IMG/VR virus record: IMGVR_UViG_3300042321_001312
Span: 1 to 31,877 of that record
Source: a virus
Direction: 5' to 3' (one strand)
DNA: 31,877 bases
Under the pieces are notes generated by a model. The model was given only the letters and a program-made list of their open reading frames with translations. It was not told the DNA's origin and ran no database searches. The position numbers and the translations under genes were made by a program. Shown here piece by piece: positions 1-31,877 of the stretch. Every line of letters begins with the position of its first letter. The stretch's first letter is position 1.

Positions 1-2
1 AT

Positions 3-779
3 AGTATTGAATTACTTAGAAACATGGGCATGAAAGGTGTTCATTTCGGAATTGAAACTTTTAGTAAAGATGCTGGAAAGTTGGTAGGAAAAGGTTTTGC
101 AGGGCAACGTCTTAAAGATGGATTATTGTGGTGGAAAGAACAAACACCTGACATTTCCACCGGATGCTCACTGATAGTTGGATTACCAGGAGACACCAGT
201 GACTATCATGCAGAAAATGAGTGGTTTGCTAATAATGAAATTGATTATTGGTTTTGGCAACCTTTGTACATTACTAAGAATCAACAATTTGTTTATTCAA
301 GCGAGTTTAGTAAAGATTATAATAAGTACGGTCTTGAAATTATGTCAGACTCCGAAGTGTCTGCTGAAGTGAGGAATCTTTGGAAATTAGAGTATAAATT
401 TACAAAAAAATCTCATCCGTTTAGTTATAGATCCCTGCTCAATGAAAATTTTAGAAGTAAAGTAAATTATTGGAAAGATACTAAATCTGGCCAAAACTAT
501 TTTACAGCACTAAAGTTAAGTTGCGAACTTAATCAAAGTGTCAAAAATCAACGTGTTAGTCCATGGACTATGTTTGATTATGTAAGTTTAGGATATAGAA
601 TAGATGAAATAAGAACATGGGGTAAACATATTCCTGTTCCGCCTGTACATGAAATAAAAATTCAAGCAGATAATAGAATAAACGAATATAAAAGTAAAAA
701 ACTTGCATATGATTACTTAGAATTTTATAGTCATAAGCAACAATCAATTCGACGAACTATTCCCATAGTTCTACAGTAA
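3..779 (+). CDS. Radical SAM-like protein, 5'-truncated
   Basis: The frame is open from the first bases of the window, so the gene starts upstream; the first in-frame ATG at 24 is internal. The visible part is about 258 residues and ends in TAA at 777-779. The segment GVHFGIETFSKDAGKLVGKG resembles the GIE(T/S) strand-and-helix of radical SAM barrels, which follows the (missing) CxxxCxxC cluster motif, and the later SLIVGLPGDT also fits that fold. The C-terminal 150 residues are rich in Trp, Tyr and Lys and I recognise no domain there. Families of this type often modify peptides or small molecules, but the substrate cannot be told here. It sits directly before the tRNA array and ends 12 bases before the first tRNA. 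The radical SAM assignment rests on the C-terminal half only. Confidence 0.6.
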   Translation, partial: SIELLRNMGMKGVHFGIETFSKDAGKLVGKGFAGQRLKDGLLWWKEQTPDISTGCSLIVGLPGDTSDYHAENEWFANNEIDYWFWQPLYITKNQQFVYSSEFSKDYNKYGLEIMSDSEVSAEVRNLWKLEYKFTKKSHPFSYRSLLNENFRSKVNYWKDTKSGQNYFTALKLSCELNQSVKNQRVSPWTMFDYVSLGYRIDEIRTWGKHIPVPPVHEIKIQADNRINEYKSKKLAYDYLEFYSHKQQSIRRTIPIVLQ

Positions 780-791
780 TTTAATAATTTC

Positions 792-886
792 GCCCCTATA
801 GTTTAATGGTAGAACTCCGGCCTTATACACCGGCATCGGCGCCAGATTAGCGTACAGTCCAGGTTCGAATCCTGGTGGGGGTACCA
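792..886 (+). tRNA. tRNA with UAU anticodon (Ile?) and long variable arm
   Basis: Seven-base acceptor stem (GCCCCTA with TGGGGGT), D arm GTTT/GAAC with a GG-containing loop, anticodon stem with CCGG/CCGG, loop CTTATAC giving anticodon TAT, T arm CCAGG-TTCGAAT-CCTGG, discriminator A and encoded CCA. The variable region is about 25 bases, unusual for an isoleucine tRNA, so the identity is uncertain. Anticodon UAU would read AUA. Confidence 0.75.
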
Positions 887-911
887 TATAACCTTTCAAT
901 TTGAAAGGACA

Positions 912-940
912 TTGACAATAAATCCAGTTTATTGTATAAT
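912..940 (+). promoter_or_regulatory. Perfect sigma70 promoter P1
   Basis: TTGACA at 912-917 and TATAAT at 935-940 are separated by 17 bases, a full match to the bacterial sigma70 consensus. It lies 27 bases upstream of the small gene at 967 and would drive that gene and the downstream tRNA array. This is the pattern expected of an early phage promoter read by unmodified host RNA polymerase. Confidence 0.85.
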
Positions 941-966
941 ATGTTTTTAGTTAGTAGGAGCAAGCA

Positions 967-1113
967 ATGAAGCGTATGCAAAAGTTGCCGCATGAGCGTA
1001 ATCATTTTGTTGTCGCGGCATTATTTAGACGTGCAGGTTCACATCGTAAGCCTCACAAATCCTTGCGTAAGCAAGAGAATCAAAAGTTTTATAAAATGGA
1101 GAATTTGGCATGA
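967..1113 (+). CDS. Small basic protein, unknown function (48 aa)
   Basis: ATG at 967 has a good ribosome binding site (TAGGAG at 955-960, six bases before the start) and sits just behind a perfect sigma70 promoter. The product begins MKRMQKLPHERNHFVVAALF and is rich in Arg, Lys and His, with a later RKPHKSLRKQ stretch, so it probably binds nucleic acid or another acidic partner. The HERN(H/P)FV-type start reminds me of small uncharacterised phage proteins found near tRNA clusters, but I cannot name a family. Its TGA overlaps an ATG at 1110 that opens a seven-codon frame (MKRSGKR) ending at 1133; this could be a translated micro-ORF or chance. No membrane segment or signal peptide is seen. 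Confidence 0.7.
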   Translation: MKRMQKLPHERNHFVVAALFRRAGSHRKPHKSLRKQENQKFYKMENLA

Positions 1114-1145
1114 AACGTTCTGGTAAACGCTAGTGTCAACTTTGA

Positions 1146-1184
1146 CCCCAAGTCAAGGTTGGCACGTTAAATCTTAACTTGGGG
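1146..1184 (+). repeat. Inverted repeat running into tRNA-Lys
   Basis: CCCCAAGT at 1146-1153 is the exact reverse complement of ACTTGGGG at 1177-1184. The right arm overlaps the first bases of tRNA-Lys. In a precursor RNA it would compete with the tRNA acceptor stem or form a processing hairpin. No T-run follows, so it is not a classic terminator. Confidence 0.4.
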
Positions 1185-1256
1185 GGTATAACTTAACGGC
1201 TAAAGTAGTAGGCTTTTAACCTATTAATCAGAGTTCGATTCTCTGTGCCCCTACCA
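1182..1256 (+). tRNA. tRNA-Lys (UUU)
   Basis: Acceptor GGGGGTA pairs with TGCCCCT. The D arm is ACTT/AAGT. The anticodon stem is GTAGG/CCTAT with loop CTTTTAA, giving TTT. The T arm is CAGAG/CTCTG with TTCGATT. Discriminator A and CCA are encoded. The CCA also forms the outermost pairs of the following RNA hairpin element. Confidence 0.93.
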
Positions 1257-1365
1257 TATAAAAACACATTGTCATGCAGCACAGCCGAATCTGTGTGTAA
1301 CTCCTAGGCGTAACCTATTGTGAGAAATAGGGGAGTGCAATTCTCATCAGTGTGTTTCTATATGG
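1257..1365 (+). ncRNA. Structured RNA element A (paralogue of element D)
   Basis: A long closing stem is formed by 1254-1271 and 1348-1365: 16 Watson-Crick pairs, one G-U and one mismatch. Inside are a CACAG/CTGTG hairpin, a CCTATT/AATAGG hairpin and an ACTCC/GGAGT pairing. The 3' arm, the start of the 5' arm and the internal nonamer TCCTAGGCG (1302-1310) recur in element D at 2195-2286. The outer pairs take in the CCA end of tRNA-Lys, so the element may be released by tRNA 3' processing. There is no plausible coding frame. Function is unknown; it could be an independent RNA or part of a larger ornate phage RNA. Confidence 0.65.
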
Positions 1366-1369
1366 TAAA

Positions 1370-1523
1370 TTATTTGTTGAAAGCCTGACAGAAAGTGCTT
1401 AACCAGCGGCCTAACTCTCAAGGTAATACCAACCCTTGCACTTATTGCTGTGGTGGCAATCGCTTCCAAGGGGACCACTTTATTACTAGGTCTTAAACAG
1501 TAGAGAGTGCTTTCAACAAATAA
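1370..1523 (+). ncRNA. Structured RNA element B, 15-bp closing stem
   Basis: Bases 1370-1384 and 1509-1523 form a perfect 15-bp stem (TATTTGTTGAAAGC on the left arm) enclosing about 124 bases. Nested pairings include ACTCTC 1414-1419 with GAGAGT 1503-1508 and an ATTGC/GCAAT hairpin with a 7-base loop. No open reading frame with a ribosome binding site is present. It lies between tRNA-Lys and tRNA-Tyr in the same transcription direction. No known RNA class is recognised. Confidence 0.6.
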
Positions 1524-1530
1524 AAAGGGA

Positions 1531-1595
1531 GAATCGCCGCGAGGCGTATTCTTAAACGACCTGTAGAACTCCCAGGCGTCCCGTAGTTAGTTTTT
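1531..1595 (+). ncRNA. GNRA hairpin and third TCCYAGGCG-like segment
   Basis: A hairpin with stem AGAAT-CGCC / GGCG-ATTCT (one bulged T) and a GCGA tetraloop lies at about 1531-1553. It is followed at 1567-1578 by AACTCCCAGGCG, which matches AACTCCTAGGCG of element A in 11 of 12 bases, and then by TAGTT as in element D. No long closing stem was found, so this may be a degenerate third copy or a part that pairs elsewhere. Confidence 0.4.
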
Positions 1596-1688
1596 GGAGG
1601 TCTTGATGCTAAGGCGTGTGCATCACCGGACTGTAAATCCGGTCCCTCGTGGTAAACATTCGCGGTTCGACTCCGTGGACCTCCACCA
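1596..1688 (+). tRNA. tRNA-Tyr (GUA)
   Basis: Acceptor GGAGGTC pairs with GACCTCC. The anticodon stem is CCGGA/TCCGG with loop CTGTAAA, giving GTA. A long class II variable arm follows, as expected for bacterial Tyr. T arm CGCGG/CCGTG, discriminator A, encoded CCA. Confidence 0.93.
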
Positions 1689-1706
1689 ATTTAATAGGAG
1701 AGTACT

Positions 1707-1910
1707 ATGTTAATTTCAGAAATATCAAATTATACCACTTGGGTGGGTGATATTAGAAAAACAATAGTAAGAGAAATTTTTAAATATGATGAGGGTAATG
1801 ATGTAATAGTTGTAACAGTTCATGGTCAAGAATTTGCACAACTGTATAGTGAAAAAGGAAAAGAAGTTTCACAAGATAATAAAGGAACGAATATAGATAT
1901 TCGTGCTTAA
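1707..1910 (+). CDS. Small hypothetical protein (67 aa)
   Basis: ATG at 1707 follows a good ribosome binding site (AATAGGAGAG, about 7 bases upstream), 18 bases after tRNA-Tyr. The product starts MLISEISNYTTWVGDIRKTI. It alternates hydrophobic and charged residues (VIVVTVHGQEF in the middle), consistent with a small mixed alpha/beta protein. No signal peptide, membrane segment or known motif is visible. It is embedded between structured RNA elements in the tRNA array, so it is probably expressed early with the array. I do not recognise the family. Confidence 0.65.
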   Translation: MLISEISNYTTWVGDIRKTIVREIFKYDEGNDVIVVTVHGQEFAQLYSEKGKEVSQDNKGTNIDIRA

Positions 1911-1915
1911 GATTT

Positions 1916-1986
1916 GGTCTCAAAGTGTTCATGGACGCACGTATGCCTGTCACGCATAAAGAAGGGGATCGTTACCCCTTGGGACC
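1916..1986 (+). ncRNA. Structured RNA element C
   Basis: GGTCTCAA (1916-1923) pairs with TTGGGACC (1979-1986) in an 8-bp stem with one G-U. Inside are a TATGC/GCATA hairpin with a 7-base loop (1942-1958) and a GGGG/CCCC hairpin (1964-1978). It starts 5 bases after the small gene ending at 1910. It is probably the 5' domain of the non-coding block that runs to 2432. Confidence 0.45.
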
Positions 1987-2194
1987 GCCAGAACGTTCTG
2001 TCTAATCAACAGATAGTCTGACCCGGACGATGAGAAGTGGTGTGATATCCACGGGTGGTACACTTTAAACCGAAAGTGCGTTGGCAATACGATAACGGTC
2101 CCTGTCGGGAAGCGGGTGGAAGGTATGCGTGATGGATATGAGAGACAACCAACTAAATCCTGATGTACTACAATTACCGCCGGGGGACGCAGAG
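1987..2194 (+). other. Non-coding stretch with short hairpins
   Basis: No gene is seen on the + strand. Short local hairpins include TCTGT/ACAGA with a 7-base loop near 1998-2014, GTGG/CCAC near 2037-2052 and TCCC/GGGA near 2099-2110. The base composition is more GC-rich than the neighbouring coding DNA, as expected of structured RNA. This segment probably belongs with elements C, D and E. Confidence 0.4.
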
Positions 2195-2286
2195 CATATT
2201 GAAACACATTCGCCTTCCCATGGTGGGAAGGTCCCGTAAAGCTGTCCTAGGCGGTGGGGTAGTTGCAAGAAGTGTGTTTCAATATG
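2195..2286 (+). ncRNA. Structured RNA element D (paralogue of element A)
   Basis: Bases 2195-2210 and 2271-2286 form an uninterrupted 16-bp stem with one G-U. Inside is an 8-bp hairpin CCTTCCCA/TGGGAAGG, and CGCC at 2211-2214 can pair with GGCG at 2250-2253. The 3' arm AGTGTGTTTCAATATGG differs from that of element A at one base in 17. The AAACACATT start and TCCTAGGCG (2245-2253) are also shared, as is a GGGG-AGT-GCAA segment. The two copies are therefore homologous RNAs of about 92 and 110 nucleotides. Function is unknown. Confidence 0.65.
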
Positions 2287-2319
2287 GTGTCTGCAAACTG
2301 CTCACTTGTTGAACCTATA

Positions 2320-2398
2320 ATTTACTAGACGGGTGACTAGGATGGTTCGCAACCTTAAAGGTATGATCCGTACAGCGTTAACGGACAGTCTAGTAAGT
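2320..2398 (+). ncRNA. Structured RNA element E
   Basis: TTACTAGAC (2322-2330) and GTCTAGTAA (2388-2396) form a perfect 9-bp stem that can be extended by two weaker pairs. Inside are a GGTT-CGC-AACC hairpin (2344-2354), GGAT/ATCC flanking it, and a CCGT/ACGG hairpin (2368-2384). It ends about 35 bases before tRNA-Asn. Confidence 0.5.
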
Positions 2399-2432
2399 CG
2401 GATATGAGCACCGACCACCATTTTATTTTTAT

Positions 2433-2507
2433 TCCAGTGTAGCACAGCGGTAGTGCAGGTGACTGTTAATCACTTGGTCGTTGGTTCGATCCCAGCCACT
2501 GGAGCCA
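2433..2507 (+). tRNA. tRNA-Asn (GUU)
   Basis: Acceptor TCCAGTG pairs perfectly with CACTGGA. The anticodon stem is GGTGA/TCACT with loop CTGTTAA, giving GTT. T arm GTTGG/CCAGC with TTCGATC, discriminator G, encoded CCA. Confidence 0.94.
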
Positions 2508-2514
2508 ATTTAAT

Positions 2515-2591
2515 CCGAGTATAGCGCAGTCTGGTAGCGCACCTGGTTTGGGACCAGGGGGTCGGGAGTTCGAACCTCTCTACTCGGACCA
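2515..2591 (+). tRNA. tRNA-Pro (UGG)
   Basis: Acceptor CCGAGTA pairs perfectly with TACTCGG. The anticodon stem is CCTGG/CCAGG with loop TTTGGGA, giving TGG. T arm GGGAG/CTCTC, discriminator A, encoded CCA. Confidence 0.94.
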
Positions 2592-2600
2592 ACACTCGCC

Positions 2601-2631
2601 TTGACTTATGGCGTATAATAAGAAAAATAAT
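2601..2631 (+). promoter_or_regulatory. Weak candidate sigma70 promoter inside tRNA array
   Basis: TTGACT at 2601-2606 is followed after 19 bases by AATAAT at 2626-2631. A perfect TATAAT also lies at 2614-2619, but only 7 bases from the -35-like box. It could act as an internal promoter for the tRNA genes after 2646, but the spacing is poor in both readings. Confidence 0.3.
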
Positions 2632-2645
2632 AAGTCATCTTTTTT

Positions 2646-2721
2646 GGGCTGATAGTGATACTGGGGTACACGCTGGTTTTGCAATCCAGAGATAGGAGTT
2701 CGATCCTCCTTCGGTCCACCA
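2646..2721 (+). tRNA. tRNA-Ala (UGC)
   Basis: Acceptor GGGCTGA pairs with TCGGTCC (with wobble pairs). The anticodon arm is CTGG/CCAG with loop TTTGCAA, giving TGC, and a T-T closing mismatch. T arm AGGAG/CTCCT, discriminator A, encoded CCA. A Cys (GCA) reading would shift the stem out of register, so Ala is preferred. Confidence 0.82.
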
Positions 2722-2727
2722 ATTAAT

Positions 2728-2802
2728 GGTACTATGACGTAGACGGATGCGTACCGGTTTCATAAGCCGAGGAGATTGGATCGTTACCAATTAGTACCAC
2801 CA
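2728..2802 (+). tRNA. tRNA with CAU anticodon (Met or lysidine-type Ile)
   Basis: Acceptor GGTACTA pairs perfectly with TAGTACC. The anticodon loop TTCATAA gives CAT. Discriminator A and CCA are encoded. The T loop ATCGTTA departs from the usual TTCGANN. Elongator Met and Ile (AUA, after lysidine modification) cannot be separated by eye. Confidence 0.85.
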
Positions 2803-2805
2803 TAA

Positions 2806-2883
2806 CCGCCCGTAACTCAGTGGACTTAGAGTGCTTGGCTACGAACTAAGAAGTCGGGAGTTCGAATCTCTCCGGGCGGTCCA
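2806..2883 (+). tRNA. tRNA-Arg (ACG)
   Basis: Acceptor CCGCCCG pairs perfectly with CGGGCGG. D arm ACTC/GAGT. The anticodon stem is CTTGG/CTAAG with loop CTACGAA, giving ACG (inosine-modified in bacteria). T arm GGGAG/CTCTC. The discriminator is T, which is unusual for Arg. CCA is encoded. Confidence 0.88.
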
Positions 2884-2887
2884 TTTT

Positions 2888-2962
2888 ACCCTTGTAGCTC
2901 AGAGGAAGAGCACCGTCTTGATAAGGCGTAGGTCGACATTTCGAAATTGTCCAAGGGTACCA
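2888..2962 (+). tRNA. tRNA-Ile (GAU)
   Basis: Acceptor ACCCTTG pairs perfectly with CAAGGGT. D arm GCTC/GAGC. The anticodon loop TTGATAA gives GAT. Discriminator A and CCA are encoded. The T stem closes with a T-T mismatch in place of the conserved G53-C61, so the T arm is slightly degenerate. Confidence 0.87.
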
Positions 2963-2965
2963 AAT

Positions 2966-3039
2966 ATCTCGCTGGTGTAATGGCAGCATCACAGTCTCCA
3001 AAACTGTTGGTCGGGGTTCGAGTCCCTGGCGGGATGCCA
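2966..3039 (+). tRNA. tRNA-Trp (CCA)
   Basis: Acceptor ATCTCGC pairs with GCGGGAT (one wobble). The anticodon stem is ACAGT/ACTGT with loop CTCCAAA, giving CCA. T arm CGGGG/CCCTG, discriminator G as in bacterial Trp, encoded CCA. Confidence 0.93.
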
Positions 3040-3065
3040 TAAGTAAAATAAGAAAGGTGATTGAT

Positions 3066-3554
3066 ATGAAAAATTTCAATTTGCAAGAAGTAAAAGAATT
3101 TGTCTTGAATCAAGGACCCGATACGAAAGTTTATTTGGGTGCAGACTCAGAACGTATTCGTGTTAATGGTGTTTGGTATGCAGATTATGCTCTTGCAGTT
3201 GTAGTTCATATCGATGGTCGCCATGGTTGTAAAATCTTTGGTTATGTTGAGAGAGAACTGGATTACGATCATAAGAAAAGTAAACCAGCAATGCGTCTGA
3301 TGACTGAAGTTTATAAAGTGTCTGAATTGTTCCAAAGTTTGGCTGATGTGTTGGAAGACCGTCATGTTGAAGTTCACTTAGACCTTAATAAGTCTGATGA
3401 ATACGGAAGTTCATGCGTTGTACAACAAGCAATTGGTTATATCAAAGGTACATGTAACATGACACCTATGGTTAAACCAGATGCACCAGCTGCTTCGTTC
3501 TGTGCAGACCGATTAAAACGGATTCTTACAGAACAAGTAACTGTAACATGTTAA
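3066..3554 (+). CDS. YkuK/DUF458-like RNase H-fold protein
   Basis: The product is 162 residues from ATG 3066, which is served by AAAGGTGA at 3053-3060. A GTG at 3057 is in frame but lies inside that ribosome binding site, so it is a poor start. Conserved acidic residues in the right order for an RNase H-like fold are D27 in YLGADSE, E81 in RLMTEVY, D106 in VHLDLN and D148 in CADRL. The N-terminal strands (KVYLGADSER, YALAVVVHID) and the KSDEYGSSCVVQQAIGYIKG segment match my memory of the YkuK (DUF458) family, predicted ribonuclease H-related proteins with no settled role. It stands alone between tRNA-Trp and tRNA-His, so a role in RNA processing or turnover is an attractive inference. Confidence 0.78.
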   Translation: MKNFNLQEVKEFVLNQGPDTKVYLGADSERIRVNGVWYADYALAVVVHIDGRHGCKIFGYVERELDYDHKKSKPAMRLMTEVYKVSELFQSLADVLEDRHVEVHLDLNKSDEYGSSCVVQQAIGYIKGTCNMTPMVKPDAPAASFCADRLKRILTEQVTVTC

Positions 3555-3561
3555 TGACGAT

Positions 3562-3637
3562 GGAGTTATTAGTGTAGTGGACTGCACACCTTGCTGTGAC
3601 CGAGGTAGTATGAGTTCGATCCTCATATAACTCCCCA
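3562..3637 (+). tRNA. tRNA-His (GUG)
   Basis: The T stem ATGAG/CTCAT fixes the acceptor as GAGTTAT with ATAACTC. This leaves an encoded G-1 (3562) opposite C73, the identity pair of bacterial tRNA-His. The anticodon stem is CCTTG/CGAGG with loop CTGTGAC, giving GTG. CCA is encoded. Confidence 0.94.
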
Positions 3638-3643
3638 AATTAT

Positions 3644-3718
3644 GCCTTGTTAACTCAGCGGTAGAGTGTCTCCCTTACAAGGAGAAGGTCGGCGGTTCGA
3701 TCCCGTCACAAGGTACCA
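3644..3718 (+). tRNA. tRNA-Val (UAC)
   Basis: Acceptor GCCTTGT pairs with ACAAGGT (one G-T). D arm ACTC/GAGT. The anticodon stem is TCTCC/GGAGA with loop CTTACAA, giving TAC. Discriminator A, encoded CCA. Confidence 0.94.
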
Positions 3719-3721
3719 ATT

Positions 3722-3797
3722 GCTGCTTTAGCTGATGTGGTCATAGCGGCGGCCTGAAGAGCCGTTGAAGTTGGTTCGATTCCAACAGGCAGCGCCA
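3722..3797 (+). tRNA. tRNA-Phe (GAA)
   Basis: Acceptor GCTGCTT pairs with AGGCAGC (one wobble). The anticodon stem is GCGGC/GCCGT with loop CTGAAGA, giving GAA. T arm GTTGG/CCAAC, encoded CCA. The discriminator is G, whereas bacterial Phe usually has A. Confidence 0.9.
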
Positions 3798-3798
3798 A

Positions 3799-3872
3799 GC
3801 TCTCATAGTATAATGGTATTACATACCCTTGGTAAGGGTAAAACACAAGTTCAATTCTTGTTGGGAGCACCA
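3799..3872 (+). tRNA. tRNA-Thr (GGU)
   Basis: Acceptor GCTCTCA pairs with TGGGAGC. The anticodon stem is TACCC/GGGTA with loop TTGGTAA, giving GGT. T arm ACAAG/CTTGT with TTCAATT, discriminator A, encoded CCA. It begins one base after the tRNA-Phe CCA. Confidence 0.92.
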
Positions 3873-4015
3873 ATGTTGGGAATAACCAACGGTTTGAATT
3901 CAGCTTTCGCTTGATTAATTATTGGATGTGGTGTAAAATACCTACTTGTTGTAAGATAAATGCAGTGATGCACATTAGCTGAGATTTTTATAGGTTCATT
4001 CATAAAAGTATATAT

Positions 4016-4092
4016 GCCCCGGTGACGGAATCGGTATACGTGTTGGTCTTAGAAACCAAATTTTGGGAGTTCAAATCTCCCCTGGGGCACCA
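4016..4092 (+). tRNA. tRNA-Leu (UAG) with short variable arm
   Basis: Acceptor GCCCCGG pairs with CTGGGGC. The anticodon stem is TTGGT/ACCAA with loop CTTAGAA, giving TAG. T arm GGGAG/CTCCC, discriminator A, encoded CCA. Only about 5 bases separate the anticodon and T arms, so it lacks the class II variable arm that bacterial Leu tRNAs normally carry. The stretch before it (3873-4015) has no gene, only small hairpins such as GTTGG/CCAAC and TGCA-GTGA-TGCA. Confidence 0.87.
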
Positions 4093-4098
4093 AAATTT

Positions 4099-4173
4099 CT
4101 GGCGTTCGTATAATGGATAATACAGGGGTCTTCTAAGCCCTTAATAGGAGTTCGATTCTCTTACGCCGGGCCA
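4099..4173 (+). tRNA. tRNA-Arg (UCU)
   Basis: Acceptor CTGGCGT pairs with ACGCCGG (one wobble). The anticodon loop CTTCTAA gives TCT, flanked by AGGGGT/GCCCT pairing. T arm AGGAG/CTCTT, discriminator G, encoded CCA. It reads the AGA codons common in AT-rich phage genes. Confidence 0.91.
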
Positions 4174-4188
4174 AGATAAGGAGTTAAA

Positions 4189-4776
4189 ATGCCAGCAGTT
4201 TTCTTAGTGAGTGATACACATTTTGGCCATGCTGGAGTGTGTAGGTTTATGCGCGCTGATGGTGTGACTAAACTTCGACCATGGGATAATCCTGAAGAAA
4301 TGGATGAAGAAATGGTGAAACGTTGGAACGAAACAGTTCGGCGAAATGATAAAGTATATCATCTTGGTGATGTTGTTATCAATCGCAAGTCACTTAATAT
4401 TATGCGCCGATTAAACGGTGATAAAGTATTAATTCGTGGTAACCATGACATTTTTAAACTTGAAGATTACACAAAATATTTTAGAGACATTCGTGGTTAT
4501 CATGTGATGAACGGAATGATTCTGTCTCATATTCCGGTACATGAAGAAAGTCTAGGTCGTTTTGGTGTTAATATTCATGGTCATTTACATGCCAATCGTG
4601 TGCTTCGTACAGTGAAAACTTTCACTGTGGAAGAACCTGTGATTGATTCACGTTACCATTGTGTTTGTGTTGAACAAACTGATTTTAGACCTATTCTTTT
4701 TGAAGACGTTATGAAGAAAATAAAAGAAGAAGGTGGTGAAATTGGTTTTCGCAATGGTAATGGTCCAACTATGTGA
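4189..4776 (+). CDS. Calcineurin-like metallophosphoesterase
   Basis: The product is 195 residues with a clear AAGGAG ribosome binding site 6 bases before ATG 4189. The full set of metallophosphoesterase metal-binding motifs is present in order: D9-x-H11 in VSDTHFGH, GD at 60-61, GNHD at 84-87, SH at 113-114 and GHLH at 131-134. The length fits small single-domain phage and bacterial phosphoesterases. The family hydrolyses phosphomono- or diesters with two metal ions; the substrate here is unknown. Candidates are RNA 2',3'-cyclic ends or cyclic nucleotide signals, which is inference. It lies inside the tRNA array, one base before tRNA-Leu (CAA). No signal peptide, so cytoplasmic. Confidence 0.88.
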   Translation: MPAVFLVSDTHFGHAGVCRFMRADGVTKLRPWDNPEEMDEEMVKRWNETVRRNDKVYHLGDVVINRKSLNIMRRLNGDKVLIRGNHDIFKLEDYTKYFRDIRGYHVMNGMILSHIPVHEESLGRFGVNIHGHLHANRVLRTVKTFTVEEPVIDSRYHCVCVEQTDFRPILFEDVMKKIKEEGGEIGFRNGNGPTM

Positions 4777-4777
4777 T

Positions 4778-4862
4778 GCGAGTGTGGCGGAATTGGTAGA
4801 CGCAGCAGACTCAAAATCTGCCGCCGCAAGGCGTGTCGGTTCGATTCCGACCATTCGTACCA
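4778..4862 (+). tRNA. tRNA-Leu (CAA)
   Basis: Acceptor GCGAGTG pairs with CATTCGT (with wobbles). The anticodon stem is GCAGA/TCTGC with loop CTCAAAA, giving CAA. A proper class II variable hairpin (CGCC-GCAA-GGCG) follows. T arm GTCGG/CCGAC, discriminator A, encoded CCA. Confidence 0.94.
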
Positions 4863-4872
4863 AAAGTAGTTG

Positions 4873-4901
4873 TTGACAATACAAAAAAAGGCCTGTATAA
4901 T
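4873..4901 (+). promoter_or_regulatory. Perfect sigma70 promoter P2
   Basis: TTGACA (4873-4878), 17 bases, TATAAT (4896-4901). The next gene is tRNA-Gly (GCC) 22 bases downstream, then further tRNAs, the GroES gene and the 60-residue protein gene. It is a second full-consensus early-type promoter inside the array. Confidence 0.85.
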
Positions 4902-4923
4902 TACTCTGTAAAGTTAAATTGAT

Positions 4924-4998
4924 GCGGGTATGGTGCTAGTGGTAACACAAGACCTTGCCAAGGTTTAGTTGTGAGTTCGATTCTCACTACCCGCTCCA
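4924..4998 (+). tRNA. tRNA-Gly (GCC)
   Basis: Acceptor GCGGGTA pairs perfectly with TACCCGC. The anticodon loop TTGCCAA gives GCC. T arm GTGAG/CTCAC, discriminator T as usual for Gly, encoded CCA. Confidence 0.93.
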
Positions 4999-5005
4999 AG
5001 ATTTT

Positions 5006-5079
5006 GCCCTATTAGTATAATGGTATTACACCGGTTTTGTAATCCGGGTACGGGAGTTCGATTCTCTCATGGGGCACCA
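5006..5079 (+). tRNA. tRNA-Thr (UGU)
   Basis: Acceptor GCCCTAT pairs with ATGGGGC (one wobble). The anticodon arm is CCGG/CCGG with loop TTTGTAA, giving TGT. T arm GGGAG/CTCTC, discriminator A, encoded CCA. Confidence 0.92.
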
Positions 5080-5087
5080 AGTTAGTT

Positions 5088-5161
5088 GCGGGATTCGTAT
5101 AATGGTAATACCTTAGCCTTCCAAGCTAAAGCCAGGAGTTCGATTCTCCTATCCCGCTCCA
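5088..5161 (+). tRNA. tRNA-Gly (UCC)
   Basis: Acceptor GCGGGAT pairs perfectly with ATCCCGC. The anticodon stem is TTAGC/GCTAA with loop CTTCCAA, giving TCC. T arm AGGAG/CTCCT, discriminator T, encoded CCA. Confidence 0.94.
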
Positions 5162-5168
5162 GTTTTAT

Positions 5169-5235
5169 GCGGTGTGTAATAATACGACATGGAGTACCCC
5201 TTCATGTTAGCTGTGTGAATCAGTACACCGCTCCA
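5169..5235 (+). tRNA. Degenerate tRNA-like element (possible Gly ACC)
   Basis: A perfect 7-bp acceptor stem (GCGGTGT with ACACCGC) plus T and CCA encloses only about 50 bases. A central stem ATGGA/TTCAT has the 7-base loop GTACCCC, so the anticodon would be ACC (Gly). The T arm is reduced to CTG/CAG with loop TGTGAAT, and no normal D arm is seen. It sits 7 bases after tRNA-Gly (UCC) and shares its GCGG...CCGCTCCA ends, so it may be a decayed tRNA-Gly copy or an unusual mini-tRNA. Confidence 0.45.
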
Positions 5236-5249
5236 TTTTTGAGGACATT

Positions 5250-5495
5250 ATGAATATCAAACCACTGAAAAATAAAGTTGTTGTTGAACGTGTGGAGAAT
5301 GTAAAAACTACGGCTTCCGGAATTATTCTAAGGTCCTCACCGGAACCAGACAAAGCAAAAGTTTTAGCTGTTGGTCCAGATGCTGAAGATGTATCTGTTG
5401 GTGATGTTGTACTGCTTGATTGGAATGCAGCCGTACCAATCGACAATAAATATGTTGTATCAACAACAAGTATTGTTTTAATCTACGGAGATTAA
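5250..5495 (+). CDS. GroES-like co-chaperonin (gp31 role)
   Basis: The product is 81 residues with a GAGG ribosome binding site about 8 bases before ATG 5250. The opening MNIKPLKNKVVVERVENVKT matches the first strands of Cpn10 proteins (KPLxDRVxVxR), and TTASGIIL sits where the mobile loop (which contacts GroEL) ends. GDVVLLDWNAAV corresponds to the later GDxVxF strand. It is about 15 residues shorter than bacterial GroES (about 97). In T4 the analogous gp31 replaces GroES in a complex with host GroEL for folding of the major capsid protein gp23; a similar role is inferred. The gene lies behind promoter P2 and one base before the next gene. Confidence 0.85.
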   Translation: MNIKPLKNKVVVERVENVKTTASGIILRSSPEPDKAKVLAVGPDAEDVSVGDVVLLDWNAAVPIDNKYVVSTTSIVLIYGD

Positions 5496-5496
5496 T

Positions 5497-5679
5497 ATGT
5501 CTGACGGCGGCAAAGGATCAAGCCCAAGACCATACAGTGTTGACCAAAAAACTTTTTCAGAAAATTGGAATAATATTTTCAAGAAAAAAGATCCAAAAGA
5601 AATCGATGATGCAATCGCTGAAGATGAAGAGTTCAAGCGAATTGCATCATTGAATAACCTAAAACAAAAACATAAATAA
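5497..5679 (+). CDS. Small charged hypothetical protein (60 aa)
   Basis: ATG 5497 follows GGAG with short spacing and starts one base after the GroES stop, so the two are co-transcribed. The product starts MSDGGKGSSPRPYSVDQKTF, continues with a predicted helix (ENWNNIFKKKDPKEIDDAIAEDEEFKRIASL) and ends Lys-rich. I recognise this only as a small protein type seen in T4-like phages of aquatic bacteria, without a known function. No membrane segment or metal site is visible. The stop codon is followed three bases later by the initiator-like tRNA. Confidence 0.75.
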   Translation: MSDGGKGSSPRPYSVDQKTFSENWNNIFKKKDPKEIDDAIAEDEEFKRIASLNNLKQKHK

Positions 5680-5682
5680 TTT

Positions 5683-5755
5683 GGCGGGTTGGTGAAACAG
5701 TATCACAGTGGGCTCATAATCCTCAGTTCCGGTGCAACTCCGTGACCCGCAACCA
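5683..5755 (+). tRNA. Initiator-like tRNA-Met (CAU)
   Basis: Position 1 (G) is opposite A72, unpaired as in bacterial initiator tRNA. Then GCGGGT pairs with ACCCGC. The anticodon arm has GGG at 29-31 and the loop CTCATAA, identical to the fMet loop. Discriminator A, encoded CCA. The D loop AACAGTA lacks the usual GG and the T loop TGCAACT lacks TTC. Its end is two bases from the convergent gene ending at 5758. Confidence 0.75.
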
Positions 5756-5757
5756 CT

Positions 5758-6411
5758 TTATTTGTTATTCAATGGATTGTCCAGTGCTTTCTGGATTTTT
5801 GTATCCACTTCCTTCTTTAGAGTTTCAACCCTTCCGTTGACTTCTCTTTTCATCACATCAACATCTCTAGCAATTTCTTTCTTTGTTGTATCAACTTCTT
5901 TAGAAATTTCACGGCGTGCATCCGCCACTTCTTTACGTATTGATGCAACTTCACCTCTTGCTTTTTCTAAATCTTCACGAATATCTTTTCGTGCCTGACG
6001 CATTTCTGCCTCAGTTTCTCTTTGTGCTTGCTTGACACCACGTTCAATTTGTTCTGTCACTGATTCGTTTCTACGAATATCATTCTTCAGATCATTCTTA
6101 ATGTCTCTAGTGTAGTCTGAAGTTTTGGCACTGTTTTCTTCAATAACTGCAAGCCTCTTATCGAATTCGGATAAATCTGGTGCAATGTATTCAGCAATTT
6201 TCTTTTTCATCCCTTGATAGTCTTTATAGACTTCAAATGCACCATAGAGACCACCAAGTGTGGATGATACGATAGTGAATGCTACCATTAATTTTGCTGG
6301 AGTGAATTCGTAACCGCCGATGCTAATTACGGTATCTTTGCTTGCATACTTCTTTACTGCTGCTTCAGCATCATCAATTTTTTTGTTAACGTTTTTAATT
6401 TCTTCCGTCAT
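5758..6411 (-). CDS. Membrane-anchored coiled-coil protein (217 aa)
   Basis: The product has a short charged N-terminus, one hydrophobic segment at about residues 36-60 (TPAKLMVAFTIVSSTLGGLY) and then about 150 residues of strongly charged amphipathic helix with repeats of the type KEVDxxKKEI. This predicts a membrane-anchored rod. AGGA lies 7 bases upstream of the ATG. The start is one base after the stop of the preceding gene in the same minus-strand operon, so expression is linked to the two exported proteins. It could be a structural, host-envelope or lysis-related protein; no catalytic motif is seen. Positive residues (YKDYQGMKKK) follow the hydrophobic segment, so the rod probably lies in the cytoplasm. 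Function is not recognised. Confidence 0.75.
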   Translation of the reverse strand: MTEEIKNVNKKIDDAEAAVKKYASKDTVISIGGYEFTPAKLMVAFTIVSSTLGGLYGAFEVYKDYQGMKKKIAEYIAPDLSEFDKRLAVIEENSAKTSDYTRDIKNDLKNDIRRNESVTEQIERGVKQAQRETEAEMRQARKDIREDLEKARGEVASIRKEVADARREISKEVDTTKKEIARDVDVMKREVNGRVETLKKEVDTKIQKALDNPLNNK

Positions 6412-6412
6412 T

Positions 6413-8134
6413 TTAGTTCCTGTATTGTTGATTGACCATTTCTTGATGTAATCTATCGGATGATAGTTGTCTCAATGCTCTAACATTATCTACAGTCACT
6501 TGGTTTTTATAAATCTCCTCAGGTTTGTATAACTGACCATCCCTGAGTGTTAAACTCATATAAGCATTAAATCCTGGCGGCGTAACTGCCATTCTGTTTA
6601 TGTCTATGTTACCAGCCAATTCATTTGGTTGTACGTTGCTCTTAACTGTTTCTGTTTTTTGGTCCGCCGCCGAAGTTTCTATTATAGGTTTCTGTTCCAA
6701 AATTGATTTTATCGGACTATCATTACTCATAAAATTTGATTGAGCGACCATTTCAATCTGACTTTCGTTTTGTCTAAACACACTTGTTGTAGAAAAATTA
6801 GGCAAAAGTACAGGTTGTGTTAGCAGTGAATAATCGATTTTAGAAACTTCAACTTGTTGTATTTGTGTATTCACCTGTTCAATTGGTTTTTGTATTTGTT
6901 GAGTCTGATTTACAACTACAACAGGTTCAAAATTAAAACTGTTTTGTCCGTTTGTTTGTGCATTTTGTAATTGAATATTTACAATACTCGTTTGTTGTGA
7001 TTCTGTTGCCGCTTGTTGTTGTGTTGCATTGTTTCTTTGATTGTTTTCAATGACCATGTTTGTTTGGTCTTGTGCATTTGCTATTGCACTTGAAACTTCT
7101 TGTAGTGCATTTTCAACAGCAGCAGTTTGCGTGGCTCTGTCATTTGCTTGTATTTGGCGAACCACACTCATTATAAGAGACATGTTCGGACTAGATTTTG
7201 TTTTTTCTTCCTGTTTTTCAGACTCTGTTTTTTGTGCCGATTCTTTTACGGATTGTGGAATATTATCTGGTGCGCTTATTGTTCCACTAGTTGATACTTC
7301 AACACCGCCAGCGTCAACAGTTATTGTTGATGGTTGTACATCAGAAGTTGTTGGCAGAACTGTAGATATTATTGGTGTTGAAATTGTGACAACAGTTGCT
7401 GTGGTTGCTGGCGTTAAACTATTGATTGCACTCAAGTAACCTGGACAAGTAGGTGAACTTAACACATTGACAGAACATGGATCAACAGTGTATTTTAAAG
7501 AAAAAGAAACATTAATCACTTCTGGCCCATAAGGACCTGACCAACCATTGTTGTCTCTACCTATGAAACCGTATTGAACTTGTCCAATAGAAGAAGCATT
7601 TAAAGGAGAAGTAAAATTCTCGGAGAAATTAAAATTGGTCCAATTAAATTTGTAATTTAAATCGTATGAATTACCATATAGTAAATTACTGGTTCCTCTA
7701 CCGCCTGTAGTATCCCAAAAACGAACAAGCGCCGCCAATTGGTCTACGCGCCCATCGTCCCATCCATTACCGTTCTTTGCTCTGAATCCAAAGTTATATC
7801 CTGTGACTTGTAATCCAGGTGTAGAACTTGGCAATATGCTTGAAATGTCTTGTTGCTGATAAAGGTAAGTTGAACCAAAAGAGAAGTTTATGTTATTTCC
7901 TGGACCAACAATAGCATTAGGACCACAATAACCAGGTTGTCCCCAAGACCAACATGTCAAGTTGTCTTGATAAACACCATTCACCCAAGATGAAGGACCA
8001 CCTTGATTTGTCGGTAGAACTATATTACCTGTATTGTATATTTGACCCGCAATTAAATCCTGTGCGTTACTTGATAAGCTTGTGAACAAGAACGCCAAGG
8101 AAACTGCCGATGCCAATCTTTGTATACGAATCAT
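6413..8134 (-). CDS. Sec-exported protein of unknown function (573 aa)
   Basis: A clear Sec signal peptide covers residues 1 to about 24 (positive MIRIQR, hydrophobic AVSLAFLF, then SLSSNAQ before the likely cut), which supports this start. Residues 25-225 look beta-rich, with Gly, Asn, Trp and Tyr and two closely spaced Cys pairs (CWSWGQPGYC and DPCSVNVLSSPTC), suggesting disulfides formed in the periplasm. A Thr/Pro/Val linker follows, then a long Gln/Asn/Ala-rich region likely to be helical. The last about 60 residues (PPGFNAYMSLTL, PEEIYKNQVTVDNVRALRQL, HQEMVNQQY) look like a conserved module I associate with T4-like phages of aquatic bacteria, without known function. Its first 68 bases overlap the upstream gene in another frame. 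Weak purine-rich ribosome binding site (AAAGAG). Confidence 0.82.
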   Translation of the reverse strand: MIRIQRLASAVSLAFLFTSLSSNAQDLIAGQIYNTGNIVLPTNQGGPSSWVNGVYQDNLTCWSWGQPGYCGPNAIVGPGNNINFSFGSTYLYQQQDISSILPSSTPGLQVTGYNFGFRAKNGNGWDDGRVDQLAALVRFWDTTGGRGTSNLLYGNSYDLNYKFNWTNFNFSENFTSPLNASSIGQVQYGFIGRDNNGWSGPYGPEVINVSFSLKYTVDPCSVNVLSSPTCPGYLSAINSLTPATTATVVTISTPIISTVLPTTSDVQPSTITVDAGGVEVSTSGTISAPDNIPQSVKESAQKTESEKQEEKTKSSPNMSLIMSVVRQIQANDRATQTAAVENALQEVSSAIANAQDQTNMVIENNQRNNATQQQAATESQQTSIVNIQLQNAQTNGQNSFNFEPVVVVNQTQQIQKPIEQVNTQIQQVEVSKIDYSLLTQPVLLPNFSTTSVFRQNESQIEMVAQSNFMSNDSPIKSILEQKPIIETSAADQKTETVKSNVQPNELAGNIDINRMAVTPPGFNAYMSLTLRDGQLYKPEEIYKNQVTVDNVRALRQLSSDRLHQEMVNQQYRN

Positions 8135-9185
8135 CTTTTTTCTCTTTTATTGGTGCAGGAACTTTATTTGGATTTGCTTGCCATTCAACCTTTGCAGCCT
8201 CACCAATTTTTCCCTCGTAGGGGCATGGAGTGCCGGCGGCCATCATTGCGTCCCAAACTCTGCGGTCTTGGCACATTGTAGCAACGGCGGCGACTTTCAT
8301 TCCCATATCAAAAAGAGTTTTAGATAATTTTAATCTTTCACAATTTTCGTCACGTATAGTACCACCAGAACTTACACCAAAAATTTGTGTTTGTACCGCA
8401 CTACTAGAACCAGTAGTACACAAATCGTTGTTACCACCACTCATCATTGTTGGCGCAACCGCTGTAGGTGGCGGTTGAATTATTCTTTGTGTAATATTAC
8501 TTTCATTAATATTGCGATTTGTCATGTCACCAGAGTTGACATTGTTATTTGTGTTTGTGCTTGTTGATGCACTAGTATTTGTATTAACATTGTTATTGTT
8601 ATTTGTCATCGTGCCTGTATTCACATTGTTATTTGTGTTTACGTTTGTACTGGTGCTTGCACTAACATTGTTATTGTTATTTGTCATCGTGCCAGAATTT
8701 ATATTATTATTCGTATTCACATTTGTAGATGTGCTGGCGTTGGTGTTGACGTTATTGTTGTTATTAGTCATCGTGCCAGAATTTATATTATTATTCGTAT
8801 TCACACTCGTAGATGTGCTGGCGTTGGTGTTGACGTTATTGTTGTTGTACGTCATTGTACCACTATTCACGTTGTTGTTATTGTTCGTAACTGTGCTAGT
8901 GGAAGTTGAAGCATTGACGTTATTGTTGTTGTACGTCATTGTGCCAGTGTTCACGTTATTATTCGTGTTTACACTGGTGCTTGTATTGACATTCGTGGAG
9001 ACACTATTAACATTAGTGTTATTAGTGTTGACGGTCGTAGCCGTGCTAGTATTGTTTGTATTTACGGTGCTTGTCGAGGTAGATGTACTGTTTGTGTCTA
9101 CCAGCGTACTCGAATCATAGGTGGTCTGCGCGACCGATGACAAAGACATTACAAAAAGCACCATTGCGGTTAGCTTTTTGAACAT
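8067..9185 (-). CDS. Exported Asn/Thr-repeat protein (372 aa)
   Basis: The signal peptide is MFKKLTAMVLFVMSLSSVAQ with a likely cut after residue 20; AAGGA precedes the ATG. Residues 71-228 are about six copies of a unit of roughly 26-30 residues built on NNN(V/I)N(T/S)GTMT followed by NNNNVN and an (A)STST block. Such Asn/Ser/Thr repeats occur in adhesins, solenoids and amyloid-like surface fibres. Residues 255-340 form a compact domain with four Cys (DLCTTG, DENCERLKLSKTLFDMGM, VATMCQDRRVW, GTPCPYEGKIG), and the tail ends in a hydrophobic stretch (IGIGSFLGVLVHKL). It is the first gene of the minus-strand operon, about 100 bases downstream of a T4-type late promoter. Function unknown. Confidence 0.82.
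   Translation of the reverse strand: MFKKLTAMVLFVMSLSSVAQTTYDSSTLVDTNSTSTSTSTVNTNNTSTATTVNTNNTNVNSVSTNVNTSTSVNTNNNVNTGTMTYNNNNVNASTSTSTVTNNNNNVNSGTMTYNNNNVNTNASTSTSVNTNNNINSGTMTNNNNNVNTNASTSTNVNTNNNINSGTMTNNNNNVSASTSTNVNTNNNVNTGTMTNNNNNVNTNTSASTSTNTNNNVNSGDMTNRNINESNITQRIIQPPPTAVAPTMMSGGNNDLCTTGSSSAVQTQIFGVSSGGTIRDENCERLKLSKTLFDMGMKVAAVATMCQDRRVWDAMMAAGTPCPYEGKIGEAAKVEWQANPNKVPAPIKEKKDDSYTKIGIGSFLGVLVHKLIK
8502..8975 (-). repeat. Tandem coding repeats (Asn/Thr-rich units)
   Basis: These bases encode residues 71-228 of the exported protein. On the + strand they read as alternating ATTGTTGTT-type runs, with GTCAT marking the MT of each unit. Six copies of the N(T/S)G(T/D)MT core are present, the last diverged to NSGDMTNRN. 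Near-identical DNA between some units makes copy-number change by recombination likely. Confidence 0.85.
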
Positions 9186-9213
9186 TTATTTTCCTTTTTA
9201 ACCACTATTTTGA

Positions 9214-9242
9214 TTGACAAAAAATCATTTTGTATGTATAAT
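9214..9242 (+). promoter_or_regulatory. Perfect sigma70 promoter P3 (replication operon)
   Basis: TTGACA (9214-9219), 17 bases, TATAAT (9237-9242), 70 bases upstream of the first gene of the replication operon. It has the same TTGACAA...GTATAAT form as P1, P2 and P4. Confidence 0.87.
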
Positions 9243-9281
9243 CACAAAGTCAAATAGGAATAATTTTTCTATCAATACATA

Positions 9282-9289
9282 TATTTATA
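9282..9289 (-). promoter_or_regulatory. T4-type late promoter, minus strand
   Basis: The minus strand reads TATAAATA, the exact T4 late promoter element recognised in T4 by the gp55 sigma-like factor with gp33 and gp45. It lies about 100 bases upstream of the exported repeat protein gene (start 9185), so the minus-strand operon is probably late. This gene set shows no gp55 in the window. Confidence 0.6.
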
Positions 9290-9311
9290 AACTTTTCGAA
9301 AAGGTAAAAAA

Positions 9312-9623
9312 ATGAAAATCTTAACAGCCAAATTAATTACACACGAAGAAATTTTAGGTGAAGTGGAAAAAGAAAGTATGGAATCAATCACTTTCAAAAA
9401 TCCTGTGGCAATTTCTATTGTCCGAGGTAAAGATGGGGCACCAAATGTAGGATTTTCACCTTTTCCATTACATGCCGAACAAAAATCCGGATTTATTATT
9501 GACATAGATAAGAGAAATATTGTATACTCTTACGAACCCGCAGAAGATTTCAAAAGCAACTACAACCAATTATTCGGGTCTGGCATCATTCTACCCAAAC
9601 AACAAAGCATCATTACCGGTTAA
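9312..9623 (+). CDS. Small protein, possible Sm-like fold (103 aa)
   Basis: ATG 9312 follows AAAAGGT, and the TAA overlaps the DNA polymerase start (TAATG), so the two are translationally coupled. The N-terminus (KILTAKLITHEEILGEVEKESMESITFKNPVAISIV) has the strand order of an Sm/LSm barrel: a strand, 'xxEILGEV', then a strand with a conserved N-P. A DGAPNVGFSPFP loop follows. Small LSm-like proteins of this appearance occur in T4-like marine phages, usually without a defined role. An RNA-binding or polymerase-regulating role is an inference from position only. No membrane segment or signal peptide. Confidence 0.7.
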   Translation: MKILTAKLITHEEILGEVEKESMESITFKNPVAISIVRGKDGAPNVGFSPFPLHAEQKSGFIIDIDKRNIVYSYEPAEDFKSNYNQLFGSGIILPKQQSIITG

Positions 9624-12166
9624 TGTCTAATTTCTACACCAATGTTCAAGCCCTAGGCGGCAAGATCCTGTATCGCGGGATCATGGACGGAAAACGTATC
9701 AAACAAAAGGTTGACTACGAGCCATCACTATATCTTCCTGCCAAAAAAGATAAAGGCACTCACAAATCCCTTGATGGTCTGGACTTGTCTGAAAAACGTT
9801 TCGACAGTATCTACGAAGCGCGAGAATTCTTTAAGAAGTATGACGGCATTCCTGGTGCACCAAAAATCTATGGTAACACCAGGTACGAATATGCATTCAT
9901 TGCAGATCAACATCCTACGATGGTTGATTGGGATCAGGATAAAGTTTCTATCGCTATCGTAGATATTGAGGTTGGTTCAGAAAATGGATTTCCCGATCCT
10001 TATCTGGCCAACGAACCCATCACCGCAATTGCAATCACTTATATCAACGGCAAAACCTATGTGTTCGGATGTGGTGATTATGAAGTACAAGGTGACGAAG
10101 TTTATATTAAGTGTAAAGATGAATGGACTCTTTGCAAGAAGTTCCTGATGTTGTGGTCAGACAATTGCCCAGACGTTATCACTGGTTGGAACACAAAGTT
10201 TTTCGATATTCCTTATCTCGTTAATCGTTTTCGTAAAATCTTGGGTGAAGATGACACGAAGAAACTTTCGCCTTGGAATTATATTTCCGAACGCAAAACA
10301 AACATCAATGGCAGAATGTTAATTGCCTATAGTTTTGTTGGTGTCGAATCTCTAGACTACATCGAACTCTACAAATGGTATGCGCCGGGTGGCAAGTCAC
10401 AAGAATCTTATCGTCTTGATAATATTGCAAACGTTGAACTTGGTGAAGGTAAAATCTCATACGATGAATATGAAAACTTGCATCAATTGTATCGATTGAA
10501 CTTCCAGAAGTTTATTGAATATAACATCAAAGACGTTAAACTGATTCTTAAACTGGAAGATAAACTGAAACTGTTGGAACTGGCACTGACTCTTGCATAT
10601 GATACCAAGTGTAACTATGAAGATGTGTTTGCACAGACACGCATGTGGGATTCACTGACATATTCCTATCTACTGCAACAGAAGATCATTGTACCACCAC
10701 GTGAGGTGCAGGACAAAGATTCCGCATTCGAAGGTGCATATGTTAAAGAACCTCAGGTTGGCCTACACAACTGGGTTGCCAGTTTCGACTTGAACAGTCT
10801 GTATCCTCACCTGATGATGCAGTATAACATTTCGCCAGAAACTCTAATCGAACCGGCAGACTACACACAAGAAATGCGTGATGTTCTATCGCAAGGTGTT
10901 TCCGTTGACAAACTTTTGAAATGTCAAATTGACACATCAAGTTTATCTGGTGTTACAATCACACCAAATGGACAATACTTTCGAACAGATGTTCAAGGTT
11001 TCTTGCCTAAGATGATGGAAGAAATGTATATTGACCGCAGCAAATTCAAAAAGATGATGTTGGCTGCGAAACAGGAATATGAAAATGAAACCGATGATTC
11101 AAAGAAGTATGACATTGAGAAACGGATCGCGAGATACAACAACCTACAACTCGCTAAGAAAGTCTCTCTCAATTCTGCTTATGGTGCTTTGGGTTCTCAG
11201 TATTTTAGATTTTACGACCTACGGATGGCTCTGGGTGTCACTACTGCTGGCCAGCTTTCTATTCGTTGGATTGAAAATAAGATTAACCAGTACATGAATA
11301 ATGTTCTTAAAACGGAAGGTGTTGATTATGTCATTGCATCAGATACTGACTCAATCTATCTCAATCTTGGACCTTTGGTGCAACATGCGATGGGGGACAG
11401 AAGTCAAGATATTAACAAGGCGATATCCTTCATGGATAAAGTTTGTGAGACTAAGATTCAACCGTTTATTGACAAGTCTTATGCAGAACTTGCTGACTAT
11501 GTTAAGGCATATTCACAAAAGATGCAAATGAAACGTGAAGGTCTGTCCAACAAAGGTGTTTGGACTGCCAAGAAGCGTTATATCTTAAACGTGTACAACA
11601 ACGAAGGTGTTCAATATAAAGAACCACAGATGAAGGTCATGGGACTGGAAATGATTAAATCATCCACACCATCGGCAATCCGTGAAAAGATGAAAGCGGC
11701 AATTCAGTTGATGATGACCGGTAATGAAAATGATGTTCAAAACTTCATTGCGAATTTCAGAGAAGAATTCAAAAGATTGCCACCAGAAGAAATATCTTTT
11801 CCGCGTGGTCTCAATGGCCTGAACACATATTCTGATTCGGTTACACTATATAAGAAAGGTACACCAATTCATGTTAAAGGTGCAATTCTATACAATCACA
11901 ATCTGAAATTGATGGGATTGGAAAAGAAGTATCAGAAGATTCAAGAAGGTGAAAAAATCAAATTCACCTATCTCAAAATGCCAAATCACTTCAAAGATAC
12001 CGTTATTTCTTTCCCTTCCAGAATACCAAAAGAGTTTGAACTTGACAGGTATATTGATTACGATGTACAATTCGACAAAGCATTTTTGGAACCAATTCGT
12101 GTGATATTGGATTGTATGAAATGGAAAGTTGAGAAGAACAATTCTTTGGAAGACTTCTTCAGTTGA
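9623..12166 (+). CDS. 43: Family B DNA polymerase (gp43)
   Basis: The product is 847 residues, close to T4 gp43 (898). The 3'-5' exonuclease motifs are present: ExoI D114-I-E116 (IVDIEVGS), ExoII around D196 (GWNTKFFDIPYL) and ExoIII (YNIKDVKLI). The polymerase motifs follow: motif A SFDLNSLYP near residue 390, motif B KKVSLNSAYGALGS near 515 and motif C SDTDSIY near 574, with the KKRY motif near 650. All catalytic aspartates are intact, so it should be an active proofreading replicase. It starts inside the TAATG overlap with the previous gene and is followed after 17 bases by uvsX. The operon order is typical of T4-like core replication genes. No intron or split is seen. Confidence 0.97.
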   Translation: MSNFYTNVQALGGKILYRGIMDGKRIKQKVDYEPSLYLPAKKDKGTHKSLDGLDLSEKRFDSIYEAREFFKKYDGIPGAPKIYGNTRYEYAFIADQHPTMVDWDQDKVSIAIVDIEVGSENGFPDPYLANEPITAIAITYINGKTYVFGCGDYEVQGDEVYIKCKDEWTLCKKFLMLWSDNCPDVITGWNTKFFDIPYLVNRFRKILGEDDTKKLSPWNYISERKTNINGRMLIAYSFVGVESLDYIELYKWYAPGGKSQESYRLDNIANVELGEGKISYDEYENLHQLYRLNFQKFIEYNIKDVKLILKLEDKLKLLELALTLAYDTKCNYEDVFAQTRMWDSLTYSYLLQQKIIVPPREVQDKDSAFEGAYVKEPQVGLHNWVASFDLNSLYPHLMMQYNISPETLIEPADYTQEMRDVLSQGVSVDKLLKCQIDTSSLSGVTITPNGQYFRTDVQGFLPKMMEEMYIDRSKFKKMMLAAKQEYENETDDSKKYDIEKRIARYNNLQLAKKVSLNSAYGALGSQYFRFYDLRMALGVTTAGQLSIRWIENKINQYMNNVLKTEGVDYVIASDTDSIYLNLGPLVQHAMGDRSQDINKAISFMDKVCETKIQPFIDKSYAELADYVKAYSQKMQMKREGLSNKGVWTAKKRYILNVYNNEGVQYKEPQMKVMGLEMIKSSTPSAIREKMKAAIQLMMTGNENDVQNFIANFREEFKRLPPEEISFPRGLNGLNTYSDSVTLYKKGTPIHVKGAILYNHNLKLMGLEKKYQKIQEGEKIKFTYLKMPNHFKDTVISFPSRIPKEFELDRYIDYDVQFDKAFLEPIRVILDCMKWKVEKNNSLEDFFS

Positions 12167-12183
12167 AATGAAAAGGAAATTAT

Positions 12184-13239
12184 ATGAGTATTCTTGATAA
12201 AATTAAAAAGAACAGTAGTATCAAAGATTCTGCTATTCTGGCGAAATCAAAATTCTTTACCGAAAAAGATATGATTCCAACGGCAGTTCCAGCAATCAAT
12301 ATTGCATTGTCTGGTAAGCTAGATGGTGGTCTAACACCAGGTCTTACGATGTGGGCTGGTCCATCTAAACATTTTAAGACTGCATTTTCTCTGTTGATGG
12401 CTAAGTCTTATCTAGATAAATATCCTGATGCAGCACTGCTATTTTACGATTCCGAATTCGGTACTCCGCAGTCCTATTTCGATAGTTTTGGTATCGACAC
12501 TGAGCGAGTGCTTCATACTCCTCTTACAGATATTGAACAATTAAAGTTTGATGTGATGCAACAGTTGACACAATTAGAACGTGGTGAACATCTTATCATT
12601 GTGATTGATTCAATTGGCAACCTTGCATCCAAGAAAGAGGTCGAAGATGCACTTGAGGGCAAATCTGTTGCAGATATGTCACGCGCAAAACAAGTTAAGA
12701 GTTTGTTCCGTATGGTGACACCACACTTGTCACTAAAAGATATTCCAATGATTGTTGTCAATCACACATACAAAGAAATCGGTATGTTCCCGAAAGACAT
12801 TGTTGGCGGTGGTACAGGCTCTTATTACTCAGCAGATAATATCTTCATTATTGGGCGCCAACAAGAAAAAGAAGGAACTGAAATTGTTGGTTATAACTTC
12901 ATTATTAACGTAGAAAAGAGTAGGTATGTTAAAGAAAAATCTAAAATCCCTGTGTCTGTATCTTTTGATGGTGGTATTAGCCGTTGGTCAGGTTTACTTG
13001 ATATTGCATTGGAATCCGGACATGTCATCAAACCCTCAAATGGGTGGTATAGCAAAGTGGATGTTTCCTCCGGTGAAGTAGAAGATAAGAAGTATCGGGA
13101 AAAGGACACTCACTCAAAAGAGTTCTGGTTGTCTGTTTTGAAACAAAAATCTTTCCAAGAATTTGTTGAAAATAAGTATCGTGTTGCTGCAAGTGAAATC
13201 ATGCAAAGCGAGAACGATGAGGGTGTTTTAAATGATTGA
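12184..13239 (+). CDS. uvsX: UvsX RecA-like recombinase
   Basis: The product is 351 residues, near T4 UvsX (391). The Walker A motif is GPSKHFKT at residues 59-66, the phage form of the RecA P-loop. The likely catalytic glutamate is E91 in YDSEFGT, and Walker B is LIIVIDSIGNL ending at D141. The segment IPMIVVNHTYKEIGMFPKDIVGGGTG corresponds to the DNA-binding loop region with its Gly-rich stretch. UvsX coats single-stranded DNA and catalyses strand exchange for recombination-dependent replication. AAGGAAA lies 7 bases before ATG 12184. The 3' end overlaps the next gene by 8 bases. Confidence 0.95.
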   Translation: MSILDKIKKNSSIKDSAILAKSKFFTEKDMIPTAVPAINIALSGKLDGGLTPGLTMWAGPSKHFKTAFSLLMAKSYLDKYPDAALLFYDSEFGTPQSYFDSFGIDTERVLHTPLTDIEQLKFDVMQQLTQLERGEHLIIVIDSIGNLASKKEVEDALEGKSVADMSRAKQVKSLFRMVTPHLSLKDIPMIVVNHTYKEIGMFPKDIVGGGTGSYYSADNIFIIGRQQEKEGTEIVGYNFIINVEKSRYVKEKSKIPVSVSFDGGISRWSGLLDIALESGHVIKPSNGWYSKVDVSSGEVEDKKYREKDTHSKEFWLSVLKQKSFQEFVENKYRVAASEIMQSENDEGVLND

Positions 13240-13555
13240 GGGTATTGATTTCTGTTACATATATCCTAAGAATGATGCAACAACAGTTCACATCAGACTT
13301 CTACAAGGACCTTATAAAGATACCGTATTTAAATATGGTAAGGTTAAAATAAAAGAAGAAAGTGACGGAGTTCATTTACTTTTTGCTTATGATGTGTTAG
13401 AATCTGAAATCAAGAAACCAGCAAAGCTGGAAAAAGATGAAGATTTCAAAAATTATATTGGTGACTTATTGGTAGAAATAATGTCATCTAATATGGATGA
13501 GGATATTATTGATGAAACTGGAACAGACAATACTGAAAAACCTAATTTACAATGA
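13232..13555 (+). CDS. Small hypothetical protein between uvsX and gp41 (107 aa)
   Basis: ATG 13232 lies inside the end of uvsX, and the 3' end overlaps the helicase gene, so translation is coupled on both sides. The product has a mixed alpha/beta N-terminus (VHIRLLQGPYKDTVFKYGKVKIKEE, VHLLFAYDVLES) and a very acidic tail (MDEDIIDETGTDNTEK). An acidic tail next to replication proteins suggests a partner of a basic DNA-binding protein, but this is inference. No known family is recognised. Small proteins in this slot are common in T4-like phages of aquatic bacteria. Confidence 0.78.
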   Translation: MIEGIDFCYIYPKNDATTVHIRLLQGPYKDTVFKYGKVKIKEESDGVHLLFAYDVLESEIKKPAKLEKDEDFKNYIGDLLVEIMSSNMDEDIIDETGTDNTEKPNLQ

Positions 13556-14903
13556 TGAGTATCTACGCAAAGTTTTACCTTTCATAAAATCCGAGTATTT
13601 CACCGACAGAACCGACAAGACGATTTTTAATCAAATCGCATCGTTCGTTGAAACCTACAATTCGACACCATCAATCGAGTCGTTAGTTTTATCTATTAAA
13701 GAAAATAGAAATCTGACAGAAACAGAACTAGAAAAATGCGAATCGTATCTTAAAGAAATTCAAGACGGTAAAAAAGAAGAATCCAAGATCGAATGGCTTG
13801 TAGACAAGACAGAACATTTTTGCCAAGAAAAAGCAATTTACAATGCAGTTCTCGGTTCAATTTCTATTCTTGATGGTAAAGATAAGACACATGATAAGGG
13901 TCAGATTCCCAAGATTCTCTCTGATGCACTAGCTGTCAGTTTCGACAGTTCCGTTGGTCACGATTATCTGGAAAATTCAGATGATCGTTTTGACTTTTAT
14001 CACCGCAAAGAAGAAAAGATTCCTTTCGATTTGGAATACTTCAACAAAATCACCAAAGGTGGTCTTCCTGCAAAGACATTGAATATTGCTCTTGCAGGCA
14101 CTGGCGTTGGTAAAAGTTTGTTCATGTGTCACGTTGCTGCATCATGTATGGTTCAAGGCAAGAATGTGCTATATATCACCATGGAAATGGCTGAAGAAAA
14201 GATCGCAGAACGTATCGATGCGAACTTGTTGAACGTCACTGTTGATGATTTGGTCAACTTATCTAAGGATGCGTATGACAAAAGAATCGCAAAATTAAGA
14301 GAGAAAACTGTTGGTAAACTAATCATCAAAGAATACCCAACAGCAGCAGCATCAGTAACACATTTTAGGACATTGTTGAATGAACTCAATCTCAAGAAAA
14401 GCTTTGTTCCTGATATTATCTTTGTGGATTACCTCAATATTTGTTGTAGTTCTCGCGTTAAGGCAGGATCAAACGTCAACAGTTATACCTATGTTAAGGC
14501 AATCGCAGAGGAATTGCGAGGTCTTGCCGTTGAGTTCGGATTACCAATTGTTTCTGCGACACAAACAACAAGAAGTGGATATACTTCTTCCGACCCCGGA
14601 TTGGAAGACACAAGTGAGTCTTTTGGTTTGCCCGCTACAGCAGACTTGATGTTTGCACTGATTTCTTCCGAAGAACTGGAAGAACTCGGTCAGATCATGG
14701 TCAAACAGTTGAAGAATCGTTATTCTGATCCAACACAATACAAACGATTCAGTCTTGGTATTGACAGAGCGAAGATGAGACTGTATGATGTAGAACAATC
14801 TGCACAAGATGATATCATTGATTCGGGTAAAGATAAACCGTTGAACACTTTTGGTAATAGAGAAATGAAAGCCAAAAAAGCTTTCGAAGGTTTTAAAGTA
14901 TGA
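13512..14903 (+). CDS. 41: Replicative DnaB-like helicase (gp41)
   Basis: The product is 463 residues from ATG 13512, close to T4 gp41 (475). I choose 13512 over the in-frame ATG at 13497 because GAGG at 13499-13502 gives a good ribosome binding site for it and the earlier ATG has none. There is a helical N-terminal domain (1-150), then the RecA-like core: Walker A GTGVGKS at 196-202, catalytic glutamate E225 in ITMEMAE, Walker B IIFVDYLNI ending near 310, and the ATQTTRSG motif near 354. The protein forms a hexamer that unwinds DNA 5'-3' ahead of the fork and works with a primase, which is not in this window. The TGA overlaps the next start (ATGA). Confidence 0.95.
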   Translation: MKLEQTILKNLIYNDEYLRKVLPFIKSEYFTDRTDKTIFNQIASFVETYNSTPSIESLVLSIKENRNLTETELEKCESYLKEIQDGKKEESKIEWLVDKTEHFCQEKAIYNAVLGSISILDGKDKTHDKGQIPKILSDALAVSFDSSVGHDYLENSDDRFDFYHRKEEKIPFDLEYFNKITKGGLPAKTLNIALAGTGVGKSLFMCHVAASCMVQGKNVLYITMEMAEEKIAERIDANLLNVTVDDLVNLSKDAYDKRIAKLREKTVGKLIIKEYPTAAASVTHFRTLLNELNLKKSFVPDIIFVDYLNICCSSRVKAGSNVNSYTYVKAIAEELRGLAVEFGLPIVSATQTTRSGYTSSDPGLEDTSESFGLPATADLMFALISSEELEELGQIMVKQLKNRYSDPTQYKRFSLGIDRAKMRLYDVEQSAQDDIIDSGKDKPLNTFGNREMKAKKAFEGFKV

Positions 14904-16009
14904 TCTTGAGCACAGACGATGCAATTCACTGTGCAAAAGTATTTAAAGATTACTTTGGTGAATTCAATCGAATCGATGAATACATGCGAAATCAGAAGTT
15001 GGCATCTCTTTCTGAAATGCCAAGCAATCCTCTTTTTCCATTAGAAGATGATTTGTTTTCGGATTTCACTGTGCATCCATCCGATATGGATTTTGAAGTC
15101 TGTGAGATTCCAATTGATCAATGGGAAAATCTACTGAATATCACCAGTTCTCACATCAATATTTCTCCTGTTGGTCGCCAGGTTCGTCTGGCTGTTATCG
15201 AAAAGAACACCAAGAAAATTATTGGTTTCATTCGCCTTGGTTCTCCAGTAATCAATATGAAACCGAGAAATGAAATGTTGGCGCAGGTGTTCACTCAACA
15301 ACCAGAATGGGCAAAACGATTTAATGATTCTGCAATGATGGGATTCGTAATCGTTCCCGCACAACCATTTGGTTACAATTATCTTGGTGGTAAACTTCTT
15401 GCAAGTATTTGTACATCACATGAAGTTCGTGAAATCGTCAACAAGAAATACAATATGAACCTGTGTTTGTTTGAGACAACCAGTTTGTATGGTAGTACAA
15501 AGACAGTTTCTCAATATGATGGCATGAAACCTTTCATTCGTTTCAAAGGTTTAACTGACAGTGATTTTGTACCACTTATGCACGGTAAACCATACGAAGA
15601 CCTGAAAAGTTTTGTTGAAAGTAGAGTTGGTGATATCGTTGATCCCGAATCATCAAGTAAGAAACTTAAAACAACAATGACAATCATTGCTATGACTAAG
15701 AGTGCATTAAAGGCTGACAAAGACGCTTTAAGTGAATTTAATGATACAATAAGTAAAGCGAAGAATCTGACAGAACAGAAGAGGTATTACATCAGTGATT
15801 ATGGTTTTAATAACATGGTTGATTATGTCAACTGCAAAACTGACAAATTAATTCCTGGTGAAAACCATGAGAAACACTATCTTGAAAATCTGATCAGATG
15901 GTGGAAAAACAAGGCAACGAGCCGTTATACTAATCTGAACGAAGAAAAGAAATTGAAAACTGATCTAGAGGTTTGGACTTCAGGTAAAGAGATACAAATC
16001 ATAAGATGA
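14900..16009 (+). CDS. DruA/DUF4338-like protein (369 aa)
   Basis: The start overlaps the gp41 stop as ATGA, so the gene belongs to the replication operon. The core resembles DUF4338 (Druantia DruA-type) proteins: RLAVIEKNTKKIIGFIRLGSPV near 96-117, MMGFVIVPAQPFGYNYLGGK near 147-165, LLASICTSHEVREIV near 166-180 and LFETTSLYGST near 190-200. In DUF4338 the matching parts are the 'GfI.lgsPv', 'N.LLGGKLlA...S.EVr' and 'TtSlyG' blocks. The biochemical role of the family is not known to me. DruA is a component of the bacterial Druantia defence system, yet here it sits with core replication genes, which suggests a DNA-processing function. The family call is by motif memory. Confidence 0.72.
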   Translation: MILSTDDAIHCAKVFKDYFGEFNRIDEYMRNQKLASLSEMPSNPLFPLEDDLFSDFTVHPSDMDFEVCEIPIDQWENLLNITSSHINISPVGRQVRLAVIEKNTKKIIGFIRLGSPVINMKPRNEMLAQVFTQQPEWAKRFNDSAMMGFVIVPAQPFGYNYLGGKLLASICTSHEVREIVNKKYNMNLCLFETTSLYGSTKTVSQYDGMKPFIRFKGLTDSDFVPLMHGKPYEDLKSFVESRVGDIVDPESSSKKLKTTMTIIAMTKSALKADKDALSEFNDTISKAKNLTEQKRYYISDYGFNNMVDYVNCKTDKLIPGENHEKHYLENLIRWWKNKATSRYTNLNEEKKLKTDLEVWTSGKEIQIIR

Positions 16010-16044
16010 AGACTAAATAATAAATTATAACAACAGGAATTGCA

Positions 16045-17076
16045 ATGGCCGACTTGGGTAGTAAAGCCACTGATGGTAGATTATCTTTCACAAAATATGT
16101 GACAGAAAATAAAAGATTCTCCGAAATCGATTTTGAGATCGAAAAAGGAAAGTCTACTGTTCTGTATACCAAGAAAGGCAAAAACATAGTTGCTGGAACT
16201 AAAGAATTTAAGGCCGGCACCAAAATTAAGATAACTGATCGAAATGTGTTTGAGATTGGTAAGTTGAAGATGGCTTCAGTAAAAATTGGCCAAACTTCTG
16301 GTTATATTCCAATCAATGCCATTCGCAAACCAACAGGCGGTAACGGCACACAATATGAAGATGAAGTTGTTGATGCCATTAATGCCTATATTCTAGATGC
16401 TGGTGGCAAAATTGATGTTAAATTAAAAGGTGACAACAAAATATACAAAGATATTGCGTATGCTATAAAAGTTGATTCACCAATAAAACAAAAAGCGGGT
16501 GTCAAGGGAGATCCTAAAGCTGACATTATTCTTTGCAAAGATAATAAGAATCCCACTGCATCTGGTTCGATTTATGTTTCTCATAAGAAAGAAGGTGGAC
16601 CAGAAGCTTTTCAACAATATGGTGGTTTATCTGAACAGGCCGGTGAATATATCTACAATCATCCACTTGTTCAAAAGTTTTTGGGAGAAGTTGCCAAAGT
16701 TATTGGTAATAGTAATCAACTTTCTATGCCAGTTATGGGCGAATTTACGGATGATGAACTTGCCAATATGTCGATTTATGGACCAGAATATGGCCGACCA
16801 TTCTCTTTACAACATACACAGTTGATTGGTCAAGGCAAACCAGTGTTTAAAAATATGGGCAAGCATATAGAACTCGACTTCTCCAGTCACATGAGTTTGT
16901 CTGGTGATTTATCACACTTTAAGGGTGGATACTTGCCGGTCTTTGGTGCAACATTTCGAGCTGGTCGAGGATTCACCTATAAGAATAAACGTTATAATGG
17001 CGCTCGCGTAGCTATTTACCCATACAAGTTAATGGCCACTCGTGGTGGTTTGTTAATAGTAAAAATTAAAAAGTAA
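16045..17076 (+). CDS. Possible SH3/PD-(D/E)XK-type nuclease-like protein (343 aa)
   Basis: AGGAATTGC precedes ATG 16045. Residues 35-97 look like an SH3-like barrel (alternating strands, ending SGYIPINAIRKPTG). Residues 100-200 hold a pattern compatible with a PD-(D/E)XK nuclease core: E105/E107 in a helix (QYEDEVVDAINAYI), D160 in GDPKADIIL, and SHKK at 179-182 on a following strand, then a Gly-rich loop and helix. The layout 'KaDI.l...SiK' recalls some type II restriction enzymes, but the middle S-x-K in place of E-x-K makes the call tentative. The rest (200-343) is Gly/Phe/Tyr-rich and unrecognised. It is separated from the replication operon by about 35 bases with TAAATA-like sequence, so it may have its own promoter. 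Confidence 0.5.
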   Translation: MADLGSKATDGRLSFTKYVTENKRFSEIDFEIEKGKSTVLYTKKGKNIVAGTKEFKAGTKIKITDRNVFEIGKLKMASVKIGQTSGYIPINAIRKPTGGNGTQYEDEVVDAINAYILDAGGKIDVKLKGDNKIYKDIAYAIKVDSPIKQKAGVKGDPKADIILCKDNKNPTASGSIYVSHKKEGGPEAFQQYGGLSEQAGEYIYNHPLVQKFLGEVAKVIGNSNQLSMPVMGEFTDDELANMSIYGPEYGRPFSLQHTQLIGQGKPVFKNMGKHIELDFSSHMSLSGDLSHFKGGYLPVFGATFRAGRGFTYKNKRYNGARVAIYPYKLMATRGGLLIVKIKK

Positions 17077-17101
17077 AATTAATACATCAAGAGGTTAAAT
17101 T

Positions 17102-17812
17102 ATGAGTGTGACAGTGATTATGCCAACTACCGGTGCACCGGAGTTGAAGACTGCTATTGCAAGTGTGTTGAATCAGAGTTATGAATCAAAATGTTATGTT
17201 GTTGCAGATGGACCAAAAGCACATTCCAGTACAAGAATCATCACGGATGATTTTTTGTCAAGAAAGAATCTGGAAAGGTGTTTTCTACCACTTAATGTCG
17301 GTGCAAACGGATTCTATGGTCATAGAGTTTACGCAGCTTTCACCCACCTAATTGATACCAAGTATGTGATTTACCTGGATCAAGACTGTTGGTTTGAACC
17401 AGATCATATCAAGAACTGCATCAAGACAATAGAGGAGCAGAACCTGGACTGGTCCTATTCGCTCCGAAAGGTATGCACAAAAGACGGTGAATACATATGT
17501 AATGATGATTGCGAATCTCTTGGTAAGTGGAAAACATATCATGGAGTTAATCACATAGATACTAATTGCTATTGCATAAAAACAGAAGTTGCGATAAAAT
17601 TAGCACAAGTATGGCATGGTGGTTGGGGTCAAGATCGTGTTTGGTTAAATGTATTGTCACAACATTTTCCTAAATTCGACTGCACAGGAAAGTATACTGT
17701 CAACTATCGTGTTGATGGCAATGCTGGTTCTGTTAATGCAGACTTCTTTTTAAATGGCAACAAAGTGATGAATGAAAAATATAATGGAGAATTTCCGTGG
17801 AGAAAAATTTAA
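17102..17812 (+). CDS. Family 2-type glycosyltransferase
   Basis: The product is 236 residues; GAGG lies about 8 bases before ATG 17102. The start SVTVIMPTTGAPELKTAIAS followed by VLNQSY is the classic GT2 (GT-A fold) opening, and YLDQDCWFEP at 91-100 holds the DxD metal/nucleotide-sugar motif (D93-Q-D95). HGGWGQDRVWLNVL near 180 fits the acceptor-side acidic motif. It transfers a sugar from a nucleotide-sugar donor; donor and acceptor are unknown. It is the first of eight packed glycan genes, and its end overlaps the next gene by 16 bases. It could decorate virion, phage DNA or the host surface. Confidence 0.85.
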   Translation: MSVTVIMPTTGAPELKTAIASVLNQSYESKCYVVADGPKAHSSTRIITDDFLSRKNLERCFLPLNVGANGFYGHRVYAAFTHLIDTKYVIYLDQDCWFEPDHIKNCIKTIEEQNLDWSYSLRKVCTKDGEYICNDDCESLGKWKTYHGVNHIDTNCYCIKTEVAIKLAQVWHGGWGQDRVWLNVLSQHFPKFDCTGKYTVNYRVDGNAGSVNADFFLNGNKVMNEKYNGEFPWRKI

Positions 17813-18654
17813 TTATTGGTGGTTTCACCAACTATGAAATCAATCAGTTAAAACCTTGGGTATTGTCAGCAAAAGAAGTTGCTGGTGATAATGATGTTGT
17901 TCTGGTTACGGGTAAAACAACACAAAAAACAATCGATTGGTTAAATGAACAAGGTGTCATTGTTGTTCCAATGGCTCATGTTGATGGCGTTCCAATTCAC
18001 GTTTTGAGATTCCTATCAATCTATGAATATCTCAGAACAAACTGGGCAAAATATAAATTGGTTGTTACGACCGATGTAAAAGACGTTTACTTTCAAAAAG
18101 ATCCATTCGAACACATTGAAAGAGAAATCACACCAGGTTCCTCGGTGAAATTAATTGTTGCATCTGAAGGGCTTCGTTATAAAGATGAACCTTGGGGTGA
18201 TGACAATCTGAAACAGTCCTATGGTCCATATGTTTATGAACAATTCAAAAACAATGTTATCTACAACGTAGGAACTTTTGGTGGCGCTTCAGAATATGTG
18301 AAAGATATGGTTTTCAATATCTTTACGAATGCAATCAACAGGCCAATTCCTATTTGTGACCAAGCAGTATTCAATGTTTTGATTGGCACACAACCTTTCA
18401 AAGATGTGGTGAGAGTCACAGTTAGTTGGGCTTGTGAAGCTGGCACTGTTGCAGATCCAACAAAGATTGATTATTTCAGACCAAATCTATTGTGTTATGA
18501 ACCAGTGTTTGATAATGGTGTTGTAATGACACATGATAGATATGTTTTCCCCATCGTTCATCAATATGATCGCGTTCCCGAATGGAAGAAATTCGTTGAA
18601 CAAAAATATGATCAGGAAGATGAATCACAATTCTTTAAGTATAGGACTTTATAA
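17797..18654 (+). CDS. Glycosyltransferase-like protein (GTG start)
   Basis: The product is 285 residues. The GTG at 17797 is chosen as start because GGAG (17786-17789) sits 7 bases upstream. It overlaps the previous gene. Motifs resemble nucleotide-sugar transferases of the GT-A type: LVVTTDVKDVYFQKDPF (a D-x-D region), YNVGTFGGASEYVKDMV, ICDQAVFNVLIGT and FPIVHQYDRVPEW near the end. The NxG-GG and C/DQxxFN pattern is typical of glycosyltransferases acting on glycans, although the family number is not clear by eye. No membrane segment, so cytoplasmic. It ends in an ATGA-type overlap with the methyltransferase gene. Confidence 0.75.
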   Translation: MEKNLIIGGFTNYEINQLKPWVLSAKEVAGDNDVVLVTGKTTQKTIDWLNEQGVIVVPMAHVDGVPIHVLRFLSIYEYLRTNWAKYKLVVTTDVKDVYFQKDPFEHIEREITPGSSVKLIVASEGLRYKDEPWGDDNLKQSYGPYVYEQFKNNVIYNVGTFGGASEYVKDMVFNIFTNAINRPIPICDQAVFNVLIGTQPFKDVVRVTVSWACEAGTVADPTKIDYFRPNLLCYEPVFDNGVVMTHDRYVFPIVHQYDRVPEWKKFVEQKYDQEDESQFFKYRTL

Positions 18655-19223
18655 TGAGTGACGTTATTACATTTAATACTGAAACACAAGCTTTCACACT
18701 TCCGACCACAACGTTCAAGTGTTCTGGTTACGGGCTTGGAGAGATGATCAAAAAAATGCATTATCCAAGAGTGTTGGAAATTGGTTGTGATATTGGTGAC
18801 ACCACACAATTTTTGTTGGATAGTAATCCAGACTGTGTATTGACTGGTGTAGATCCATATTCAAACTATGTTGACTGGAACGGAAACAATCTAAATGAAC
18901 GCGAAGCAATCTATCAAAGATTTATGAATCGTTTGTTGGGTTACAGTAATCGTTTTAATCTGTTGAGAGACTATTCGGACAACGTTGTCGATAAACTATT
19001 TGATGATGATTATGATGTTATCTTTATTGATGGTCTACACACTTACGAACAACTCACCAAAGATTGTGCCAACTTCTATTCTAAAGTGAAGCCTGGTGGC
19101 GTCTTTGCTGGGCATGATTACAATGCTATTCCTGGTGTTCGTAAAGCCGCAGATGAGTTTGCCGCCAAAGTTGGCAAAGAAATTCTTTTCACAGATTGTG
19201 ATGTTTGGTACTGGATCAAATGA
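18654..19223 (+). CDS. Class I SAM-dependent methyltransferase
   Basis: The product is 189 residues. The Rossmann motif I is VLEIGCDIGDTTQFLL (residues 40-55), the acidic end of strand 2 is D67 in LTGVDPYS, and the post-core motifs are YDVIFIDGLHTYEQLTKD and VKPGGVFAGHDY. This order matches methyltransferases of the type found in polysaccharide clusters (Methyltransf_24-like), where the DGxHxY motif binds a metal or substrate. It probably methylates a sugar hydroxyl, given the glycan neighbours; this is inference. It overlaps both neighbours, so it is translated as part of the same operon. Confidence 0.86.
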   Translation: MSDVITFNTETQAFTLPTTTFKCSGYGLGEMIKKMHYPRVLEIGCDIGDTTQFLLDSNPDCVLTGVDPYSNYVDWNGNNLNEREAIYQRFMNRLLGYSNRFNLLRDYSDNVVDKLFDDDYDVIFIDGLHTYEQLTKDCANFYSKVKPGGVFAGHDYNAIPGVRKAADEFAAKVGKEILFTDCDVWYWIK

Positions 19224-19909
19224 AAAATTGTATCGTCTTATCTGGTCAATATAGAACATTTGACCAAACATGGGAAAACATCAAAAAGTTTATTGATTTA
19301 AATCAACTGGATGTTTACTGTCACCTCTGGTCTGACAGTCAGGAAGAATTTAACAATGTGATTGATAGATTGAAACCTATAAGAATCAAAGCCGAGAACT
19401 ATGAGGTTCACAAAGAAGAATTTGAAGAGATGGAAAAAAGGATTCGTCTTGCCCATCCAAAGAATGCAAACAATGATAGAATTGCCGGTAATGCATCGAT
19501 GAACTATAGCCGAAAGGCAGCATTCGATTTGATTGAAGAAGAATATCACACACTGGTATATTGTAGATACGATATCAAGTTTCATCAGTTATTTGATTTC
19601 AAAGATGTTGATATGTTAATCACTCCTTTCGAGGAGTCTTACAATTTAATATCTGATATTTTTGCAATCATGCCATTCTCTTATGCAAAACATTATTTTT
19701 TATATGATGAATATGAAAGATTGCATTCAACTCAATTCGAACAAGAATTTGAAGATCACCTCAGAAATGACCGCAAATATGGTGAGGAGAATATCAGAAT
19801 TCATAAAGAAGATAGATATTGCCCACACATGATGTTATTGCGTAATATATACATGAACAAACTACGTGGTGTAACAACAGACCAACTCAGAGTATCGATA
19901 CAAAGATGA
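19220..19909 (+). CDS. Glycosyltransferase-like protein, SGQYR family (229 aa)
   Basis: The start is ATG 19220, overlapping the methyltransferase stop as ATGA; an in-frame TTG upstream is less likely. The N-terminus MKNCIVLSGQYRTFDQTWEN matches the 'xxxLSGQ.R.f' start that is also seen in the next gene (IALCFSGQSRSF), and both continue with a 'DVY.H.W' strand. LVYCRYDIKFHQLF (R-x-D) and DIFAIMPFSYA are shared features too. These two neighbours are therefore diverged paralogues. Proteins of this kind are usually annotated as glycosyltransferase-like in capsule and phage clusters, but catalysis has not been shown to my knowledge. Confidence 0.7.
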   Translation: MKNCIVLSGQYRTFDQTWENIKKFIDLNQLDVYCHLWSDSQEEFNNVIDRLKPIRIKAENYEVHKEEFEEMEKRIRLAHPKNANNDRIAGNASMNYSRKAAFDLIEEEYHTLVYCRYDIKFHQLFDFKDVDMLITPFEESYNLISDIFAIMPFSYAKHYFLYDEYERLHSTQFEQEFEDHLRNDRKYGEENIRIHKEDRYCPHMMLLRNIYMNKLRGVTTDQLRVSIQR

Positions 19910-20583
19910 AAATTGCATTATGTTTTTCTGGACAATCCAGATCGTTTGAAAAAGGTTATGAATATTACAAACGTAATCTACTAGACCATTACGATGTGGA
20001 TGTGTACATTCATAGTTGGAAATTTGATGGTGAAAGAAAACTTTTGGAACTTTATAGGCCAACAAGTTATGAATTCGACACACCACCTTTGGTTGATTAT
20101 GACAGCAAGTATAAAAATACACCAAACGCAGAGAAATATCCTCCAAGATTCACTTATCGGATGTTCTATTCTATGAATGAATGTAAAAAATTGGTCTTTG
20201 GTGATTATGATTGGATCATTCGTTCGCGTACAGATTATGCATTGAACGTGAAGATTCCTTTCGAACAGTTGGATAATTCTAAGTTGTACATACCAAATTG
20301 CAGAATGGTGCCGACGAGAGACTTTGGGAATGACCAGTTTGCTTTTTCATCAAAAGACAATATGATGAAATATATGTCAACATATGAAAACATTGATGAA
20401 TACTACAATGGTGGCAATCAATTCATTGGTGAAGACTTGATGAGAGCGAACTTACACAAACACGGTTTGATTGGTGAGAAACTTGTCTATGTGAACATGA
20501 ACAATCCATTTCCACCTGGTGCTCACAACGGAACATGGCATTCTTTAATTCGGGATGATTACGAACAATGGACAAAATCATAA
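19906..20583 (+). CDS. Glycosyltransferase-like protein, SGQSR family (225 aa)
   Basis: The start overlaps the previous stop by four bases (ATGA). MKIALCFSGQSRSFEKGYEY, then DVYIHSWKFDG, then DWIIRSRTDYALNV and FGNDQFAFSSKDNM parallel the preceding protein and fit a GT-A-like fold with R-x-D as the donor-site acidic motif. KHGLIGEKLVYVNMNNPFPPGAHNGTW near the C-terminus is unrecognised. It probably transfers a sugar, substrate unknown. The last 16 bases overlap the kinase gene start. Confidence 0.7.
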   Translation: MKIALCFSGQSRSFEKGYEYYKRNLLDHYDVDVYIHSWKFDGERKLLELYRPTSYEFDTPPLVDYDSKYKNTPNAEKYPPRFTYRMFYSMNECKKLVFGDYDWIIRSRTDYALNVKIPFEQLDNSKLYIPNCRMVPTRDFGNDQFAFSSKDNMMKYMSTYENIDEYYNGGNQFIGEDLMRANLHKHGLIGEKLVYVNMNNPFPPGAHNGTWHSLIRDDYEQWTKS

Positions 20584-21311
20584 AGGAACTCAGTGGTCAT
20601 TCCGGTTGTAAAATATTTTTGAAAGAAAACGAAACCGGATTGTACGTTGAAAAGACTGGTAATATAGAAAGAAATTTCAAACAAATGAAGTTTCTATATG
20701 ATGCATACTATCCTGTTCCTGAAATATATTCGGTTGGTGAAAATGTTCTAATCATGGAATACATTCACGGTTTGGATATGAAGAATTATCTAATACACAA
20801 TAATAGTCACCAGCTGTTTAATTTTTTGTCTACTTTATTTGATAATTTTTCTGATAATCTCGAAATGAAAGACTATACCGAAACTTATTACAATAAGTTG
20901 AAGTGGTTGGACGACTGTGATGAAATGCCATTCACAAAGGAAGAATTGATTGGCAAGTTACCTAAAATTTTACCCAAATCAACATATCATGGCGACTTAA
21001 CGTTAGAGAACATAATGTACACCGATCCAGGATTTCACCTGATCGATCCTGTCACGATAGAATATGATTCTTATGTCTTTGACATTGCAAAACTCAGGCA
21101 AGACCTGGAGTGCAAATGGTTCTTAAGAAACACCAATATCAAGTTGGAGGTCAAGTTACAGAACCTACAAAATAAACTAAGAAAACAATATGAAAAGTTT
21201 TTCGATGACAATCTTTTGATATTGATGTTGTTAAGAGTCTATCTACATACTAAACAAGGTGATGACAACCATAAATTCATTATGAAGGAAATAAACAGAC
21301 TATGGAAATAA
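20568..21311 (+). CDS. Small-molecule kinase, APH/choline-kinase fold
   Basis: The product is 247 residues. The catalytic loop is YHGDLTLENIMYT (H141, D143, N148) and the metal-binding aspartate is D160 in HLIDPV, which replaces the DFG motif as in aminoglycoside phosphotransferases and choline or sugar kinases. The N-lobe has the hinge strand VLIMEYIHGLDM. The family phosphorylates small hydroxyl compounds such as choline, ethanolamine or sugars. The next gene is a nucleotidyltransferase, so the pair could make an activated (NDP- or CDP-) building block. Overlaps on both sides show tight coupling. Confidence 0.82.
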   Translation: MDKIIKELSGHSGCKIFLKENETGLYVEKTGNIERNFKQMKFLYDAYYPVPEIYSVGENVLIMEYIHGLDMKNYLIHNNSHQLFNFLSTLFDNFSDNLEMKDYTETYYNKLKWLDDCDEMPFTKEELIGKLPKILPKSTYHGDLTLENIMYTDPGFHLIDPVTIEYDSYVFDIAKLRQDLECKWFLRNTNIKLEVKLQNLQNKLRKQYEKFFDDNLLILMLLRVYLHTKQGDDNHKFIMKEINRLWK

Positions 21312-22327
21312 TTGTACCCGCAGCAGGACTATCTACAAGATTTCCTGACATGAAGCCAAAATATCTCTTGTACGATTACAGGGGTGAAATGATGTTGATG
21401 AATGCACTGAGAAAATATAGGGAACTCGGTATGAAAATCAACATCGGTATTCTAAAAGAACACCAAGACAAGTATGCTGTCATAGAACAGATACAACATG
21501 AATGGTCCGACAATCTTAATTTTGTTGTGATTGATAAACCAACCAAAGGGCCTGCCGATACTGTATATCGCATTTTATCAGAATCTGGTACAAAAGGTGA
21601 GTTCTTAGTTAAAGATTGTGACAGTTTCTTTGACCACGAAAACACATCAGGTAATTACATTTGTGTTTCCAACATCTCTGAACATGAGATTCTGAAGAAG
21701 TTGGCATCAAAAAGTTTTGTTATTGTTAATGAACAAGACATTGTAACCAATATCATAGAAAAACAGGTTGTTTCAGACACATTCTGTGTTGGTGGTTACA
21801 AATTCGAAAGTGCTGAACAATACAAGTCTGCTTTTGAATATGTTTCACAAATGGATGGTGAAATCTTTGTTTCTGATATTATTGGTCGAATGTTAGATCA
21901 AGGGCACATTTTCACCAAGAGAAGTGTCACAAATTATGTTGACGTTGGAACCGCGAATGATTGGTTTGAATACAATGACAGACCAGTGATCTTCTGTGAC
22001 ATTGATGGTACAATTGTCAAGGCACAATCTAGACTGGATCTGGAAAGTAAGTGTCTTGAAGTACCTTTACAGAATAATGTGAAAAGATTATTGAAACTCC
22101 AAGATAGTGGCGCACAATTTATCTTTACTTCTGCTAGAGAAAATGAGTATACATCACTGACAAGAGAGATGTTATATCGGTTAGGTTTTAAAAGTTTCAC
22201 TTTGATTTGTGGTCTACAGAATTCTAGAAGAATCTTGATCAATGATTACAACAAGGCGAATCCATATCCTAGAGCAGAAGCCATCAATTTATACCGAGAT
22301 TCTGATAACCTGAGTGATTTTCTATGA
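21302..22327 (+). CDS. Nucleotidyltransferase-HAD phosphatase fusion
   Basis: Residues 1-220 form a nucleotidyltransferase: signature PAAGLSTRF at 6-14 followed by K-P-K near 18-20, and the metal-site region LVKDCDSFF (D105/D107). Residues 228-341 form a HAD domain: motif I FCDIDGTIV with D233 and D235, motif II FTSAREN and a late acidic INDYNKANP. Such fusions activate sugar-1-phosphates or phospho-alcohols as NDP or CDP derivatives and remove a phosphate in the same pathway. With the upstream kinase it forms a likely three-step route (kinase, phosphatase, nucleotidyltransferase). The exact substrate cannot be read. Confidence 0.82.
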   Translation: MEIIVPAAGLSTRFPDMKPKYLLYDYRGEMMLMNALRKYRELGMKINIGILKEHQDKYAVIEQIQHEWSDNLNFVVIDKPTKGPADTVYRILSESGTKGEFLVKDCDSFFDHENTSGNYICVSNISEHEILKKLASKSFVIVNEQDIVTNIIEKQVVSDTFCVGGYKFESAEQYKSAFEYVSQMDGEIFVSDIIGRMLDQGHIFTKRSVTNYVDVGTANDWFEYNDRPVIFCDIDGTIVKAQSRLDLESKCLEVPLQNNVKRLLKLQDSGAQFIFTSARENEYTSLTREMLYRLGFKSFTLICGLQNSRRILINDYNKANPYPRAEAINLYRDSDNLSDFL

Positions 22328-23025
22328 TACCAGATAAAAATCTGTTTATTGTTACTTCATCACTTAAACCAGCCATTGGTGCATTTAATGACGAAGAAAG
22401 ATTTTCACAAACAGTTGCATCATTGAAGTCTATACGCAAGGTGTTACCTGAAGCAATCATATTGTTTGCAGATGTTTCGGTTAGACCAGTCTCGGAGTTA
22501 GAAAAAGAAACTTTAGCTGGTCTATCAAATTATTATTTGGATTTGAGTGAAGAACCAAATACAAGATATTGTGCAGTAAATGGTCTGAAGAGTCATGGTG
22601 AAAACTGTTTATTGTTTGCAACACTTGCAACAATTAAAAATGACTTAAAATTAAGTAAGATGTTGAGTTCAGTCAAAAGAATATTTAAGTTTTCTGCAAG
22701 GTCTGAACTTGAAGATAGTTTCGATATGAAAGAATATGAAAACTTGTTTGGTAAGTTTGTATTCAAGAAAAGAATACCAACTTGGATGGGTTACATTAAG
22801 TTTGGTGCAGATCATCTATTAATCACCAGAATGTGGTCAATGTGCCCATCTTTAATAGATGCTTATTTATCAGTTATTCAACAGAATCTAGGAATGTTAT
22901 CCAATGGTCTTGCTGACACAGAACATGCACATTATGTAAATATACCAAAAGATTATTTGATCGAATTTGACAAAATACATTGCTGGGGATGGTTGGCGGG
23001 AAATAGACAAATCGAACATTATTGA
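22324..23025 (+). CDS. Glycosyltransferase-like hypothetical (233 aa)
   Basis: ATG 22324 overlaps the previous TGA. The start NLFIVTSSLKPAIGAFNDEE is followed by a 'RfxQTvaSLkSIRkvlPeA' segment typical of glycosyltransferase-like proteins in phage and giant-virus glycan clusters. IFKFSARSELEDSFD is the likely acidic donor-site region and HCWGWLAGNRQI lies at the end. No signal peptide or membrane segment. It is the last gene of the glycan block; after it come a sigma70 promoter and a late promoter. Activity is inferred from family appearance and neighbours. Confidence 0.62.
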   Translation: MIPDKNLFIVTSSLKPAIGAFNDEERFSQTVASLKSIRKVLPEAIILFADVSVRPVSELEKETLAGLSNYYLDLSEEPNTRYCAVNGLKSHGENCLLFATLATIKNDLKLSKMLSSVKRIFKFSARSELEDSFDMKEYENLFGKFVFKKRIPTWMGYIKFGADHLLITRMWSMCPSLIDAYLSVIQQNLGMLSNGLADTEHAHYVNIPKDYLIEFDKIHCWGWLAGNRQIEHY

Positions 23026-23048
23026 GTGCTATATATCGAACCGAATAT

Positions 23049-23077
23049 TTGACAAATTTGCCAGTGTGTAGTATAAT
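23049..23077 (+). promoter_or_regulatory. Perfect sigma70 promoter P4
   Basis: TTGACA (23049-23054), 17 bases, TATAAT (23072-23077), 56 bases upstream of the ligase-like gene. Only five bases separate it from the late promoter at 23082. Confidence 0.85.
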
Positions 23078-23081
23078 CCAT

Positions 23082-23089
23082 TATAAATA
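23082..23089 (+). promoter_or_regulatory. T4-type late promoter TATAAATA
   Basis: An exact TATAAATA lies 43 bases upstream of the ligase-like gene at 23133, directly behind P4. The downstream leader can form a GCAAC/GTTGC hairpin (about 23100-23117) before the ribosome binding site. Confidence 0.65.
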
Positions 23090-23132
23090 AATCCACGGGC
23101 AACCAAAGTGTGTTGCAATCAAAGGCAAATTA

Positions 23133-24332
23133 ATGAAATCTTTTAAGTCATTTATCAGAGAACAGGTAGAGCCTGAAGAGGAAGGTGCAAGCCGTCAGAT
23201 TAAACATTTGACGCACGTTGAAGATCGTCCACTTCAAAAGGGAGAAAAGGGTGCAAAACACGCCATGAAATCTCTGATGGCTGCGGCTGAACACATAAAA
23301 CAAGGTAAAAAGACTTCCGAATTAACAACAAAATATGATGGATCTCCTGCCATCGTTTATGGGCATCATCCAGAAAATGGTAAGTTTTTTGTTGCATCCA
23401 AGTCAGCCTTCAACAAAACACCTAAGGTCAACTATACTCCAGCTGACATTCTAAAGAACCATGGTCATGCACCAGGTCTTGTTTCCAAATTAAAAGAAGC
23501 ACTCAAACACTTACCCAAAGTTACACCAAAAGAAGGTGTTTATCAAGGTGACATGATGTTTTCGGCCGAAGATAAGAAGAAAAGTGTTGATGGTGGAACA
23601 TCTTTTAATCCAAATCCTTCTGGTTTGACATACACCGCACATGGAGATCATAAGAAGTCCGTAGACAAGGCAAAAATTGGTGTCGTCACACACCTCTCAT
23701 ACCACGGCAAAGATTCCAAAAATCTAAACGCATCACACGAAGTTGATCACGAAAACTTCCAGAAACATTCGGATGTATTCTCGGTCGACCCAAGAATGGA
23801 TACTGCAAAGGTTCATTTTAGTAAAGAACATCAAAAACAATTTGATAAACACATTAAGATGGCTCAGTCAGTTCACGATACACACGGTGATGATATGTAT
23901 GCTGGCACCAGTGCTCACCACGGTGTTGGTGGCCATCTAGAAACATATATGAATCACACAGTTAGAACTGGTGAACAACCAAATCATCAAAACTTTAAAA
24001 ACTGGTTAGAAACCAACAAAAACAAAGCCATCGATAAGTTGAAGACCGAAAAAAATAAGACAGCCAAACAATCAGAGTTGAAAGATGAACTGGGCAAGAT
24101 TGAAAGAAATAAGAAACACTATAACAATCTATTCAAAATGCATGGGCATCTACAGGCTGCAAAAAATGTTTTGATTGATGTAATGAATCAACACCAAGAA
24201 TTTCAACATAAACATGGTGGTGAAACTGCTAATCCAGAAGGATACGTATTTCACCACGGAAATGAATCGGATAAATTTGTAAATAGAGCAGAATTTTCCC
24301 GCAGAAACTTTGCTGGAATTAGAAACATATGA
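23133..24332 (+). CDS. KxDG ligase/nucleotidyltransferase-like protein with capsid-targeting-like N-terminus
   Basis: The product is 399 residues. K67-Y-D-G70 in TTKYDGSPAIVYG matches motif I (lysine nucleotidylation site) of the DNA/RNA ligase superfamily. GVYQGDMMF at 135-143 fits motif III, NPEGYVF near 367-373 fits motif IV and K381 in SDKFVNR could be motif V. This set recalls the uncharacterised phage family DUF6267. The N-terminus MKSFKSFIRE has Glu at residue 10 after I-x, like the capsid-targeting and cleavage sequence of T4 internal proteins. The middle is His/Lys-rich. AAAGG precedes ATG 23133; both an early-type and a late promoter lie upstream. The stop overlaps the next gene. 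Ligase activity is not proven, since a canonical motif Ia is not obvious. Confidence 0.75.
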   Translation: MKSFKSFIREQVEPEEEGASRQIKHLTHVEDRPLQKGEKGAKHAMKSLMAAAEHIKQGKKTSELTTKYDGSPAIVYGHHPENGKFFVASKSAFNKTPKVNYTPADILKNHGHAPGLVSKLKEALKHLPKVTPKEGVYQGDMMFSAEDKKKSVDGGTSFNPNPSGLTYTAHGDHKKSVDKAKIGVVTHLSYHGKDSKNLNASHEVDHENFQKHSDVFSVDPRMDTAKVHFSKEHQKQFDKHIKMAQSVHDTHGDDMYAGTSAHHGVGGHLETYMNHTVRTGEQPNHQNFKNWLETNKNKAIDKLKTEKNKTAKQSELKDELGKIERNKKHYNNLFKMHGHLQAAKNVLIDVMNQHQEFQHKHGGETANPEGYVFHHGNESDKFVNRAEFSRRNFAGIRNI

Positions 24333-26188
24333 AAAAATTCTTAGAAAAATTACATGAGGACGAACAAACACATAGTCCTGTGGTCATGGCTTTTGGTCGC
24401 ATGAATCCACCCACAATTGGGCATGAAAAGTTGGTCAACAGAGTTAAAGATATTGCGAGTGACTATAATGCACCGCATCATGTGATCATTTCACATACAA
24501 TGGACACAAAGAAAAATCCTTTGGCTGCAAATGTCAAATTGAAACATGCAAAGAGATTTTTCCCAGACACCAATATAGATGTTTCGAGCAAAGAGAGACC
24601 AACCTTCTTACAACACGCTGCAGCACTTCATGCAGCTGGCCACGATCATCTAATCATGGTTGCTGGTTCTGATCGTATACCAGAATATGAACAAAAGTTA
24701 AATCAGTACAATGGAATTGGTCCCGGAAAGTTGTTCAACTTCAAAAAGATAGAAGTCAAGTCTGCTGGACAAAGAGATCCTGATTCTGAAGGCGCAGAAG
24801 GCATGTCTGCATCGAAGATGAGAGAACATGCTATTAATAATCGTTTCAATGACTATATTGACAAAGATGGTAAAAAGAAACCTGGATTCAGAAGTGGTAT
24901 TCCATCACATGTACCAGAAAAACACGCAAAAGAATTGTTCCGCGATGTTAGAAGTGGGCTCGGAATCAATGAAGATTTCAACAGAGGTCTATTTAAAGCA
25001 ATTTTCGTGACAGGTGGTCCAGGTTCAGGTAAAGATATCATCATCCGTGAAGCTATCGCTGAAAGTAAATCCGTTGAACTGAATTCGGTTCAGGCTTTCG
25101 ATATTCTGATGGACAAACAAAAACTCTCAGAGAAGTCAAACGATGTTCGCAGAGAAGCAGTCAGAAATCGTGGTCCATTGATCATTAATGGACCTGCTGA
25201 CGACAATAAATTGTTGACAATCAAAGAAGAACTAGAAGAACTGGGTTATGAAACTTCTATGGTGTTTGTTGACACCACAAATGAAGCCAGTAAGAATAGA
25301 AACGAAAAACTGGCAAAAATGATTGCCGAATCTGTGAGATATGATAAATGGAAACAAGCACAAGCCAGCAAGCTTTCATACTCCCAAAAATTTGAGAACT
25401 TTATCAACTTTAATAATAGCTCTTCCCTAGAAGAAATTGAAGAAGATATTACTGACACCTACGAAAAAATAAATAGGTTCATTGAGAACAAAAATTACAA
25501 TGAAATTGCGTTCTCTTGGTTAGAAAGCCGCGGTAAAATCAATATCGCAGAATCTTATGGTTTATTATTTAAGGAAGATGAAAATGTTAAGAAAAATTCT
25601 AGATTTTTTGAGAATTACAAGTCCAAGCGCAACGCCGGAAAAGCATCCACTGGATATTCAAAAATATCAGCCGGTGCAGGCTCCAGAGCCGCAGGTCCAG
25701 GAGATATCCCAGCCGACAATCGTGCAGGAGACCCCAACGCCGACAATATCAAGTGGGACGCCAACAAGCGAACCGGTAGTTACATCTTCCGAACCTACAC
25801 CGAAGAAAACTCGCAGCAAAGCCGCAAAGACTACCCAGAACCACAAGAGACAAACTTCAGCAAAGACAAAGAAAAAATAAAGAAGAAGGGTCTAAGAGAC
25901 TCTCCTACGGTTAGTCAGAGATTGAGAAACGTTACATCAATTGGACCAGAATTCGATACCCGTCAACAGGGAACAGTCTATCCAATGTCTGGTCTAGGTG
26001 ATGTGACGTATAGAGAAGAGACAAATTTTCATTCTTTCAGAAATAAAATGAAAGAATCTTTTATGGATCCAGGCGACAATGAGATGGGTGTTGCTGGTGT
26101 TTTGAATGGTGCAACAAACAAGGAACCAATTCAAAGTCCAAAAGACAATATTGGTATAACAATAGAAAAGAAAAAGAAAAAGAAATGA
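24329..26188 (+). CDS. Nucleotidyltransferase/P-loop kinase fusion with capsid-targeting-like N-terminus
   Basis: The product is 619 residues and the start overlaps the previous stop. N-terminus MKKFLEKLHE ends in L-x-E at 10. Residues 18-35 (VVMAFGRMNPPTIGHEKLV) hold the T-x-G-H motif of the HIGH nucleotidyltransferase superfamily, and GMSASKMREHAI near 158 fits the second motif (SxSxxR). This is the layout of NMN adenylyltransferases and cytidylyltransferases. A second domain has a Walker A-like VTGGPGSGKD near 227-236, with Asp instead of Ser/Thr after the Lys, and LIINGPADD. Overall it resembles NadR-type fusions. Residues 430-520 are low-complexity Gly/Asp/Asn and carry a second open frame. 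The C-terminus ends in a Lys run. Confidence 0.8.
   Translation: MKKFLEKLHEDEQTHSPVVMAFGRMNPPTIGHEKLVNRVKDIASDYNAPHHVIISHTMDTKKNPLAANVKLKHAKRFFPDTNIDVSSKERPTFLQHAAALHAAGHDHLIMVAGSDRIPEYEQKLNQYNGIGPGKLFNFKKIEVKSAGQRDPDSEGAEGMSASKMREHAINNRFNDYIDKDGKKKPGFRSGIPSHVPEKHAKELFRDVRSGLGINEDFNRGLFKAIFVTGGPGSGKDIIIREAIAESKSVELNSVQAFDILMDKQKLSEKSNDVRREAVRNRGPLIINGPADDNKLLTIKEELEELGYETSMVFVDTTNEASKNRNEKLAKMIAESVRYDKWKQAQASKLSYSQKFENFINFNNSSSLEEIEEDITDTYEKINRFIENKNYNEIAFSWLESRGKINIAESYGLLFKEDENVKKNSRFFENYKSKRNAGKASTGYSKISAGAGSRAAGPGDIPADNRAGDPNADNIKWDANKRTGSYIFRTYTEENSQQSRKDYPEPQETNFSKDKEKIKKKGLRDSPTVSQRLRNVTSIGPEFDTRQQGTVYPMSGLGDVTYREETNFHSFRNKMKESFMDPGDNEMGVAGVLNGATNKEPIQSPKDNIGITIEKKKKKK
25584..25880 (+). 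CDS. Possible overprinted Pro-rich protein (98 aa)
   Basis: This frame lies entirely inside the fusion gene, in a different + frame. ATG 25584 has AAGGA at 25571-25575, 8 bases upstream, better than chance for a nested start. The product has a short hydrophobic start (MLRKILDFLRITSPS), a Pro/Thr/Gln/Val-rich middle (TPTPTISSGTPTSEPVV) and a very basic tail (KKTRSKAAKTTQ...KTKKK). The host frame over the same bases is low-complexity, as often seen where genes overprint. It may still be a chance open frame; no homologue is known to me. Confidence 0.35.
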   Translation: MLRKILDFLRITSPSATPEKHPLDIQKYQPVQAPEPQVQEISQPTIVQETPTPTISSGTPTSEPVVTSSEPTPKKTRSKAAKTTQNHKRQTSAKTKKK

Positions 26189-26928
26189 AATCATTCCTAG
26201 ACTTTGCCAAAGAAAAAGAAAATGACGAACTGAAAAGACAGGTCGATCATTTAAAAGATATGACCGCTGAACACGAAGAGAAAGCCCAATCAGCTTTAAT
26301 GATGGGTGATCGTGATGGGCACGCTTTACATATGGCCAAGTGCGATCATTTCAAAACACAACACGATGCATTAAAGTCTAAAATGAATGAGAGTGTTGAA
26401 CAGATTGATGAAAGTCATGTTGCTATCGCCATGGGTAAAGAAATGGACGATGAAGGTAGTATGATTATGAATCAACTGGATCAAATCGAACGTTCAATTA
26501 AAATGTTACGCGATACAGTAAAAGATCCAGAGATGCAAATTCCTGCTTGGGTACAATCTAAAGTAACTTTGGCCGCAGATTACATGGAAACTGTTGCTGG
26601 TTATATGTCAAGTAAAAACGAAAAGGTCAGTGAAGAAGTTGATCTGGATGAAGCATCACCAGCTTGGCAACGCAAAGAAGGCAAATCTGCATCTGGTGGT
26701 TTGAACCGTAAAGGTATCGCTTCTTATCGTAAACAAAATCCAGGATCAAAGTTATCGATGGCTGTCACAACAAAACCATCGAAGTTAAAACCAGGTTCGA
26801 AAGCAGCAAACAGACGCAAGTCTTTCTGTGCAAGAATGTCGGGAATGAAGAAACGTTTGACTTCTGCTAAGACGGCAAAAGATCCAAACTCTAGAATAAA
26901 TAAGTCACTACGCAAATGGAATTGCTAA
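26185..26928 (+). CDS. DUF6321-like phage protein with capsid-targeting-like N-terminus (247 aa)
   Basis: ATG overlaps the previous TGA. The N-terminus MKSFLDFAKE has Glu at 10 but Ala at the P3 position, a weaker match to the (I/L)xE cleavage rule. Residues 1-68 are a charged coiled-coil-like helix. ESVEQIDES with I-D-E lies at 74-76. The C-terminal 90 residues (PAWQRKEGKSASGGLNRKG, then SYRKQNPGSKLSMAV, then RRKSFCARMSGMKKRL, SRINKSLRKWNC) match my memory of DUF6321, a very basic domain found in phages and large viruses. Its positive charge suits binding to packaged DNA. Probably a head-associated or internal protein; that is inference. Confidence 0.75.
   Translation: MKSFLDFAKEKENDELKRQVDHLKDMTAEHEEKAQSALMMGDRDGHALHMAKCDHFKTQHDALKSKMNESVEQIDESHVAIAMGKEMDDEGSMIMNQLDQIERSIKMLRDTVKDPEMQIPAWVQSKVTLAADYMETVAGYMSSKNEKVSEEVDLDEASPAWQRKEGKSASGGLNRKGIASYRKQNPGSKLSMAVTTKPSKLKPGSKAANRRKSFCARMSGMKKRLTSAKTAKDPNSRINKSLRKWNC
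26895..26902 (+). promoter_or_regulatory. Weak late promoter candidate AATAAATA
   Basis: AATAAATA (7 of 8 bases of the T4 late element) lies 40 bases upstream of the gene at 26942 but inside the coding end of the DUF6321-like gene. In AT-rich DNA a chance match is quite possible. Confidence 0.25.
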
Positions 26929-26941
26929 AAGGAAAACAAAA

Positions 26942-28009
26942 ATGATCAATATAAAAAAACAAGATCCTGTTGCTGATGCTGTTAGAGATATTTTACAGCA
27001 AGAAGCATTAAAAGGCAATCAACACAAAATCGACAAGAACAAGAACAATAAAATCGATGCTCACGATTTTAAAATTCTGCGTGGTGAAAAGAAATCTGTA
27101 AAAGAAGATTCTGTGGAAGAAACAAATAATCCTTTTGACTGGAAAAATTATAAGAGTCAATTGCCTACTAAACCAGGTGAAAAAGCTGGATTTGACTCCA
27201 AGAAAATTTCAACAGGAACTTTTTATTCCAGAAAGCCTGTTAAAGATGAACCGATGAAGAAAGAAGAAGTTGAGCAGATTGATGAATTGAAGAAGTCAAC
27301 TGTAAAGTCATATATGAATAAAAAAGTTGATCGTATTCACAAAGATGCTGATCTTCAATATCCTTTCAAACCAAAACCAATCACCAAAAAAGAAGTTGAA
27401 AAAAATACTAAAGATTTAATGAGAGGTCATGCAAGACTATCTGGTGTTAAGCCAACTTCAGAAGAAGTTGAACAAATTGATGAATTATCAAAATCAACAC
27501 TAGGTTCCTATGTGAAAAATGCAGCAAGAGATGTTGGTGCTTCTCGTTCACTTGGTGCCGACTTTAAGAATAAGGCAGAAAAGTCTAGAAAACCTAATAT
27601 AAAAGCAGCGTCATCTAGACTCTCTGACAGATTTAATGCCGTTGCTCAAAAGCGTCACGCTGGCATAGGCAAAGCAGTTGAACGTTTAACAAAAGAAGAA
27701 ATTGAACAGGTTGATGAACGCACCCTATCTACAAGAGAGACTGCTGAGAAAGAGCGTATCGTAAAGGGTATGAAAAAGAATCTTGCTGGTTTTAAAGCTC
27801 GTTACGGTGAAAGAGCAAAATCAGTCATGTATGCTACAGCAACCAAAAATGCCATGAAAGAAGAGGCACTGGAAGAAGGCAAACGTCCAGAAGGTGATAC
27901 AGTTCCTTTTGTTCAGAATGCAAACACATCTTCTTCACCAATGAAGAAAATCAAAGAAGTCGCTGGTGCAGCAATGAAGAAGATTTATAAAGACTTAAAA
28001 ACTAAGTAA
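26942..28009 (+). CDS. Repeat protein with EF-hand-like loop, probable head protein (355 aa)
   Basis: AAAAGGAAAAC precedes ATG 26942. Residues 31-43 (DKNKNNKIDAHDF) match an EF-hand/dockerin calcium loop: acidic or Asn ligands at positions 1, 3, 5 and 9 and Ile at 8. Three spaced repeats follow: EEVEQIDELKKSTVKSYMN at 108-126, EEVEQIDELSKSTLGSYVK at 174-192 and EEIEQVDERTLS near 252-263. The first two contain I-D-E, which fits the T4 prohead protease rule (I/L)-x-E. The rest is Lys-rich and likely helical, with a basic C-terminus. This kind of EQIDEL repeat recurs in phage proteins near head genes. Probable internal or scaffold-like head component; function unproven. Confidence 0.72.
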   Translation: MINIKKQDPVADAVRDILQQEALKGNQHKIDKNKNNKIDAHDFKILRGEKKSVKEDSVEETNNPFDWKNYKSQLPTKPGEKAGFDSKKISTGTFYSRKPVKDEPMKKEEVEQIDELKKSTVKSYMNKKVDRIHKDADLQYPFKPKPITKKEVEKNTKDLMRGHARLSGVKPTSEEVEQIDELSKSTLGSYVKNAARDVGASRSLGADFKNKAEKSRKPNIKAASSRLSDRFNAVAQKRHAGIGKAVERLTKEEIEQVDERTLSTRETAEKERIVKGMKKNLAGFKARYGERAKSVMYATATKNAMKEEALEEGKRPEGDTVPFVQNANTSSSPMKKIKEVAGAAMKKIYKDLKTK

Positions 28010-28010
28010 A

Positions 28011-28997
28011 ATGAATAAGACTGCATCTAAAATAAAAGAAATTGTTAAAAGAACTGTTGCCGAAAAACCATCCTTTGGCACAGATCCTATGGAACCATGG
28101 TCTGCTAAGTATAATGTAACTGAAGATGCAGCTCTTGATAGATATCTTTTGTCTAGAGGTTTGAATCCGAAATACGTGAATAAGGACCTAAAAGTTTCAC
28201 ATGCAAAGTCCAATGCATTTATAAATTGGAAAAATTCTCATTCGAATGAGATTCAAAAAGAATCAATGACAATGGCACATACGCCTACAGCGAAAAGACA
28301 ATACCAATTAAAGAAGTCTGCACACTTTGGTAAAGAAGTTCGAACCAACGGCATACACGGTTCAAAACTACATTCAGAAGCCGTTGATAAAAGAGATACT
28401 GTCACATTCGATATTCCATTTTTAATCAGAGTGTTGGAATACTCGCGTGAAGATGCCAAGACAGATATGGATCTTCATAATGTTGTAACGAAATTGATTC
28501 ATATTCGTAACAAGGGTGTTCTGACAATGAAGGACTACAACTTTGTTACCAGATTGAAAGAACACTTTGAAATCGATGATATCATCACCGAACAAGAATG
28601 TAAGTGTTCGGACGAAAAGGAATGGGAAAAGAAAGCACAGGCTCGTTCTGAAATTTGGAGAAGAAAGCGTCTAAAGATTGATGAAGACAAATATCAAGAT
28701 CCAATGGCTGCAACACAGACTGTTGGTTCAGAAGTTGATACCGATTCTGTACCAAAAAGAAAACGTGAAATGACAAAATCAGCAAGAATGATCAAGTCAA
28801 TTTACAAAAAGAAACGTGTCAAGAATGTCAAAGAAGAATTATATGATCACGAAAAAGAAGATAAAGGTGCGAAATTTGGTGAAAAACCATTTGCTGCAGC
28901 TGTTCTCAAGGGCGGAAAAACAATGACTGGTACACAAAGAGACACCATCGAAATTGATCCAATGATGCGTGCCAAGCCAGGAAAAGTAAACAGATAA
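28011..28997 (+). CDS. Hypothetical phage protein, probable virion or head-associated (328 aa)
   Basis: The gene starts one base after the previous stop. Two parts look conserved: a helical segment at about 129-165 (DTVTFDIPFLIRVLEYSRED, then AKTDMDLHNVVTKLIHIRNKG) and the C-terminus (KGGKTMTGTQRDTIEIDPMM followed by RAKPGK). Both are familiar from T4-like phages of aquatic bacteria, where the protein is uncharacterised. A Cys pair (ECKC at about 198-201) is present but no full zinc motif. Most of the protein is very Lys/Glu-rich. DIITE near 195 contains an I-x-E site. Neighbours suggest a late, head-related role. Confidence 0.65.
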   Translation: MNKTASKIKEIVKRTVAEKPSFGTDPMEPWSAKYNVTEDAALDRYLLSRGLNPKYVNKDLKVSHAKSNAFINWKNSHSNEIQKESMTMAHTPTAKRQYQLKKSAHFGKEVRTNGIHGSKLHSEAVDKRDTVTFDIPFLIRVLEYSREDAKTDMDLHNVVTKLIHIRNKGVLTMKDYNFVTRLKEHFEIDDIITEQECKCSDEKEWEKKAQARSEIWRRKRLKIDEDKYQDPMAATQTVGSEVDTDSVPKRKREMTKSARMIKSIYKKKRVKNVKEELYDHEKEDKGAKFGEKPFAAAVLKGGKTMTGTQRDTIEIDPMMRAKPGKVNR

Positions 28998-29000
28998 ATA
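28993..29000 (+). promoter_or_regulatory. Late promoter candidate GATAAATA
   Basis: GATAAATA differs from the T4 late element only at the first base. It overlaps the upstream stop codon and lies 34 bases before the Ig-domain virion gene. A TAACC-CATA-GGTTA hairpin (29005-29018) and AAGGAG follow, a leader layout expected for a strongly expressed late structural gene. Confidence 0.5.
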
Positions 29001-29033
29001 GTAGATAACCCATAGGTTAAAAGGAGAATATAA

Positions 29034-29720
29034 ATGTCATCTTGGGGAAATAACGACAATGCAGCTAACGCGCCTTACTGGGCAGTTAACTCAACAATTT
29101 TAAATGTGCTCGGGACAGAAAGATCCTATGCTGCACCGACTGCTGCTAACGTAGCACTTCTTTACGGAAACACTACAGCTGATGTTTACCATACAGGTCA
29201 AACAATTGGTCTTTTCGGTGTTGATGGTCAAGAAGCCGATGTTAATGGCAATGGTACAGTACACACAGGCTGGGTCCTAAAGACTACAGGTTCTGGTGGC
29301 CGTGCTGATAGAATTCAACAAGAAGTTCTGGTTGCTCTAAGTGAAATGAAATCTGATGGTGATGGCCAACAGTATCCTAACGTTTCGATTACACTTGTTA
29401 ACCCATCTAACGCTACAGTTGCTTCAAGTTCTTCTAATGCCAACTCTGTTGCATTCACTGTTGGTACCACATTAGCTGGAAATACTTCTGCAACACTGGG
29501 TTATCAGTGGCAAGTTAACAGCAACACAGGTGCTCTGGGCTGGACAAACGTTGCGAACAGCACACCAACCAACACAAGTTATATTGGCGGCACAACACCA
29601 ACACTGCTTGTCTATCCAAAGACAGCCGCAGCGAACGCATTTGTGTTCCGTGCAATTGTTACGGCCGCAGATCAAGGCGTATCTGCAACATCTGCAAACG
29701 CAATAATTACAATCATGTAA
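29034..29720 (+). CDS. Virion structural protein with Ig-like domain (228 aa)
   Basis: A strong AAGGAG lies 8 bases before ATG 29034. The start MSSWGNNDNAANAPYWAVNS and HTGWVLKTTGSGGRADRIQQ with EVLVAL at 76-101 resemble a virion protein type common in T4-like phages of marine and freshwater bacteria. Residues 120-228 look like an immunoglobulin-like domain: SITLVNPSN, LGYQWQVNSN with the core Trp, GWTNVANS, TPTLLVYP, FVFRAIVTA, ATSANAIITI. Such domains decorate heads or tails and may bind carbohydrates. Low charge and Ala/Thr/Asn richness differ from the Lys-rich neighbours. It has its own late-type promoter and a strong terminator, so it is probably an abundant product. Confidence 0.75.
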   Translation: MSSWGNNDNAANAPYWAVNSTILNVLGTERSYAAPTAANVALLYGNTTADVYHTGQTIGLFGVDGQEADVNGNGTVHTGWVLKTTGSGGRADRIQQEVLVALSEMKSDGDGQQYPNVSITLVNPSNATVASSSSNANSVAFTVGTTLAGNTSATLGYQWQVNSNTGALGWTNVANSTPTNTSYIGGTTPTLLVYPKTAAANAFVFRAIVTAADQGVSATSANAIITIM

Positions 29721-29727
29721 TTAAACT

Positions 29728-29754
29728 GGGGATGGTGAGAGCCATCCCCTTTTT
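29728..29754 (+). terminator. Rho-independent terminator
   Basis: A perfect 8-bp GC-rich stem (GGGGATGG / CCATCCCC) with loop TGAGAG is followed directly by TTTTT. It lies 7 bases after the virion gene stop. The T-run ends only 5 bases before the next ATG (29760), so the following genes need read-through. Confidence 0.92.
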
Positions 29755-29759
29755 ATAAG

Positions 29760-30146
29760 ATGTTTGATGATTTGAATGAAGATAATTTTATGATGTATGC
29801 GATGAAAGCATATGTTTCGCCGCACTGCATCATGTCGGAATTTGAGGGAGATATCAAAAGAATAAAATATCTGAAAAGATTATTCAGAAGATATAAGATA
29901 ACAAAATCCCTTAAAGAACGTCTGATTTTAAATCACATCATCTTATTAAACAATGTTTTTGGTCCTAAAGTGACAGCAAGAATATTGTTTTATAAGACCG
30001 ATGAACGCGATTATGATATTTTGAAAACCTTTCTTGCCTATCTGGACATTGCACCTGATGTAGTGTACGGAATAAGAGGAAAGAATATTCTCGTTACTGA
30101 AATTCCGTTAGAAACAAATGTCGCAGAGATATTACTCAAAATATGA
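29760..30146 (+). CDS. Hypothetical conserved phage protein (128 aa)
   Basis: The product MFDDLNEDNFMMYAMKAYVS is followed by helices (KRIKYLKRLFRRYKITKSLK, ERLILNHIILLNNVFGPKV) and FYKTDERDYDILKTFLAYLD. I recognise the type as a small uncharacterised helical protein widespread in T4-like phages of aquatic bacteria. The ATG lies 5 bases after a terminator T-run and has no clear ribosome binding site; an internal Met-Met at residues 11-12 is an alternative start. Its stop overlaps the next ATG. No catalytic motif is visible. Confidence 0.7.
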   Translation: MFDDLNEDNFMMYAMKAYVSPHCIMSEFEGDIKRIKYLKRLFRRYKITKSLKERLILNHIILLNNVFGPKVTARILFYKTDERDYDILKTFLAYLDIAPDVVYGIRGKNILVTEIPLETNVAEILLKI

Positions 30147-30802
30147 AAACATTCAAACAATATTTGGACGAAAAGGGAAGATGCTGGCCAGGTCATAAAC
30201 CTGTTCCTGGTAAGGCACCATTTTCACCCGGCAGTTGCACAAAAGAAGAAGTATCCATTCAAGAGGACCTGAGAAAGTGGTTCAAACAGAAATGGGTACG
30301 CATGGACACCAAGGGTAATATCAAAGGTGACTGTGCAAGAGAACCAGGCGAAGGCAAACCAAAATGTCTGCCTCAGGCTAAAGCACATTCACTAGGAAAA
30401 GAAGGTCGCGCATCAGCTGCACAACGTAAGCGTAGAGAAGATCCTAATCCAGAACGCCGTGGTGCACCAATTAATGTTAAGACTGAAGAAGTTCAACAAA
30501 TACAAGAAAAGAATAAACCAACAAGCCCAGAAAAGTGGGCTAGAGCCAAAGCTGCAGCAAAATCAAAGTTTGCAGTATATCCATCCGCATATGCAAATGC
30601 TTGGGCATCCAAGAAATACAAATCAATGGGTGGTGGTTGGAAATCAGTTTCTGAAGATGCTGGTGCAATGAGTGCTGCACCAACAAATGCAGTCGGCACA
30701 GGAAACATTGCTGGTTCAGGTGGCGCAGGTGGTGAACCTGGTGTTTCGAAGAAAAGAAACCCAGTAATGTCATTCTTCAAGCGCAAACAACAAAAGGCAT
30801 AA
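30143..30802 (+). CDS. Basic two-domain protein with capsid-targeting-like N-terminus (219 aa)
   Basis: The start overlaps the previous stop. The N-terminus MKTFKQYLDE matches the T4 internal-protein targeting pattern closely, with L-D-E at 8-10. I-Q-E sites recur at 39-41 (EEVSIQE) and 120-122 (EEVQQIQE), each at a domain border, so cleavage could release the modules. Domain 1 (43-113) includes KWVRMDTKGNIKGDCAREPG and a Lys/Arg-rich stretch ending in GAPINVKTE, with two Cys. Domain 2 (127-168) is SPEKWARAKAAAKSKFAVYP followed by SAYANAW and GGGW, a small virus-associated domain (DUF5872-like by memory). The C-terminus is Gly/Ala-rich, then basic. Probably packaged with DNA; inference. Confidence 0.72.
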   Translation: MKTFKQYLDEKGRCWPGHKPVPGKAPFSPGSCTKEEVSIQEDLRKWFKQKWVRMDTKGNIKGDCAREPGEGKPKCLPQAKAHSLGKEGRASAAQRKRREDPNPERRGAPINVKTEEVQQIQEKNKPTSPEKWARAKAAAKSKFAVYPSAYANAWASKKYKSMGGGWKSVSEDAGAMSAAPTNAVGTGNIAGSGGAGGEPGVSKKRNPVMSFFKRKQQKA

Positions 30803-30803
30803 A

Positions 30804-31280
30804 ATGTGGATATTGAAATGGTTGCCTGATTGGATATTTTACGCAATCTTTTTCATAGGATTGTTAGGCATCATTGCATCCTTTGTGATGAAGTTTATTC
30901 CGTTTGTCTACGTCTATAGAACACCAATACAAGTAATCTCGGTCATTCTAGTTGCCATTGGTACATACATGTCTGGTGCAATATCAAATGAAGAAGCATG
31001 GCAAGCTAGAGTTAAAGAACTAGAAGCGAAAATTGCTGCCGCTGAAGCCGAAGGTGCAAAAGAAACAGTAAAGATAGTTGAGAAGGTAGTAACTCAACAG
31101 AAAGTTATAAAAGAGAAAGGTGATGAGGCTGTAAAATATATTGATAGAGAAGTTGTCAAATACGATACAAAATTTTTACCTGGTGGTGAATGCGAAATAC
31201 CAAAAGAATTTGTAAAGAGTCTTAATGAAGCTGCAAAACCACCTGAAGGTGGTACTTGGGGCATAAAGGAAAAGAAATGA
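30804..31280 (+). CDS. Probable inner-membrane spanin (Rz-like), 158 aa
   Basis: Two hydrophobic segments lie at about 11-29 (IFYAIFFIGLLGIIASFVM) and 43-60 (QVISVILVAIGTYMSGAI), joined by a short loop with K and R. They are followed by a charged coiled coil (66-120). The end CEIPKEFVKSLNEAAKPPEGG resembles the C-terminal 'IP..fV.l.N.AA' of Rz-like inner-membrane spanins. By the positive-inside rule the loop is cytoplasmic and the coiled coil periplasmic, as needed for a spanin; classic Rz has only one membrane segment. It is followed by an overlapping lipoprotein gene and an endolysin gene, the expected lysis order. It might also supply holin-like activity; no separate holin is seen. Confidence 0.7.
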   Translation: MWILKWLPDWIFYAIFFIGLLGIIASFVMKFIPFVYVYRTPIQVISVILVAIGTYMSGAISNEEAWQARVKELEAKIAAAEAEGAKETVKIVEKVVTQQKVIKEKGDEAVKYIDREVVKYDTKFLPGGECEIPKEFVKSLNEAAKPPEGGTWGIKEKK

Positions 31281-31543
31281 AGTATATTATTATCCTTTCA
31301 ACAATACTATTGACTGGCTGTGCAACGGTTTCGGTGCCAGTCAAAGCTAAATTTCCAGTAATGCCAGAAACATTAATCGTTAAATGCCCACAATTAGAGC
31401 AAACGCCAGAAGATGCAAAGCTAAGTGATATGGGTAAAATTATTACAAAAAATTATACAACATATTATGAATGCGCCGTCAAGCACGAAGCCATTGTTGA
31501 ATGGTATACTATACAGAAAACAATTTATGAAAGTGCAAAATAA
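31277..31543 (+). CDS. Probable outer-membrane spanin lipoprotein (Rz1-like), 88 aa
   Basis: The start is ATG 31277, overlapping the previous stop as ATGA. An upstream in-frame start would place extra charged residues before the signal. MKYIIILSTILLTGC is a lipoprotein signal with lipobox L-T-G-C15, so the mature protein begins with lipidated Cys 15. After it come VSVPVKAKFPVMPET (Pro-containing) and two further Cys (IVKCPQLE, YYECAVKH). Rz1-like proteins sit in the outer membrane and join the inner spanin to fuse the membranes at lysis. Position right after the Rz-like gene and before the endolysin supports this. The stop overlaps the endolysin ATG (TAATG). Confidence 0.78.
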   Translation: MKYIIILSTILLTGCATVSVPVKAKFPVMPETLIVKCPQLEQTPEDAKLSDMGKIITKNYTTYYECAVKHEAIVEWYTIQKTIYESAK

Positions 31544-31877
31544 TGGAACTAACAAAAGACCAACTCAAAAAGTTGTTGCCAAAAAATCCATACCTTGATT
31601 ATTGGTACAATGCATTATCTCAGCTATTGCCGGACTATGAGATAAACACACCGCAACGTATTGCTGCATTCATTGCACAGTGCGCTCACGAATCTGGTAA
31701 TTTTATGGTTCTGCAAGAGAATCTGAATTACAGACCACCAACACTTAGAAAGATATTTCCAAAATATTTTCCAACTGATGCGATGGCCGCTGATTATTGC
31801 TCAAGACCAAACAAACAAGAAGCAATCGCAAATAAAGTCTATGCAAATCGTATGGGTAACGGCGATGAGGCTTCAGG
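31543..31877 (+). CDS. GH19-like endolysin, 3'-truncated
   Basis: Translation starts at ATG 31543 in a TAATG overlap, and the frame stays open to the end of the window (111 codons visible). RIAAFIAQCAHESGNFMVLQ with E50 as probable catalytic glutamate, ENLNYRPPTLRKIFPKYFPT, and IANKVYANRMGNGDEASG are hallmarks of GH19 chitinase-fold lysozymes used by phages to cut peptidoglycan. There is no signal peptide, so release would need a holin. The rest of the enzyme lies beyond the window. Confidence 0.88.
   Translation, partial: MELTKDQLKKLLPKNPYLDYWYNALSQLLPDYEINTPQRIAAFIAQCAHESGNFMVLQENLNYRPPTLRKIFPKYFPTDAMAADYCSRPNKQEAIANKVYANRMGNGDEAS

What the first reader, a model, noticed from the sequence alone, without database searches (positions are those of the whole stretch)
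23133..30802. Set of enzymes and basic proteins carrying T4-like capsid-targeting N-termini
Four genes in this late block encode products starting MKSFKSFIRE, MKKFLEKLHE, MKSFLDFAKE and MKTFKQYLDE. All are MKxF with Glu exactly at residue 10, and three have I or L at residue 8, so they match the T4 prohead protease rule (I/L)-x-E. From memory, the T4 internal protein IPIII begins MKTYQEFIAE and is cleaved after that Glu once packaged. If this holds, the phage packages a ligase-like enzyme, a nucleotidyltransferase-kinase and basic DNA-binding proteins in its capsid and injects them, perhaps to repair genome ends, restore nucleotide cofactors or block defence at the moment of entry. The motif is seen; the packaging is inference.
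Basis: partly seen in the sequence, partly recalled or inferred. Interest (0 to 1): 0.85.

Follow-up and report, generated by a model that had tools for sequence, protein, structure and literature searches.

The report
Capsid cargo proteins with removable tags
An uncultured T4-like phage puts on two likely enzymes and two other proteins a ten-residue label like the one phage T4 uses to load proteins into its head, and the same cutting signal seems to join many small packaged proteins into longer chains that would be cut apart inside the new virus particle.

Summary
Confirmed: four late genes (23133, 24329, 26185, 30143) begin MKxF with Glu10, three with I/L at residue 8; 0.03 such starts expected among 77 ORFs. 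In T4, residues 4 and 7 target and 8 and 10 are for cutting; two of the four meet all four positions. In DUF6267 relatives Phe4 and Glu10 are kept in 59 of 60 distinct N-termini while residues between vary. A gp21-type protease lies in the same phage. Homologues of the 24329 enzyme are virion proteins in published cyanophage proteomes; three start MKNFSSFLTE, MKSFLQFLKE, MRFRQFIIE. Internal sites keep the cutting residues and lose the targeting aromatics. Best reading: T4-type capsid-targeted cargo, partly made as tandem polyproteins cut by the prohead protease. Not shown: any cut, packaging in this phage, injection, enzyme function. Against: 3 of 8 tagged proteins in three proteomes undetected; 15 of 59 homologues of 24329 lack Glu10.

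The parts
23133..23162 (+). capsid-targeting-type leader MKSFKSFIRE of the DUF6267 ligase-like protein; predicted cut after Glu10
   Evidence: F/Y4 and Glu10 in 59 of 60 distinct N-termini; residues 1-24 below pLDDT 50 in the model
23133..24332 (+). DUF6267 protein, ATP-dependent ligase-like fold (predicted)
   Evidence: PF19782 E 3e-93; structural match to RNA ligases Z 8.9, Foldseek E 0.22 only
24329..24358 (+). leader MKKFLEKLHE of the nucleotidyltransferase/P-loop protein (Lys, not aromatic, at residue 7)
   Evidence: F/Y4 in 59 of 59, Glu10 in 44 of 59 distinct N-termini
24329..26188 (+). nucleotidyltransferase (PPAT/NMNAT-type fold) plus P-loop kinase-like domain plus disordered tail
   Evidence: homologues in the virions of S-CREM2, S-SCSM1, S-SZBM1
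24965..24973 (+). predicted internal site INE (residues 213-215) between the nucleotidyltransferase and the P-loop domain
   Evidence: Glu in 67 of 67, [ILV]xE in 65 of 67 homologues; residues 216-220 below pLDDT 50; a separate P-loop protein of HTVC008M aligns from residue 217 and starts MIPFILKE|GLY
26185..26214 (+). leader MKSFLDFAKE (Ala at residue 8)
   Evidence: among 49 proteins sharing any part of the body 29 have F/Y4 and Glu10, 22 of these with I/L/V at 8
26185..26928 (+). acidic part plus basic DUF6321 module
   Evidence: PF19846 at 166-245; charge +23 in the last 91 residues
26644..26652 (+). predicted internal site LDE (residues 154-156) before the DUF6321 module ASPAWQRKEG
   Evidence: in other loci the module follows a leader or [ILV]xE
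26942..28009 (+). leaderless basic tandem-module protein (+25), predicted polyprotein
   Evidence: QIDE|LKKSTVKSY, QIDE|LSKSTLGSY, QVDE|RTLSTRETAE; relatives of 197-483 aa among the 45 of 66 shown
27278..27286 (+). predicted site IDE (residues 113-115)
27476..27484 (+). predicted site IDE (residues 179-181)
27710..27718 (+). predicted site VDE (residues 257-259)
28011..28997 (+). leaderless basic protein (+18); EIWRRKRLKIDE is followed here by DKYQDP and in L020_14770 by the DLRQWF module
   Evidence: 8 [ILV]xE against 4.3 expected, z 2.1
28677..28685 (+). predicted site IDE (residues 223-225)
30143..30172 (+). leader MKTFKQYLDE
   Evidence: among 55 proteins sharing any part of the body 29 have F/Y4 and Glu10, 23 of these with I/L/V at 8
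30143..30802 (+). basic four-module protein (+24): CWPGHK, DLRKWFKQKW, DUF5872-type, APTN modules
   Evidence: 4 [ILV]xE against 1.2 expected, z 2.7
30257..30265 (+). predicted site IQE (residues 39-41) before DLRKWFKQKW
   Evidence: the same module starts directly after the leader MKTFQEFINE in other loci
30500..30508 (+). predicted site IQE (residues 120-122) before KNKPTSPEKW
30647..30655 (+). predicted site VSE (residues 169-171) before DAGAMSAAPTN

Best explanation
The block encodes internal head cargo of a T4-like phage whose nearest named relatives are Kyanoviridae. Four proteins carry a ten-residue capsid targeting leader of the T4 kind: its aromatic residues dock the protein on the prohead core, and the phage's gp21-type protease then cuts after Glu10 (read from conservation and from T4 genetics, not shown here). 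Two of the cargoes are likely enzymes, a ligase-like protein and a nucleotidyltransferase with a P-loop domain. The basic proteins, including two without a leader, are strings of small exchangeable modules joined by (I/L/V)-x-Glu, so that the same protease would release several small proteins from one chain. The cargo would sit with the DNA and enter the cell with it; most likely the basic modules neutralise DNA or block defences as T4 internal proteins do, and the enzymes act on nucleotide cofactors or nucleic acid ends before phage genes are expressed. Shown: sequence pattern, conservation, protease gene, module boundaries, published virion presence of homologues. Inferred: cutting, packaging here, injection, function.
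For: Leaders; distant DUF6267 homologues also carry one, LINFSKYITE in Melnitz-3 and MLDFKNFITE in C48C1. Leaders chosen without looking at residue 10: Glu there in 33 of 42, Asp in 1; T4 work says Asp10 blocks cutting (PMC9026906, passage). Protease: Peptidase_S77 in 10 of 11 long relatives including G001, E 6e-33. Major capsid proteins: L-x-E ending at residue 51-57 in 12 of 12 related phages examined. Boundary test: 32 of 63 against 6 of 52, 0 of 48 and 2 of 46 control positions, pooled Fisher p 3e-13. Targeting aromatic at P4: 84% of 44 leaders, 11% of 44 internal sites. Former leaders inside proteins: FITYREFIAE|GNR in S-SZBM1_194, LTFKSFVAE|HCW in L143, GFQNFQSE|CW (Gln at P3) in P-RSM4. 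Virion presence: S-CREM2 leader genes 4 of 4 detected against 48 of 215 others, p 0.003; nucleotidyltransferase homologues with leaders in the virions of S-CREM2, S-SCSM1, S-SZBM1; homologues of 30143 modules in virions, S-CREM2 gp160 and S-SCSM1 gp029.
Against: No peptide evidence for any cut. Only 23133 and 30143 meet residues 4, 7, 8 and 10 together: 24329 has Lys7, 26185 has Ala8. In S-SZBM1 the two MK-F leader proteins found (_191, _192) are absent from the list of 30; S-SCSM1 gp030 (MKTFKQFMSE) is not labelled as virion; over three proteomes 5 of 8 detected. 15 of 59 nucleotidyltransferase N-termini have A, S, D or K at residue 10. By likeness, DUF6267 of S-PM2 and S-SZBM1 (_141) lacks the leader and that of HTVC008M has only MYNDLLVE. 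Most of the 60 DUF6267 N-termini come from close relatives, so their conservation is partly by descent. The raw number of (I/L/V)xE per protein is unremarkable for most window proteins, and conserved (I/L/V)xE also occur inside folded parts of 24329, so the motif alone does not mark a cut. The wider pattern M..[FY].....E is not specific genome-wide: HTVC008M 16 hits against 23 control, S-CREM2 16 against 20, S-B05 17 against 17, P-RSM4 22 against 17.
Confidence: 0.74

Rival explanations
1. The leaders are true T4-type targeting sequences, but the (I/L/V)-x-Glu linkers inside the basic proteins are not cut; they are acidic flexible hinges or scars of gene fusion, and the proteins act as whole multi-domain chains.
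For: Linkers are acidic (EEVEQIDE) between basic modules, as a hinge could be; fusion of leader genes would leave such scars; no peptide data.
Against: Scars should decay evenly, yet P3 and P1 are kept while the aromatic residues P7 and P4 are mostly gone (the internal sites in that comparison were chosen for P3 and P1, so the exact-position count of 32 of 63 is the fairer figure); Glu 39 of 62 against Asp 2 of 62 at P1, though Asp 12 and Glu 10 at P1'.
Confidence: 0.2
2. The conserved N-terminal stretch is not a packaging signal but a docking peptide for another late partner (for example the scaffold during assembly only, or a host protein), and the virion finds are carry-over.
For: The authors of the S-SCSM1 paper raise carry-over themselves (passage); a passage of the S-CREM2 paper breaks off at a similar caveat; 3 of 8 leader proteins are not in the published virion lists.
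Against: Likeness to residues 4, 7, 8, 10 of the T4 signal; Glu10 has no clear reason to be kept for docking alone; the enzyme is reported from virions of S-SM1, S-CREM2, S-SCSM1 and S-SZBM1 (homology tested for the last three).
Confidence: 0.08
3. Chance or common descent: related paralogues share a start and the pattern says nothing about function.
For: Late-block basic proteins do share modules, so part of the likeness is by descent.
Against: The ligase-like, nucleotidyltransferase and basic proteins match different families after the leader; conserved ends and variable middle of the leader; expected number 0.033.
Confidence: 0.03

Closest known systems
T4 internal proteins IPI-III and Alt with capsid targeting sequence (CTS), cut by gp21
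   Same: Ten-residue leader, Phe/Tyr4, mostly aromatic 7 and I/L 8, Glu10, gp21-type protease, basic cargo
   Different: Cargo includes a ligase-like protein and a nucleotidyltransferase/P-loop protein; tandem modules with several sites per chain. No relation of a body to a T4 internal protein was seen, but I did not test this directly
Cyanophage virion-associated NMNAT/cytidylyltransferase (S-CREM2, S-SCSM1, S-SZBM1; T4-GC190 in S-SM1)
   Same: Homologous domain, 33-37% identical in the three compared; found in virions; leader present in those three
   Different: Those papers, in the passages and sections read, do not name a targeting leader; the window protein has an added P-loop domain behind a conserved INE
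Polyvalent proteins of phages and conjugative elements (PMC5512222, passages)
   Same: Multi-domain chains delivered at infection, compared by those authors with viral polyproteins
   Different: There release is put down to embedded peptidase domains; here no peptidase domain was found and the sites fit the head-maturation protease
SPN3US head proteins cut by the prohead protease gp245 (PMC10052503, passages)
   Same: Head proteins with propeptides removed by a prohead protease, several cuts in one propeptide
   Different: There long propeptides are cut up and mostly lost; here the pieces between sites are conserved, exchangeable modules

Membership tests
T4-type CTS internal head proteins | targeting residues: aromatic 4 and 7 | tested here: met
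   F4 in all four window proteins; residue 7 is F, K, F, Y, so 24329 lacks the second aromatic; P4 aromatic in 84% of 44 distinct leaders
T4-type CTS internal head proteins | cutting residues: I/L at 8 and Glu at 10 | tested here: met
   three of four window proteins; 26185 has Ala8; with I/L/V at 8: DUF6267 59 of 60, nucleotidyltransferase 44 of 59
T4-type CTS internal head proteins | gp21-type prohead protease in the phage | tested here: met
   Peptidase_S77 at G001:101354, E 6e-33
T4-type CTS internal head proteins | present in the mature head | not testable with these tools
   only homologues: S-CREM2, S-SCSM1, S-SZBM1, S-SM1 proteomes
T4-type CTS internal head proteins | leader removed after residue 10 | not testable with these tools
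   no peptide-level data held
DUF6267 (PF19782) | profile match above the curated cut-off | tested here: met
   313.5 bits, cut-off 27
ATP-dependent RNA/DNA ligase superfamily | nucleotidyltransferase fold with KxDG and EGxV motifs | tested here: inconclusive
   K67, D69, G70, E369, G370 invariant in 15 (motif names recalled); Z 8.9 to a Naegleria RNA ligase and ligase entries through the 50 rows listed, but the tool warns that 7 to 8 is common without a relative, and Foldseek gives E 0.22
NMNAT / NadR | NMN adenylyltransferase activity, for NadR with a ribosylnicotinamide kinase domain | tested here: inconclusive
   fold nearest to PPAT (Z 14.3), NMNAT 12.8; Foldseek ranks ATP sulfurylase and UMP/CMP kinase first; no NCBIfam family over its cut-off
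Polyvalent proteins | embedded peptidase domain | tested here: not met
   no peptidase family at E up to 1 in the eight proteins scanned

The most novel reading that the evidence does not exclude
T4-like phages of this broad group make part of their internal head proteins as polyproteins: small basic modules are traded between genes with the prohead-protease site as the joint, a module being either the only body behind a targeting leader or one link in a longer chain. The head-maturation protease would thus also serve as a cargo-releasing protease, and would split the nucleotidyltransferase from its P-loop partner. Some chains in relatives carry a copy of the phage's own capsid-protein arm, a possible anchor to the inner capsid wall.
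Probability: 0.55. Interest if true: 0.82.

Novelty: new variant of a known kind. Interest (0 to 1): 0.72.

Why it matters
It gives a simple sequence rule for finding proteins that T4-like aquatic phages carry into the cell, several now listed only as DUFs. It would explain why an NMNAT-like enzyme keeps turning up in cyanophage virions, and it points to a packaged ligase-like protein. If the chains are cut as predicted, phage heads use polyprotein processing to deliver mixed cargo, and the sites can be tested with existing or new proteomics.

Tried and rejected
Raw motif counting: (I/L/V)xE per protein is near the shuffled expectation for most window proteins, so I relied on position against homologous modules. 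The wider pattern M..[FY].....E over whole records is not specific in several phages. Family look-ups for a nameable function: PADLOC only weak hits, NCBIfam none over its cut-off, PDB sequence profile one weak adenylate kinase. The gene at 16045 (RLSFTKYVTE near its start) showed no relation by BLASTP to the leader-bearing gene before DUF6267 in HTVC008M or Melnitz-3, so I dropped it. The internal-Met control for the leader gave Glu in 5 of only 10 places; I did not sort out which of these are leaders behind an earlier ATG, so it neither helps nor refutes. DUF6267, DUF6321 or PF19782 in the held library: 0 papers. Searches for head polyproteins or targeting sequences listed no paper on them in cyanophages; the lists were cut (15 of 74, 12 of 23 and 10 of 31), I read only passages or single sections, and supplementary tables were not open to me, so absence from print is not proven.

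Limits of the counts. S-CREM2: rule R1 allows V or L at the start and L at residue 4, which takes in gp13 and gp14; with exact MK.F.....E only gp6 and gp154 remain (2 of 2). Wider rules R2 and R3 gave 5 of 6 and 7 of 11. The three-proteome count uses the pattern hits I recognised as gene starts (S-SZBM1 hits with other second residues were not all checked, and the S-SZBM1 cytidylyltransferase, with Glu at residue 9, is not among the 8) and assumes 270 to 290 genes for S-SCSM1. 'Virion protein' in the S-SCSM1 record is taken as mass-spectrometry detection; the paper confirms it for the NMNAT (passage). The boundary test uses matches that start within three residues of the query start, drops positions whose 25-residue surroundings are 70% or more alike, and is not free of common descent; its leader set required A, F, I, L, M, T or V at residue 8. 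The search for related loci kept 80 of 432 and 80 of 100 relatives. The capsid-protein site was taken as the last [ILV]xE ending at residue 38-72; earlier ones exist.
Full report
What was claimed and whether it is there. The window is a 31,877-base virus record. Four ORFs, at 23133, 24329, 26185 and 30143, start MKSFKSFIRE, MKKFLEKLHE, MKSFLDFAKE and MKTFKQYLDE. All have Phe4 and Glu10; residue 8 is I, L, A, L and residue 7 is F, K, F, Y. Among 77 greedily called ORFs in the window and in a further 39 kb of the same phage, these are the only four ATG starts of the form M..[FY].....E, with 0.033 MKxF.....E expected from the residue frequencies of the rest. The same phage is present in a 156,657-base record, G001 (17,477 of 17,478 bases equal over the part compared). 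In G001 and ten other long relatives the DNA pattern for MKxF.....E occurs 43 times against 3 for the reversed pattern; by eye most hits lie in the block around the nucleotidyltransferase gene.

What the proteins are. 23133 is DUF6267 (E 3e-93). Its model (mean pLDDT 84) is below pLDDT 50 over residues 1-24 and folded from about 25. The nearest solved structures are ATP-dependent RNA and DNA ligases (Z 8.9, ligase entries through the 50 rows listed), though Foldseek alone gives only E 0.22; K67-x-D-G and E369-G, invariant in 15 sequences, look like ligase motifs I and IV (names recalled). 24329 has a nucleotidyltransferase domain (PPAT Z 14.3, NMNAT 12.8), a P-loop kinase-like domain and a low-confidence tail (the whole model has mean pLDDT 61.9). 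26185 ends in DUF6321, 30143 holds a DUF5872-type module below its cut-off, and 26942 and 28011 are basic proteins without a leader.

Is the leader a T4 capsid targeting sequence? In T4 the first ten residues of IPIII are enough for loading; residues 4 and 7 matter for targeting, 8 and 10 for cutting, and Asp10 blocks cutting but not targeting (PMC9026906, passage). By that measure 23133 and 30143 meet all four positions, 24329 misses residue 7 and 26185 misses residue 8. As a control, among the 36 T4 hits of the wider scan the only MK starts with I/L/V at residue 8 are ipII, ipIII and 61.1. In DUF6267 relatives F/Y4 and Glu10 are kept in 59 of 60 distinct N-termini, with residues 2, 3, 5, 6 and 9 free (MLSFKTFLTE, MRDFVTYIRE, MQSFKTFIVE); most are close relatives, but members at 46-54% identity and the distant Melnitz-3 and C48C1 proteins (LINFSKYITE, MLDFKNFITE) keep it too. 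For the 24329 family F/Y4 is kept in 59 of 59 but Glu10 in 44 of 59; the other 15 have A, S, D or K. When leaders are picked without using residue 10, Glu stands there in 33 of 42 and Asp in 1. The phage has a Peptidase_S77 gene beside the scaffold and capsid genes, and the capsid proteins of 12 of 12 relatives examined have L-x-E ending at residue 51-57, where gp23 is expected to be cut (the T4 cut position is recalled).

Do leader proteins occur in virions? For S-CREM2, whose proteome lists 52 of 219 proteins (PMC10665884, Table 3), leader genes by rule R1 are gp6, gp13, gp14 and gp154, all four detected, against 48 of 215 others (p 0.003; without tail, capsid and endolysin proteins 4 of 4 against 22 of 189, p 0.0003). 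gp154 is a homologue of 24329 (E 4e-23) and starts MKNFSSFLTE. The S-SCSM1 homologue (E 1e-32) starts MKSFLQFLKE and is a virion protein; the S-SZBM1 homologue (E 2e-29) starts MRFRQFIIE and is in the virion list. The S-SM1 virion holds a putative citidylyltransferase, T4-GC190 (PMC3037559, passage). Against this, S-SZBM1_191 and _192 and S-SCSM1 gp030 carry good leaders and were not listed; over three proteomes 5 of 8 leader genes are detected against 122 of about 709 others (p 0.006).

The larger finding: modules and joints. I searched residues 11-60 of leader proteins against 1,724 ORF proteins of the loci held. Bodies turn up again inside longer proteins, and there the residue before the body is often Glu with I, L or V two places earlier: DLRKWFKQKW after MKTFQEFINE in one gene and after VSIQE in 30143; SAAWQRKEGKNP (DUF6321) after MKSFKQFLEE and after VDLEE, EIDE or IKE; LSSDLLGRYK after MKRFKEKLNE-type leaders and after EQIDE. 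With a wider leader set, 32 of 63 dissimilar internal positions have (I/L/V)xE exactly there and 43 of 63 within one residue, against 8 of 146 (19 of 146) when the query starts 10, 20 or 30 residues later. P1 is Glu in 39 of 62 and Asp in 2, while at P1' Asp is found 12 and Glu 10 times. Leaders have an aromatic residue at P4 in 84%, internal sites in 11%: the cutting residues stay, the targeting residues go. Some joints still look like whole leaders: FITYREFIAE|GNR in S-SZBM1_194, LTFKSFVAE|HCW in L143, and GFQNFQSE|CW in P-RSM4, the last with Gln at P3. In 28011 the stretch EIWRRKRLKIDE is followed by DKYQDP, in a relative by the DLRQWF module. Marine cyanophages string the same modules together: S-BM3 T4-GC119 and the virion protein S-SCSM1 gp029; S-CREM2 gp160, in the virion list, shares modules with 30143 (E 3e-5). 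The window's 24329 has a similar joint, INE215, kept as Glu in 67 of 67, followed by a low-confidence loop, just where a separate P-loop protein of HTVC008M begins to align.

How it most likely works. Leader proteins bind the prohead core, the gp21-type protease cuts leaders and joints, and the freed enzymes and basic modules stay with the DNA. Chains without a leader would need another route into the head, which I cannot name. What the cargo does in the cell is open: T4 IPI inhibits a restriction enzyme (PMC3012670, passage), an NMNAT-type enzyme could restore NAD (suggested by the proteome authors), and a ligase could mend ends. None of this was tested.

How far it is from what is known. The leader is a known kind. 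Enzyme cargo with such leaders in this phage group, and module chains joined by prohead-protease sites, were not described in the passages I read, and five literature searches listed nothing closer than polyvalent proteins, whose release is put down to their own peptidase domains. I rate it a new variant of a known kind.

Noticed in passing
S-CREM2 gp160 (L169:28342-29235), S-B05 (L173:7631-7939), L109:16270, S-SCSM1 gp275 (L197:7122-7307): Small basic late proteins carry a copy of their own phage's major-capsid N-terminal arm, e.g. ATGFTGAAAPEGPVAGYDPLM beside ADGFTGAAAPGGPNAGFDPVM in S-CREM2. Scores 95 (S-CREM2), 99 (S-B05) and 47 (L109) against best shuffles of 59, 50 and 42; the other 11 of 14 phages tested, the window's among them, were not significant (mostly only part of each genome was searched). 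S-SCSM1 gp275, not scored, is annotated 'major head protein' and looks like such an arm plus a basic tail.
   Followed up: partly
T4 NC_000866 complement 18966-19130: T4 gene 61.1 (165 bases, hypothetical) starts MKTFKEFIKE and fits the rule as well as ipII and ipIII, so it may be an unrecognised internal head protein.
   Followed up: no
window 26942-28009, residues about 29-66: EF-hand-like loop DKNKNNKIDAHDF near the start of the tandem-module protein (PF13499 E 0.001, below cut-off).
   Followed up: no
window 23133-26188; S-PM2 L148; PHROG 455: DUF6267 and the nucleotidyltransferase are neighbours in the window and match different parts of one PHROG family of 764 positions; in S-PM2 one annotated gene seems to span both. 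This suggests that they work together.
   Followed up: partly
window 792-5161: Twenty tRNA genes in about 4.4 kb.
   Followed up: no
window 8067-9185 (-): Low-complexity Asn/Thr/Ser-rich protein with repeated NTNNNVN-type stretches.
   Followed up: no
window 17102-23025: A run of genes that look like glycosyltransferases, a methyltransferase and a kinase between replication and head-cargo genes, judged by eye from the translations only.
   Followed up: no
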